Source: Prevotella sp. (GTDB taxonomy: Bacteria; Bacteroidota; Bacteroidia; Bacteroidales; Bacteroidaceae). Taken from it: DNA of 47,974 nucleotides. Position 1 is the first letter of the stretch, and every line of letters begins with the position of its first letter. Made by a program: the position numbers and the translations under genes. A model generated the notes under the pieces. It was given only the letters and a program-made list of their open reading frames with translations. It searched no databases and had not been told where the DNA came from. Shown here piece after piece: positions 1 through 47,974 of the stretch. The stretch covers positions 1-47,974 of the forward strand of contig JAFUFD010000061.1 in NCBI GenBank assembly GCA_017470055.1, in the 5' to 3' direction.

Positions 1-2
1 CT

Positions 3-320
3 TTGCAGATTGCTGGTGTTGCCTCACAAGAGTCATCACTGATAGTTAGTGGTGATAATGACACCGAGGGTATGCAGATAGACTTGCTGATAGACCGTGC
101 CGACGATGTGGTGAATGTCTGTGAGATGAAGTTTTCTAAATTGAATTACGTCATCACAAAGTCATACGCAGATAAGTTAATGAGACATATCGACCAACTG
201 GAGCGCACTCAACCAAATAAGAAATACCATCTGACTTTTGTGACAGTCAATCCTATAGAGCGTAACGCTTATTCTGATATTGTAAAGTCATCCATTACGT
301 CGGATGAACTTTTTAGATAA
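3..320 (+). CDS. C-terminal part of an AAA-family ATPase (DUF234-like tail), 5' truncated by window edge
   Basis: The frame is open from the first bases, so this is the last ~105 residues of a longer protein whose ATPase part lies outside the window. The segment GMQIDLLIDRADDVVNVCEMKF (split here around residues 24-45) has the D...CE-x-K pattern of the PD-(D/E)XK-like C-terminal domain found in Bacteroidetes AAA ATPases of the AAA_14/DUF234 type. It is followed by the usual aromatic/leucine-rich end (SDELFR). Known family members are predicted ATPases of unclear role, often in accessory regions. TTG at 3 is not a real start. Family call is good; function is unknown. Confidence 0.7.
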   Translation: MQIAGVASQESSLIVSGDNDTEGMQIDLLIDRADDVVNVCEMKFSKLNYVITKSYADKLMRHIDQLERTQPNKKYHLTFVTVNPIERNAYSDIVKSSITSDELFR

Positions 321-348
321 ATCAGCCATGTGGCTCAGAGAGTGAGAG

Positions 349-471
349 ATGCGTAAGGGGGTGCGTCTGATCTCCCCGGAAGAGCAAGATTGCATTGCCG
401 ACACCTGTCGCCAATTAGGCTGGACAGGTGAACTCCGTTATGACGGTGAGCAAATGGGGTACGATTGGTAA
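349..471 (+). CDS. small hypothetical ORF (40 aa), possibly a gene remnant
   Basis: An ATG at 349 opens a 40-residue frame that begins MRKGVRLISPEEQD and ends in ...GYDW before TAA at 469. A stop (TGA at 343) lies just upstream in the same frame, so it is not a continuation of the ATPase. Its composition, with spaced charged and aromatic residues and a C-x(4)-C pattern, is protein-like. No strong ribosome-binding site is visible. It could be a small accessory protein or the remains of a longer gene. I do not recognise it. Confidence 0.25.
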   Translation: MRKGVRLISPEEQDCIADTCRQLGWTGELRYDGEQMGYDW

Positions 472-604
472 GGTTTGTGGCAATGGCATGTAAAGATACG
501 AAAAGTTACCTTTGGAAAACGATACTAATCAGTTACATACTGGTTACATACCCTATGCTCAGAATAGCACATATTTATTACTCTAACCTAAGGTCACAGT
601 CTCT

Positions 605-2077
605 TCACTTGCTTTCTTTCAATAACATCCATCTACCTGCACTTGTATTCCCAGTACGGCTGAGAATGCCCTTTTTCTGCAAGTCAGCGAGATTACGTTC
701 CAATGTGCGTTTAGCAACCGCCAAATCTACCGCCATTTGTGCAACAGTAATGTGCGAGTCATTTTTTATCAACTCACATATCTTTATTTGTAAATCTGAT
801 AGTTGCACTACCGCCATACTACCGCCAGAACTACCGCCACTACCGCCAGAATTACCGCCATCACTGTCGTTATTTATATTTTTGGTCTCGTCAGAATTAT
901 ACTGGTATTTCTTTTTGAAAACAATCTTCACCTCATGACCATCAGTCATATATTCGGGCTCTGGCACACCTTGCTCACGGCATAGTTCAACCATACGGCT
1001 CACACCTGTACCCCATCTTTCAAGATTAGTCGAAAGATATAGCACTTGTGCTATTCTTAAATTATAAGGGTAAGAGCCATGAGGCTCCTTGATGGTCTCA
1101 GGAGTCAGTGGTACAGGCAAATGCCCTGGATTGGTTATCTCTAGTCGGTCATCAAAGATTGCCAACGACACTGTAGCCCGTGGATCATCATATCGACGAT
1201 GGCAAAGGGCATTGGTCAGAGCCTCACGAAGGGCTTCTATAGGAATCTCCAAATGCTCCTCACGTAACAGACCTTTAACCTCACCGCTCAGGCTAAGATG
1301 ACGGAAACAAAACGCTATGCCAGCATCAAGCAGATCATAGAAGTTTCCCTCTGCTTGCTTGTTGTCAATAAACACCAGTTTATCCTTACCACGGAAGTAT
1401 GCCATTCGCAGCATCAACTGTGGATAATCGTAGAGGTTTTTGCCGAACAATACAACTGCTGCATTGGTAATCTTACCATCTTTCAATAACTTGAATTTAT
1501 CCAATAAAGATTCCAAACTATCATTCTCTGCAGATGCATTAATGCGACCTCCTGTTATGCCACCACGCACGGCGTTACGGATACGCTCCTCACTTAGGTC
1601 GGCAATTGTAATACCATTGGCTACTTGCGTCTCCCAGGCGAACTTATTAGGGTTACTACTACGCAAACGCTCATCATAAATCTCACGAGGCATTAACCGT
1701 GTTGTACTCTCCACACGGATATATGGACGACCTTGGTAAGTGTATGGAATCAGTCCCTCTTCCCAACTGTCGAAATGCAGGGCAATCACCTGCTTTCCTT
1801 CAGAATCAGGAACTTCTATGTATTGTGCTCTAACATCTATAGCAGGCTCCATACCTGATAATGCTTGTGCCAACTCCCGCTGTGTGTTGTCGGTCACCAT
1901 TTGTCCAACAATCTTCAGTGATGTAGGTGCAATGCCAAATATCAACCAACCGCCCTCTGTATTAAGAAAGGCACAAGCAGACTGCATACCATCCTTCAAT
2001 TCACCAGTCGTCTTTTTCAGTTCGAGGGTGCGATGTTCATCATCTGCGATCAATTGCTTAATATCTTCTATTGTCAT
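605..2077 (-). CDS. Schlafen/AlbA-domain regulator with GHKL-like ATPase and C-terminal winged helix
   Basis: The 490-residue protein starts MTIEDIKQLI. Its N-terminus (about 1-120) is the AlbA_2/Schlafen-type domain: ELKKTTGELKDGMQSACAFLN followed by GGWLIFGI. The middle (about 280-370) resembles the HATPase_c_4 domain, with EALREALTNALCHRRY and LEITNPGHLP followed by the RWGTGVSRM helix. A Gly/Ser-rich spacer (about residues 405-420) then leads to a C-terminal winged helix-turn-helix (ITVAQMAVDLAVAKRTLERNL). Proteins of this layout are annotated as putative transcriptional regulators or RecG-related ATPases and are common in accessory regions. The true target is unknown. A decayed small gene lies 41 bases upstream in the same orientation. 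Confidence 0.88.
   Translation of the reverse strand: MTIEDIKQLIADDEHRTLELKKTTGELKDGMQSACAFLNTEGGWLIFGIAPTSLKIVGQMVTDNTQRELAQALSGMEPAIDVRAQYIEVPDSEGKQVIALHFDSWEEGLIPYTYQGRPYIRVESTTRLMPREIYDERLRSSNPNKFAWETQVANGITIADLSEERIRNAVRGGITGGRINASAENDSLESLLDKFKLLKDGKITNAAVVLFGKNLYDYPQLMLRMAYFRGKDKLVFIDNKQAEGNFYDLLDAGIAFCFRHLSLSGEVKGLLREEHLEIPIEALREALTNALCHRRYDDPRATVSLAIFDDRLEITNPGHLPVPLTPETIKEPHGSYPYNLRIAQVLYLSTNLERWGTGVSRMVELCREQGVPEPEYMTDGHEVKIVFKKKYQYNSDETKNINNDSDGGNSGGSGGSSGGSMAVVQLSDLQIKICELIKNDSHITVAQMAVDLAVAKRTLERNLADLQKKGILSRTGNTSAGRWMLLKESK
808..863 (-). repeat. in-frame ACCGCC-type tandem repeat encoding a Gly-Gly-Ser linker
   Basis: On the plus strand the motif ACCGCC recurs about every 6-9 bases (actaccgcc, ccactaccgccagaa). 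Read on the minus strand it encodes GGNSGGSGGSSGGS in the linker between the ATPase and winged-helix parts of the regulator at 605-2077. Unit length is a multiple of three, so gain or loss of units would change linker length without a frameshift. Confidence 0.75.
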
Positions 2078-2118
2078 ATCTTGTACGTTTGTTAATCCAA
2101 CTTTATCAATAACGTTTG

Positions 2119-2405
2119 CTACCCATGAAATATGATGTTCTCATCTGTTAATTCGAAGAAACCTTTTGTTAATTCGTATGGAAGAATCTGCTACATTTTC
2201 TTGGTCTAATCTCATAACATCTGGCAAGACCTTCAAGAATTTTAGAGCCTTGTTCATTTCAACGAGAGGGTTCATCTTTATCAATTTCTATTACCAATGC
2301 TCTATTTCTCCAATCATCGTTTCCCTCTCCTATTATTATAGGATACAAGAAATCTTTCCAGAATGCACTTTGTGCTTTTTCGTTATTATTGTTTCCATAT
2401 TTCAT
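2119..2405 (-). pseudogene. small decayed gene with two apparent frameshifts
   Basis: From ATG at 2405 the minus strand reads MKYGNNNNEKAQSAFWKDFL then ...ALVIEIDKDEP before a stop (TGA). A shift of one base at about 2261 resumes as LVEMNKALKFLKVLPDVMRL and DQENVAD. A second shift at about 2186 resumes as ILPYELTKGFFELTDEN, ending IIFHG and TAG at 2119-2121. Each of the three pieces has protein-like composition and they join end to end in the same direction, which is the signature of a gene broken by two small indels. The joined product would be about 90-95 residues. I do not recognise the family. It sits just upstream of the Schlafen-type regulator, so it may have been its partner. A single sequencing error would not explain both shifts. 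Confidence 0.5.
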
Positions 2406-2432
2406 ATTGCTTACTCTATAACTAATTTGGTA

Positions 2433-2440
2433 CAAAAGTA
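2433..2440 (-). promoter_or_regulatory. candidate Bacteroidetes -7 element (TACTTTTG)
   Basis: On the minus strand TACTTTTG matches the TAnnTTTG consensus, 28 bases before the ATG of the decayed gene at 2405. No well-spaced TTTG -33 element is seen (the nearest is only 11 bases upstream), so the match is partial. It probably serves the pseudogene and the regulator behind it. Confidence 0.35.
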
Positions 2441-2686
2441 AAGAAAAATATCAAAAAGCAAGCGTGAATATGATTTTTTACACATAATTTAAGATAGTTA
2501 CCCCATGACATCCCTATTCTTGGCAATTACACAGGCAAGTTGTCTATAAAACTACAGAAACTTTTACTTAAAGGATGTACTTGCAATTGTACCAAGTTAT
2601 TCTTTAACCATTCCTGAAACCTTTCCAATCACTATATATTGTAAATCTGTCTTGTGACAAAAAACGTCGATAAAATTTGGTGATCT
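2441..2686. other. AT-rich stretch with no recognisable gene
   Basis: No protein-like frame, hairpin-plus-T-run terminator, tRNA-like arm or repeat was seen here. It separates the accessory patch from the end of the polysaccharide operon. That operon therefore has no obvious intrinsic terminator at its 3' end. Confidence 0.5.
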
Positions 2687-4588
2687 TTACTGAACAATAT
2701 ATTTTACGAAGTCTTTTCGCCGTTGTCCCTTTATAGTTAGCAATATACGATAGAGAGTCCTATTATTCCATGCCCTTAGAATCAATGCATCGCTATGCCT
2801 GATGGGCTCAATAGTGGCAGACAGTTGCTTGTCGTCGAAATAAAGATGGTGATCTTTGCCTATAGCAATGATTCCAGGAGTAGTTTGTTTTGCCACCTCG
2901 CAGCATATAAGGACAAGACATGTTGGTTGCTTATATTTCATTAACTGGTAGTCTTCCGTAATGGTGACGTTCTCTTCACGATTCAATTGGATGGTTCTTG
3001 TCCATTTTCTTATGCTGGCTTCCTGAGGGTATGCCTTAGATAGGTCCAATCTAAAAGTGGCTTGTTTGTCGTCATACTTACAGGTGACATCTTCTGCTTT
3101 ATATTCGGCACCTACGTGTTGTTCTATGCCATTGATTAGCGGAACGTTGTGGTAGGCGGAGCGGCAGTTGAATAATTGATATCTGTTTTGACTGAACGTT
3201 TGTGCTGTATAGGTTCCAACACCAATGTCAATGATGACGGGCTTATTGTTGTTGTAGATGATGAAGTTGCCGACATCGTTGTGATTATGAGTTTCTCCGT
3301 TATGACCGCCCTTTGCTGCAAAGAAAAGACCTTGGTCAGATTTGTATTTGCTTCGTCCTGTGAATACCTGTAGGTCTGGCATCCATGTCTCTCTTAAGAG
3401 CGGTTCAGTTGGCTTGATGTTCTTTATCATCTTATATCTGTTTAAGAAGAGCAATTCCCTGCTCAGTGTAGAATGACCAGATGTGTTGAAGAGGGTAGAG
3501 GGGGAATTGAAGAATTTTTTCTTTATGGCGAAATTCATAGCATAGCCTGTTAAAATGGAGTCGTTTGTATAGATTCCAAATGGTAGGGCAATTTGTGGGA
3601 CAAGTGATGTGTTTGGCTTTGCATCTGCAAAATTCACAAAGGTATTGTTTCCTATATAAGTGTTATAGACGAAAGCCCCCATTGCTTTTAACTTTGGATT
3701 ATCTGTTATGGCTATTTTCCCATTAGTCGCGCGTCCTAACAGTTCTAAGCATTCGTAATACGAGCCGGCAGCCCTTGTCCAATACGCTATACCTTCATCG
3801 CATCCCCCATCATCAGCGTATGCGTCATAAAAAGTGTCAAGGCATTGGATTATCTGTGAAATTGCTTCTATCTGGTATTGTCTGTTCGTCTCACAAAATA
3901 GAATACATGATAGCCAATTAGAGCAAATCCAAGTATTCCAATTATCAGTCTTCTTTTTCCATGAATAATCGATAGTTCGTGCAGGTATCAGGATTCTCCT
4001 GTTGATTTCATTTCTGATAATTAAACTTATACCTCTTTCTATGTCCTCCAATTCGTCATGGAGCATATATGTTGTCCATGCAATCAGGTTGGCTGTTTCA
4101 GCATTGAACAGGTCAACGACTTGTCTGCTTCTTTCAGGTTTTGCTATCGGGTAGTGTGCAGGAATCCCCCACCAAGGTTCCTCCATAAAGTAATGGAGTC
4201 CTTGGATGATGTCTTTCATAAATCTCCCTTTGTGCTCCATGATTTCCGCCATTGCCAGATGTGTCAGTTGTCGTCTCAACTCGAAATTCTTATTTTCATA
4301 GTTGGTGCGATTTCCATTAGTCTTATATTCAGCGAAAAGCGCATCTGGTAACTTTTCCCACTTTGTTCCAAGATATTTCTCGCCCAATTTGATGTAGTCA
4401 TTTCTCATGGCAAGGGGAATCGTATTTTTCCAAAAAGAATCTTTGGCTTGGGGAATAGGAGTATATTGTGTTGGGGTAGGGATGATATCCTCCAGTATGG
4501 GTCTCGGATAGTTTGATGACAGCAATTGCTGGCAGAATGCCGTTATACCTATACAAAGCAGAATATATAATATTAGAAATCGTTTCAT
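2687..4588 (-). CDS. secreted heparinase II/III-like polysaccharide lyase
   Basis: This 633-residue protein begins with a signal peptide (MKRFLILYILLCIGITAFCQ, cleaved near residue 19). It has the two-part layout of heparinase II/III lyases. An alpha/alpha-toroid part carries NWNTWICSNWL and, near 260-285, DGGCDEGIAYWTRAAGSYYE. A beta-sandwich part near 430-460 carries the hallmark GETHNHNDVGNFI followed by IIDIGVGTY. The His/Asn pairs and the downstream Tyr-rich stretch (RSAYHN) are positions known to act in uronate elimination. It is the last gene of the operon, one base after the glycosyltransferase. In exopolysaccharide clusters such lyases typically trim or release the polymer, so an acidic polymer made by this locus is a reasonable inference. 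Exact substrate is unknown. Confidence 0.85.
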   Translation of the reverse strand: MKRFLILYILLCIGITAFCQQLLSSNYPRPILEDIIPTPTQYTPIPQAKDSFWKNTIPLAMRNDYIKLGEKYLGTKWEKLPDALFAEYKTNGNRTNYENKNFELRRQLTHLAMAEIMEHKGRFMKDIIQGLHYFMEEPWWGIPAHYPIAKPERSRQVVDLFNAETANLIAWTTYMLHDELEDIERGISLIIRNEINRRILIPARTIDYSWKKKTDNWNTWICSNWLSCILFCETNRQYQIEAISQIIQCLDTFYDAYADDGGCDEGIAYWTRAAGSYYECLELLGRATNGKIAITDNPKLKAMGAFVYNTYIGNNTFVNFADAKPNTSLVPQIALPFGIYTNDSILTGYAMNFAIKKKFFNSPSTLFNTSGHSTLSRELLFLNRYKMIKNIKPTEPLLRETWMPDLQVFTGRSKYKSDQGLFFAAKGGHNGETHNHNDVGNFIIYNNNKPVIIDIGVGTYTAQTFSQNRYQLFNCRSAYHNVPLINGIEQHVGAEYKAEDVTCKYDDKQATFRLDLSKAYPQEASIRKWTRTIQLNREENVTITEDYQLMKYKQPTCLVLICCEVAKQTTPGIIAIGKDHHLYFDDKQLSATIEPIRHSDALILRAWNNRTLYRILLTIKGQRRKDFVKYIVQ

Positions 4589-4589
4589 A

Positions 4590-5390
4590 TCAATAATATT
4601 TCTTCAGAATATATTCCAATCCCTCAGCATGCCATTGGTAGTTCTCCTTCCAGTTCGTCTTTCCTGTTGATACTCTTCCAATGTCATGAATAACAATAGA
4701 TGGGTTGAAAATTGCTGTTAATCCGTGAGTGCGACATTCTTCCGCAATATATATTTCCTCTTCATAGAGGAAAATGGGGTAGTTGATGATACCGCATCTG
4801 TTGAAGTATTCACGGGTGAGAATAATACAAGAGCCGTGTCCGGCATAAATGATTCCCTTGTTATGTGTCTTTTTAGTCAACTTACGCTTATGGAGGGTAT
4901 GTGCATATAGGTAATGAATGAAAGGGAAACGGAAAGACAACCACAGGAGTCTAAGTTTGCTGAGTGAATATCGATGTACAGCCTGTGGACTTAAGTTGTT
5001 TCCGCTGCTCTTAGAGATAATGGCAGGTGCAATCCATCCCGTGTGCTTATCTGCCTGAAAGTTGCATAATAAGGATAATGTGTTGGTGTGCAAGCGAATA
5101 TCCACATTGCTAATAATGGCGTAGTCATAATTTGCGGGAGGGACACTTTCCATCATTTTCTTGATAGCACCAAAGTAGCCAAGGTTCTGGTGAAAAGGGA
5201 ATACTCTCAGATGAAAATTTGTTGTCTTATATGAAATTTCTTGGTATTGCTTGTCCGTATTATCAGCGACATAGACATCCACATTCATCGCTCCTTCCAC
5301 TTCTTTTGCTGCAATGCTGATGGAGTCCAGATAATTATATAGTTCTGGATAGGAATTATAGTTTACGCAGAAGATGGCAGTTCGTTTCAT
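4590..5390 (-). CDS. family 2 glycosyltransferase
   Basis: The 266-residue protein shows the GT-A fold of GT2 enzymes: an N-terminal strand ending VNYNS (residues 9-13), VADNTDK (41-47), NLGYFGAIKKMM (69-80), and SNVD (94-97) standing for the metal/nucleotide-binding DxD-type motif. Later residues EEEIYIAEE look like the catalytic ED region. It would add one sugar from a nucleotide-sugar donor on the cytoplasmic face. It overlaps the flippase stop by four bases (ATGA type), so translation is likely coupled. It is the only glycosyltransferase in the operon. Confidence 0.87.
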   Translation of the reverse strand: MKRTAIFCVNYNSYPELYNYLDSISIAAKEVEGAMNVDVYVADNTDKQYQEISYKTTNFHLRVFPFHQNLGYFGAIKKMMESVPPANYDYAIISNVDIRLHTNTLSLLCNFQADKHTGWIAPAIISKSSGNNLSPQAVHRYSLSKLRLLWLSFRFPFIHYLYAHTLHKRKLTKKTHNKGIIYAGHGSCIILTREYFNRCGIINYPIFLYEEEIYIAEECRTHGLTAIFNPSIVIHDIGRVSTGKTNWKENYQWHAEGLEYILKKYY

Positions 5391-6673
5391 ATCCTTTTCT
5401 TTTTAAGAACTTCCCATGTAATAATAGAGAATATACCTTTTAATATGGAAACACCAAGGAAAGCATAGGCAAGACTCTCTAAAGTGTCTAACTGATAAAA
5501 AGCGACAATCATGATAGTCAAGCATATTCCAAGGTTGATGGTGTTATAGGGAGTCTTGGAAATGGCATCAATCGGGTTGCGATAGAGCAGATAGATAGAC
5601 TGTGGAAGGATGGCGAGGAGCATGATTTGAGTCAGGTCTGCTGTCACCAAATAACTCTGGGCAAAGAACAGACGTATCATGAAAGGAGTAAATGCCAAGA
5701 AAAACAGAGTAAGTAAGATGGCAGTTGCGATATATACAAATAGCAACTGGTTGATGGAGCGTCCTGCCTGTTTAATCTCATGGCGTGCCAAGGCTCCCGA
5801 GACATAGGGGAGCAGGATATAGCCTAATATAGAGAAAAAAGAAGTTCCTAACGTCACGAAAGTCAGACCGACGGAGAAGTAGGCTACGTCCTGGAAGTGA
5901 TAGTATTTACTTAAATAGACTAGTGGGAACGCATTGATGGAAAACAGGAAGAAGTCCCCGATCATTCGTGGAGAAGAGTAACTGATAACCTCTTTAAATT
6001 GTTGAAGGATCGTATGACTACAGAAACGGCGTATGAACACCGCATGATTCTTGTAAATCTCTATGGTAGAGAATACACAAACAATTCCTGCAATGACCAT
6101 GATCCATGCTATATATACTTTATAGACTGTTAGGACAGGAAGCAGAAGAAGTGGCAAGATACAACATAGTTGGACAAGTGCTTGAGAAATATTGAATTTC
6201 CCAAATTGATCAGTACCTCGGAAATAAGCATAGAGGAAAGACGATGTTGTAAATGTGAAAGCATATAGCAGGGCGGTGACAAGTAAGGAAAAGGCATCCT
6301 TTCCAACGATAAGACTTCCGATTGTATGGGGAAGAAGGAGACAGAAGAGGATAAGCAGGGTAGAGGTTAAGAATACCAATATAAAGGATACCTGGTTAAA
6401 GGCGATGCTTTTGAACGGTAATTGCTGGTTATGGTAGATGGTCAGGTAGCGGGGGATGGCAATGCCAGTACCTGCCAGCATCATAAAAGAAAGCACCATG
6501 GTACTGCGTTTGATCACACTGAACAGTCCGAAATCATCTATCGAGAGTCTATTGCTAAGTATCTTGGTGATAGCAAACCCACAAGCCATGACGAGTATCT
6601 GTACTACGAAAGTCCATAGTACATCACGTCCCATGGGGGAGTGTAGTTTCTCTCTAATCTGTTGTAGACTCAT
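5387..6673 (-). CDS. polysaccharide flippase (Wzx/MOP superfamily)
   Basis: This 428-residue protein has a run of about 12 hydrophobic segments spread over its whole length and an N-terminal region (DVLWTFVVQILVMACGFAIT then KILSNRLSIDDFGLFS) that fits the lipid-linked oligosaccharide flippases of the MOP superfamily. The role is to flip the undecaprenyl-linked repeat unit across the inner membrane. It overlaps the polymerase gene by 20 bases and the glycosyltransferase by four, so the genes are tightly coupled. Sequence among flippases diverges strongly, so substrate cannot be read. Confidence 0.87.
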   Translation of the reverse strand: MSLQQIREKLHSPMGRDVLWTFVVQILVMACGFAITKILSNRLSIDDFGLFSVIKRSTMVLSFMMLAGTGIAIPRYLTIYHNQQLPFKSIAFNQVSFILVFLTSTLLILFCLLLPHTIGSLIVGKDAFSLLVTALLYAFTFTTSSFLYAYFRGTDQFGKFNISQALVQLCCILPLLLLPVLTVYKVYIAWIMVIAGIVCVFSTIEIYKNHAVFIRRFCSHTILQQFKEVISYSSPRMIGDFFLFSINAFPLVYLSKYYHFQDVAYFSVGLTFVTLGTSFFSILGYILLPYVSGALARHEIKQAGRSINQLLFVYIATAILLTLFFLAFTPFMIRLFFAQSYLVTADLTQIMLLAILPQSIYLLYRNPIDAISKTPYNTINLGICLTIMIVAFYQLDTLESLAYAFLGVSILKGIFSIITWEVLKKKRI

Positions 6674-7922
6674 GCGGTTTCTTTACGGTTTGGACATATA
6701 TAAGAATTAGGAAAGTCAACACAAACATTGCCAGATAACTGGTATAGGCAAAAAATGATGTCACAAAAGACCAGAAGACAAAAGCATAGACTGCTGTTAG
6801 AACAATTTGGTTCAATGGCACATAATTGCCTATGTAAAGTTTCTTTTGAGAAAATTTGGAAATCAATCCAAAACAGAACATCAGGACGCATGAGAATATG
6901 GGGCCAAAATCTTCTATGAGCATTCTAAAAACAGTATATACATTACTTTCTCCCTTGAATCCGTTCTTCCCAAAAGGAATCCATTGGTCATAGATTCCTT
7001 GTTGCCGGTCCATAATACCTAAGAAATTGGTGATGCCGAACAGCGTCCTGCCTCCGTAAGTGTAATCTGTAGAATCTGTAGATGAATACCAGATATCAAA
7101 GCATGGAACATAACCGAGTGCATAGGTGAAAAACTTGTTAGTGATATCCTCTATGATTTTCTCACTGATTTCACCTGTTCGGAGGACCATAGAAATGAAT
7201 AGGATGGAGATAAAGATAGAAAAAATCGCCAGGGTGATTATTATCTTTTTAAATTTAATTTTCAAAGGCAGATGGTAAGAGACAGAACATACAAGAAATC
7301 CCGAGATCCATAAAATGATAGAGGTAATCATTCCCATTTTCATGGATTGAGTCAATGCAGTGAAAATCCCAGGGAAGATGGTCATAATACTAACAATCTT
7401 TCCATATTTGTCAATTAGACGGAAACAGAAACCACCAAAAAGTGGGGCAGTGTATGAAAAGACCAGAAATAACTGATTAAAGGTTGAGTATGCGTTACCA
7501 CCTGAATAACGGTCTATTGCTATCTCATTGTTCATGTATAGAAGTGCAGCGGTACTCAAAAGAGATTTTAAACTGAATCCATGTAGGTATAAGGTGTAAA
7601 TGGGGTTAAAGAAAGCCATTACAAAAAGGATTGTCAGTATGATTTTTGACGACTTTACGTCAAAAGTCAGTTCTTTCTCAAATTTAGGGGAGGGTGTATA
7701 GCATGTTTCGCAGAATATAGTTCCTGCCATAAAGCAAATCACACAGGCAAGTATGAAAATTAGTCCATAGTAACGGATAATCACAAAATCATGACATAGT
7801 AGAATCGTAGCGATTAGTACAACCCACATCGCAGCAAAAACCCCCGCAGGCTCTAACTGCAACATGTACTTCCAAGACAGAAAGAGTACGACGAGAAGTA
7901 ATGCTATGATAAGGAAAGTCAT
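6654..7922 (-). CDS. oligosaccharide repeat-unit polymerase (Wzy-like)
   Basis: The 422-residue protein is almost entirely membrane segments (about 10-12) with one long periplasmic loop near residues 255-330 (EISEKIIEDITNKFFTYALG and a Tyr/Gly/Asn-rich stretch). This layout is typical of Wzy-like polymerases of the O-antigen/oligosaccharide repeat-unit type, which join flipped repeat units in the periplasm. Position between the chain-length protein and the flippase supports the call. Family sequences are very divergent, so this rests on topology and context. Confidence 0.78.
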   Translation of the reverse strand: MTFLIIALLLVVLFLSWKYMLQLEPAGVFAAMWVVLIATILLCHDFVIIRYYGLIFILACVICFMAGTIFCETCYTPSPKFEKELTFDVKSSKIILTILFVMAFFNPIYTLYLHGFSLKSLLSTAALLYMNNEIAIDRYSGGNAYSTFNQLFLVFSYTAPLFGGFCFRLIDKYGKIVSIMTIFPGIFTALTQSMKMGMITSIILWISGFLVCSVSYHLPLKIKFKKIIITLAIFSIFISILFISMVLRTGEISEKIIEDITNKFFTYALGYVPCFDIWYSSTDSTDYTYGGRTLFGITNFLGIMDRQQGIYDQWIPFGKNGFKGESNVYTVFRMLIEDFGPIFSCVLMFCFGLISKFSQKKLYIGNYVPLNQIVLTAVYAFVFWSFVTSFFAYTSYLAMFVLTFLILIYVQTVKKPHESTTD

Positions 7923-7931
7923 ACCCTTACT

Positions 7932-9485
7932 TTATTTTCTAGCATTGCGTTCACGAAGGAAGATAAAGCAGGCAGGGAAGAACAATCCTAACATGAAAGC
8001 ACCTATAAGCACGTTGCGCTTTACGGGAGAACTCTGCTCTTTCACACCAAGGGGAGGAGTAAGGATACGGATGTCAGTGCGTAAGGACTTAGACATCTGT
8101 ACTTCCTCGCGCTTTTGCAGGAGGAATATATATACTTCATTCAAGACTTTCCAAGAGCGTTCGTCCGTCATACCGCCAATAGCCTTTTTGGGGGCGGAAG
8201 AAAGAAGTTGTTTTCCCTCATTTGCCTTGGAATTGACACCTCTTAATTGGACCTGAATCTGTTTGATGGCATTATTAGCAGAGGTAAGTACTGCGTCGTG
8301 CATTACAGACAATTGCTGGTCTAAGTCTTTGACTAGAGGGTTGTCTTTACTACTGCTGGCTAGAATCTTACTACGCTGTAATTGAATGGCATTGTATTGT
8401 CCTACTTGCTCTTGTAGCCCCTGATTGTCAGAAATCATCAAGGCAGGTAATAACTGGTCTTTCTTTGACTCGTCACGTAAATAGTCGCGAATCGATTGTG
8501 CCACATAAAGTTGATTGTTCAGTTCCATCTGTGCCGTGGATATCTCCTTGGCACTCTCTGCATAGACTTTCGACATGACTTCCAGATCTGGCATCATGGT
8601 CTTACTCTTATAGTCAGCGACCTTATTGTCAAGGTCCTTTAACTCTCCCTCCAGAGAGGCGAGACGCTCTAATACATAGCGCTCAGAAACGGCTATCTGG
8701 GCATCTTTATCTTCATTAGTCTCTTTTTTGTATTCTTGTATCACCGCATTGATAAGATCTGTAGCACGTTGTTTAGAGACATCACTGCAACTGATATCAA
8801 TGATAGAGGCATCACGACTGCTGACAGCGAGTGTCAGTGTCTTCTTTTGGAGATTATCTACTACAGCCATCGGCTCTGTACGTTTGACAGTAATCGTCAC
8901 TTCCTCATCCTCCATCGTCTTGAGATAGGGCGTAGCCGTAATATGTATGTCGCCAATAGAGGATTTGATGGTGGAGTTTACCTTACCAGTCAATTCGTCA
9001 TCGTATTTGTCATCATTCTTCTTTAATTTGTAAATGGTGAGATTCCCGTTTTTGTTCAGGTCAACTTTCATGCTGACATCGTCTTCATCGGTAATATTCT
9101 TGAACTCTATGGTAATAGGAAGTGTCTCGGCATACAAGGTCTTATTGCGAATACCCTTGATGGTGTAATTCATATCCAGATGCATCTGTTTTACCACTTT
9201 ATACATGAGGTAAGGCGACTGAAAGGCGTAAAGTTCATTGTAAACGTTTGATGAACCAAAGCCTAACATGCTTCCTATATCTCCTAAACCTCCTAACTGC
9301 CCCATGATTCCACCGATTCCACCATCTTCTTTGACCATTATTTGAGCCTTACGGGTATATTTGGGTTGCACCCTAATTAAATAGGCTACGGCTAAGAACA
9401 TGCAGGCGATAACAGAGTAAACAAACCACTTCCATTTGCTGCGACAGATGGAGAAAAACTCGCTGAAGGTAAAAGTCTCTTTCAT
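7932..9485 (-). CDS. Wzz/Wzc-like chain-length determinant without a kinase domain
   Basis: This 517-residue protein has the Wzz N-terminus (FTFSEFFSICRSKWKW, then a membrane segment at about 17-36) and a Gly-rich insertion (GGIGGIMGQLGGLGDIGSML) typical of Bacteroidetes members. A long coiled-coil periplasmic region (about 250-420) follows, then a GNVR-type end (LNEVYIFLLQKREEVQMSKS) and a second membrane segment near the C-terminus (GAFMLGLFFPACFIFL). It stops just after that segment and has no Walker A/B motifs, so it lacks the tyrosine autokinase of full-length Wzc. It should set chain length and bridge to the Wza-like exporter encoded eight bases upstream. A separate kinase may be encoded elsewhere. 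Confidence 0.9.
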   Translation of the reverse strand: MKETFTFSEFFSICRSKWKWFVYSVIACMFLAVAYLIRVQPKYTRKAQIMVKEDGGIGGIMGQLGGLGDIGSMLGFGSSNVYNELYAFQSPYLMYKVVKQMHLDMNYTIKGIRNKTLYAETLPITIEFKNITDEDDVSMKVDLNKNGNLTIYKLKKNDDKYDDELTGKVNSTIKSSIGDIHITATPYLKTMEDEEVTITVKRTEPMAVVDNLQKKTLTLAVSSRDASIIDISCSDVSKQRATDLINAVIQEYKKETNEDKDAQIAVSERYVLERLASLEGELKDLDNKVADYKSKTMMPDLEVMSKVYAESAKEISTAQMELNNQLYVAQSIRDYLRDESKKDQLLPALMISDNQGLQEQVGQYNAIQLQRSKILASSSKDNPLVKDLDQQLSVMHDAVLTSANNAIKQIQVQLRGVNSKANEGKQLLSSAPKKAIGGMTDERSWKVLNEVYIFLLQKREEVQMSKSLRTDIRILTPPLGVKEQSSPVKRNVLIGAFMLGLFFPACFIFLRERNARK

Positions 9486-9493
9486 AATCAGGG

Positions 9494-10312
9494 TTATTTG
9501 AATAGGAGAACACCAAGGGTTGTTAACACGGATATGGCTGAAAGCCAGAAGGAGCCAGTCAGCACTTCGTTGCCGTTTGCCCTTGACTGACGTTTGCGGT
9601 AGTTGTTGGGTTGTACATAGACAATATCACCTTGTTGCAAATAATAAGCAGGAGAATTAATTAGTTCATTGCCATTAAGGATACTGACAACATAAATCTG
9701 ACGCTGCCCCTCGTTCTCACGCCATACAACGACACTGTCACGCCGACCATATATAGTCATGTCACCTGCGGTACTAAGTGCCTCCAAAATACTTATTTTT
9801 TCTTTGTTGAAAGGAAATTTTCCTGGTTCTTTTACCTCTCCCATCACAGCATAATTGAGATTTATGTACTCTACTGTGACAACGGCATCAGTAGCAATCT
9901 GTTGGTCTTTCAAAATCTGTTTGATAGTTGAGGCTACTTCCGACTTGTCTTTTCCTGCCACATGAATGCTTCCCACCAATGGGAAATCAATATTTCCATC
10001 ATGGTCAAGGGTGTAGCCTCCAACACCCTGACTTTGTCTGAGAGAAGTTTCCTCAGGTGCGCCAATTATTTGTGTGGTGACAGGAAGATTGAGCGCATTG
10101 GTAAGTTCGACGCTCTTACTCTTAACAACAATGGAAATCATGTCGCCTGGTTTAAGTTTTATCCCTTGGCTATACGCTATTCGGGCGACTTGCCCATTAT
10201 AGGTGTCTTGGAAATAACTAATGTTCTTGGGGGTAGTACATGAGATACTAACTAAGACACCCATCATACCGAAGAATGCCCATTTAAGATATTTTCTTTT
10301 ACTCTTTTTCAT
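9494..10312 (-). CDS. Wza-like outer-membrane polysaccharide export lipoprotein
   Basis: The 272-residue protein has a lipoprotein signal (membrane stretch then SISC, Cys about residue 25). A polysaccharide-export (Poly_export) domain follows (LKPGDMISIVV near 52-62, YTLDHDGNIDFPLVGSIHVA near 100-120), then an SLBB-type domain (VMGEVKEPGKFPFNKEKISI). A C-terminal hydrophobic segment (SFWLSAISVLTTLGVLLF) fits the Bacteroidetes form. The protein forms the outer-membrane exit channel for exopolysaccharide or capsule. It is the first gene of the minus-strand operon, preceded by a -7 element at 10346-10353. No UpxY/UpxZ-type regulator gene lies upstream, unlike classical Bacteroides capsule loci. 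Confidence 0.92.
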   Translation of the reverse strand: MKKSKRKYLKWAFFGMMGVLVSISCTTPKNISYFQDTYNGQVARIAYSQGIKLKPGDMISIVVKSKSVELTNALNLPVTTQIIGAPEETSLRQSQGVGGYTLDHDGNIDFPLVGSIHVAGKDKSEVASTIKQILKDQQIATDAVVTVEYINLNYAVMGEVKEPGKFPFNKEKISILEALSTAGDMTIYGRRDSVVVWRENEGQRQIYVVSILNGNELINSPAYYLQQGDIVYVQPNNYRKRQSRANGNEVLTGSFWLSAISVLTTLGVLLFK

Positions 10313-10345
10313 ATATATAATAACAAGGAAATCGAAAATTTATTG

Positions 10346-10353
10346 CAAAGGTA
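10346..10353 (-). promoter_or_regulatory. -7 element of the polysaccharide operon (TACCTTTG)
   Basis: TACCTTTG on the minus strand matches TAnnTTTG, 33 bases before the ATG of the exporter gene. No clear TTTG -33 element is present; the short direct repeats at 10362-10391 occupy that area. Confidence 0.5.
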
Positions 10354-10361
10354 CAAAATAA

Positions 10362-10391
10362 TTCATAGTTTATAGTTCATAGTTCATAGTT
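10362..10391. repeat. short tandem repeat (TTCATAGTT-type units)
   Basis: The motif ATAGTT recurs four times in about 30 bases (ttcatagttta, tagttcatag, ttcatagtt). It lies in the gap between two divergent transcription units, over the -33 region expected for the polysaccharide operon promoter. It is of simple-sequence type and could change in length by slippage. Confidence 0.6.
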
Positions 10392-10457
10392 TTTTCGTAT
10401 TTTTACCGTCGATGACGGCGAAGTTACTCCGTTTTGGCAAAAAAAGAAAAGATTTTC

Positions 10458-10488
10458 TTTGTTTTGCTCTCAACTTTTCGTAACTTTG
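10458..10488 (+). promoter_or_regulatory. ssrA promoter: TTTG-N19-TAACTTTG
   Basis: TTTG at 10458-10461 and TAACTTTG at 10481-10488 are separated by 19 bases, a near-perfect Bacteroidetes housekeeping promoter. The -7 element ends 23 bases before the mature 5' end of tmRNA, which leaves a short leader for 5' processing. Confidence 0.8.
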
Positions 10489-10511
10489 TCCCCAGAAATG
10501 TACAGGATCTT

Positions 10512-10910
10512 GGGGTTGACTGGATTTGACAGCGGGCTGAGATGGTACGTAAGCATGCGGAGTGACGGCTGTATACTCCATAATCCATTCGGTCGGAAAA
10601 TTAATTGGCGAAAACAAGTACGCTCTCGCTGCCTAAACGAAGTACAGTAGTTTACTGGCTTAATTCCCCCACCAGGTGAGGGAACGAGACATCGCTCTTC
10701 TGGATGTTGTTCCGAATCAGGAAGGTATAGCGGTGCAGGAAAATCGGAAATAGTCTCTTGGAAGCCTCGGCTGGGGGATGAAGTCTTAGAGGATAAGGGT
10801 GCGGTTGGTGGTCCAGGTCTTGCCGCATCACGAAAACGAAGGCTGGAATAAGCATGTAGAAAGCGTATGGTTTCCCTGTTTGGACGAGGGTTCGACTCCC
10901 TCCAACTCCA
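10512..10910 (+). ncRNA. ssrA: transfer-messenger RNA (tmRNA)
   Basis: The 5' end GGGGTTG (10512-10518) pairs with CAACTCC at 10903-10909 to form the acceptor stem (one G.U), followed by discriminator A at 10910; CCA is not encoded. The T arm is seen near the 3' end (GAGGGTTCGACTCCC). The tag frame starts at GGC 10607 and reads GENKYALAA before TAA at 10634-10636, ending in the ALAA degron expected for ClpXP-type proteases. The 399-base length and the GGATTTGACAGCGGGCTGA block after the stem match Bacteroidetes tmRNA. The RNA rescues stalled ribosomes with SmpB. Confidence 0.97.
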
Positions 10911-10938
10911 CAATGTTTCACCTAAAACAAATTGTATT

Positions 10939-11100
10939 ATGAAAAAGTATGTATGTGACACTTGCGGTTATGAGTATGACCCAGCAGTAGGCGACCCAGA
11001 GAACAATATCCCAGCAGGAACGGCTTTTGAGGACCTTCCAGATGATTGGGTATGTCCTTTGTGTGGCGTAGGTAAAGATGAGTTCAGTGAGGCAGAATAA
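10939..11100 (+). CDS. rubredoxin
   Basis: The 53-residue protein has the one-iron site of rubredoxins: C6-x-x-C9-G and C39-P-x-C42-G, with the conserved aromatic/acidic core between them ([29 protein letters not shown]). It is a small cytoplasmic electron carrier, in anaerobes usually for oxygen or peroxide reduction. The ATG at 10939 is chosen because it gives the canonical length; upstream bases belong to tmRNA. It starts 28 bases after the tmRNA 3' end with no separate promoter visible, so it is probably read from the ssrA promoter. Confidence 0.97.
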
Positions 11101-11130
11101 AAAAGACTCCCTTTTCGGGGAGTCTTTTTT
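11101..11130. terminator. bidirectional intrinsic terminator
   Basis: The stem GACTCCC/GGGAGTC around a TTTTCG-type loop is flanked by an A-run on the left and a T-run on the right. It therefore works for rubredoxin on the plus strand and for the long operon ending at 11136 on the minus strand. Confidence 0.9.
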
Positions 11131-11135
11131 GTTGG

Positions 11136-12614
11136 CTATTCCTCATTGATGTTAATGAAATTGTCCCCAGTGGTATATACCTGGGATGGCGTTTTGTCGA
11201 GATAGTCGGCTGCCTCCCATTTGGTGAGTGTCTTGCCGTCCAGTTCTGCATCGGTAATCTCACCGTCTAAGTCCTGCAAGGCAAAGCGTTCCACCACCTG
11301 ACTTCCTTTCAGAATAAAGAGTCTCATCGAGGTGAAGTTGCCCTCCTCATGGGTGACTTTGACACATCCCTTTCCCTTCTCAGAGATAAAAGTGAGTGTC
11401 GACTTCTCGTCTTCCGTCGCTATCAGTTGTGGTTTCCTGTCCTTGAAGGTGAAGACGGCACCTCGTCTGTTATCCTCGGTACGCATCCATATCTCCTCTA
11501 TGTTATCATCGTCAAGATAGAGGAACTGATACTTCGTCAATGGACTCTTATTGCCCTTCAAACTATTTTGGAATAACTTCTGCATCTGGGCGATGTCCTT
11601 TTTCCAGAGGGGTGTCTGCTCGTCAATCATCGAGTGGTAGCACTCGTATTGCACTGCATTAAGTTTACCGTTACGAGCGAAGTACATACCCACGGTGATA
11701 CTCTCTGGTGCATCATGGCTGTAGCAAAGTTCCAGTCCCTTGGGACCTTCGAAAGCCGCAAGAATGAACGTGGGGCAGTATTCTCCGCCATCATCGGCAT
11801 TCCATGTGGAATTGCCCTCTTCATCGTAGTAGCCCAGTTGCTCCTCGGTGTAGATGCTGTCACCATCGGTAATGACCTCCAGTGCCAGTGCTTTCTTGTA
11901 GTTCCTATTCGGGTCTTTAGGGGCGTTCTTATACTCACCTGCAAACTGGATGAAGCCTTGGGTGTAGCGCCCGTCAATCTTCGAGCAGACGAGAGAGCGG
12001 GTTGCCTTCATGCCGTATCTCTTCTCCATCTGCTGGACAATAGTCTTGGGCATGGGCTTCTCCTGTTGGGGCGACTCTATCTTCAACTGTTTGCGGGAAG
12101 ACAGGTAGTCCTTGTGTGCCACCACTTGCATGCCACCGAAATACTCATCCTTGGGAATGTCCTTATTGTTGACAAAGGCATATTGCAAACCAGGAGAGGG
12201 AATAGAGGCTCTGCCATGCAGTTCTCCGCTATACATCACCTCACCGTCAGGATTTTTCAGGAGTTCACCGATATACTTGATATCCACCCATTTGTCGTCT
12301 ATCTTCATCTTCGTATAGCCTGCGGCATTGCGGGTGAACATGTCCTGCAAGCCCCATGCCCGATGGATTTCCGCATAGTATTCCTCGTTGTCCTTGTTCA
12401 TCTGGGGCTCCTCGATATCCGCCCAGTACACCATCTGCATATACTGCGGACTCAAATAGTAAAGAAACATGGGCAGGGGAGTGGTGTCGTTCAACTCCGC
12501 CAATACACTATCTACTACAGTGGAGTCGGCATCAGAGTCTGCGACCTGTCCTTTGTTCTTACAACCAACGGTCATCCCCATCATGCAGATGGCGAGTATC
12601 ATTAACTTCTTCAT
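11136..12614 (-). CDS. hypothetical lipoprotein (492 aa), last gene of the TMEM43 operon
   Basis: The protein starts MKKLMILAICMMGMTVGC, a lipoprotein signal with Cys18. An acidic Ser/Asp-rich tether (KNKGQVADSDADSTVVDSVL) follows, so it should be anchored in an envelope membrane. The rest is a soluble region rich in aromatic and acidic residues. Parts such as YQFLYLDDDNIEEIWMRTED followed by GAVFTFKDRKP resemble small beta-repeat domains that report or bind ligands, but I do not recognise a named family. It lies four bases after the DUF3828-like lipoprotein gene. Function is unknown; it belongs with its co-transcribed exported neighbours. Confidence 0.85.
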   Translation of the reverse strand: MKKLMILAICMMGMTVGCKNKGQVADSDADSTVVDSVLAELNDTTPLPMFLYYLSPQYMQMVYWADIEEPQMNKDNEEYYAEIHRAWGLQDMFTRNAAGYTKMKIDDKWVDIKYIGELLKNPDGEVMYSGELHGRASIPSPGLQYAFVNNKDIPKDEYFGGMQVVAHKDYLSSRKQLKIESPQQEKPMPKTIVQQMEKRYGMKATRSLVCSKIDGRYTQGFIQFAGEYKNAPKDPNRNYKKALALEVITDGDSIYTEEQLGYYDEEGNSTWNADDGGEYCPTFILAAFEGPKGLELCYSHDAPESITVGMYFARNGKLNAVQYECYHSMIDEQTPLWKKDIAQMQKLFQNSLKGNKSPLTKYQFLYLDDDNIEEIWMRTEDNRRGAVFTFKDRKPQLIATEDEKSTLTFISEKGKGCVKVTHEEGNFTSMRLFILKGSQVVERFALQDLDGEITDAELDGKTLTKWEAADYLDKTPSQVYTTGDNFININEE

Positions 12615-12618
12615 AGAC

Positions 12619-13263
12619 TTATTCTTCTAAGTATTCTTTCATTCGCTCACGGTAGTTGAAAGCCTTACCCATAGTGGGCGAGAAGTCAATCATGTTGTCC
12701 ACTTTCCAACTATTGTCCTCCCAGATGATATGCAGGCGGAGGTTGGAGATATCATCATTACGATGTAGTTGAAGGACAGCGTCAGCAGAGGGATTGTCGC
12801 CAATCACGATATTCTCCACCTTGATATCGGAGGCATAGAACGACTCGACAATGTCTTGTGACATCAGCCAGTAGTCATGGTCAAAGAAACCAATCCCGTC
12901 GATACCCCTGTCTTTGTCAATGATGGCTGCGACTGCCTTCTGCCATGCCTTAGAGGCAAATGCCTCGTCGAAATTGATGTCAGAGCCATGCTCGCCCTTG
13001 TCGTTCACCACCTTACGGATTTCCTTGTTGTAGACGCTGTCGACGAAGTTTCTAACCCTTATCATGACATTCATCTTTTGATCATGCTCCGTAGGCAGGT
13101 ACTCCATACTGGGACCATCGAGCATACGCTCTTCCAATGAGTCTCCTCCATTTACCATGCCTGATCCGTCCATAGGTTGGGCAACATTCTTGCAGGCTGC
13201 GCAGCCTGCAAGAATTAGGATAGCACATACACCAAGGATGATATATTGCATTTTGTTCTTCAT
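12619..13263 (-). CDS. DUF3828-like lipoprotein
   Basis: This 214-residue protein has a lipobox (ILAGC, Cys21) and then a domain of about 150 residues beginning NVMIRVRNFVDSVYNKEIRK. It ends with the pattern DNSWKVDNMIDF, the usual final strand of the DUF3828/NTF2-like folds in Bacteroidetes lipoproteins. These small domains are thought to bind ligands or act as accessory subunits; no activity is established. It resembles the product of 16674-17345 in layout (signal, short tether, Trp-containing last strand), so the operon carries two related lipoproteins. Confidence 0.8.
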   Translation of the reverse strand: MKNKMQYIILGVCAILILAGCAACKNVAQPMDGSGMVNGGDSLEERMLDGPSMEYLPTEHDQKMNVMIRVRNFVDSVYNKEIRKVVNDKGEHGSDINFDEAFASKAWQKAVAAIIDKDRGIDGIGFFDHDYWLMSQDIVESFYASDIKVENIVIGDNPSADAVLQLHRNDDISNLRLHIIWEDNSWKVDNMIDFSPTMGKAFNYRERMKEYLEE

Positions 13264-13268
13264 ACAAC

Positions 13269-15200
13269 TTAATTTCTGTAGTTGTGCAGTAATTCCGCCA
13301 CACGAGTGTTAATCTCGTCGGCGAGTCTCTTGTTTCTCGCACTGAGGTTAGGAATAGCAGAGAGGTCGCCTACGAGAGAGGGCAGTTGCTGCTCCCAGAG
13401 TTCGCCACTGTTGACAACCTCCAGTTCAGTCGACAGCATCTGGTTCACCTCCTCTTCCGTAACGTCATACGTCCAGTTCTTTGCCTGATCTACAGTGACC
13501 TTCACCCCACCGTTGTTACCCTCACAACTAACAGGAATGATGGTTACCTCGGGGTGGGTCTTCTGCAACCACTCAATCTTACCCTTGCTGTCCTCGAATG
13601 ACTGCATCAGGTAATCGATCGTACAGAAGCGGTTGCTGTTCTTGCCACGGTTGATGGAGTTCTTGAAACAGGTCAGGATGTCGTTATATACCACGGCGAC
13701 GGTAATCTTGTCGAGTCCTTTCGCTTTGGCTCGCTGGATGGTCTGCTCCAAACGGTCAGTACCGCCGGAGAGCGCTGCGTCATAAACCAGTCCCTCGTTC
13801 TTGAGGTTCAGTTTGCGTGCTACCGTACTCTTACCACTTGCCGGAGCACCAGTGATGATGGTCATGGTGTTCTTACCAGCACGGACGGCACGGTCGAGCA
13901 TCACGTTATACAACTCGTCAACCACTGTCTTCTCTGCGTCACGATAGGCGGTGATGTTGCCGCCATAGTAGCCGATAGGTTGGAACACGGTGCGGAACTC
14001 ATCGGGATCAAGTTTGTTGCCAGCAGTGGCAAGATACTTGTCGATGAGCAGTTGTGTACGAGGTTTCGCCCATTCTGTTGCCTCTGCGTTCAGCAGCGTA
14101 GGCTGTGGAGCCTCGATGGTGTAGCGTGAGGGGTATTTGTTGATGCGGTTGTGACGACGGATGTCCATCAGTTTCTCCACGAAGAAGTAACTGTCACCAG
14201 GCATCTGATAACGGGCGTTACCATTGGGATCGGGCTTGAAGAGCATCTCCGACATCTCCCCCTTGTCGACGAAGGTCACCCATCCACGAGGAGAGAGGTG
14301 GTACTCGTTATCGCCCAATACGGCATTCACCAGACAGTTGGTGTCCCACATGCGCTGACCTGTGTCGCAGGTATAGTTGGTGTACACAGCCTTGATGGGG
14401 TTCCAGTCGGTATAGGAGAGGTCTGCCACTACGTCCTGCGGCAGGTAGTTCATCCTGTCTCCGACATTACTGGGCGACATGATGAGATCGACCTTCTCTG
14501 GGAGTTTACTGTAGAAGATAGCCGACTGCTTGGAGGCGGCACGCATGTTATAGCCGCTGAGGCTGTCGCCTGCCTCGAAGCGTCCTGACTGGATATAGAC
14601 CGCCTTCACCTTCTGCTTGAAGAGTTCCAGACCACTGAGACTGGAGTATTCGTCGCCTCCGGACTCAAAGAGTTGGGAGAGGGTGGTGGCAAAGCCAATG
14701 GCAACCACTACGATAGAGTTGTCCTCTGCCTTACTGAGTAGTTTACGATAGAGTTTATAGCCGTCAGGCAGTTTCTTGTAGTCCAGTGTACGCTTGAAAA
14801 GGGGAGCACCCTGTGCGTCCTTCAGGTCGCAGATACCGTTATAGGGGATGAAGCAGCGAGGGTTCTTCACACCGTTGCGCTCCAGTCCTACAGGGATGTC
14901 GGGGTGTCCGTAGTAGTTATCGAAGATATCCACGATACCAGCGTTCTTCTCACCCTCACGGTCTACGATGATACCTTTCAGGTCTACCAGCCCATCATCA
15001 ATATAGTGATGAAGCATCATCAGGGCGAAGAGGTCATCGGTGGAACTACCGAAGTCAGAGTCCAGAATCATCTGGATGGGCTGCACCCTCTTCTGCTGGT
15101 GCTGACAGTCGGCATGCTTGCCTTGGCAGTCAGCATGCTGTGCCTGCATGCCGATGACGGCACACAAGCACAGGATGATGGTTAATGTGATACGTTTCAT
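13269..15200 (-). CDS. exported fusion: nucleoside hydrolase-like domain plus zeta-toxin-like P-loop kinase domain
   Basis: The 643-residue protein has a signal peptide (cleaved near AQ, residue 21) and a short doubled His/Cys motif (HADCQ at 22-26 and 29-33). Residues about 42-345 match the inosine/uridine nucleoside hydrolase fold: DSDFGSSTDD at 47-56 corresponds to the calcium-binding DxDxG..DD motif, and MWDTNCLVNAV near 284-294 fits the C-terminal metal Asp. Residues about 415-640 hold a P-loop domain with Walker A GAPASGKST (451-459), resembling zeta-toxin/UDP-GlcNAc-kinase-type proteins. Such a fusion in an exported protein is odd because ATP is scarce outside the cytoplasm. It overlaps the TMEM43 gene by four bases. 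Substrates cannot be read; both domain calls come from motifs and gross pattern. Confidence 0.8.
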   Translation of the reverse strand: MKRITLTIILCLCAVIGMQAQHADCQGKHADCQHQQKRVQPIQMILDSDFGSSTDDLFALMMLHHYIDDGLVDLKGIIVDREGEKNAGIVDIFDNYYGHPDIPVGLERNGVKNPRCFIPYNGICDLKDAQGAPLFKRTLDYKKLPDGYKLYRKLLSKAEDNSIVVVAIGFATTLSQLFESGGDEYSSLSGLELFKQKVKAVYIQSGRFEAGDSLSGYNMRAASKQSAIFYSKLPEKVDLIMSPSNVGDRMNYLPQDVVADLSYTDWNPIKAVYTNYTCDTGQRMWDTNCLVNAVLGDNEYHLSPRGWVTFVDKGEMSEMLFKPDPNGNARYQMPGDSYFFVEKLMDIRRHNRINKYPSRYTIEAPQPTLLNAEATEWAKPRTQLLIDKYLATAGNKLDPDEFRTVFQPIGYYGGNITAYRDAEKTVVDELYNVMLDRAVRAGKNTMTIITGAPASGKSTVARKLNLKNEGLVYDAALSGGTDRLEQTIQRAKAKGLDKITVAVVYNDILTCFKNSINRGKNSNRFCTIDYLMQSFEDSKGKIEWLQKTHPEVTIIPVSCEGNNGGVKVTVDQAKNWTYDVTEEEVNQMLSTELEVVNSGELWEQQLPSLVGDLSAIPNLSARNKRLADEINTRVAELLHNYRN

Positions 15201-16630
15201 GCCTCAGTGTTCTCTGTTGGTGCAACAGGTGCTGCCGGCTCAGCAGGAGCGACAGGCGCTACGGCAGCAGGCTGTGCGGCAGCCTTATTCTTGGCGTTAG
15301 CGGCGAGTTCCTTCAGTTTGTCCTTGCCCTTGAAGGCGAATACCCATACTAAGAAGCCTGCGATAGCGAGCAGGATGATGCCCAATACAGGACGATAGAA
15401 TATCCATGCGATGGCGATAACGATGAGCGACCATGCCACACCGATAACCCAGCAGATGATACCTACGCCGAAGCCCATGATACTGGAGAGGAATGGAACG
15501 ACTTTCAGGATCATGCTCAGGAAGCCGAAGATCTGCTTCAAGGCGGAGACAACCAGCAGAATACCTACGATACGCAGAATCCAAGTCCATGTAGAGTTGG
15601 CATCCTGAGCATCCTCGATAATCTCGTCACCCGTCTTCTTACCCATGACGAGGGTCTGGAAACGCTTACCGTTCTTTGCCTTGAAGGGCTTGAAGGTGTC
15701 ACCGTCGACAACAGCCATCACAGTTACCTTGGCGGGAACAATTTTCTCGAAGGTCACACGGACATCACCTACCTGTGGTGAGCCAGGCACCTTACCATAA
15801 TATAATACGTTGCCAGCCTGGTGTACATACTCGAAGTCCTTCTTGTTCTGTGCGTTCTCCATCGCCTTGTTAATAGAGTCGTTGACAGCCTGCAGGGAGT
15901 CTGCGACAGCCTTGGCGGAGTCAGAGAGAACGAGGTCTTGAGCGGGCAGAACAGGCTGTACGGGTTGCTGAACGCCATAGAAACGCTCGTATGCCGCCTT
16001 GGTAGCCTTATCGAACTGTGCCAGCAAGTTCTCGCTGATGGCAAGTTCAAAAGCCTCTTTAGAGGAGATACTGTGGATAAGACCTTCGGACAACTTGTAA
16101 GCACCAAACGATACGTTCTCTGCCCACTGGTCCTGATTCTCAACAGTGGCAAGTACTGTGTTCTTGTTCTGATAAGCAGGATCCTTGAACTGGCTTGACT
16201 GGATAGGACTGGGCACCCACTCCTGACTATAGGTGTATGTTCTGGTAACTTCCTCAGAACCACCGAGTTTGTCTTTCTTTGTCTCCTGGACATGCTCTAC
16301 CCATTGGTAGTACTCCACCTTACGCTTCAGGGCAATAGCCTTGGCGCCAATCCCAAACTGAGTGTCGCTCAGCGAGTCCTCTGTGGTGGCGAGAGCCGTA
16401 CCACAGATCAGTTCACCGTCCAGCGAGGCATCCTTCTTCTCAGGGTTAGGCATCTCTACATAGGCACTTCCTGCCTCTTCCAGCATTTTCGCTGTTTTCA
16501 CAGCGCGTCCCTCGTTCCACCAAAGCAATGCCGTAGCGGCAATCAGCAGAACGAAACCAGTTCCGATACTCTTGAAAGAGTTTCCCACGCGGGTGCCATA
16601 ACCCGTAGTTGTTGTTTCTGTGTAAGCCAT
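15197..16630 (-). CDS. TMEM43-family membrane protein
   Basis: The 477-residue protein has one N-terminal membrane segment followed by the family signature (GTGFVLLIAATALLWWNEGR, residues about 23-42). A large extracytoplasmic domain (about 45-345) comes next, then a cluster of four membrane segments (about 345-455) and an Ala/Pro-rich tail (AAAQPAAVAPVAPAEPAAP). This is the architecture of TMEM43/LUMA proteins, known in animals from the inner nuclear membrane and present in scattered bacteria with no established role. The large domain includes a Tyr/Trp-rich stretch (YYQWVEHVQETKKD) also seen in the family. It sits in the middle of the exported-protein operon and is the only multi-pass membrane protein there, so it is a plausible platform for the others. 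Confidence 0.88.
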   Translation of the reverse strand: MAYTETTTTGYGTRVGNSFKSIGTGFVLLIAATALLWWNEGRAVKTAKMLEEAGSAYVEMPNPEKKDASLDGELICGTALATTEDSLSDTQFGIGAKAIALKRKVEYYQWVEHVQETKKDKLGGSEEVTRTYTYSQEWVPSPIQSSQFKDPAYQNKNTVLATVENQDQWAENVSFGAYKLSEGLIHSISSKEAFELAISENLLAQFDKATKAAYERFYGVQQPVQPVLPAQDLVLSDSAKAVADSLQAVNDSINKAMENAQNKKDFEYVHQAGNVLYYGKVPGSPQVGDVRVTFEKIVPAKVTVMAVVDGDTFKPFKAKNGKRFQTLVMGKKTGDEIIEDAQDANSTWTWILRIVGILLVVSALKQIFGFLSMILKVVPFLSSIMGFGVGIICWVIGVAWSLIVIAIAWIFYRPVLGIILLAIAGFLVWVFAFKGKDKLKELAANAKNKAAAQPAAVAPVAPAEPAAPVAPTENTEA

Positions 16631-16673
16631 AATAACTTTACTCTATAAATGTTTATAATAATGTTTCTTATTC

Positions 16674-17345
16674 TTACAGGGGAGCGCCCTCCGTAGGCTC
16701 CTCTTCCTCCATCGGGATGTTGTTGTTTCGGGCGTATTCCTCCATCATGCCAATGTATCCATTGTCACTAAAGATGTCTGGCTCGATGAAGTTGTTGACG
16801 CACCAGCGACCGTTCTCCATCCATAACTCGAAGGTCATCACGCCTTTTTCCCCCTGCTCGTCACTCTTACGTACGAACTTCACCTCGGCACGTGCCATGT
16901 TGCCGGTGAGCAGTTCTGCCTTGACACGCTCAATAGTCAGTGGGGTGGAGAGGTTTGCCGTCCATCTGCAACCCGTCTCATCACCGAAGAAACGCATGTC
17001 ACCTGTAGCATCTGCGTCATGTGCTGCGATGTTCTGTTTCAGAAGGAGGTAATACCCTGTGCAGTACTTGTCATCCATCTTGGTACCCAACTCCTTGGCA
17101 TTTGCCTTGACCTGCCCGTTGAACCATTTGTACATTTGTCTGACTTGGTACTCAACAGCCTCTACGGTCCACAGGTCGGCAGGTGCCACGTCCTCCACAT
17201 CATCAGCCTGTGCGGCAAGGGAGTCTGCGGTAGTCTCGTTGCTTAGCGAGTCGGTGTCTGCCCCTGCGGTCTTGGTCTTGTTGCCACATGCTACCAAGGC
17301 AGTGGTTACCATTGCGATGGCGAAACTTAATAATGCTTTCCTCAT
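16674..17345 (-). CDS. DUF3828-like lipoprotein (second copy)
   Basis: This 223-residue protein has a lipobox (ALVAC, Cys20), a Ser/Thr/Ala-rich acidic tether (residues 21-50) and then a domain starting WTVEAVEYQVRQMYKWFNG. The domain ends with LWMENGRWCVNNFIEPD, the Trp-x-Val-x-Asn last strand also seen in the lipoprotein at 12619-13263. The inferred role is an envelope-anchored ligand-binding or accessory subunit. It lies 43 bases before the TMEM43 gene in the same direction, and no promoter match is visible in between. Confidence 0.8.
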   Translation of the reverse strand: MRKALLSFAIAMVTTALVACGNKTKTAGADTDSLSNETTADSLAAQADDVEDVAPADLWTVEAVEYQVRQMYKWFNGQVKANAKELGTKMDDKYCTGYYLLLKQNIAAHDADATGDMRFFGDETGCRWTANLSTPLTIERVKAELLTGNMARAEVKFVRKSDEQGEKGVMTFELWMENGRWCVNNFIEPDIFSDNGYIGMMEEYARNNNIPMEEEEPTEGAPL

Positions 17346-17376
17346 AATAGTTTTAATTGTTTAATGATTTGATTAT

Positions 17377-17991
17377 TTATGTGTTGTTAATCTGCTCAGA
17401 GTGGTCGAATACGGGTCGCATGCCGTCCCACTGGAAGTGATGCTTTATCTGCTCAAGGTTGTCAAAGATGAGAAGTTCCTTGCCTTCTTGGGGTAACCTG
17501 AAACTATAGTCGCCCCTTTCTGTTCTGGCTAACCAGTCACCAATGGCATTTGGCTCTGGGGTGAGCGTTTGCTTTTTGGGATTGTAGTCGTAGAAGCAGA
17601 TGATTTCTATTTCTGGGTCAACGGGTTGACCGATGACAACAGCGAAAAGACGATGACCATTCGAACGGCGCCATACACATGCCTGCATATACTGGCGGTC
17701 GCTACCGGCGTTGTACGACTCCACAAAGCCGTTCTTCGCATCCACTTCCACGGTGTAGCCATCATCGTCATCGAGTACGATCTTACTAACGCCCATCTGC
17801 ATCACCTGACAGACATCGCCTACGGCTGCTGTCGACCATGTCATGTCGAAGCGTTCCAGCATGATAGCAAGTCCAGAAGTCGGTACGTCGTTAATCACTT
17901 TCGTCTTCCATCCCGTCTGAATCGTCTTCAGGGATATGCCCTGTGCCAGCATCGGCAGCATCAGGGCTATCGTTAAAATCAGTTTCTTCAT
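17377..17991 (-). CDS. hypothetical secreted protein (204 aa)
   Basis: The protein has a signal peptide (MKKLILTIALMLPMLAQG). The mature part begins ISLKTIQTGWKTKVINDVPT and contains short beta-rich segments such as KIVLDDDDGYTVEVDAKNGF and IEIICFYDYNPKK. I see no catalytic motif or named domain. Spacing to the next gene is 31 bases with no promoter match. It is likely part of the same transcription unit and acts in the envelope or periplasm. Function unknown. Confidence 0.78.
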   Translation of the reverse strand: MKKLILTIALMLPMLAQGISLKTIQTGWKTKVINDVPTSGLAIMLERFDMTWSTAAVGDVCQVMQMGVSKIVLDDDDGYTVEVDAKNGFVESYNAGSDRQYMQACVWRRSNGHRLFAVVIGQPVDPEIEIICFYDYNPKKQTLTPEPNAIGDWLARTERGDYSFRLPQEGKELLIFDNLEQIKHHFQWDGMRPVFDHSEQINNT

Positions 17992-18041
17992 ATCGTCAGC
18001 ATTCTTTGTTCTTTCATATTTACCTTGCAGGGTGCCTTATT

Positions 18042-18206
18042 TCAGTCCATTCCAGTGTCCTCTGATATTCTTGCATTGCGTGCATAGATCTCCATCACCA
18101 TGGGAATCATCGCAGCGGTGCCTTGCGCACTCTTTCCCAGGAATTTCCTATATACAGCCTCGAACTCCTCATAGTCGCTGGGGACATTGGTGAAGACGAC
18201 AGACAT
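18042..18206 (-). CDS. short ORF (54 aa), probable truncated DUF6935-like protein
   Basis: The frame starts MSVVFTNVPSDYEEFEAVYR, continues KFLGKSAQGTAAMIPMVMEI and stops soon after YARNARIS. It begins five bases after the stop of the beta-flower gene, so it is positioned for coupled translation. The pattern FLGK-SAQG-AAM-PM-MEIY is, as I recall, the N-terminal signature of a longer Bacteroidetes family (DUF6935-like). If so, this copy has lost its C-terminal half. No resumed frame of the missing part was spotted downstream, which suggests deletion rather than one frameshift. Confidence 0.5.
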   Translation of the reverse strand: MSVVFTNVPSDYEEFEAVYRKFLGKSAQGTAAMIPMVMEIYARNARISEDTGMD

Positions 18207-18211
18207 CTGTT

Positions 18212-19258
18212 TTAAAAATGATAGAATCCGAAGAAGTAGATGATGGCAACATGGCGCAAATTGGTCATGTTCTTAGCCTTACCAATGATACTACCGCTCT
18301 TGCGGACATCACCATTAGACTCGACCTTACCCACGATGCTACCTTTGATACGCACATTACCGTTGCTGTCAATATTCCCGATAATAGAACCGCTCTTCAG
18401 CACGTCACCATTAGAGCGAAGGGTCCCAACGTTACTGCCACCGACGTATATGCTACCGTTGGAGCGAATCTGACCTTTATTAGAGCCGTTGATGATAACG
18501 GTACCGTCGTTTTTGAGTTTTCCGAAAATACTTCCACCTTTATATAGTACTGCTTCGCCAGAGGAACTGTTACCGCCGGAAGTTGTAACAGTTGTTCGTG
18601 TCATGGTGTATCCACCGACTCCTCCTTCTTGATAGTTCTTTTGAAGTTCCTGCATTTTTCCCGTCTTATACAGGACACCATAGACACAGAAGGCAAGGAT
18701 GCGTTTGTCCATTGGTTGAGTAGCGTGAGCGATATTACTATCGAAAAGAACTACTTGTCCGTCATCGCTGACAGAGCCAATCTTTCCGTTGTTCCAGTAG
18801 GCATCACCATTGTCTTGCACTAGGATATTATAAATCTTACCAGAAGAAACGTTGCCGTCTTTTATCAGCCCCTTTTGTTTGCCGTCTTGCCCCATTACGG
18901 CACCATCATCTTGGAAAGTATAGGTAATGTCGTTGCCGTCAATCTTGAATACTTTGGTGTCAGGATAATATGTTCCTACCAAAAAGTTGTCCGATCCATA
19001 AAGTACCTGAATACCACCATCGCTAGTTGTGTTTTTTGCCTTGTTTGGGTCAAACTGTTCTTTCGCAGCGTCAGTAGCCTTGTCAATACCCTTGTCGATG
19101 GCATTGTCAATTGCTTGGTCGATCTTACTCTCTACCTTTGATCTTGCCGAGTATTTCGCTCTGTTCAGCACATTACCAAACTGGGCTGATGCCGTTGCCT
19201 GTACACCAAAGGCAATCAATAGCGCCAATACTGTTTTTGTCATTGATTTGCTCGTCAT
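18212..19258 (-). CDS. secreted 5-fold beta-flower repeat protein
   Basis: The 348-residue protein has a signal peptide (ending ATASAQ, about residue 25). A helical region rich in Lys/Asp follows (ESKIDQAIDNAIDKGIDKAT), then beta domains. The C-terminal third holds about seven short repeats of the form GS-x-x-G-x-I-x-S/N-NG-x-V (for example SGSIIGNIDSNGNVR and KGSIVGKVESNGDVR). It ends in an aromatic-rich tail (RHVAIIYFFGFYHF). This matches the Bacteroidetes proteins named 5-fold beta-flower, whose role is not known. The regular repeats suggest a closed beta-structure that displays loops at the surface. Confidence 0.83.
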   Translation of the reverse strand: MTSKSMTKTVLALLIAFGVQATASAQFGNVLNRAKYSARSKVESKIDQAIDNAIDKGIDKATDAAKEQFDPNKAKNTTSDGGIQVLYGSDNFLVGTYYPDTKVFKIDGNDITYTFQDDGAVMGQDGKQKGLIKDGNVSSGKIYNILVQDNGDAYWNNGKIGSVSDDGQVVLFDSNIAHATQPMDKRILAFCVYGVLYKTGKMQELQKNYQEGGVGGYTMTRTTVTTSGGNSSSGEAVLYKGGSIFGKLKNDGTVIINGSNKGQIRSNGSIYVGGSNVGTLRSNGDVLKSGSIIGNIDSNGNVRIKGSIVGKVESNGDVRKSGSIIGKAKNMTNLRHVAIIYFFGFYHF

Positions 19259-19302
19259 CTCTTTTCGCTTTTAATGGTTAATACATTTTATTGTAAGTCT
19301 TA

Positions 19303-19473
19303 TTATAAGTTTTCGTCTTGGTCTTTTCTGGTGTATTTCTTGATCTTCTGCTCCACCATCTTGTCGAGTTTCTTCTCCACGTTACGCCCCACCAAGTCTT
19401 CCATCTTGAGTATACGCTCCAGATAGTCCTCGGCATATCTCATTGCCGCCTCTTGGTGTCTCGTTTTTGCCAT
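19303..19473 (-). CDS. small charged coiled-coil protein (56 aa)
   Basis: The ATG at 19473 opens MAKTRHQEAAMRYAEDYLER, followed by heptad-like KMEDLVGRNVEKKLDKMVEQ and a basic tail ending DENL. It is a single amphipathic helix by appearance, without a signal peptide, so it is cytoplasmic. It is the first gene after the promoter/operator at 19501-19563, with a leader of about 20 bases. This supports a real gene despite its size. I do not recognise it. Confidence 0.68.
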   Translation of the reverse strand: MAKTRHQEAAMRYAEDYLERILKMEDLVGRNVEKKLDKMVEQKIKKYTRKDQDENL

Positions 19474-19500
19474 GACTGATTACATTTACAAACTCGGTTG

Positions 19501-19563
19501 CAAATGTACGATGAAATAGACGAAACGTTGTTATCATTTCGTCAAGTAATCTTATCATTTCGT
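19501..19563 (-). promoter_or_regulatory. promoter of the TMEM43 operon with overlapping operator
   Basis: TACATTTG on the minus strand (19501-19508) matches TAnnTTTG, 28 bases before the ATG of the small protein. Just upstream, GACGAAA (19519-19525) and TTTCGTC (19537-19543) form an inverted repeat with an 11-base spacer where a -33 element would lie. The 12-mer TTATCATTTCGT occurs twice (19531-19542 and 19552-19563), with starts exactly 21 bases, two helical turns, apart. This layout suggests binding of a dimeric or tandem regulator. The AraC-type regulator gene ends only six bases away. Confidence 0.6.
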
Positions 19564-19568
19564 TTAAT

Positions 19569-21089
19569 TTACGCCTTTCGCTCTAAGTATTGTGTAGGTG
19601 TAAGCCCGAAAGTCTTCTTGAAAGCACGGGTGAAATTGGGTGTGTCGTTATAGGCGCAAAGCGTGGCTATTTCGCTGACATTCATTTCTGGGTGGTTGTC
19701 AAGCAAATGGCGAGCCCTGCGCATGCGGACGGTCTGGATGAACGACTGCGGTGTCTCGTCCGTCAGTGCCGTCAGCCGTTGGCGGAACTGGAAGAGGCTC
19801 ATACCCAGTTGCTCTGCGACATGACTGGCGTCAATCTGCCCCGTGAGGATTAACTCGTTGATGGTGTTGATGGTCCTCTCCAGGAAATCACGGTCAGCGG
19901 CATTAAGTTCGTCAGTGCCCTCCTTGGTATTAGTGGAGATAGCGTTGTCGTAATGCTCGTTGAGCACGTTGTATTTCTCACGCAGTTCCTTGATATGCTC
20001 ACTGAGTTGGTTGTTGATGTGTGCCTGCTGTTGCTGTCTCCTGCGCATCAGCCACCAGACGGCGACAGCGAAGACGGCGATGGCAAGGGCGGTGGCAATA
20101 GCCCATAGTTTGGCACGTCGCTGCTCATGGTTCTCGATCTGCAACCAGTCGTTGCCGAACTCGGCGTTATAGCGTGCCAGTGTCTCTGCCGATGTCTTGC
20201 TGTAGATGGAGTCCTTCAGGTCGTTGAAGCGGTCGAGTTGGTGTTTCGCCTCGTCAGGATTGCTTTTCCAGAGTGCCTCATAGAGTCCCCTGCGTGCGTG
20301 TACCTCATTATAAGGGTCGCCCAGTTGCATGAAGATATCGGCCGCCTCCTGGTAGTAAGGCAAAGCATCCTCCTCACGCTTTTGGGAGGTCAGTGCCATG
20401 CCCATCTTGTTGCAGGCAATACCTAACGAATGGCGGTCCTCTGTCTTGCGGAGGAAGGGGATGACCTCCCGCAGTATCTTCTCCGCCTCCTGGTACTGGT
20501 GCAGACCGATGAGGATGGACGCCTTCTGGGCCAAGCGTACCATGACACGTGGTTCGTTGCCTGTCGATTTGTCAATCTCGTAGGCTTTTTCGATATATGG
20601 TAGCGCTTTCTGGTCGTTGCCTTGGGCGTGGTACACCTCCGATGCCATTGCCTGCAGGACGGCCATACGCCCGGGGTTGTTCACTTTAGAGGCTTGCTCG
20701 ATGCCTTTCAGTATGTATTTCTCCGCCTCATAGGGCTGATTGGCTCCCATGTAGATACCGGCAAGGGTGTTGAGGCTTGACGACATCACGTCCGGGTCAC
20801 CCGTCTTCTCGTCGAGCGCATAGCACTCCTTAGCGTATCTTGCCGCCTCGTCATAGTTAGACAGGCGGACATGGATGATGGCAAGAAGGCTCAGGCAGTC
20901 TGCCTCCAGTTCCGTCCCCTTGCTCAGAGACAGTGCCTCTTTGGCAATGATGGCAGCCTGTTTGTAGTCTTGCTGGGCATACGCCTCATCGGCTGCCTCA
21001 TAGAGTTGTGTCGCCTTGTTGTTGTCGGCAAAAGCCGTCAACATCATCAGCAGGCATCCTGTCAGTAGTATGAGTCTTTTTCGCATCAT
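19569..21089 (-). CDS. membrane-bound TPR-AraC family transcriptional regulator
   Basis: The 506-residue protein (from ATG 21089) has a signal-like N-terminus and a series of TPR helices (about 25-300: ATQLYEAADEAYAQQDYKQA and several similar units). One membrane segment (AIATALAIAVFAVAVWWLM) and a short coiled coil follow, and the protein ends in an AraC-type double helix-turn-helix (LGMSLFQFRQRLTALTDETP ... YNDTPNFTRAFKKTFGLTP). Such proteins are thought to sense an envelope signal by the periplasmic TPR part and bind DNA from the membrane. The start at 21089 (or 21086) is chosen because a -7 element at 21106-21113 lies inside the longer possible frame. Its likely target is the promoter at 19501-19563. 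Confidence 0.88.
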   Translation of the reverse strand: MMRKRLILLTGCLLMMLTAFADNNKATQLYEAADEAYAQQDYKQAAIIAKEALSLSKGTELEADCLSLLAIIHVRLSNYDEAARYAKECYALDEKTGDPDVMSSSLNTLAGIYMGANQPYEAEKYILKGIEQASKVNNPGRMAVLQAMASEVYHAQGNDQKALPYIEKAYEIDKSTGNEPRVMVRLAQKASILIGLHQYQEAEKILREVIPFLRKTEDRHSLGIACNKMGMALTSQKREEDALPYYQEAADIFMQLGDPYNEVHARRGLYEALWKSNPDEAKHQLDRFNDLKDSIYSKTSAETLARYNAEFGNDWLQIENHEQRRAKLWAIATALAIAVFAVAVWWLMRRRQQQQAHINNQLSEHIKELREKYNVLNEHYDNAISTNTKEGTDELNAADRDFLERTINTINELILTGQIDASHVAEQLGMSLFQFRQRLTALTDETPQSFIQTVRMRRARHLLDNHPEMNVSEIATLCAYNDTPNFTRAFKKTFGLTPTQYLERKA

Positions 21090-21105
21090 TATAGGAATTT
21101 TGGTA

Positions 21106-21113
21106 CAAAAATA
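21106..21113 (-). promoter_or_regulatory. -7 element for the AraC-type regulator (TATTTTTG)
   Basis: TATTTTTG on the minus strand matches TAnnTTTG, 17 bases before ATG 21089. It rules out the upstream in-frame ATG at 21155 as the main start. Confidence 0.5.
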
Positions 21114-21141
21114 CGAAAAATCCGAAATTCTGCAAAAGATA

Positions 21142-21173
21142 TTTGGCGGAATCATAAAAAAGAAGTATTTTTG
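21142..21173 (+). promoter_or_regulatory. promoter TTTG-N20-TATTTTTG
   Basis: TTTG at 21142-21145 and TATTTTTG at 21166-21173 have the standard 20-base spacing and precede the ATG at 21201 by 27 bases. The promoter is back to back with that of the AraC-type regulator. Confidence 0.65.
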
Positions 21174-21200
21174 TTCCCCAAGAATACTAACCTAACATAT

Positions 21201-22166
21201 ATGGAACAACTGTTTTTCGAACTGATACGGGTTTCCATCGGACAGTTAGACTGTCTGAGTCGTGGTCCAGAACCAGAGGAGTGGCAAGAGTTGAGCGAGA
21301 TGGCCCATGAGCAGCAGATGGTGGGTGTCTGCTATCGTGGTGTGCAGGCTTTGTTTGAGTACGGACTCAGGGTGCCGCAGGACTTGGTGATTGACTGGAT
21401 GTCAGAGGCAGAGCAGATAGAGGAGCGTAACGACCTCATGAACCAACGCTGTGCCAAGGTACAGGAGATGCTGGGGGACAGGGCGCTCCTGTCGAGTGTG
21501 CTGGCAGGACAGGGGGCGGCGCATGACTATGCCGAGACGTTGCGGACGCTCCGCCAGCCTGATGGCCTCGACTTCTATACCAACGGCTCGCAGGAGGAGT
21601 TGATAGCCTTTGTGAAGCGTAGCGGTCAGCAAGAGGTAAGGAAAGACAGCCAGCAGGTGTTCCTTGCGATGTGGGACGATACGGAGGTGCGCCTGCACTA
21701 TCGTATCGGTATGGGAAAGAATCCTTTGAGAAACAGGAAGATACGCCAATGGTTTGCGAAGAACCGCAAGGCATTGTTCGTGAGGGATGGTGAGATGACA
21801 CGTCCGTCAGCGACGATGAATGTGGTGTATATGCTGGTGCGCCTCTATTGGCAGTTCCTCTATAAAGGTATCACTTTGCGTGAGTTGTCCGACTGTTTCT
21901 TCGCCCTGAAGCGGTTGGCAGAAAAAGGCGGCGTGTCGACCATCAATTACAAGAAGGTGTTAGGCGGTTTTGGTATCCTCGGCTTTGCCAGAGGCATCAT
22001 CTGGGTACTTCAGGAGGTTTTCGGACTGGAGGAGGGGATGCAAATCCTGGAGCCCTCGGAGTCGCAAGGCTCCTTCATCCTTCGTGAGGTGATGGCTGGC
22101 AAGCGGAACGTCTTGCGCCTCCTCTTGAGATATCCAGTAGACTTGCTGTTTTCTTTTATTCCTTGA
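21201..22166 (+). CDS. nucleotidyltransferase-like protein (NTP_transf_5 type), active-site motif degenerate
   Basis: The 321-residue protein resembles the uncharacterised nucleotidyltransferase family (NTP_transf_5). It has a helical N-terminus (LFFELIRVSIGQLDCL), a central LRQPDGLDFYTNGSQEEL where the family normally has G-D-I-D-L, and a helical end. Here only one Asp of the usual DxD pair is retained (GLDFY), so it may not transfer nucleotides. The start ATG 21201 is used because it follows the promoter at 21142-21173. Family members are often near capsule or surface genes; none of its immediate neighbours explains its role. It converges with and overlaps the phosphatase gene by 11 bases. 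Confidence 0.7.
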   Translation: MEQLFFELIRVSIGQLDCLSRGPEPEEWQELSEMAHEQQMVGVCYRGVQALFEYGLRVPQDLVIDWMSEAEQIEERNDLMNQRCAKVQEMLGDRALLSSVLAGQGAAHDYAETLRTLRQPDGLDFYTNGSQEELIAFVKRSGQQEVRKDSQQVFLAMWDDTEVRLHYRIGMGKNPLRNRKIRQWFAKNRKALFVRDGEMTRPSATMNVVYMLVRLYWQFLYKGITLRELSDCFFALKRLAEKGGVSTINYKKVLGGFGILGFARGIIWVLQEVFGLEEGMQILEPSESQGSFILREVMAGKRNVLRLLLRYPVDLLFSFIP

Positions 22167-23421
22167 TGTCCTGGCAGCGCCTCAGATAGAAGTCACGGAA
22201 GTCGCTCCATTTATAATAAGGTGCCTGTGTGGTGGGGACGGGTAGTGTTGCCTCCAAGCCGTTCAACAGGCATTTCACAAGGATGTCGTTGCGTCCTTGC
22301 TTGCCACGATAGAACACCAGTTGGATGTTGCAAGCCTTGCACGTCTCCCAGTTCTGATAGCAGTTCTTCACCTCGTAGGGATCCTCAGGGTCGAGGTCTG
22401 CGCCATTGATACCCATCAGCACGGTCAGCGGTCCGATGAAGGAGTCGTGCCCAAAGCGCAGGTCGGCGATATGGTCGCTGGTACCAGCCAATACCGCATC
22501 GGCTTTCTGGATGAAATCCTGCAGGATGGGGATGACCACATACTTGTCGGTGAACACCCAAGTGTAGGATCCTAAGTTGGAACTCTCCCATAGGGTTACG
22601 ATGTCCTCATCTGTTATCAGGTTGCCCATCATCCCCTCATAGTTGATGCTGGGCAATGTCTTGTAGAAGTCGATGAGAAGATAGGCGTCCTTATTCGTGT
22701 CCCAAGGCAGTCCCTCCGTTGTGGTGAAAGTCCTTGCCATCACCTTGTCGACAATGGTGTTGTCGCTCTTGAATTGGCTTCTGTTCTCCTCATAGCGGGG
22801 CTTTGCCTTCGGGAAGTGGTACTTGTGGGGATTCTGACGGTCATTAGGGACGACGGCATCGAGGGTGAAGCGGGATGACTGCTCACGAATCTCTATCTTC
22901 GGATTACACTGCACCAGTTCCTGGCAGAATGCCGACATGCTGAGGACGCAGCGTCCTGAGAGGGAGGAGACAGCAAGGACGTTGCCGCCTTTCCTAAATA
23001 CCTCAGGAAACTGGTTGTACATCCTGCGGGCAATGCCCTGGTGTTGCTCCCATCCCAACTGGGTCAGTTCGCCCACTCCTGTCATCAACTCCTCCTTGAC
23101 GGCGATAAACTTCTGGTAGAAGGTCTCGCCCTCAGGAGTGAGCAACTGTTTCTCGTGGGCAGTGGTCAACAGGGTGTCTAAGTCCAGATAGAGCCTGTCT
23201 GTCCAGTTGTAGCGTGACCCATGGCGGGCATAGTGGCTGATATAGAAAGGCTTGTATCCTTTGGGTGCTTTGGTTTGCTGCCCTGTCTCAAACAGATAGG
23301 GGCAGTCGTTGCCATACGCTTTTCGAGGGTTCTCCCTGAGTTGGTCCAGTACTTTGTTGTTTTGGGCTCCACTCGCCATCGCGAGGAGCACCATCAGTAG
23401 AATAGGTAATAGTCTTTTCAT
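22156..23421 (-). CDS. secreted histidine-acid phosphatase, MINPP/phytase-like
   Basis: The 421-residue protein (from ATG 23421) has a signal peptide ending near ASGAQ. It has the histidine-phosphatase motif RHGSRYN at residues 66-72, preceded by FYISHYA. Further on, FGHDSFIGPLTVLMG supplies the HD proton-donor pair typical of the two-domain acid phosphatases. Bacteroides homologues of this type are multiple inositol polyphosphate phosphatases that strip phosphate from phytate, an abundant plant phosphate store, which fits a plant-fibre degrader. The in-frame ATG at 23448 is rejected because it overlaps the -7 element at 23446-23453. Confidence 0.88.
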   Translation of the reverse strand: MKRLLPILLMVLLAMASGAQNNKVLDQLRENPRKAYGNDCPYLFETGQQTKAPKGYKPFYISHYARHGSRYNWTDRLYLDLDTLLTTAHEKQLLTPEGETFYQKFIAVKEELMTGVGELTQLGWEQHQGIARRMYNQFPEVFRKGGNVLAVSSLSGRCVLSMSAFCQELVQCNPKIEIREQSSRFTLDAVVPNDRQNPHKYHFPKAKPRYEENRSQFKSDNTIVDKVMARTFTTTEGLPWDTNKDAYLLIDFYKTLPSINYEGMMGNLITDEDIVTLWESSNLGSYTWVFTDKYVVIPILQDFIQKADAVLAGTSDHIADLRFGHDSFIGPLTVLMGINGADLDPEDPYEVKNCYQNWETCKACNIQLVFYRGKQGRNDILVKCLLNGLEATLPVPTTQAPYYKWSDFRDFYLRRCQDIKE

Positions 23422-23445
23422 CGCCAGTTGAGTATTGAATCTTTG

Positions 23446-23453
23446 CAAAGATA
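23446..23453 (-). promoter_or_regulatory. -7 element for the acid phosphatase (TATCTTTG)
   Basis: TATCTTTG on the minus strand matches TAnnTTTG, 25 bases before ATG 23421. It fixes the translation start downstream. Confidence 0.55.
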
Positions 23454-23490
23454 AGACTTTTATCTTATTCTTCCAAATATTTTAGAAAAA

Positions 23491-23519
23491 AAGAGGCGAA
23501 CCATTTAGATTCGCCTCTT
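23491..23519 (-). terminator. intrinsic terminator of the minus-strand secreted-protein gene
   Basis: Ten-base arms AAGAGGCGAA (23491-23500) and TTCGCCTCTT (23510-23519) form a perfect stem; on the minus strand it runs into a T-run. It lies 20 bases after the stop at 23540. Confidence 0.9.
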
Positions 23520-23534
23520 ATAAATCGTTAGTGC

Positions 23535-23644
23535 GTGTATTACTTATTCACGAACTTTTTACCGTTCTGAATCAAGATACCCTTCTGGCTCTTGTCAACC
23601 TTCTGACCTGCGAGGTTGTAGATAGGAGCGTTAGCGTTATCTGC
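23535..23644 (-). repeat. outer inverted repeat, left arm (C-terminal tail)
   Basis: These 110 bases match 27439-27548 in opposite orientation with two mismatches. They cover the codons for the last ~34 residues, the stop and five bases beyond. Such identity next to diverged middles points to recent duplication or gene conversion. Confidence 0.9.
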
Positions 23645-24622
23645 AACCTTAGCCTTTGGAGTGTCAATTCCTGAAGGAGTATAATCCTTAATAGTCTTAC
23701 CCTTATAGAACTTCACACCTTGGAAGCCAATCTGCCAGTTATTTCCAAAAATATAATAGGTCTCACCAGGTTCTGCGTCAAATACAAACCAGATAAATTT
23801 TCTTGAACTTAATACATTGGCAGTTTTGGACTCATTTGTACCTGCATCAACATATTCATATGCTGTCTCAGTACCTATGATATAGTTTTCAACTGTGAAC
23901 GATGGGATAAATACCCAGGTGTTATCTGCGTTCTTTACATTCTGTGAATATCCCTCAACTTTATATTCAGTAGTATTCACATCAGCATTCCAAGTAAGTG
24001 CTTTTTGGGTGCTTCCTTTGACAATATAGAGCAGACGTGTGTCACCAGACTGTACAAAGGTTCCGATTTTCATTACACCAGCCTCAGTGGCTGTGGCTTT
24101 AACATAGTTACCACTATTAGGCAAGCCAACAGAACCATCAGGATTATAATATGTCCATCCGTCGGTATCTCCATCGGCTTTAAAACCAGGATAATATCTG
24201 TCTGCAAACCCATCTTCATTCCAAAATTGTTTCGAGACAAATGAAACATAAGGAACCCCCGAACCAATTACAGAGTAGAACTCGCCTGGAATTGTTGGCT
24301 GAGATTCTTTGTTGTTGCCACCTATCTTAAACTCTGCTGCATTCCAACCTGCTTCAGGCCAGTTTGCTTCAGTTAACCCAGAAGCACCACCTTGTGCGCT
24401 GGGAATTTCTATTGGAGTCTTACTGGAAACAACCTGTAAGTTGATAGGAGAGAGGTCGATAGTAGCGATCTTATCATTTCCACTCTCGGTAGGGTTAGCG
24501 AATTCTGTAGCCATCGTGCCACCAGGAGCAGCAACATAATTAACATCAGGTGTCCAATCGTCCTGCGCATTCACACTCATGGCAACAAGAGCCATGCTAA
24601 TGAGGGTAAAAATCTTTTTCAT
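23540..24622 (-). CDS. secreted protein with Prevotella-type C-terminal sorting tail (left paralogue)
   Basis: The 360-residue protein (ATG 24622) has signal peptide MKKIFTLISMALVAMSVNAQ and a beta-rich body (including WFVFDAEPGETYYIFGNNWQ then IGFQGVKFYKG). It ends with NAPIYNLAGQKVDKSQKGIL and a Lys-rich finish, typical of the C-terminal sorting tails of Prevotella secreted proteins. The gene at 26539 encodes a paralogue: the leader and signal peptide are nearly identical in DNA, as is the tail, but the middle differs strongly while keeping the GESYIV..QLGFGGFEF-type core. The 28 codons upstream of the chosen ATG belong to the duplicated leader, not the protein. Unlike its paralogue, it has no TAnnTTTG element upstream in the present orientation. 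Role unknown; probably surface-exposed or carbohydrate-binding. Confidence 0.82.
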   Translation of the reverse strand: MKKIFTLISMALVAMSVNAQDDWTPDVNYVAAPGGTMATEFANPTESGNDKIATIDLSPINLQVVSSKTPIEIPSAQGGASGLTEANWPEAGWNAAEFKIGGNNKESQPTIPGEFYSVIGSGVPYVSFVSKQFWNEDGFADRYYPGFKADGDTDGWTYYNPDGSVGLPNSGNYVKATATEAGVMKIGTFVQSGDTRLLYIVKGSTQKALTWNADVNTTEYKVEGYSQNVKNADNTWVFIPSFTVENYIIGTETAYEYVDAGTNESKTANVLSSRKFIWFVFDAEPGETYYIFGNNWQIGFQGVKFYKGKTIKDYTPSGIDTPKAKVADNANAPIYNLAGQKVDKSQKGILIQNGKKFVNK

Positions 24623-24700
24623 AAGCGTTTTAGTTTTGTTTGTTAATATTTGAGTTAATTGTAGTTCGTTGCTTTCGCCATCCACCTCTTGCGCAGAGGT
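24563..24700 (-). repeat. inner inverted repeat, left arm (leader plus signal peptide)
   Basis: These 138 bases match 26461-26598 in opposite orientation with three mismatches; the first 110 bases are identical. The repeat covers the 5' leader, a small CCTCT-GCGCA-AGAGG hairpin at its outer edge, and the signal-peptide codons. Similarity stops sharply at the hairpin on the promoter side and at the signal cleavage site on the gene side. Confidence 0.93.
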
Positions 24701-24706
24701 AGACAC

Positions 24707-24790
24707 TTTTGCCTATATTTTAGGGAGATTATGCCCTGTTTTTGCCTATATTTTAGGAAATTTTTCGCTTGTTTTTGCCTATATTTTAGG
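24707..24790 (+). repeat. three 18-base direct repeats at exact 33-base spacing
   Basis: TTTTGCCTATATTTTAGG occurs at 24707-24724, 24740-24757 and 24773-24790. Copies are identical and the 15-base spacers differ. A 33-base period is about three helical turns, so all copies face the same side of the DNA, as in operator or iteron arrays. The array fills the space between the left leader and the ATPase promoter. Confidence 0.92.
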
Positions 24791-24807
24791 AAAAAACCGT
24801 ATCTTTG
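24774..24807 (+). promoter_or_regulatory. candidate promoter of the ATPase gene (TTTG-N22-TATCTTTG)
   Basis: TATCTTTG (24800-24807) matches the -7 consensus, 25 bases before ATG 24833. The best TTTG lies inside the third 18-base repeat (24774-24777) with a slightly long 22-base spacer. A protein bound to the repeats would overlap the -33 region, suggesting repression or autoregulation. Confidence 0.5.
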
Positions 24808-24832
24808 CCACTGAATTAGAGGATATTATAAT

Positions 24833-26173
24833 ATGATACAACGTCAAATGCTACAGCAACTCCATGAATGGAGCAAGAGAGAGAACCGCAAGCCACTGGT
24901 ATTAAGAGGTGCCAGACAAGTGGGAAAGACTACATTGGTTGATGAGTTCAGCAAAGAGTTTGACCACTATATTAAACTGAATTTGGAGCAAAGTGCCGAT
25001 GCTCGTGTGTTCTCTTTGACCGATAATGTTCATGAAGCATTTCAGTATATCTGTGTCCAAAAGCGTATTTCCATTAACAAAAATGGTCGGACACTCCTCT
25101 TTATTGATGAAATCCAAGAAGAGCCGAGAGCAGTGGCAATGCTTCGCTATTTTAAGGAGCAATTACCAGAGTTGTTTGTTATTACCGCAGGCTCAAGATT
25201 ACAAAGTTTACTGAATCAACACATCTCTTTTCCTGTTGGTAGGGTAGAGTACATGTCTTTGCGCCCTTGTTCCTTTTTGGAGTATCTACAGGCAATGGGT
25301 GACGAGGAACTAGTCAATATGATTCACCATCATGAGGTGCCTTCATTGTTGCATGATCAATTAATCCAACGTTTCAGTAACTATGCGCTTATTGGTGGGA
25401 TGCCTGAAGTAGTAGCAGACTATGCCCGCCATCAAGATATCATGAAACTATCGCCAATATACAAATCATTACTTGACGGATATGATGAGGATGTAGAGAA
25501 ATATGCTAAGAACACATCCCAAGTAGCAATCATTCGCCATATATTGCGTCATGGTTGGACAGAAGCAGGTCAGACTATCACTTATCGTGGCTTTGGAGGA
25601 AGTGCATATAGCAGCAAGGAAATTCATGAGGCGTTTGACGTGCTGCAAAAAGCGTTTCTATTACATCTTGACTATCCTGTAACTTCTGTGCAGGCACCAC
25701 CCCAACCCGCTTTGACACGTTCACCCAAATTAGTCTGGGTGGATTCTGGTATTGTCAATTTTTCTGCAAACATCCAGTTAGAGTACTTGCAAAACAAAAG
25801 TCTGCTTGACATCTGGCGTGGTCATGCGGCAGAGCAAATTGTAGCACAGGAATTACGCATACTATTAGACCGAAATTACAAAGATGAGCAATATTTCTGG
25901 GTTAGAGGGAAAACGGGTTCCACTGCAGAGGTCGATTTTGTATGGCATAATGGTGTGAGACTAGTTCCTATAGAGGTGAAGGCAGGAACAAACTCACACC
26001 TCCGCTCTTTGCATTCTTTCATGTCTACCCCTCAGGCAAGTGATGTCGCTGTTAGGATATGGAGTGGTCCATATTCTGAAGATGAACTGACTACAGCCAA
26101 TGGGCATAAGTTCAGATTATTGAATATCCCCTTTTATTATGTGAGTATATTGGATGAGTTGATTAAGGAATAG
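24833..26173 (+). CDS. AAA ATPase with DUF4143 C-terminal domain
   Basis: The 446-residue protein has Walker A GARQVGKTT (26-34) and Walker B LLFIDE (88-93), followed by the sensor-like FVITAGSRLQSLL. That is the AAA_14 pattern. The C-terminal half is DUF4143, ending with AEVDFVWHNGVRLVPIEVKAG-type residues (D...E-x-K), which resembles a PD-(D/E)XK nuclease core. These proteins are abundant in Bacteroidetes and are considered accessory, mobile or defence-linked genes, but their function is not established. This copy is enclosed by a 138-base inverted repeat and by arrays of direct repeats, a setting that suggests DNA-directed activity or at least regulation by these sites. Confidence 0.9.
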   Translation: MIQRQMLQQLHEWSKRENRKPLVLRGARQVGKTTLVDEFSKEFDHYIKLNLEQSADARVFSLTDNVHEAFQYICVQKRISINKNGRTLLFIDEIQEEPRAVAMLRYFKEQLPELFVITAGSRLQSLLNQHISFPVGRVEYMSLRPCSFLEYLQAMGDEELVNMIHHHEVPSLLHDQLIQRFSNYALIGGMPEVVADYARHQDIMKLSPIYKSLLDGYDEDVEKYAKNTSQVAIIRHILRHGWTEAGQTITYRGFGGSAYSSKEIHEAFDVLQKAFLLHLDYPVTSVQAPPQPALTRSPKLVWVDSGIVNFSANIQLEYLQNKSLLDIWRGHAAEQIVAQELRILLDRNYKDEQYFWVRGKTGSTAEVDFVWHNGVRLVPIEVKAGTNSHLRSLHSFMSTPQASDVAVRIWSGPYSEDELTTANGHKFRLLNIPFYYVSILDELIKE

Positions 26174-26191
26174 AATGTATTGCTACCTGCC

Positions 26192-26276
26192 GACTTAGAG
26201 TCAAACGGTCGGTTGACATGGAGTCAACCAATCGGTTGACTGGAGTCGGCAGATCGGTTGACTGGAGTCAACCGAT
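26192..26276. repeat. 22-base-period array of GGTTGAC/GAGTCAA hairpin units
   Basis: GAGTCAA-like cores start at 26198, 26221, 26243 and 26265, and CGGTTGAC at 26210, 26233 and 26255, so the period is 22-23 bases. The last unit is a perfect palindrome: ATCGGTTGACT (26253-26263), GG, AGTCAACCGAT (26266-26276). The array starts 19 bases after the ATPase stop. It may be an operator array or may act as a terminator-like hairpin, but no T-run follows. Confidence 0.88.
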
Positions 26277-26296
26277 AAAGGGGATGCTTCCAACGA

Positions 26297-26358
26297 TTGA
26301 TTACAACGGCATTTTACATCGAATACAATGGCACTTATATTCGATTAGAATGGCACTT
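26297..26358. repeat. second array: three 18-base near-repeats at exact 22-base spacing
   Basis: Copies lie at 26297-26314, 26319-26336 and 26341-26358, with consensus TCGATTACAATGGCACTT and a few differences. Starts are exactly 22 bases apart, about two helical turns. The array ends 57 bases before the -33 element of the right-hand gene, an upstream-activator position. Confidence 0.85.
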
Positions 26359-26415
26359 TACACACAGATGTTTCACCTTATTTATATATATGTACGTATA
26401 TTTTACACCAAAAAG

Positions 26416-26447
26416 TTTGGAGGTTTCAAAAAAATGCCTTATATTTG
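26416..26447 (+). promoter_or_regulatory. promoter TTTG-N20-TATATTTG of the right-hand secreted-protein gene
   Basis: TTTG at 26416-26419 and TATATTTG at 26440-26447 have standard spacing. The -7 element ends 13 bases before the inner inverted repeat begins, so the promoter is inside the segment bounded by the repeats. The left paralogue has no such element at the equivalent place. Confidence 0.75.
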
Positions 26448-26460
26448 CACCGAAATATAC

Positions 26461-26598
26461 ACCTCTGCGCAAGAGGTGGATGGCGAAAGCAACGAACTAC
26501 AATTAACTCAAATATTAACAAACAAAACTAAAACGCTTATGAAAAAGATTTTTACCCTCATTAGCATGGCTCTCGTTGCCATGAGTGTAAATGCACAG
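26461..26598 (+). repeat. inner inverted repeat, right arm (leader plus signal peptide)
   Basis: This is the partner of 24563-24700: identical over 26461-26570, then mismatches at 26574, 26589 and 26595. The outer edge carries the CCTCT/AGAGG hairpin. Confidence 0.93.
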
Positions 26599-27543
26599 AA
26601 CATCAAGGATACCGATCCTTCGCATCTCTATCCTATCAAGAGTATTACTTGGGGAGACATCACTTGGAAGAATGGTAACAACAAGAAGGATAAGGACAAT
26701 GCAGACATGTTCTTCTTGATGGGTACAGGCAATGGCTACTCTGAGATTATGGCAGAGGAGATTTATACAGATGATGAGCCTACAGGAAACTATCGCGCAT
26801 GCTATGGTTACATTGAGTATGAGAATGGCGAAACTGGAGCACCTGCTTATGGTCTGTATTATAAGTTCACTCCTTCTACTGCTGGTACATTGAAGGTAAA
26901 TGTATGGGTTAACAAGGGTAACCGTAAGACTTTCGTTATCAAGGCATCTGATGGTAAGCCTCTGACTCCCTATGTCGACTATACTTTCGACGGCTATGTA
27001 AATGGTCAGAACACAACAGAGGCTGATGAAACTCAGCATCCTACTTATTTTACTGCTGAAGAAATCAAGGATCGTCACGACGCATCTGCAAATGCCGAAC
27101 AACCTTATGTAATTGACGCAGGTAATCAGGCAGTTTGGGGCTGGATAACCTTTAATGTAGAAGCAGGTGAGAGTTATATTGTTTATCAGCAGAGTTCACA
27201 ACTTGGCTTTGGTGGCTTTGAGTTTGGTGGCGAGAAATATGTCGCTTCTCCAGAAGAAGGTGTTGTAGCCGCTGAGTTTGCCGCTGTTATTGATGCAGAC
27301 GGTAAGGCTACTAATGTTAACGAGAGAGGTTCTGTTGTTGCCTTCACCGCCGCTGGTGTGGCTGTTGAGGCTGTTGGTGGCGCTGTACCTACAGAGGTTG
27401 TTCCTGACCTTAGTGGCTCTGGTATCTCTAACGTAAAGGCAGATAACGCTAACGCTCCTATCTACAACCTCGCAGGTCAGAAGGCTGACAAGAGCCAGAA
27501 GGGTATCTTGATTCAGAACGGTAAGAAGTTCGTGAATAAGTAA
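26539..27543 (+). CDS. secreted protein with Prevotella-type C-terminal sorting tail (right paralogue)
   Basis: The 334-residue protein starts at ATG 26539 with the same signal peptide as its left paralogue (MKKIFTLISMALVAMSVNAQ). The body is beta-rich, with YYKFTPSTAGTLKVNVWVNK and WGWITFNVEAGESYIVYQQS followed by QLGFGGFEFGG. An Ala/Val-rich linker (about 275-295) leads to the tail NAPIYNLAGQKADKSQKGIL. A long frame upstream of this ATG runs through the promoter and repeats and is rejected. A strong promoter lies upstream and a terminator follows. Likely secreted to the surface; substrate or partner unknown. Confidence 0.83.
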   Translation: MKKIFTLISMALVAMSVNAQNIKDTDPSHLYPIKSITWGDITWKNGNNKKDKDNADMFFLMGTGNGYSEIMAEEIYTDDEPTGNYRACYGYIEYENGETGAPAYGLYYKFTPSTAGTLKVNVWVNKGNRKTFVIKASDGKPLTPYVDYTFDGYVNGQNTTEADETQHPTYFTAEEIKDRHDASANAEQPYVIDAGNQAVWGWITFNVEAGESYIVYQQSSQLGFGGFEFGGEKYVASPEEGVVAAEFAAVIDADGKATNVNERGSVVAFTAAGVAVEAVGGAVPTEVVPDLSGSGISNVKADNANAPIYNLAGQKADKSQKGILIQNGKKFVNK

Positions 27544-27548
27544 TACAC
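27439..27548 (+). repeat. outer inverted repeat, right arm (C-terminal tail)
   Basis: This is the partner of 23535-23644, with two mismatches in 110 bases. It covers the tail codons, the stop and five bases past the stop. Confidence 0.9.
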
Positions 27549-27566
27549 CTTATTTATAATAATATA

Positions 27567-27596
27567 AAGCGGAGTCAGCAACGGCTCCGCTTTTTT
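27567..27596 (+). terminator. intrinsic terminator of the right-hand secreted-protein gene
   Basis: AAGCGGAG pairs with CTCCGCTT across a short loop and is followed by a T-run. It starts 24 bases after the stop codon. Confidence 0.88.
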
Positions 27597-27608
27597 ATTG
27601 CCCGAATA

Positions 27609-27640
27609 TTTGGAAGTCTCACAGAAAACATATAACTTTG
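27609..27640 (+). promoter_or_regulatory. promoter TTTG-N20-TAACTTTG of the pectinase fusion gene
   Basis: TTTG at 27609-27612 and TAACTTTG at 27633-27640 have standard spacing, 28 bases before ATG 27669. No SusR- or AraC-type operator is recognised nearby. Confidence 0.75.
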
Positions 27641-27668
27641 CGCCCAATACTACGAACTACTAAAACAA

Positions 27669-30359
27669 ATGGATATGAAGAGAAGAATGATGATGCTGGT
27701 GCTGATGAGTGCTTTTGCCTTAGGCACTTTCGCACAAAGAACTATTACTGTCGCCAAGGATGGTACGGGCGACTATGCTACCGTACAGGCTGCTGTGGAC
27801 GCAGTGGCGGAAGGCGAGGAGGCTACTATTGAGGTCAAAGCGGGCACCTATGAGGAGATGGTGAAGATCGGAACCCGTCAGAATGCCTCCACCAAGAAGA
27901 TATCCCTGATTGGTGAGGGGGCGGATAAGACCATTATCACTGCCGCCAATGGTAAGAACACCATCGGCAGTGGAAAGGATTTGCGCGACTATGCCACGGT
28001 AGGTATCTTCGCTCCAGACTTCTATGCGCAGGATATCTGTCTCCAGAACACGGGAGGCAGTGCGGCAGGTCAGGCACTTGCCTTGCATGTGGATGGCGAC
28101 CGTGCCACCTTCTACCACTGTAAGATAGCAGGCTACCAGGACACCCACCGTACCAAGAAGACCACCCGCAGTTATTATAAGGAGTGCGTCATCAAGGGTG
28201 CCACCGACTACATCTATGCTGGTGGTACTTGCTGGTTTGAGAGATGTACGCTGAACTGTGTCGCTGGCGGCTATATCACTGCCCCAGAGGACATCACCGT
28301 CTATACGACGGCAGAGGATGGCACGAAGATATGGCTGGGCTTTATCTTCAACAACTGTGAGGTGACGAAGGGGCAGGGTGTCGCTGACAAGAGTGTCGCT
28401 TTAGGTCGTTGCTGGGGTGCCGAGAAATGTGGCAGTATGTTCCTGAACTGTCAGTTGAATAATATCATCAAGGCTGCAGGATGGGACACCATGGGAGGCA
28501 ATGATGGCACGAAGTCGTATTTTGCGGAGTATAAGAGCAAGAACGGCACAGACCTTGCCGACGTGTCGGGTCGTATCAGTTGGAGTCACCAGTTGACGGA
28601 TGCGGACTATGCGAAAGTGAGCACGTGGGCGAAGGTGGACGAGATATATCGCAGTATCAACTCCAAAGCGGTAGCCTTTGACCCCGAGGCAGTTATTGCC
28701 GCCCATCTCAAGGCATCAGCCGATGACTATACGGAATTAGAGAACAAACTGCTTGCCTTCCCAACGGCACGTGGCTTTGGGAAATTCGTCTCAGGCGGTC
28801 GTGGCGGTAAGGTGGTAGAGGTCACCAATCTGGAGGATGACCCTGCGAATCCCTCTGAGGGCTCTTTGCGCTGGGCATTGACCGTGGCAGGCAAGGAGAA
28901 TGCCACCATCGTGTTCCGTGTCAGTGGTGTTATCAAGATAGGTGTCAATGCGCAGAAGAAACGTGAACTGCGTGCTGGTCTGAAGAACGTGACGATTGCG
29001 GGTCAGACGGCACCTGGCGATGGTATTCTGATTCGAGGCGGCAAGGTGAACTTAGGTGGCTCGGATAATGTCATCATCCGCAACCTGCGTTTCCGTGTCG
29101 GTGAGATTGACGAGGAAGACCTTGCGAAGGCTACCGATAGCCGCTTTATAGCAGGGGCAGGACTGGGTATCGAGAATGCCAAGAATATCATCATCGACCA
29201 CTGCTGCTTCGGATGGAGCGGTGAGGAGAATATGACGGTATACGACGACCATTTTATGACGGTGCAGTGGTGTATCATCCATGAGGGACTTTACGACGCA
29301 GGACACCAGAAAGGTAATCGCAGTTATGGCAATCAGTGGGGTGGCTCACCAGCGACCTATCACCATAACCTGTTGGCGCATAACTATAACCGCAGTTCAC
29401 GCCTGAATGGCGCCAGTAGTACAACGGAGGACCGTAACGTCTTCATGGAGTATTTCAACAACGTGAACTATAACTGGGGTAAGAAGAACTCCTGTTATGG
29501 TGGTGAGAATGAGGCAGGCACCTATAGTTCCCATGAATGTAACTTCGTGGGCAATTACTATAAGCCGGGTCCCTCGACACCAAGCAACAGTTACTTCATG
29601 GAGTTGTCGGGAGCACGTAGTGGTAAGACACTCAATCCCAATCCTTCCCGTTGGTATTTCGCTGATAATGTGATGGAAGGCAATGCCGCAGCCACCGCAG
29701 ACAACTGGTCGGCAATCCATAACAATACGATCTATACTATCGAGGGAATGAAGTCGGAGTCTCTTGTCTATCCCTCTTCGGAGTATACACGTCTTGCCAA
29801 ATGCCAGTTTGATGACTACGACAAATATCGTACACCTACTGAGTCGGCAGAGGAGGCATACGAGCATGTGCTTGCCAAGGCTGGAACGCTTAACCGTGAT
29901 ATCATTGAACAGCGACTGGTGAATGAGGTACGGAATAAACTCGCCCAGTACAAGGGCACGACACTGAACAAAGCAGGTATCATTGACTCACCAGAGGACG
30001 CAGAGGGATGGCCTACTTATGCGGCAGGAACTCCTGTGGTGGATGAGGACCATGACGGAATGGCTGATGACTGGGAACTTGCCAACGGCTTTGACCCGAC
30101 GAATCCCGACGATCGTAATGTGATTGCCTCGCCAGAGGGATATACCGCTTTGGAGATCTACCTAAATAGTCTGATGGGTGAGACCATTGCTGTTGTCGCA
30201 ACCGCTATCGCTCCCGTCCAAAAAGGGGCTTCTCTGGTCAACCGCCAGTATTTTGCGCTGAACGGTCGTCAGTCGTCAAACTTACAGCGTGGTATGAACA
30301 TCATCCGTGAGACTTACTCTGACGGAACGACACGTACCATGAAGGTGATGGCGAAATAG
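27669..30359 (+). CDS. secreted pectinesterase (CE8) - pectate lyase (PL1) fusion
   Basis: The 896-residue protein has a signal peptide (ending GTFAQ, about 23). A CE8 pectin methylesterase domain spans about 25-340: GTYEEMVKI, QDTHRTKKT, GATDYIYAG (two catalytic Asp) and LGRCWG, where the usual LGRPW has Cys for Pro. A PL1-type right-handed beta-helix spans about 370-720: RGFGKFVSGGRGGKVVEVTN, DHCCFGWSGEENMTVYDDH, NYNRSSRLNG. A calcium-loop/thrombospondin-3-like segment (DEDHDGMADDWELANGFDP) and a sorting-tail-like end (QRGMNIIRETYSDGTTRTMK) follow. Demethylation by the first domain makes the substrate of the second, so the fusion couples both steps on homogalacturonan. ATG 27675 is an alternative start. 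It heads the pectin locus. Confidence 0.92.
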   Translation: MDMKRRMMMLVLMSAFALGTFAQRTITVAKDGTGDYATVQAAVDAVAEGEEATIEVKAGTYEEMVKIGTRQNASTKKISLIGEGADKTIITAANGKNTIGSGKDLRDYATVGIFAPDFYAQDICLQNTGGSAAGQALALHVDGDRATFYHCKIAGYQDTHRTKKTTRSYYKECVIKGATDYIYAGGTCWFERCTLNCVAGGYITAPEDITVYTTAEDGTKIWLGFIFNNCEVTKGQGVADKSVALGRCWGAEKCGSMFLNCQLNNIIKAAGWDTMGGNDGTKSYFAEYKSKNGTDLADVSGRISWSHQLTDADYAKVSTWAKVDEIYRSINSKAVAFDPEAVIAAHLKASADDYTELENKLLAFPTARGFGKFVSGGRGGKVVEVTNLEDDPANPSEGSLRWALTVAGKENATIVFRVSGVIKIGVNAQKKRELRAGLKNVTIAGQTAPGDGILIRGGKVNLGGSDNVIIRNLRFRVGEIDEEDLAKATDSRFIAGAGLGIENAKNIIIDHCCFGWSGEENMTVYDDHFMTVQWCIIHEGLYDAGHQKGNRSYGNQWGGSPATYHHNLLAHNYNRSSRLNGASSTTEDRNVFMEYFNNVNYNWGKKNSCYGGENEAGTYSSHECNFVGNYYKPGPSTPSNSYFMELSGARSGKTLNPNPSRWYFADNVMEGNAAATADNWSAIHNNTIYTIEGMKSESLVYPSSEYTRLAKCQFDDYDKYRTPTESAEEAYEHVLAKAGTLNRDIIEQRLVNEVRNKLAQYKGTTLNKAGIIDSPEDAEGWPTYAAGTPVVDEDHDGMADDWELANGFDPTNPDDRNVIASPEGYTALEIYLNSLMGETIAVVATAIAPVQKGASLVNRQYFALNGRQSSNLQRGMNIIRETYSDGTTRTMKVMAK

Positions 30360-30372
30360 TAACGGTTAGCGG

Positions 30373-31467
30373 TTAGAAGAGTGAACCCCAGGGATAACTT
30401 CCTGGTTTCATGATAACGAAAGTCCCATTCGGGGCTTTCGTTTTGATTACCCCTGGTGCTATCTGGCATACCATCTCTAACTCGTTCCATCCCAGGTGTC
30501 GCAGGGTGGCAAAGGCACTGGCACCGCCTTCGATGATGAGTTGCTGAGGTAGTCGCAAGGCGACGAGTTGTTGTATCAGTGTCGCTGTCATCTCACGTAA
30601 GTGGACGGCAACCTCCTTTCCTGTACGATGGTGGAAGGGAATGGTAATCATCAGCGATGTTGCTTGCTCATAGCGTGCACGTGCCTCCTCCAGCCAAGAT
30701 GTGATGTCCTTGCTGCCGTCATAGATGGCACGAGGCATCTCCGTAACAGGAATGCCGAGGTCTAAGGGCTTGCTCTGCGTGCTGCCACAGAGTAGGAGGG
30801 TGGAGGGAAAGTTCTGAGTTAAGAGTTCAGTGTTCAGAGTTGCAGCGTTCAGAGTTGCAGAACTGTCCCCAGTGAGCCAAGCCTCAAAGAGGTCGGCGGC
30901 TCCTGCGAAGAGGGTATGTCCGTCGTCATAGTCGGCTATCACCTTCCTGATGTCCTCTGTCGTCTCAGCGTCAGGCATCAGGATACCCTTCTGTGCGGCA
31001 TCAGGGAAACGCTCCTGCAGAACGGAGGTCGTGGCAGGGAACTCCGGGTCGTAACTGAAGGCGGTCTCGTGGATGGGGGTATTATTAATATAATAGGTAC
31101 CCGCGCGTATGATTCTTCCTTTCGAGGGATTAGCAGGCAGATAGACGGCACGCTGGTAACCTGTCGCCTCCATCAGTGTCGACAACTCCGCTACCACATG
31201 TCCTCGTAATGCGGAGTCGGTCTTCTTGAAGAGCGACCGCCTCCCGTCCCCTCCCTGATGTGGGAGGGAGGAGAGGATGCGCCGAGTCTCCGCTACCGCC
31301 TCTTCCTCTGTCATCGAGCGGGTATCAGTGGCGATGACGGTTGTTCCGCTTGTGGCTGTGACCCAGCCACAAACTAAACGGACAGGCAGCCCATGGTGAT
31401 GGGCAATGCCCGCCATCTCGGCAGCCCCAGTGATATCATCGGCAATGACAAACATGGCTTTTAGCAA
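30373..31467 (-). CDS. four-carbon-acid-sugar kinase family protein (DUF1537), copy 1
   Basis: The 364-residue protein has the DUF1537 N-terminal motif ADDITGAAEMAG (about 8-19) and the C-terminal nucleotide-binding part (LIIEGGASAFATLRHLGW ... APGVIKTKAPNGTFVIMKPG). Family members such as OtnK and DtnK phosphorylate tetronates or related sugar acids at the terminal hydroxyl. It overlaps the PdxA-type gene by seven bases. The known pairing of a DUF1537 kinase with PdxA2 converts D-threonate (or a related acid) to dihydroxyacetone phosphate plus CO2. A 15-base in-frame repeat (30811-30860) encodes an ATLNA-ATLNT insertion. Confidence 0.88.
   Translation of the reverse strand: MLKAMFVIADDITGAAEMAGIAHHHGLPVRLVCGWVTATSGTTVIATDTRSMTEEEAVAETRRILSSLPHQGGDGRRSLFKKTDSALRGHVVAELSTLMEATGYQRAVYLPANPSKGRIIRAGTYYINNTPIHETAFSYDPEFPATTSVLQERFPDAAQKGILMPDAETTEDIRKVIADYDDGHTLFAGAADLFEAWLTGDSSATLNAATLNTELLTQNFPSTLLLCGSTQSKPLDLGIPVTEMPRAIYDGSKDITSWLEEARARYEQATSLMITIPFHHRTGKEVAVHLREMTATLIQQLVALRLPQQLIIEGGASAFATLRHLGWNELEMVCQIAPGVIKTKAPNGTFVIMKPGSYPWGSLF
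30811..30860. repeat. 15-base tandem repeat inside the DUF1537 gene
   Basis: GTTCAGAGTTGCAG occurs at 30832-30845 and 30847-30860, with a decayed unit (GTTCTGAGTTAAGA) just before. Period is 15 bases (five residues), so the frame is kept. Confidence 0.75.
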
Positions 31468-32507
31468 TTCGCCGTTAACTTATTTCTTCTATAGATCGCC
31501 ATGCGGGTAGCGTAGTCAATGCTAAGTGTCATGGCACTGTCGTTGGCAATACCTTTTCCTGCTACGTCAAAGGCGGTACCATGGTCTACGCTGACACGGA
31601 TGATAGGCAGTCCCAAGGTGATGTTCACACCACTGGCACTCTCCATCTTTCCTGTCTCCTTGTTCCAGTTAAAGGCGCAAACCTTCAAGGGAATATGTCC
31701 TTGGTCGTGATACATGGCGACGCAGCCGTCGTACTGACCGCACTTCGCCTTGGCGAAGATAGAGTCGGGAGGTACGGGACCGTCGACATCAAAGCCACGG
31801 GCTTTCAGTTCCTCGATGGCAGGGATGATCTCCTGCGCCTCCTCATAGCCGAACATACCATTCTCGCTGCTATGGGGGTTGAGACCAGCCACCCCGATAT
31901 GCGGCTTCTCGATACCGAACTGGCGACAGGCATCGTCAATCAGTTCCACACACTCGATGACACGAGCCTTCTTCACCAGGTCGCAAGCCTTCCGCAGAGG
32001 GACATGGGTGGAGACATGGATGACACGGATGTTCTCGTCGGCAAGCATCATGGCATACTTCTTCGTGTTCGTGAAGGTGGCGTAGATCTCCGTATGTCCG
32101 TCGTAGTGGTGTCCCGCAAGGTTCAGCGCCTCCTTGTTCAAGGGTGCCGTCACCGTACCGTCCACCTCATCCGCCATGGCGAGTTCTATCGCTTTCTTGA
32201 TATACTGGAAGGCGGCATTACCACATTGTGGCTGTACCTTGCCGAACTCAAAGGTGGAGAGGTCGACGCACTGCAGGTCGTAGACATCAATGGTGCCATA
32301 CTCAAACTTAGCGTCCTTCACGCTCTGTACGGCATTCACCTTCAAGTCGAAACCTAACAGTTGGACAGCCTGCTTCATGATGGCAGCATCACCCGTGACG
32401 ATGGGGTTACATTTCTCGTAAGTCTCTTTTCTATTCAGGGCACGTACCGTGATCTCAGGACCGATGCCTGCGGGGTCGCCCATGGTAATTGCTAATATTG
32501 GGGTCAT
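31461..32507 (-). CDS. PdxA-family 4-phospho-sugar-acid dehydrogenase (PdxA2-like)
   Basis: The 348-residue protein starts MTPILAITMGDPAGIGPEIT, the PdxA opening. It carries the metal-binding His residues in HHYDGHTE, YHDQGHIPLK and SVDHGTAFDVAGKG. PdxA proper oxidises 4-phosphohydroxythreonine in vitamin B6 synthesis; PdxA2 members oxidise and decarboxylate D-threonate or D-erythronate 4-phosphate. The adjacent DUF1537 kinase, and the lack of other pyridoxal genes, favour the catabolic PdxA2 role. It lies six bases after the alcohol dehydrogenase gene. Confidence 0.9.
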   Translation of the reverse strand: MTPILAITMGDPAGIGPEITVRALNRKETYEKCNPIVTGDAAIMKQAVQLLGFDLKVNAVQSVKDAKFEYGTIDVYDLQCVDLSTFEFGKVQPQCGNAAFQYIKKAIELAMADEVDGTVTAPLNKEALNLAGHHYDGHTEIYATFTNTKKYAMMLADENIRVIHVSTHVPLRKACDLVKKARVIECVELIDDACRQFGIEKPHIGVAGLNPHSSENGMFGYEEAQEIIPAIEELKARGFDVDGPVPPDSIFAKAKCGQYDGCVAMYHDQGHIPLKVCAFNWNKETGKMESASGVNITLGLPIIRVSVDHGTAFDVAGKGIANDSAMTLSIDYATRMAIYRRNKLTANC

Positions 32508-32513
32508 AGTCAG

Positions 32514-33659
32514 TTAATAAAGTGAATTATAGATATCGCGAGCATCCTGCTCAGTGACTTCTCTCGGATTGTTCTTCAACAGGCGCTGCACCTCCATGGC
32601 GGCTTTCGCCATGCCGTCAACGGCACTCTGGGGAATACCTAAGTCCGTCAGTTTCTTGGGAATACCGACGGCATCGGCAAGTTCATAGATGAAGTCGACA
32701 CCACGCTGGGCAGTCTCATTGTCGTCCTTGCCAGGCTCACAGCCAAGGGCAATAGCGACTTCCGCATAGCGACGAAGGTTAGCAGGGCGGTTGAACTTCA
32801 TCACAGAGGGCAACAGGATAGCGTTCGACAGTCCATGAGGGATATGGAACTCACCACCGAGCGGGTAAGACAGGGCATGTACGGCAGCCGTATTGACAGG
32901 ACCTAAACATAATCCGCCATAGAGGGAGCCGAGGGCAAGTGCCTCACGAGCCTCTTGGTCCTTGCCGTCCTTGACAGCACGTAACAGGTTGGCGGCTATC
33001 AGGCGAATACCTTGCAGGGCATAGATGTCGACTGCGGGATGGGCAAACTTATTGGTGTATGCCTCGATACAGTGTGTCAGCGCATCCATTCCCGTATCGG
33101 CAGTGACCTTTGCCGGTACCGTCCACGTCAGTTTGGGGTCCACATAGGCGGCATCCGCAATGAGGTAAGGCGATACGATACCTTTCTTCAGGTGGTCACG
33201 CTCATCCAATAGGATGGCATTGGGCGATACCTCAGAGCCTGTCCCCGCAGTAGTCGGCAGACAGGCGAACCAGAGACCTTTCGCCTTGATGAAGCCAGTG
33301 CCGAAGCAGTCCTCAACCTGCTGGTCACTGTTGATGAACGCCGCCACCAGTTTCGTCACGTCGAGGACAGAGCCGCCACCGATACCGATGACACTGTCGG
33401 CTTGGAAGGCACGTGCCTTCTCAAGGATTGCCTTGAAGTCGTTGACGGTAGGCTCGGCAAGGATGTTCTGGAAGATCTCGATTTGGATACCACCATTACG
33501 CAGTTCCTCCAGTGGTGCCTCGATGAGTGGCAGGATAGGGGGAGCCGTCAGCACAAACAGTCGCTGGTACCCCAGTGCTTTATAATCGCTTACTAATGTC
33601 TCAATGCAGCCCGTGCCGAACACGATCTTCTGTGGCTGCAAAAGGGTGATTGCTTTCAT
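32514..33659 (-). CDS. iron-containing alcohol dehydrogenase
   Basis: The 381-residue protein has the group III ADH motifs: GIGGGSVLDVTKL (NAD binding), ADTGMDALTHCIEAY (Asp and His metal ligands) and HALSYPLGGEFHIPHG (two further His ligands). The start ATG 33659 is chosen because it gives the family N-terminus MKAITLLQPQKIVFG; sequence upstream in frame belongs to the symporter gene in another frame. It would reduce or oxidise a small aldehyde or hydroxy compound made by the aldolase or kinase steps nearby. Its relatives include lactaldehyde and butanol dehydrogenases. Confidence 0.92.
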   Translation of the reverse strand: MKAITLLQPQKIVFGTGCIETLVSDYKALGYQRLFVLTAPPILPLIEAPLEELRNGGIQIEIFQNILAEPTVNDFKAILEKARAFQADSVIGIGGGSVLDVTKLVAAFINSDQQVEDCFGTGFIKAKGLWFACLPTTAGTGSEVSPNAILLDERDHLKKGIVSPYLIADAAYVDPKLTWTVPAKVTADTGMDALTHCIEAYTNKFAHPAVDIYALQGIRLIAANLLRAVKDGKDQEAREALALGSLYGGLCLGPVNTAAVHALSYPLGGEFHIPHGLSNAILLPSVMKFNRPANLRRYAEVAIALGCEPGKDDNETAQRGVDFIYELADAVGIPKKLTDLGIPQSAVDGMAKAAMEVQRLLKNNPREVTEQDARDIYNSLY

Positions 33660-33667
33660 ATTCTTTT

Positions 33668-35170
33668 TTATTCTTTTTCTTTTTTGTTTCTCTCTTCCAG
33701 ATATCCCCAGATAGTCAGTTCCTTGTCGGCAAGCGGTGTCTTGAAGAGGTAACTGGCAAAATAGCCGACGACGAGGACGATGAGATGACTGTATACACCC
33801 AACATGTATTTGTGGTGGGGGAAACCGTCGGTGAGTGTTGCCCATGCCGTGAAAAGCACAGCGGCGGCAATACCGATATATAGTCCTTGCTTGTTGGCAC
33901 GACGACTGAACAGTCCTAATAGGAAGATGCCCACGATACCTGCCGAGAAGATGGCATAGAGTTCGAACAAGGCACCAAGGACGCCCTCGCCACCCCAGGA
34001 GATATACAGACAGGCGACACCGATGGCTCCTGCTCCTGCGATGACCACCATCCATTTACCGAAGCGCAACTGTTGCTTGTCAGTGGGATTCTTGCGGAAA
34101 CGGACGTAGTAGTCCTGTACCGCAATGGCCGACAGACAGTTAAGGTCTGCGTCCAGACTACTGATAGCCGCTGCGGCAAGGGCTGAGATAATCAGTCCAC
34201 GGATGCCGACAGGCAGTTCATGGGCAATGAAATACGGGAACACCTCATCCGCCTTGATACCCTCAGGCAGCAGGGGAGCCCCCTGGGCGTGGTAGTAGGC
34301 GAAGAGCGCCGTACCGATAAACATAAACAACGCCCAGATAGGTACTGACATCAGCACACCGATATAGGCGGCCTTCTTTGCCTCCTTGTCGTTCTTTGCG
34401 GCAAGGTAACGCTGTACGATGGTCTGGTCGGTGCCGTATTTCTGCAACGCATAGAAGATACCGTTGAGTACCATGACGAGGAAGGTCAGTTGGGTGAGGT
34501 CCCAAGCATAGGGACCGAAACTGATCTTGTCATATTCGGAGGCGATGCTGAAGAGTTCCGAGGGACCGCCATTGATGCCGAACATCAGAATCAGGATGCA
34601 GATAACACCACCGCCGATGAGCAGGGCACCTTGTACCACATCCATCCAAACGATAGCCTCCATACCACCGAGGAGTGTCAGAATCACGATGGTGATGCCC
34701 AGCACGAGGACGACGGTATAGATATTGATGTTCAGGAAGGTCGCCAGTGCCATCGACACCAGGAAGAAGACGGTTCCCGCCTTTGAGAAATGTCCCAGGG
34801 TGAAGGCAAACGAACTATAGAGTCTGGCGAAGAGTCCGAAGCGTCGCTCGAAATACTCATAGGTAGAGAGGCGGATGACCTTGCGGAACAAGGGGACAAT
34901 AATGCCAATCAGTGCGATAAGCACGATGGGTACCATCAGACCCTGCACCAGCAGGATCCAGTTATTGGCATAGGCGGCACCAGGGTAGGCGAGGAAGGTC
35001 ACACTACTGATCAAGGTGGCGAAGATGGAGATACCTACCGCCCATGCCGGTATCTTACCACCTCCTGCAAAATAGGTCGACGTGTCTTTCTGTCGACGGG
35101 CGAAATACATACCCATGCCGATAGCGGCGGCTATCGAGATGAGGACGATGGCGTAATCAATCCAGTGCAT
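33668..35170 (-). CDS. sodium:solute symporter (SSS/SLC5 family)
   Basis: The 500-residue protein has about 13 membrane segments and the SSS start (WIDYAIVLISIAAAIGMGMY, then RRQKDTSTYFAGGGKIPAWA). Internal signatures such as GGMEAIVWMDVVQGALLIGG and SALAAAAISSLDADLNCLSA, with small residues at the sodium site, fit the family. It imports a sugar or sugar acid with sodium. It overlaps the DapA-type gene by 14 bases. A second transporter (MFS) is encoded across the divergent promoters, so the locus may import two related substrates. Confidence 0.93.
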   Translation of the reverse strand: MHWIDYAIVLISIAAAIGMGMYFARRQKDTSTYFAGGGKIPAWAVGISIFATLISSVTFLAYPGAAYANNWILLVQGLMVPIVLIALIGIIVPLFRKVIRLSTYEYFERRFGLFARLYSSFAFTLGHFSKAGTVFFLVSMALATFLNINIYTVVLVLGITIVILTLLGGMEAIVWMDVVQGALLIGGGVICILILMFGINGGPSELFSIASEYDKISFGPYAWDLTQLTFLVMVLNGIFYALQKYGTDQTIVQRYLAAKNDKEAKKAAYIGVLMSVPIWALFMFIGTALFAYYHAQGAPLLPEGIKADEVFPYFIAHELPVGIRGLIISALAAAAISSLDADLNCLSAIAVQDYYVRFRKNPTDKQQLRFGKWMVVIAGAGAIGVACLYISWGGEGVLGALFELYAIFSAGIVGIFLLGLFSRRANKQGLYIGIAAAVLFTAWATLTDGFPHHKYMLGVYSHLIVLVVGYFASYLFKTPLADKELTIWGYLEERNKKEKE

Positions 35171-36053
35171 TTACCTTCTCTTTGATGGTTTGTTCCTCTT
35201 CGGAAGAGAGACGGGTCAGTGGCATGAGCATCCATGGCTCACAGAGTCCTTTCGTCTGCATCATCACTTTCAGTGCCGTCAACGACTGTCCTAAGGTGCG
35301 GTCCTTCTGATAGATTTTGGCAATCTCGTTGGTCTCGTCCTGCAGACGGTTTGCCGTCGTCCTATCACCCTTGATGGCTGCCTCGTAGAGTTGTTGGAAC
35401 ATCTCGGGGACATAGTTGCCCGTCGATGGTACGATACCATCACCACCCAGTTCCAAAGAGTGCGCCGACTGTGCTGCCCATCCGCAGAAATAGCAGAAGT
35501 CATCACGGTCATTGGCGATGGCAATACACTGTGCCATACGCTCCAGGTCACGCTCCGAGTCCTTGAGTCCCACGATATTGGGGTGGTCGGCAAGACGGCG
35601 GATGACCTCCACGGGAATACTCATGTGTGTGGTGGCAAGGATGTTATACAGCATCAACGGTCCCTTGATATTGTCGGCAAGGGTACGGTAGTAGTTCTCC
35701 ATCTGCTCCTCTGTCAGCGCATAGTAGGTGGGAAGGGTAGCGACAATGACATCAGCGCCAGCGTTAGTATATGCCTCCGCCTGTGCCAGTTGCTCCGCAA
35801 AGCAGTTGCCCGTCAGTCCGGCATAGATGGTGATGCGTCCTTGTGCCGCCTTGACGGCAGTCTCCACGAACAACAATCCATCCTTCTGGCTGACACTGTT
35901 TCCCTCACCTGTCGTACCCATCAGCAGGGGAGAGACACCTGCCTGGACGAAAAACGCAATGATACGCTCCACAGCCTGTGTGTCGAGCGTACCATTCTCT
36001 GTGACGGGTGTCACCATTGGGACTACCACGCCATGATATTTCTTCTGTGTCAT
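35157..36053 (-). CDS. DapA/N-acetylneuraminate-lyase family aldolase or dehydratase
   Basis: The 298-residue TIM-barrel protein has GTTGEG at 46-51, the catalytic Tyr in LMLYN (Y136) and the Schiff-base Lys in VGLKDSE (K164). Members cleave or form 2-keto acids: dihydrodipicolinate synthase, N-acetylneuraminate lyase, 2-keto-3-deoxy-gluconate aldolase and 5-keto-4-deoxyglucarate dehydratase. Its position between an isomerase and a sugar-acid transporter argues for 2-keto-3-deoxy sugar-acid chemistry rather than lysine synthesis. The usual specificity residues cannot be assigned by eye. Confidence 0.9.
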   Translation of the reverse strand: MTQKKYHGVVVPMVTPVTENGTLDTQAVERIIAFFVQAGVSPLLMGTTGEGNSVSQKDGLLFVETAVKAAQGRITIYAGLTGNCFAEQLAQAEAYTNAGADVIVATLPTYYALTEEQMENYYRTLADNIKGPLMLYNILATTHMSIPVEVIRRLADHPNIVGLKDSERDLERMAQCIAIANDRDDFCYFCGWAAQSAHSLELGGDGIVPSTGNYVPEMFQQLYEAAIKGDRTTANRLQDETNEIAKIYQKDRTLGQSLTALKVMMQTKGLCEPWMLMPLTRLSSEEEQTIKEKVNALD

Positions 36054-36069
36054 AACTTCTTATCTCTTT

Positions 36070-37491
36070 TTACTCATGTACATAAAGGTTCCAACCAAGA
36101 TAAGTCTCTATCGCCTCGTTCAAGATGTCGACGACATCGGTGCGGCACATAGCGACATGATGCTCGAAGCCGTTCTTGCAGATATACTTCATGAGTTGCT
36201 GCAGGTTATCCACCTTCGTCACGGCGATACAACCGTCCATTCCGTATGGATCGTCGGTGATCTCTCCCTTGCCGAGGTATGCCTTGATGCAGCCCTTCGG
36301 GTCATCGGTGGAGATGCGGAAGAAGGTAAACGGTCCGCCAGTGACCTTGGCATAGACAGCACCGAAGGTGTTGATCTTACCTAATGTCCTGCCTAATACG
36401 CCCAATGGACCCAGTTTGAGGTCGTTCTGTACGAACGACTTCGGGTAGTTGCCGCAGTGGGTGCATACACACTTGTTGCGGTCCTCGGCGAAGTTGTTGT
36501 TCCAGTCAAGGAGTGCGGAAGCCTTACCGGAGGCAAGGGTCAGTGCATACATCGACACGGCACCGGCGATATCTGTCTCACAAGCGGCAGGGATGAGTTT
36601 GTCGCCCAGCATCGACATGGTGACGCAGGGGGCGCAGCCGTAGTTCTGCTCCAAGGAGTCCCAGCACTGGATGGCGACAGCCTGAACGTCGTTTGCCTCG
36701 ATCCAGTTCTCGACGGCAACACTGAACTTCGCCTGCAGTCCCAGTTTCTCCTTGTAGTTATCAGGAACTTGGGCGTAGTTACAAGTACGCTCGCACATTG
36801 CCTTGAACTTCGGGTCGTCATCACTGATCTTCTGAGCAGCGAAGAGAATCTCGCTCAGGTCAGCGGGAACTACGGTGATACCATAACGCTGCAACAGTTT
36901 CTCACTGGCACGACAGGTGTTGAAGCCCAAAGGACGGGTACCGATCTGTCCGATACGGCAGTGGCGCAGTCCGTTGACCACACGACAGATGGCAGCGAAA
37001 CGGTCGATGTCCTTGGCGAGCAGGTCACTATATATAGAATAGGTGTGCAGGGTGGTATCCGTGAAAGGAATGCCATACTGGTAGAGGTTGTTGCAGACGG
37101 AGATCTTTCCGCAGAATGCGTCACGGCGACTGTCGAGGTCTACCTTGTCATTCTCATCGTCACAAGCCTGTACCATGACGGGCACATTCAGGTCGGCATC
37201 ACTGATAGCATTGATGATACCGATCTCGAAACCGAAGTTAGGCAGTGACACGATGATACCGTCAATCTCGTCACGATGCTCACGGAATTGCTTGGACACC
37301 TTCAGTCCGTCCTCACGGGTCTCGATACTACTGCTACCTGTTGGAGTCGCGTCCTCAGGCAGGATGACATACTCATAGCCTCCGTCCTCTAAGGTTTTCA
37401 GCAACTGCTTGCGCACATCCTTGGCAAGTTCTGAATTGAAATAGGCGCGTGTTCCGATAATCACGCCAAAACATGTCTTTCCGTTTTTCAT
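36070..37491 (-). CDS. L-fucose-isomerase-like protein
   Basis: The 473-residue protein is similar in layout to FucI/AraA-type isomerases. It has an N-terminal Rossmann-like part (CFGVIIGTRAYFNSELAKDV, IDGIIVSLPNFGFE), a middle part, and a C-terminal region with QCWDSLEQNYGCAPC, ACETDIAGAVSMYAL (a typical metal-binding Glu) and CVCTHCGNYP. Such enzymes interconvert aldoses and ketoses with manganese. It is shorter than FucI (about 590) and closer to the L-fucose-isomerase-like group, in which substrates vary. As first gene of the operon it likely handles the first catabolic step. Candidates are a pentose, apiose or deoxy sugar from pectin. Confidence 0.85.
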   Translation of the reverse strand: MKNGKTCFGVIIGTRAYFNSELAKDVRKQLLKTLEDGGYEYVILPEDATPTGSSSIETREDGLKVSKQFREHRDEIDGIIVSLPNFGFEIGIINAISDADLNVPVMVQACDDENDKVDLDSRRDAFCGKISVCNNLYQYGIPFTDTTLHTYSIYSDLLAKDIDRFAAICRVVNGLRHCRIGQIGTRPLGFNTCRASEKLLQRYGITVVPADLSEILFAAQKISDDDPKFKAMCERTCNYAQVPDNYKEKLGLQAKFSVAVENWIEANDVQAVAIQCWDSLEQNYGCAPCVTMSMLGDKLIPAACETDIAGAVSMYALTLASGKASALLDWNNNFAEDRNKCVCTHCGNYPKSFVQNDLKLGPLGVLGRTLGKINTFGAVYAKVTGGPFTFFRISTDDPKGCIKAYLGKGEITDDPYGMDGCIAVTKVDNLQQLMKYICKNGFEHHVAMCRTDVVDILNEAIETYLGWNLYVHE

Positions 37492-37523
37492 TTGTTTTAT
37501 TGAATTTGTTTAGTAGTTTCCTG

Positions 37524-37531
37524 CAAAGATA
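37524..37531 (-). promoter_or_regulatory. -7 element of the isomerase operon (TATCTTTG)
   Basis: TATCTTTG on the minus strand matches the consensus, 33 bases before ATG 37491. No TTTG at -33 is present; the region is AT-rich (a stretch of TATTATATTA), which may indicate activator dependence. Confidence 0.55.
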
Positions 37532-37605
37532 CGAAAAAAGGTACGTATTATATTATTTTGATTGTTAATCTTATCAAAAACCTTTAAATTTCGCACTTTT
37601 CTTTG

Positions 37606-37613
37606 TATCTTTG
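37606..37613 (+). promoter_or_regulatory. -7 element of the BKACE-kinase operon (TATCTTTG)
   Basis: TATCTTTG matches the consensus, 32 bases before ATG 37645; TTTA near 37583 is a weak -33. It diverges from the isomerase operon's promoter, with about 75 bases between the two -7 elements. A shared regulator could control both. Confidence 0.55.
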
Positions 37614-37644
37614 GCTTCGAAATACTAAAACAAAGAAAAAAGAT

Positions 37645-38481
37645 ATGAGAAAGATTATTGTCACCGTGGCACCCGTATGCCATGTGGGAAAGGAAATCCC
37701 TGCCGATGTGAAGAATCCGTTGACGCCGGAGGAGATAGCCGAGGATACCATCAATTGTTATAAGGCTGGAGCCTGTGAGGTGCATCTGCACACCCGTGAC
37801 TTGCAAGGTAATCCGACCTTTGAGTTGGATGTGTTCCGTCAGACCATCGGACTGATTCGTAAGGAGACGGACATGATAGTGCAGGGCTCTACGGGAGGAC
37901 TCTCCTCATTGACCCTTGCCGAGCGTTGTGTCTCCCTTGACGTGCCAGAGGTGGAGGTCGCCTCCTTGAATATGGGTAGTGTCAACTTCGGAGAGACGGT
38001 GTATGTCAACACGATGCCCGACCTGCGCTATTGGGCGAAGCGACTGGACGAGACACATACCGTACCGGAGATGGAACTCTTCGACTTGAGTCATGTGGAG
38101 TGTGCCACTCGCCTTGCCGACGAGGGTGTCATCCATCGTCCGCTACACTATAACTTCTGCGTGGGTCCAGGTAATTCCTCTAATCTGTCGGCAACGGGAC
38201 GCAACCTCGCCATGCTCTGCTCCTTGATGGAGCCGGGTACCAGTTGGGGCATCACCCACGACTCCATGAAAGACTTCTCGATGCTTGCCTGTGCCATTGG
38301 CATGGGAGCATCTGCCGTCCGTGTCGGTTTCGAGGATAGTTTCTACTATGCCGAGGGCAAACGTGCCCATACGAATGCCGAACTGGTAGAGCGGTTGGTG
38401 GCACTGATCCGTATGATGGGCTGTGAGCCAGCCACTCCTGCTGAGGCAAGGGAAATGCAACACATTGAACCATTAAAGTAA
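37645..38481 (+). CDS. BKACE family beta-keto-acid cleavage enzyme (DUF849)
   Basis: The 278-residue TIM barrel has the zinc-binding motif EVHLHTRD (residues 45-52; His47 and His49) and the family strands IVTVAP..HVGKE, IVQGSTGG and ASLNMGSVNF. BKACE enzymes cleave a 3-keto acid with acetyl-CoA to acetoacetate and a new acyl-CoA (3-keto-5-aminohexanoate cleavage enzyme is the founding member). ATG 37645 is chosen because it follows the -7 element and gives the family start MRKIIVTVAPV. Its presence in a sugar-acid locus is unusual and suggests a 3-keto sugar acid as substrate. It lies seven bases before the FGGY kinase. Confidence 0.9.
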   Translation: MRKIIVTVAPVCHVGKEIPADVKNPLTPEEIAEDTINCYKAGACEVHLHTRDLQGNPTFELDVFRQTIGLIRKETDMIVQGSTGGLSSLTLAERCVSLDVPEVEVASLNMGSVNFGETVYVNTMPDLRYWAKRLDETHTVPEMELFDLSHVECATRLADEGVIHRPLHYNFCVGPGNSSNLSATGRNLAMLCSLMEPGTSWGITHDSMKDFSMLACAIGMGASAVRVGFEDSFYYAEGKRAHTNAELVERLVALIRMMGCEPATPAEAREMQHIEPLK

Positions 38482-38488
38482 AGGAGAC

Positions 38489-39985
38489 ATGAGACAATAT
38501 ATCATCGCAATAGACCAGAGCACGTCATCCACCAAGGCATTGCTGTTTGACGAGCAATGCCATATGTTAGGGCGCACCAATGTCGACCACCGTCAGTACT
38601 ATCCGAAGACAGGCTGGGTGGAACATGACGCAGAGGAGATCTATCAGAATATGGTGGAGGCAATCCGAAAGTTGATGGAAGAGGTAAGAGGTAAGGTGGA
38701 AGAGGGGGCTTTCTCCCTCGCCATCACCAACCAGCGTGAGACGGCGGTGGTCTGGAACAAACAGACAGGCAAGCCTATTGCCAAGGCAGTGGTCTGGCAG
38801 GACACCCGTGGCGCACAACTGTGTCGTGAGTTGAAAGAACTGGGCTATACCCGACAGGTGTCGGCAAAGAGCGGTCTGCTCATCGACCCCAATTTCTCAG
38901 CCTCGGGCGTGAAGTGGCTGTTGGATAACATCGAGGGAGCAAGGGATGCCGCCACTCGTGGGGAGTTGTTGATGGGTACCATCGAGACATGGCTCATCTG
39001 GAAACTCACAGGGGGCAGAACCTTTGCCACAGACCATACCAATGCGTCCCGTACCATGCTGTTTAATATCCATACGATGGACTGGGATGATGATCTGCTG
39101 AGGCTCTTTGATATTCCTCGTAGCATGATGGCGGAGATCCTTCCCTGTGATGCTGTCTATGGAGAGACAACGGTGGAGGGCATCTTCTCGCAGCCTATCC
39201 CCATCGCAGGAGTACTGGGCGACAGCCATGGCGCCCTCGTCGGGCAGATGTGTTTCACCAAAGGCTCTGGTAAGGTGACCTATGGCACGGGCTCCAGTGT
39301 GATGGTGAATATCGGCGAGGAGCCACAAGACGCACCAGAGGGACTGGTGACCAGTGTGGGCTTCTCCGCCTTTGGTAAGGTATATTACGGTTTTGAGGGG
39401 AATATCTACAGTACGGGTGCCACGTTGAAATGGATTGCCGACCAGTTGCAACTGGTGGGACACCCGTCGGAGATGGAGGCACTTGCCACTAGTGTCGAGG
39501 ACAATGGGGGAGTGTATATCGTCCCTGCTTTCTCAGGATTGGGCGCCCCATGGTGGCAGAGTGATGTGAAGGGGGCGGTCTTCGGACTCACCTTCGCCAC
39601 GACGAAGGCACATTTCCTGCGTGCCGCCTTAGAGAGTATCGCCTATCAGATCAAGGATTTGGTTGATGTGATGGCACGTGCCACAGGTGGTAGACTCAAT
39701 GAGATATGTGCGGACGGAGGACCTACGAAGAACAAGTTCCTTATGCAGTTTCAGGCTGACATGCTCGACACTCCCGTTGTCTGCACGGAGGTCGACGATG
39801 CCTCGGCTCTTGGTGCCGTCATCATGAACGGCTTCGCCCGTGGACTGTGGAAGTCGTTCGATGAGGTCATCGGACTGCGTAAGGTTACTGATACCTACCA
39901 GCCTAACGCTCAACGCTCAGCACTCAACGCTCAACTTTATGAGGGTTGGCGTCAAGCCGTCAAACAACTGATCACTAAAAACTAA
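38489..39985 (+). CDS. FGGY-family carbohydrate kinase (glycerol-kinase-like)
   Basis: The 498-residue protein has the actin-like ATPase motifs: IDQSTSSTKALLFD at the start, NQRETAVVWNKQTGK and WQDTRG in the sugar-binding part, and GTGSSVMVNIGEEP, GAPWW and CADGGPTKNKFLMQFQADML in the second domain. By sequence style it is nearest the glycerol kinase branch, but context (isomerase, split transketolase) argues for a ketose such as apulose or an erythritol-like substrate. A ribosome site AAGGAG precedes it. A short repeat (CAACGCTCA at 39907-39937) encodes NAQRSALNAQ near the C-terminus. Confidence 0.92.
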   Translation: MRQYIIAIDQSTSSTKALLFDEQCHMLGRTNVDHRQYYPKTGWVEHDAEEIYQNMVEAIRKLMEEVRGKVEEGAFSLAITNQRETAVVWNKQTGKPIAKAVVWQDTRGAQLCRELKELGYTRQVSAKSGLLIDPNFSASGVKWLLDNIEGARDAATRGELLMGTIETWLIWKLTGGRTFATDHTNASRTMLFNIHTMDWDDDLLRLFDIPRSMMAEILPCDAVYGETTVEGIFSQPIPIAGVLGDSHGALVGQMCFTKGSGKVTYGTGSSVMVNIGEEPQDAPEGLVTSVGFSAFGKVYYGFEGNIYSTGATLKWIADQLQLVGHPSEMEALATSVEDNGGVYIVPAFSGLGAPWWQSDVKGAVFGLTFATTKAHFLRAALESIAYQIKDLVDVMARATGGRLNEICADGGPTKNKFLMQFQADMLDTPVVCTEVDDASALGAVIMNGFARGLWKSFDEVIGLRKVTDTYQPNAQRSALNAQLYEGWRQAVKQLITKN

Positions 39986-39989
39986 AGAT

Positions 39990-40646
39990 ATGATTCACGT
40001 AGTATGTGTACACACCGCCATGGCTCTGGTGGAGCCATTGACGAAGATTTTCCAGGAGTATCTTCCTGAAGTGAACTTAAACCACATTGCCGACTCGTCG
40101 CTGATCAAGGAGGTCATCGCCAATAACGAGGTGACACCAGCCGTTCGTCGCCGACTGCTGTCGTATTATAACGGTGCTGCGGATGCAGGTGCTGATGTGG
40201 TGTTCAATACCTGTTCCAGTGTGGGCGATATCGCCGACTATGGTAACCAGTACGCCCGTATTCCCATCTTCCGCATCGACCAGCCGATGGCTGCCGAGGC
40301 GGTGGCGAACTACGACCGCATCGGTGTCATCTCCACCCTGCCCACGACACTGGATCCCACCTGTCGCCTGTTGCGCAATGAGGCTGCGAAGGCAGGTCGT
40401 GAGGTGACACTGGTGGAGGGACTTGCCGATGGTGCTTTTGCCGCAGGGCAGAGTGGTGACGGTGAGACTCACGACCGCCTGATTGCTGAGGCTGCGCAGC
40501 GTATTGCCTCCGAGGTGGATATGTTTGTGCTTGCCCAAGGCTCGATGGCTCGTATGGAGCAGCGTCTGAGTGAACTGACCGGGAAACCCGTGCTCTCCAG
40601 TCCTGTACTGGGTGTGAAAGGGCTTCGGAAGTTCTTGGGACTATGA
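39990..40646 (+). CDS. Asp/Glu/hydantoin racemase-superfamily protein
   Basis: The 218-residue protein has the two-Cys layout partly kept: FNTCSSVGD (about residue 74) supplies the first catalytic Cys region, while the second site reads VLAQGSMARM, where a Cys would be expected in true racemases. The superfamily also includes maleate isomerases and arylmalonate decarboxylases, which can use one Cys. That leaves isomerase or decarboxylase chemistry on a small acid as possible. It is four bases after the kinase gene and overlaps the transporter start by four bases. Substrate unknown. Confidence 0.82.
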   Translation: MIHVVCVHTAMALVEPLTKIFQEYLPEVNLNHIADSSLIKEVIANNEVTPAVRRRLLSYYNGAADAGADVVFNTCSSVGDIADYGNQYARIPIFRIDQPMAAEAVANYDRIGVISTLPTTLDPTCRLLRNEAAKAGREVTLVEGLADGAFAAGQSGDGETHDRLIAEAAQRIASEVDMFVLAQGSMARMEQRLSELTGKPVLSSPVLGVKGLRKFLGL

Positions 40647-41845
40647 AGAGAAAGAATATCATTCTCGCCATGCTCGTCATTCTGGGCATGGTGACTTTCC
40701 TCGACCGCATCAATATCAGTGTGGCGGGGTCGAGTATCATGCACGACCTCAACCTGTCACCTGCCCAGTGGGGATGGGTACAGAGTGCCTTCATTCTGTC
40801 GTATGGACTGATGCAGATTCCCATGGGGGCTTTGGGCGACCGTTTCGGACACCGTAAGATTCTTACCGCCATTGTGCTGTGGTGGTCTGCCTTTACAGCC
40901 TTTACTGGTATGGCAGGCGGTTTGATGTCCCTGCTCCTTATCCGTTTCATGTTCGGTATCGGTGAGGCAGGTTCCTCGCCCTGTAGTACGGGAGTCATCA
41001 GCCGATGGTTTGAGAAAGGTGAGGTCGGTAAGGCACAAGGCTATGTCTGGGCGGCAAGTCGTATGGGCGGTGCTTTGACCCCATTTGTCGTCATCCCTGT
41101 GATGATGACGGTAGGATGGCGTGCCGCTTTCTATCTTCTGGGTGCCTTGGGCATCGTCTGGGCGGTAGTGTGGTGGCTCTATTATAGGGATCGTAGGGAA
41201 AATAGTGTTCGTAGAAATACCAGTGCTCCTAGTTCGCTCCCATGGTCATCTATCCTGCGCAACCGCCAGTTTTGGTTGATCTGTGGCATGTATTTCTTCT
41301 ACGCTTTCGGCTCATGGTTCTTCTTCTCGTGGTTTCCCACCTTTATGGAGTTAGGGCGTGGCTTCGACAAGACGGAGTTGACCTATGCCGTTGCCGTGCC
41401 GTTTATCATGAGTATGATCGGTAATATCGCAGGCGGACATCTGACCGACCGCCTGACACAACGCTATGGTATCAAGGTGGGTCGTAAGGCATTGGGCTCC
41501 ACGTCCCTTGCCGTCTCGGCTCTATGTATGTTTCTTGCCGCCTTTATCCCAGGCAAGATGGCGGTATTCGTGTTCCTGTCATTGTGCTTTGGCATCTTCG
41601 ACCTGATGCTGCCGTCGGCATGGGCGTTATGTATCGACCTCGGCAAGCATCATGCGGGAACGGTTAGTGGGGCGATGAATACGGCGGGTAACATCGGTGG
41701 ATTCTGTTGTGGCATCCTCTTCGGACAACTCGTCCAGCAGTCGGGAAACTACAACCTGCCATTGTATATGATTGCCGTGATGCTGATCATCAGTGCGGCG
41801 CTCTTCGCTTTCATCAATCCGGAGAAACCGATTATCAGGGAATAA
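40643..41845 (+). CDS. MFS transporter, ACS (anion:cation symporter) type
   Basis: The 400-residue protein has 12 membrane segments. The N-terminal motif (VTFLDRINISVAGSSIMHDL) and loop GALGDRFGHRK (MFS motif A), followed by SSPCSTGVISRWF, match the ACS family, which imports hexuronates, glucarate and related organic anions with protons. This fits uptake of a pectin-derived acid. Its start overlaps the racemase stop (ATGA). Confidence 0.92.
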   Translation: MKRKNIILAMLVILGMVTFLDRINISVAGSSIMHDLNLSPAQWGWVQSAFILSYGLMQIPMGALGDRFGHRKILTAIVLWWSAFTAFTGMAGGLMSLLLIRFMFGIGEAGSSPCSTGVISRWFEKGEVGKAQGYVWAASRMGGALTPFVVIPVMMTVGWRAAFYLLGALGIVWAVVWWLYYRDRRENSVRRNTSAPSSLPWSSILRNRQFWLICGMYFFYAFGSWFFFSWFPTFMELGRGFDKTELTYAVAVPFIMSMIGNIAGGHLTDRLTQRYGIKVGRKALGSTSLAVSALCMFLAAFIPGKMAVFVFLSLCFGIFDLMLPSAWALCIDLGKHHAGTVSGAMNTAGNIGGFCCGILFGQLVQQSGNYNLPLYMIAVMLIISAALFAFINPEKPIIRE

Positions 41846-41849
41846 AGAG

Positions 41850-41878
41850 AAAAGGTTAGGCAATTCGCCTAACCTTTT
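41850..41878. terminator. bidirectional terminator overlapping a stop codon
   Basis: Twelve-base arms AAAAGGTTAGGC (41850-41861) and GCCTAACCTTTT (41867-41878) form a perfect stem with A/T runs on both sides. The TAG of the minus-strand kinase gene lies inside the right arm (41869-41871). Confidence 0.9.
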
Positions 41879-43071
41879 AATTTCAAGTATACCTCTTTTA
41901 AAGATTCCTCATTGCCTACATTCCCCGGGAAGATGATGTAGGGAAAGTCCTTTGCCATGACGCAGGGCACATTCGTCACCACCTGTCCCAAGACCCGTGC
42001 CGACTTGATATCCAGTCCGTGGGTCAGGATGTCGTGGGAGGTGATGCCTCCTTTGGCGACAAGGTAGGATGGGGTGAACGGCAACTGGCGTACGATATCC
42101 ACAAGGAAGTCGCTGACCTGTTGACCGAGATGCTGCCGTTTGTCGGCATCATCCAGTCGAATCTCCTGTCGGGAAGTATAGACGACAGGTGTCAGTCGCT
42201 CGTCGACCACCTGTCGGATGACCTGTTGTGTCTCTTGCATCAGTGCCGTCGGGTCGTCAAGGATGCGCTGCACATCGAGTTCAATGCCACAAGTCCCCTC
42301 CGTGGCAAGCAGATGCTCCAACTGTCGGGTCGTCTTCTTGACATGGGAACCTACGATGAGGCAACCCACCCCTTCGCTTCTCAGTATCGAGCGGTCGAGT
42401 AGGGGAATGTCGTCGATGTCCGCAATGACTTTTGGCAGCGAGGACGACGAGCGGATGACGGTAGCCTCTGACTCCTCCGAGTACTCCGACCACCACTTTC
42501 TCAATTCCTCATAACTCTGTGCGTTGACAATCTCATAGTCGTCGGGGTTGGCGCCTTTCTCAAGGATATAGTCTCTCAGGACGGAGGTGTGATAGGCAAA
42601 GACATTATCACGGGCAAACTCCGTCTCACTGACAGGAATCAATCGCTCTCCGTCCCGCATATAGTGCACCCCGTCGATGGTGACACGTCCAGCCTCTATG
42701 AAAGCAGGACAGAAAGGAGTTTTCTCTGTCACGGTGACACCATGGCGTACAAGAGAGTCACGGATAACATCCGTCTCCAGAGGGAAGTGTCCACGCAGAC
42801 AACTGTCGCTGCGGCTGATAACGATGAGGCGGTAACCATAATCTTTATTCACCTTGATGACCATCTCCATCGCCTCCCGTGTCACCCTTGCCGCCTCCTC
42901 TCGTGTCATGGCACGGGTGTTGGTGAGGATATAGAAGAAGGGAACATCATCGTCGAAGGCGTGTCTCACACTCTCCTCGTCCCATTGGGTGATGAGCAGA
43001 CAGCCGTGGACGGTCTGTATTCCCGTGGGGTCGTCGTCGAGTACGACAAGGCGTGTCGTCGTGGGATTCAT
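41869..43071 (-). CDS. four-carbon-acid-sugar kinase family protein (DUF1537), copy 2
   Basis: The 400-residue protein has the canonical DUF1537 opening LDDDPTGIQTVHGC and FFYILTNTRAM, then SRSDSCLRGHFPLETDVI. In the C-terminal nucleotide domain it has KGGITSHDILTHGLDIKSAR ... PYIIFPGNVG. It is longer than and clearly different from the copy at 30373-31467, so the two probably act on different acids. It is last in the pectate lyase-transketolase operon, four bases after the transketolase subunit. DUF1537 kinases are known for tetronates and for 3-oxo-isoapionate (OiaK). Confidence 0.9.
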   Translation of the reverse strand: MNPTTTRLVVLDDDPTGIQTVHGCLLITQWDEESVRHAFDDDVPFFYILTNTRAMTREEAARVTREAMEMVIKVNKDYGYRLIVISRSDSCLRGHFPLETDVIRDSLVRHGVTVTEKTPFCPAFIEAGRVTIDGVHYMRDGERLIPVSETEFARDNVFAYHTSVLRDYILEKGANPDDYEIVNAQSYEELRKWWSEYSEESEATVIRSSSSLPKVIADIDDIPLLDRSILRSEGVGCLIVGSHVKKTTRQLEHLLATEGTCGIELDVQRILDDPTALMQETQQVIRQVVDERLTPVVYTSRQEIRLDDADKRQHLGQQVSDFLVDIVRQLPFTPSYLVAKGGITSHDILTHGLDIKSARVLGQVVTNVPCVMAKDFPYIIFPGNVGNEESLKEVYLKLKG

Positions 43072-43075
43072 GGGC

Positions 43076-44002
43076 TTAATGGGCGATGAATGACAGCACT
43101 GCTTTCACGATGCCCTCAGCATCCAGTCCGTAGTGGTGGAAAATCTCCGCATTCGTGCCGTGGACAGCGTTCTCATCGGGAATACCGAGGATGCGAACGG
43201 GGACGGGATGCTCTGCTATCGTCTCGCAGACCATCGCACCGAGTCCACCAAACTGACTGTGCTCCTCGACGGTGACGAAGCGTCCCGTCTCCTTTGCCGC
43301 CTTGAGGATAGCCTCCGTGTCGAAGGGCTTGATCCATGAGCAGTCGAGCACACGTGCCGAGATACCTTTCTCCTTCAGTTGGAGTCCTGCCTGCCAAGCA
43401 TGATAGACCGTCTCTCCTGCTGCCACGATGGTGATGTCGTTGCCGTCCAGAACGGTGATAGCCTTACCGGGAGTCACCTCGAAGTTGTCGTCCGCATAGA
43501 CATCAGGTACGGCGGCACGTCCCACACGGACATAGCAGGGCTTGTCGTAGTCGACGAGTAACTTCACCAGTTTCTTGGTGAAACGCCAGTCGGAGGGCAG
43601 ACAGACCGTCATACCGGGGAAGGTGCGCAGCACGGCGATGTCGTGCAATGAGTGGTGGGTAGCACCTAAGGCACCGTAGGCGACACCGCCCGACACACCT
43701 AAGATGGTAACGGGGTTCTCGCTATAGGCGAGGTCGACTTTCACCTGCTCCAGGGAGCGTGCCACATAGAAGCAGGCGGGACCGCAGCAAAATACTTTCT
43801 TGCCAGAGTGGGCGAGACCAGCGGAGATGCCTACCGCATCCTGTTCTGCGATGCCGCACTCCACAAACTGCTCGGGCAATGCCGTGGCATAATCGCCTAA
43901 TGTTACAGAGCCACGGGCATCGGTGGTCACGGCGATAATATCTTTGTCCTCACGTGCCAGTTCCAGCAACGTGTCGGTAAACTGTTTTCTACATGCAATC
44001 AT
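43076..44002 (-). CDS. transketolase-like C-terminal subunit
   Basis: The 308-residue protein covers the pyrimidine-binding domain (FVECGIAEQDAVGISAGLAH, with the Glu that activates the thiamine cofactor, and THHSLHDIAVLRTFPGMTV) and the C-terminal domain (KPFDTEAILKAAKETGRFVT, VEEHSQFGGLG). It must pair with the subunit encoded just upstream (six-base gap). Split transketolases include the apulose-4-phosphate enzyme AptAB and the sulfo-transketolase, besides housekeeping forms. Its placement next to a pectate lyase favours a specialised pathway. Confidence 0.93.
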   Translation of the reverse strand: MIACRKQFTDTLLELAREDKDIIAVTTDARGSVTLGDYATALPEQFVECGIAEQDAVGISAGLAHSGKKVFCCGPACFYVARSLEQVKVDLAYSENPVTILGVSGGVAYGALGATHHSLHDIAVLRTFPGMTVCLPSDWRFTKKLVKLLVDYDKPCYVRVGRAAVPDVYADDNFEVTPGKAITVLDGNDITIVAAGETVYHAWQAGLQLKEKGISARVLDCSWIKPFDTEAILKAAKETGRFVTVEEHSQFGGLGAMVCETIAEHPVPVRILGIPDENAVHGTNAEIFHHYGLDAEGIVKAVLSFIAH

Positions 44003-44008
44003 AAGACT

Positions 44009-44842
44009 TCAATCCTTCAATTTTTCAATCCTTTCCTCAATCTCCTTGACGGCATCGATGCACTGCTGCTCGTTAAGCACACCGTGGTGCCATTTGGCGA
44101 TGCCTTCCATGAAACTCACGCCCTTGCCTTTTGTGGTGTTCGAGATGAGCAGATGGGGCTTGCCATTGGTGTAGTCGATGGCGTTGAAGGTCTTGACGAT
44201 GTCCTCCATCGAGTCACCGTTCATGTCGATGACATCCCATCCGAAGGCGCTCCAACGCTCACGGATAGAGTCGATAGGCATCACATCCTCCGTGTCACCA
44301 CTGATCTGCAGGTGGTTACGGTCAATGATGGCAACGAGGTTGTCCAACTTATACTTGCCACCAGCCATTGCCGCCTCGTAGATAGAGCCCTCGCCTTGTT
44401 CACCGTCACCCATCATGACATAGGTCTTATAACTCTTCTTGTCCATCTTGGCGGCTATCGCCATGCCCACACCGATGCTCAGTCCGTGTCCCAAGGCACC
44501 GCTGTTCACCTCGATGCCAGGAACCTCGATGGTGGGGTGTCCGCTAAGGATGGAGCCATATTGCCCTAAGGTGTCGAGGGTCTCCGATTTGAGGAATCCC
44601 TTCGCCTCTAAAGTCACATAGAGTGCCTCCACACAGTGTCCCTTCGACAGTACGAAACGGTCACGGTTGGGAGCCTTAGGCTCTTGGGGATTGAGTCCCT
44701 GCATCACGTGGAAATAGAGTGCCGTCATCACATTCAGGCACGACAGATCGCCGCCGATGTGTCCTGCTTTCGCACGGTAGACGACCTCTACCAGTCGCTT
44801 GCGGTTTTTCTCCGCCAGGATAGTCAGTTCTTTTGTATTCAT
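44009..44842 (-). CDS. transketolase-like N-terminal (thiamine diphosphate-binding) subunit
   Basis: The 277-residue protein has GHIGGDLSCLNVMTALYF, SKGHCVEALY, LGHGLSIGVGMA and the ThDP motif MGDGEQGEGSIYEAAMAGG, followed by VAIIDRN at the metal site. It is the PP-binding half of transketolase and needs the subunit at 43076-44002. Its start overlaps the end of the pectate lyase gene by four bases, so the enzyme and the secreted lyase are translationally coupled, an unusual pairing that links it to pectin breakdown. Confidence 0.93.
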   Translation of the reverse strand: MNTKELTILAEKNRKRLVEVVYRAKAGHIGGDLSCLNVMTALYFHVMQGLNPQEPKAPNRDRFVLSKGHCVEALYVTLEAKGFLKSETLDTLGQYGSILSGHPTIEVPGIEVNSGALGHGLSIGVGMAIAAKMDKKSYKTYVMMGDGEQGEGSIYEAAMAGGKYKLDNLVAIIDRNHLQISGDTEDVMPIDSIRERWSAFGWDVIDMNGDSMEDIVKTFNAIDYTNGKPHLLISNTTKGKGVSFMEGIAKWHHGVLNEQQCIDAVKEIEERIEKLKD

Positions 44843-46578
44843 TGCAATGCTTTGATTAGTGTGTCATGGTTATTACTCAGGTCTGTCCAGTCCACCTTCT
44901 TATCGGTGGGAATGCCGTTGATATATTTCTCGATATTGGTATAGCCGTCGCCGTTGCAGTCCTTGACAGCGTCGCTCGGGTCGTTGGGATTCAGACCGTT
45001 CTTCTTCTCCCACTCGTCGGGCATGCCGTCGCCGTCGCTGTCCTTCCAAGGCTTCCATTTCTTATACTCGGGGTAGCCGCCCATCTGACGTGGGTCGGTG
45101 ATGATACCGTTCTTATAGGAGTCCTGGGGCAGACGGCGGTATTTGAAGAAGCCCTGCTCGTTCTGCGACTTGGGATGCAGTCCCCACATATCTCCGTAGG
45201 GATTGTCCTTTACCTTCTTCTCATAGTCCTTGACATAGTAGGCAACACCCGTCTTCACCTCCTCGCAGATACGTTGGTCGACAATGTCACGGCAGGGGAT
45301 GGTGGCACCTGCGTTGGCAAGTACCCAATCGAAAGCCTGCTGTGCGCTCATCATCGTGATATACGGCATGGCAAATGGCTCGTTGGAGCGCATCAGCGCC
45401 TTCTCGGTCTCATCCATCTCACCGTCTTTGTCGGCAGTCTGAATGCCACCGTTCCAGTTGTCGGCGGTGATGGCGGGGTAGCCCTCCATGATATTACCGT
45501 CGGCATAGACACGCCCGAACTGCTTGAAGGGGAACAAACCCTGTGAGCGGCTCTCGCTCTTGAGGATACGATGTCCCACGGGACCGTCCTTGGAGGTCAG
45601 TGGTCCTGGCTTGTAGTAGTTGTTGATGAAGTTATACATCGACTTATACTCGCCACCATCGGCAGTGCGATGTACCCAGTTGTACACGACATTATTCACG
45701 AAGTTGAAGATGCCAGCCCAGCCCACACTCGGGTTACGCCCCGTGTTGTCAGCCCAGAGGTTACGCATGAAGGTGGTGTTCTCACCGCCGATGGTAGAGC
45801 CGAAGGCGTGGTTCCATGTGTCGAGTGCCTTGGCGCTGATAGTATTCTGGATGGTGACATTCACCGTTGGCTTCTTCTCTTTGGGCTTGCCGTTGTTCAT
45901 GTCGAACATGTGGCGATAGAACGAGATGTTCTCGTCCAGTCCCCACTCACATGAGCAGTGGTCGATCATGATATTTCCTACTGGGTTACCACCGAAGGAG
46001 TCCTCACGGTTGGTGACCAGGGTCTCACCACGACGGAAACGCATGTGGCGCACGATGACATCATGGGTGTCCACCTGGAACGACTCACCGGCGATGATGA
46101 CACCCTCGCCAGGTGCTGTTTGTCCAGCGATGGTGACGTATGGAGCACGCACATAGATAGGTGACTTCAGGCGGATGATACCACTGACGTTGAACACGAT
46201 AATACGGGCGCCACCCTGCTCACAAGCCCAGCGGAACGAGCCGGGACCATCGTCGTTCAGGTTGGTGACCGTAATGACCTTACCGCCACGACCGCCAAAG
46301 GTGTACATGCCGCCTCCCTCGGCACCGGGGAAAGCGGGAATCGTTGCCTGACGCAGGTCGTAAGGCATACCAGCCCAGGGTACGTAAGGTCTTCCTGCCT
46401 TTGCCTCCTCTACTACGATAGGGAAGGCGACAGCCCATGCGGAGTCGCTATGTGCCGCCCACTGTTTCTTCTGTTCTCCAATCAGTTCTTTTGCCTCACC
46501 CGTCATGTCAGGGTACTGTGCAAATGCCGACGTTGCTCCAACTAACAACGTTACAGCCGAAATAAAAAGTCTTCTCAT
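44839..46578 (-). CDS. secreted pectate lyase (PL1-like) with calcium-loop C-terminus
   Basis: The 579-residue protein has a signal peptide (ending SAFAQ, 21). A PL1-type right-handed beta-helix (about 85-400) carries AFPGAEGGGMYTFGGRGGKV, IVFNVSGIIRLKSPIYVRAP, DHCSCEWGLDENISFY and NYYKPGPLTSKDG. A C-terminal EF-hand/thrombospondin-3-like segment (DSDGDGMPDEWEKKNGLNP ... DCNGDGYTNIEKYIN) may bind calcium. It shares the helix signature with the lyase half of the fusion at 27669 but has no esterase or sorting tail. It is first in the operon with the split transketolase and DUF1537 kinase. Confidence 0.92.
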   Translation of the reverse strand: MRRLFISAVTLLVGATSAFAQYPDMTGEAKELIGEQKKQWAAHSDSAWAVAFPIVVEEAKAGRPYVPWAGMPYDLRQATIPAFPGAEGGGMYTFGGRGGKVITVTNLNDDGPGSFRWACEQGGARIIVFNVSGIIRLKSPIYVRAPYVTIAGQTAPGEGVIIAGESFQVDTHDVIVRHMRFRRGETLVTNREDSFGGNPVGNIMIDHCSCEWGLDENISFYRHMFDMNNGKPKEKKPTVNVTIQNTISAKALDTWNHAFGSTIGGENTTFMRNLWADNTGRNPSVGWAGIFNFVNNVVYNWVHRTADGGEYKSMYNFINNYYKPGPLTSKDGPVGHRILKSESRSQGLFPFKQFGRVYADGNIMEGYPAITADNWNGGIQTADKDGEMDETEKALMRSNEPFAMPYITMMSAQQAFDWVLANAGATIPCRDIVDQRICEEVKTGVAYYVKDYEKKVKDNPYGDMWGLHPKSQNEQGFFKYRRLPQDSYKNGIITDPRQMGGYPEYKKWKPWKDSDGDGMPDEWEKKNGLNPNDPSDAVKDCNGDGYTNIEKYINGIPTDKKVDWTDLSNNHDTLIKALQ

Positions 46579-46686
46579 ATTAGTTTTTAAACGCGTTTAT
46601 TTTATTATAAGACCCCGCTTCACCGTGAATGTACTCTATATTTGCAAATTATTCAATATAGTAATCTCCTCCCTTTTACGCAAAAA

Positions 46687-46716
46687 AGTGGCGACAGCCT
46701 TATAGCCGTCGCCACT
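46687..46716 (-). terminator. intrinsic terminator of the surface-protein gene
   Basis: Nine-base arms AGTGGCGAC (46687-46695) and GTCGCCACT (46708-46716) form a stem that runs into a T-run on the minus strand. The stop at 46739 lies 22 bases before it. Confidence 0.9.
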
Positions 46717-46738
46717 CCTTTATTATTAATAAGGTGAA

Positions 46739-47974
46739 TTACTTGTTAAAGTACTTCTTGCCATTCTTAATGACAATTCCCTTATAGTTCTTGTCTACAC
46801 GCTGACCAGCGAGATTGTAGATAGGAGCATTGTCGTCTGCACCGTCAATAGAGATATTGCTGATGCCAGTAGCAATAGTGGCAACACCAGTAATCACATT
46901 GCCCTCTGGATTGAAGGTGAAGATGATATCGTAAGTACCAGCAGCCTCAATAGCAACCGTCTGGTTGTTACCCATTCCGTCAGGAATCCAAACATTACCG
47001 TTCTTCACAATCTTGTACTCGATAGTGGTAGCCGCATCGAAGGCAATACCCTCGTACTTCTTCTCATACAGACCAGTCGTCTCATTCTTAGTCATCTTAT
47101 TAGCCTCTGCGGTGCCATCCCATTCTGTTCCGAAGAGAGAAGCGGGAGCACCTGCGACAACATAAGTATCCTCTGCTGGTGGAGGAGCAACCTCACCAGT
47201 GATAGTCACAGTCTTGAGATCTCCTGATATGCTGATCTTGTAAGTACCAGGCTGGAGCACGATAGTACCCGCACCCTTAACAAGGTCTTTCGCCTCACCT
47301 AATGTGGCATCTATGTCACCTTCGCCAAGGCTATAGCGGTATGTGGTGTTGAATGTAGACCAATCTGCATCGGCCTCAGCCTCCTCTGCTGTCTGCTGGT
47401 AGTCAGCAAATGCGATATAGGCAGTTGTCTCTGGTGCGTAATCGTACTCATAAGCCTTAGTCTCCCCATTGAAGGTCATCTCAGTCATTGCCGTACGATC
47501 CCATACGTTATTTATGCCGATGATGTAGAACTTAGGAACTGCAACGAAGGTCGCACTTACGGTAACGTTCTTAGCAGGCATGGTGAACTTGCCGTCGGTT
47601 ACGGTAACCTCGGCATCGTCTGCGTCCTTAACAGTGATAGCGCCAAGTTTGAAGCCCTCTGCTGGGGTAGTAGTAACGGTAATCTCATCACCCTCGAACG
47701 CCTCTGCTGCGCTGACGGCTACGGTACCATTCTCTATACCCTCGGCAACAGTTATGGTATTCGGCATAACCACATCTGTTGGAGCGGTGCCCTCACTGAT
47801 GGTGATCTTGGTGATAACCATGTTCTTCTTAATCTTGAAGCCGAAGTAACCACACTCGGTAGATGCGATGGTGATGGCTGCGCCAGAGGCTATCGTCGTC
47901 GTACCGGAGATGGCTGCCTTGTTGCTTGTGCCTACCACTGCGACGGTCTTGTGACCATCACCTGTCGCGGAAGC
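46739..47974 (-). CDS. secreted/surface protein with InlB-like and SusE/SusF-like domains, 5' part outside window
   Basis: The frame stays open through the window edge, so the N-terminus is missing. In order: a divergent InlB B-repeat-like domain (ENGTVAVSAAEAFEGDEITV ... FTMPAKNVTVSATF), a SusE/SusF-like carbohydrate-binding domain (YIIGINNVWDRTAMTEMTF), and a second beta-sandwich (YVVAGAPASLFGTEWDGTAE). The protein ends in the sorting tail NAPIYNLAGQRVDKNYKGIV. Such domains bind starch-like or other glycans at the cell surface. The tail is related to, but clearly less similar than, the two paralogues at 23540 and 26539. Confidence 0.83.
   Translation of the reverse strand, partial: ASATGDGHKTVAVVGTSNKAAISGTTTIASGAAITIASTECGYFGFKIKKNMVITKITISEGTAPTDVVMPNTITVAEGIENGTVAVSAAEAFEGDEITVTTTPAEGFKLGAITVKDADDAEVTVTDGKFTMPAKNVTVSATFVAVPKFYIIGINNVWDRTAMTEMTFNGETKAYEYDYAPETTAYIAFADYQQTAEEAEADADWSTFNTTYRYSLGEGDIDATLGEAKDLVKGAGTIVLQPGTYKISISGDLKTVTITGEVAPPPAEDTYVVAGAPASLFGTEWDGTAEANKMTKNETTGLYEKKYEGIAFDAATTIEYKIVKNGNVWIPDGMGNNQTVAIEAAGTYDIIFTFNPEGNVITGVATIATGISNISIDGADDNAPIYNLAGQRVDKNYKGIVIKNGKKYFNK

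Follow-up and report, generated by a model that had tools for sequence, protein, structure and literature searches.

A 1.8-kb segment with a single promoter at its right edge lies between two divergent genes for secreted proteins, P1 and P2, on a Prevotella sp. contig, and it is probably an invertible-promoter switch that chooses between the two proteins. The DNA analyzed, referred to here as the window, is a stretch of 47,974 nucleotides (contig JAFUFD010000061.1). We infer that a crossover between the inner inverted arms, most likely at a palindrome that starts each arm, would flip the segment and hand the promoter over from P2 to P1 with its spacing preserved, and that the flip would be reversible within a population. 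In support of such a switch, P1 retains an intact frame of 360 codons and has a promoter-bearing relative elsewhere. Features of the locus are listed in Table 1.

Inverted arms and a single promoter

A repeat search of the window recovered inner inverted arms of 141 nt (24560-24700 and 26461-26601, 97% identity) that lie 1,760 nt apart. A first-pass annotation had placed a 98% identical pair at 24563-24700 and 26461-26598, spanning the leader and signal-peptide codons of two secreted-protein genes, and the search bore out position, identity, and content, as each of these 138-nt arms covers 78 nt of leader and codons 1 to 20 of P1 or P2. Their 3 mismatches, at positions 114, 129, and 135 from the promoter side, all fall within the last 25 nt, and the first 113 nt show no differences. 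An outer inverted pair at the 3' ends of both genes (110 nt, 98%), absent from that annotation, would permit a second, larger inversion.

A promoter scan for the TTTG / TAnnTTTG consensus agreed with the annotated promoter firing into the right gene, which extends from a TTTG starting at 26416 to a TAnnTTTG ending at 26447. The left gene had been described as lacking such an element; correspondingly, the scan found no full promoter toward P1 in 24623-26540, and the sole TAnnTTTG on the P1-ward strand lies ~1.9 kb off, inside the leader of P2. When 24701-26460 was inverted by script, the -7 element came to lie 99 nt from the P1 ATG, its present distance from P2, in keeping with the earlier proposal that inversion would hand the promoter to the other gene.

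Table 1. Features of the P1/P2 locus, with positions in the window
Feature	Position	Strand	Basis or remark
Left outer arm: P1 3' end plus 5 nt	23535..23644	-	Inverted copy of 27439-27548, 98%
P1, secreted protein, 360 aa, intact, promoterless in present orientation	23540..24622	-	Body relative with own promoter in G229, 71%
Left inner arm: P1 leader and signal-peptide codons	24563..24700	-	Inverted copy of 26461-26598, 98%
Palindrome ACCTC-N7-GAGGT, candidate crossover site	24684..24700	-	Palindrome search; putative function
Segment between inner arms, expected flipping part	24701..26460	.	Bounded by arms; only full promoter at right edge
Three 33-nt repeats, upstream region of ATPase gene	24707..24805	+	Repeat search
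AAA_14 / DUF4143 ATPase, probable passenger	24833..26173	+	Pfam; unlinked relatives
Promoter (TTTG, TAnnTTTG) firing into P2	26416..26447	+	Promoter scan; sequence kept before G186 and G035 genes
Right inner arm: P2 leader and signal-peptide codons	26461..26598	+	Inverted copy of 24563-24700, 98%
Palindrome ACCTC-N7-GAGGT, candidate crossover site	26461..26477	+	13 nt past -7 element; putative function
P2, secreted protein, 334 aa	26539..27543	+	Body relatives in G191, G007, G239, G186
Right outer arm: P2 3' end plus 5 nt	27439..27548	+	Inverted copy of 23535-23644

Recurrence of the layout

The divergent layout with one promoter is found again in G173, which is another species, and on a second contig of the same assembly (C84), where one gene has a full promoter and the left gene has none. 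The C84 segment encodes a tyrosine recombinase between its two divergent genes, and both ends of the contig lie within an inverted repeat of 100% identity; C84 is possibly a contaminant contig (bin contamination, 6.84). The opposite orientation in related genomes had been suggested as a check on inversion. In a sister species, the block comprising the AAA gene, the promoter, and the right gene is indeed inverted relative to its flanks, but no inner-segment flip was observed, as the promoter of the inverted block stays with its own gene and still faces P2. A mobile element was considered and set aside: plasmids gave no match, viral contigs no exact match to the leader, and phages one weak match (191 nt, 67.7%).

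A palindrome shared with SusC-type recombinase loci

A 17-bp palindrome, missing from the first-pass annotation, opens each inner arm. The contrast drawn there between long repeats and the short site of a classical invertase probably does not stand, since this short palindrome recurs beside tyrosine recombinases, sited between divergent SusC genes in loci with other leaders. The recombinases at the palindrome-bearing SusC loci are 57.5% and 54.7% identical to that of C84. Promoter asymmetry is not clear at the SusC loci (a strict promoter is lacking in both directions in G119), and the G035 SusC locus has a single palindrome only. Counts of the palindrome are biased, as the pattern was derived from these same loci, many of them picked for their leaders, and L230 and L232 entered the set via their recombinase. 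Because matches with a 6-nt spacer numbered 7 against ~1 expected from base composition, the base-composition figure underestimates the background. One stray match with the 7-nt spacer was seen, at L125. The palindrome could also act as an mRNA hairpin instead of a crossover site.

In the proposed switch, a SusC-type tyrosine recombinase would act in trans, an enzyme of this type being encoded on C84 within a similarly arranged locus; the long arms could also be a substrate for RecA. Real inversion driven by RecA-mediated homologous recombination, with the palindrome irrelevant, is the best of the alternatives, if a rather unlikely one. It fits the long identical arms (113 nt in the window, 123 nt in G173), the presence of recA, and a window contig on which no recombinase gene was found, but it is opposed by the recurrence of the palindrome at SusC loci that have a recombinase and different leaders, and by the recombinase inside the same layout on C84. 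The 113 nt of identical leader are more than site-specific crossover by itself can account for.

A precedent for RecA-driven switching is the sapA surface-layer locus of Campylobacter fetus, in which an invertible segment bearing a single promoter and cargo genes separates divergent genes whose 5' ends are conserved and whose bodies differ, and inversion is RecA dependent. The window shares the divergent genes, the alike 5' ends, the different bodies, and the one promoter between them. It differs from sapA, whose repeats are longer than the window arms, in its unrelated proteins and phylum, and in implicating a short palindrome together with a family of recombinases.

Ends and bodies of P1 and P2

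P1 and P2 are 100% identical in the leader and 98% at the 3' end, yet only 29% identical in the amino acid sequence of their bodies; the G173 pair compares similarly (leader 96%, signal-peptide DNA 97%, body 36%). Trees forcing the bodies of each pair together were rejected (window, p = 7e-11; G173, p = 7e-42), with a tool warning of long branches in the body tree, P1 and G035 among them. Judged by these sequence comparisons, the bodies are old and different, and because their joint trees fail while leader and 3' end are 98 to 100% identical, the ends have recombined separately from the bodies. Two observations count against the switch. Signal-peptide codons are 95% identical between P1 and P2 and also between either and G186, with a synonymous difference of 0.26 in both comparisons. 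The 3' ends of the G173 pair (89%) are no closer than those of G173_L and the window or G191 (88 to 90%). Matrices and trees comprised 18 of 20 extracted genes (all but those of 665 aa and 230 aa) from 15 genomes, namely G033 and 14 of 24 genomes that carry the leader pattern; a genus search around G186 returned genomes already encountered. Purifying selection alone is an unlikely cause of the alike ends, as the ends differ more between body relatives in other genomes (G173_L and G356, body 76% and leader 78%; P1 and G229, body 71%).

Neither protein matched a Pfam family above cut-off or an NCBIfam family up to an E value of 1. Predicted models were mostly beta (mean pLDDT, 81.5 for P2 and 72.6 for P1), and Foldseek gave no match against the PDB at an E value of 0.001 or better; weak likeness to carbohydrate-binding modules appeared among its top rows. 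The locus adjoins pectinesterase and other pectin-degrading genes.

It is unlikely that the pair is static, with occasional gene conversion keeping the ends alike and P1 serving as a silent store of body sequence without functional switching. Exchange of bodies between species while ends stay, the lack of an observed inner flip, and the decay of G186 and of the G035 C5 locus to one gene plus a stub are consistent with such a pair; however, P1 keeps its reading frame though promoterless, three loci retain the one-promoter layout, and C84 combines a recombinase with contig ends in a perfect inverted repeat.

Promoter use across the family

A full promoter stands within 250 nt of 17 of the 20 family genes, at constant spacing (chance, 19/10,000 shuffles), and P1 in the window has none. 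Constitutive expression of P1 from a promoter type outside the scan, which covered the TTTG / TAnnTTTG consensus only, is thus improbable, given how consistently the family uses that consensus and that both P1 and the C84 left gene are without it. Misassembly at repeats close to short-read length, in a draft metagenome assembly, is a very improbable source of the divergent pair or its orientation, as the layout is found in G173, another species, and G186 has the AAA segment connected to P2 in this order too.

The ATPase and its repeats

The first-pass annotation had set long repeats and an enclosed AAA/DUF4143 ATPase in place of a classical short-repeat invertase site. The ATPase is probably cargo and not flipping machinery, because the 5 other Prevotella loci examined for it all yielded no such secreted gene, it has its own 33-nt repeats, and the other two loci of the one-promoter layout (G173 and C84) carry different cargo; a role as recombinase was rejected on the same grounds. 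The repeats, previously said to fill the upstream area of P1, are present but belong to the upstream region of the ATPase gene. The scan for the 33-nt repeats covered 32 of 42 loci, and a separate genus search scored only 2 candidates per genome. The original reading of the locus as a switch, with its inner flip still a proposed step, gains from the independent ends, the G173 and C84 layouts, and the sister-species block inversion, but probably loses its claims on the ATPase and the type of site.

Comparison with known systems

According to PMC4747536, the Bacteroides fragilis tyrosine recombinase Tsr0667 carries out shufflon-type inversions at SusC/SusD clusters, and one Bacteroides enzyme inverts three such clusters and nine other regions. 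As described there, that system resembles the one proposed here in its order (Bacteroidales), its tyrosine recombinase, inversion that places the gene of an outer-membrane or secreted protein under promoter control, and one enzyme for distant sites. In contrast to it, the window genes are not SusC/SusD, P1 and P2 having no Pfam or NCBIfam family; the segment holds an ATPase and no recombinase; and two proteins share one promoter. The C84 recombinase, with relatives between SusC genes, is a candidate counterpart of Tsr0667.

Invertible promoters are also described for Bacteroidales capsule and resistance loci in PMC8748976 and PMC12632263. There, as in the window, a TTTG / TAnnTTTG promoter lies between inverted repeats, facing one flanking gene in our case. 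In those systems a promoter segment switches a single operon on or off, and the resistance loci of PMC8748976 adjoin their invertase gene, whereas the window has a 1.8-kb gene-bearing segment that would select one of two proteins, and its arms extend into coding sequence.

Implications

Among titles and abstracts of open-licence papers on inversion in Prevotella, no locus of this kind was found; the switch would give Prevotella a way to select one of two proteins whose bodies are exchangeable. More tentatively, a SusC-type recombinase network in gut Prevotella may have taken in a second, unrelated secreted-protein family, with sites where transcription of several gene families begins and protein bodies also swapped between species via conserved ends. 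With a candidate site and a candidate recombinase named, this locus by a pectinesterase gene suits joint study of flipping and body exchange. If the network exists, one enzyme could reset several surface programs, and flipping together with cross-species body exchange would give a commensal two levels of variation.

Paired genes with common ends and a missing promoter

At 47,974 nt, the window comprises the entire contig C72, one of 125 contigs in a draft assembly (completeness 95.25, contamination 6.84). Its closest named relative is a Prevotella from the abomasum of a roe deer. A repeat search of the window recovered the inner inverted arms just as the first-pass annotation had described them; the arms are identical over the first 113 of 138 nt, and all 3 differences lie within the last 25 nt. 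A further inverted pair, the outer arms (110 nt, 98%), takes in the stop codon, the 34 codons before it, and 5 nt beyond it in both the left (P1) and right (P2) secreted-protein genes. Because of these two pairs of arms, P1 and P2 have leader (78 nt, 100%), signal peptide (95% at the DNA level), and C-terminal tail (3' end, 98%) in common and differ in the middle, where the bodies share 29% amino acid identity. Structure models predict both proteins to be mostly beta, and a pectinesterase gene neighbors the locus.

The pattern TTTG plus TAnnTTTG at constant spacing was present within 250 nt upstream of 17 of 20 extracted family genes, compared with 19 of 10,000 base-shuffled upstream regions. 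P1, earlier proposed to lack a promoter, is indeed one of the three genes without a full one, together with both genes of the genus member G173. The 33-base repeats noted beside P1 are also present, but their role is as the control region of the ATPase gene (AAA_14 plus DUF4143) itself, which explains how the space beside P1 is filled: among the loci scanned, at least two such repeats lie just upstream in 21 of the 28 that hold relatives at 55% or above, and in 0 of the 4 with more distant ones. They resemble a conserved operator.

Features of the locus and of related loci
Contig or locus	Position	Feature
C72	24684-24700 and 26461-26477	ACCTC-N7-GAGGT, start of each inner arm
C72	24707-24805	Three repeats, 33-nt spacing, directly upstream of the AAA_14/DUF4143 gene
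C72	26192-26337	Intergenic element (dispersed; 22-nt repeats), also present on contig C15 of the same assembly (90%) and in other Prevotella
C72	605-2077	Schlafen AlbA_2/HATPase_c_4 protein, close to contig start
C84 (L084, same assembly)	1-6517	Divergent secreted-protein pair, one promoter, tyrosine recombinase inside
L119 (sister species)	6900-7600, 9526-10170, 11287-12107	Second promoter-region copy; 450-nt insert (like a DUF4143 C terminus by eye, no Pfam match); additional small genes at the two junctions of the block (toxin-antitoxin-like by eye)
L232 (G119)	6515-8845	Tyrosine recombinase between divergent SusC genes, inverted repeats; palindrome in both arms
L230 (G035)	4141-8167	Tyrosine recombinase between divergent SusC genes, inverted repeats; palindrome found once

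The same layout at other loci

Among 398 genomes of the genus, the signal-peptide DNA pattern was present in 24. Two copies on one contig, divergent in both cases, were seen only in the window's assembly and G173; another genome, G119, carries two on separate contigs. The inner arms of G173 measure 137 nt (97%) and its outer arms 92 nt (87%), with the right outer arm stopping at the contig edge. Next to the left arm of G173 lies a remnant of the region upstream of the ATPase gene (score 53 versus a best of 36 in 2,000 shuffles), so the arrangement is probably older than the split. Its middle segment holds a rightward promoter piece, then two small reading frames (one DUF6722), then the right gene, which the piece presumably reaches.

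A second pair occurs on C84, which may be a contaminant contig. Its secreted-protein genes are 40% identical overall, with leaders 97% identical over 115 nt, the first 34 nt perfectly; a full promoter faces the right gene, and none was found toward the left. The segment carries the tyrosine recombinase, two nucleotidyltransferase/HEPN-type pairs, a DUF6169 protein, and a helix-turn-helix protein, and both contig ends fall in one 296-nt inverted repeat (100%). A decayed copy of this type in genome G035 consists of a 3' stub, the last 74 recombinase residues (76%), promoter, leader, and one gene.

Inversion in the sister species

Locus L119, assigned to the sister species G186 on the basis of identical coordinates, matches the window on both flanks (19301-23436 at 86%, 27646-34440 at 92%), and the block between them, comprising the ATPase segment (96%), promoter, and P2, is reversed. 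The smaller inversion between the inner arms, which would move the promoter to P1, is not shown there. P1 is absent from L119; its place beside the ATPase gene holds just a 3' stub, closer to the 3' end of P2 than to that of P1 (scores 171 versus 113). The G186 orientation looks derived, since five single-gene genomes (G035, G191, G243, G381, and G356) have the gene adjoining pectin-enzyme-like genes in the direction that P2 takes in the window, the enzyme match being weak in G243 and G356. The G186 repeats (127 nt, 97%) lie at the 3' ends and slightly past them, and the breakpoints are inexact because both junctions also contain genes missing from the window. Overall, the comparison demonstrates inversion at this locus, between repeats belonging to these genes, on an evolutionary timescale.

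A candidate recombination site

The palindrome at the start of each inner arm, allowing 6- to 8-nt spacers, gave 18 matches in 1,141,039 bases; 2.9 were expected from base composition, an estimate that the 7 scattered matches with a 6-nt spacer reveal to be low. With a 7- or 8-nt spacer, 10 of 11 matches lie at leaders of the P1/P2 family or of SusC genes. G035 and G119 each hold a relative of the C84 recombinase (57.5% and 54.7%) between divergent genes, all four of which are SusC by NCBIfam; at the G119 locus, no strict promoter was found toward either side. At C72, C84, and G186, the palindrome starts 13 to 15 nt past the -7 element; in two further cases the distance is 33 to 38 nt. It could act as a hairpin in the mRNA; its recurrence at SusC loci whose leaders otherwise differ favors a putative recombination site.

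A family search of the assembly returned 12 tyrosine recombinase matches and 1 resolvase match, with neither on C72. We consider a recombinase acting in trans somewhat more likely than RecA alone. A precedent for action at a distance is one Bacteroides enzyme whose reported targets are three SusC/SusD clusters plus nine further regions (PMC4747536); at pneumococcal spnIII, long-repeat inversion is reported to be RecA independent and to need the local recombinase only partly (PMC6620402). Site-specific crossover leaves the 113 nt of identical leader unexplained. That the locus is a promoter switch seems to us reasonably probable.

Separate histories of ends and bodies

In a tree of 18 bodies, which carries a tool warning on long branches, P1 among them, P2 grouped with G191, G007, G239, and G186, and P1 with G381. 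Forcing the P1 and P2 bodies together was rejected (p = 7e-11), as was forcing together both G173 bodies (p = 7e-42). The G173 leaders paired with each other in the leader tree (support 94/88, under the starred level), and there the P1 and P2 leaders were each other's nearest row, though their fork lacked resolution; the 3'-end tree gave no resolved grouping.

P1 was matched at E 1e-30 in 14 of the 398 genomes, its own included, and only G229 besides that genome exceeded 51%. This closer body relative (71% over 359 residues) has its own full promoter, and its leader and 3' end are 75% and 83% identical to those of P2 in DNA. With a body close to P1 and ends less like the window's, G229 indicates that the ends of P1 follow its neighbor P2 and its body does not. 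Two observations count against a simple story of the ends: the signal-peptide codons of P1 and P2 are no closer (synonymous difference, 0.26) than those of P2 and G186 (likewise 0.26), and the 3' ends of the G173 pair reach just 89% identity. Taken together, ends and bodies of this gene family have separate histories.

The ATPase, pectinesterase, and phosphatase genes show synonymous divergences of 0.13, 0.23, and 0.44, respectively, between the window and G186; for the P2 body the value is ~2.0, close to saturation. The ends of the G106 gene are 88 to 97% like those of G007 and G239, whose bodies are 96% identical to each other, yet its body is 25 to 34% identical to theirs. Protein bodies in this family are replaced while the ends stay.
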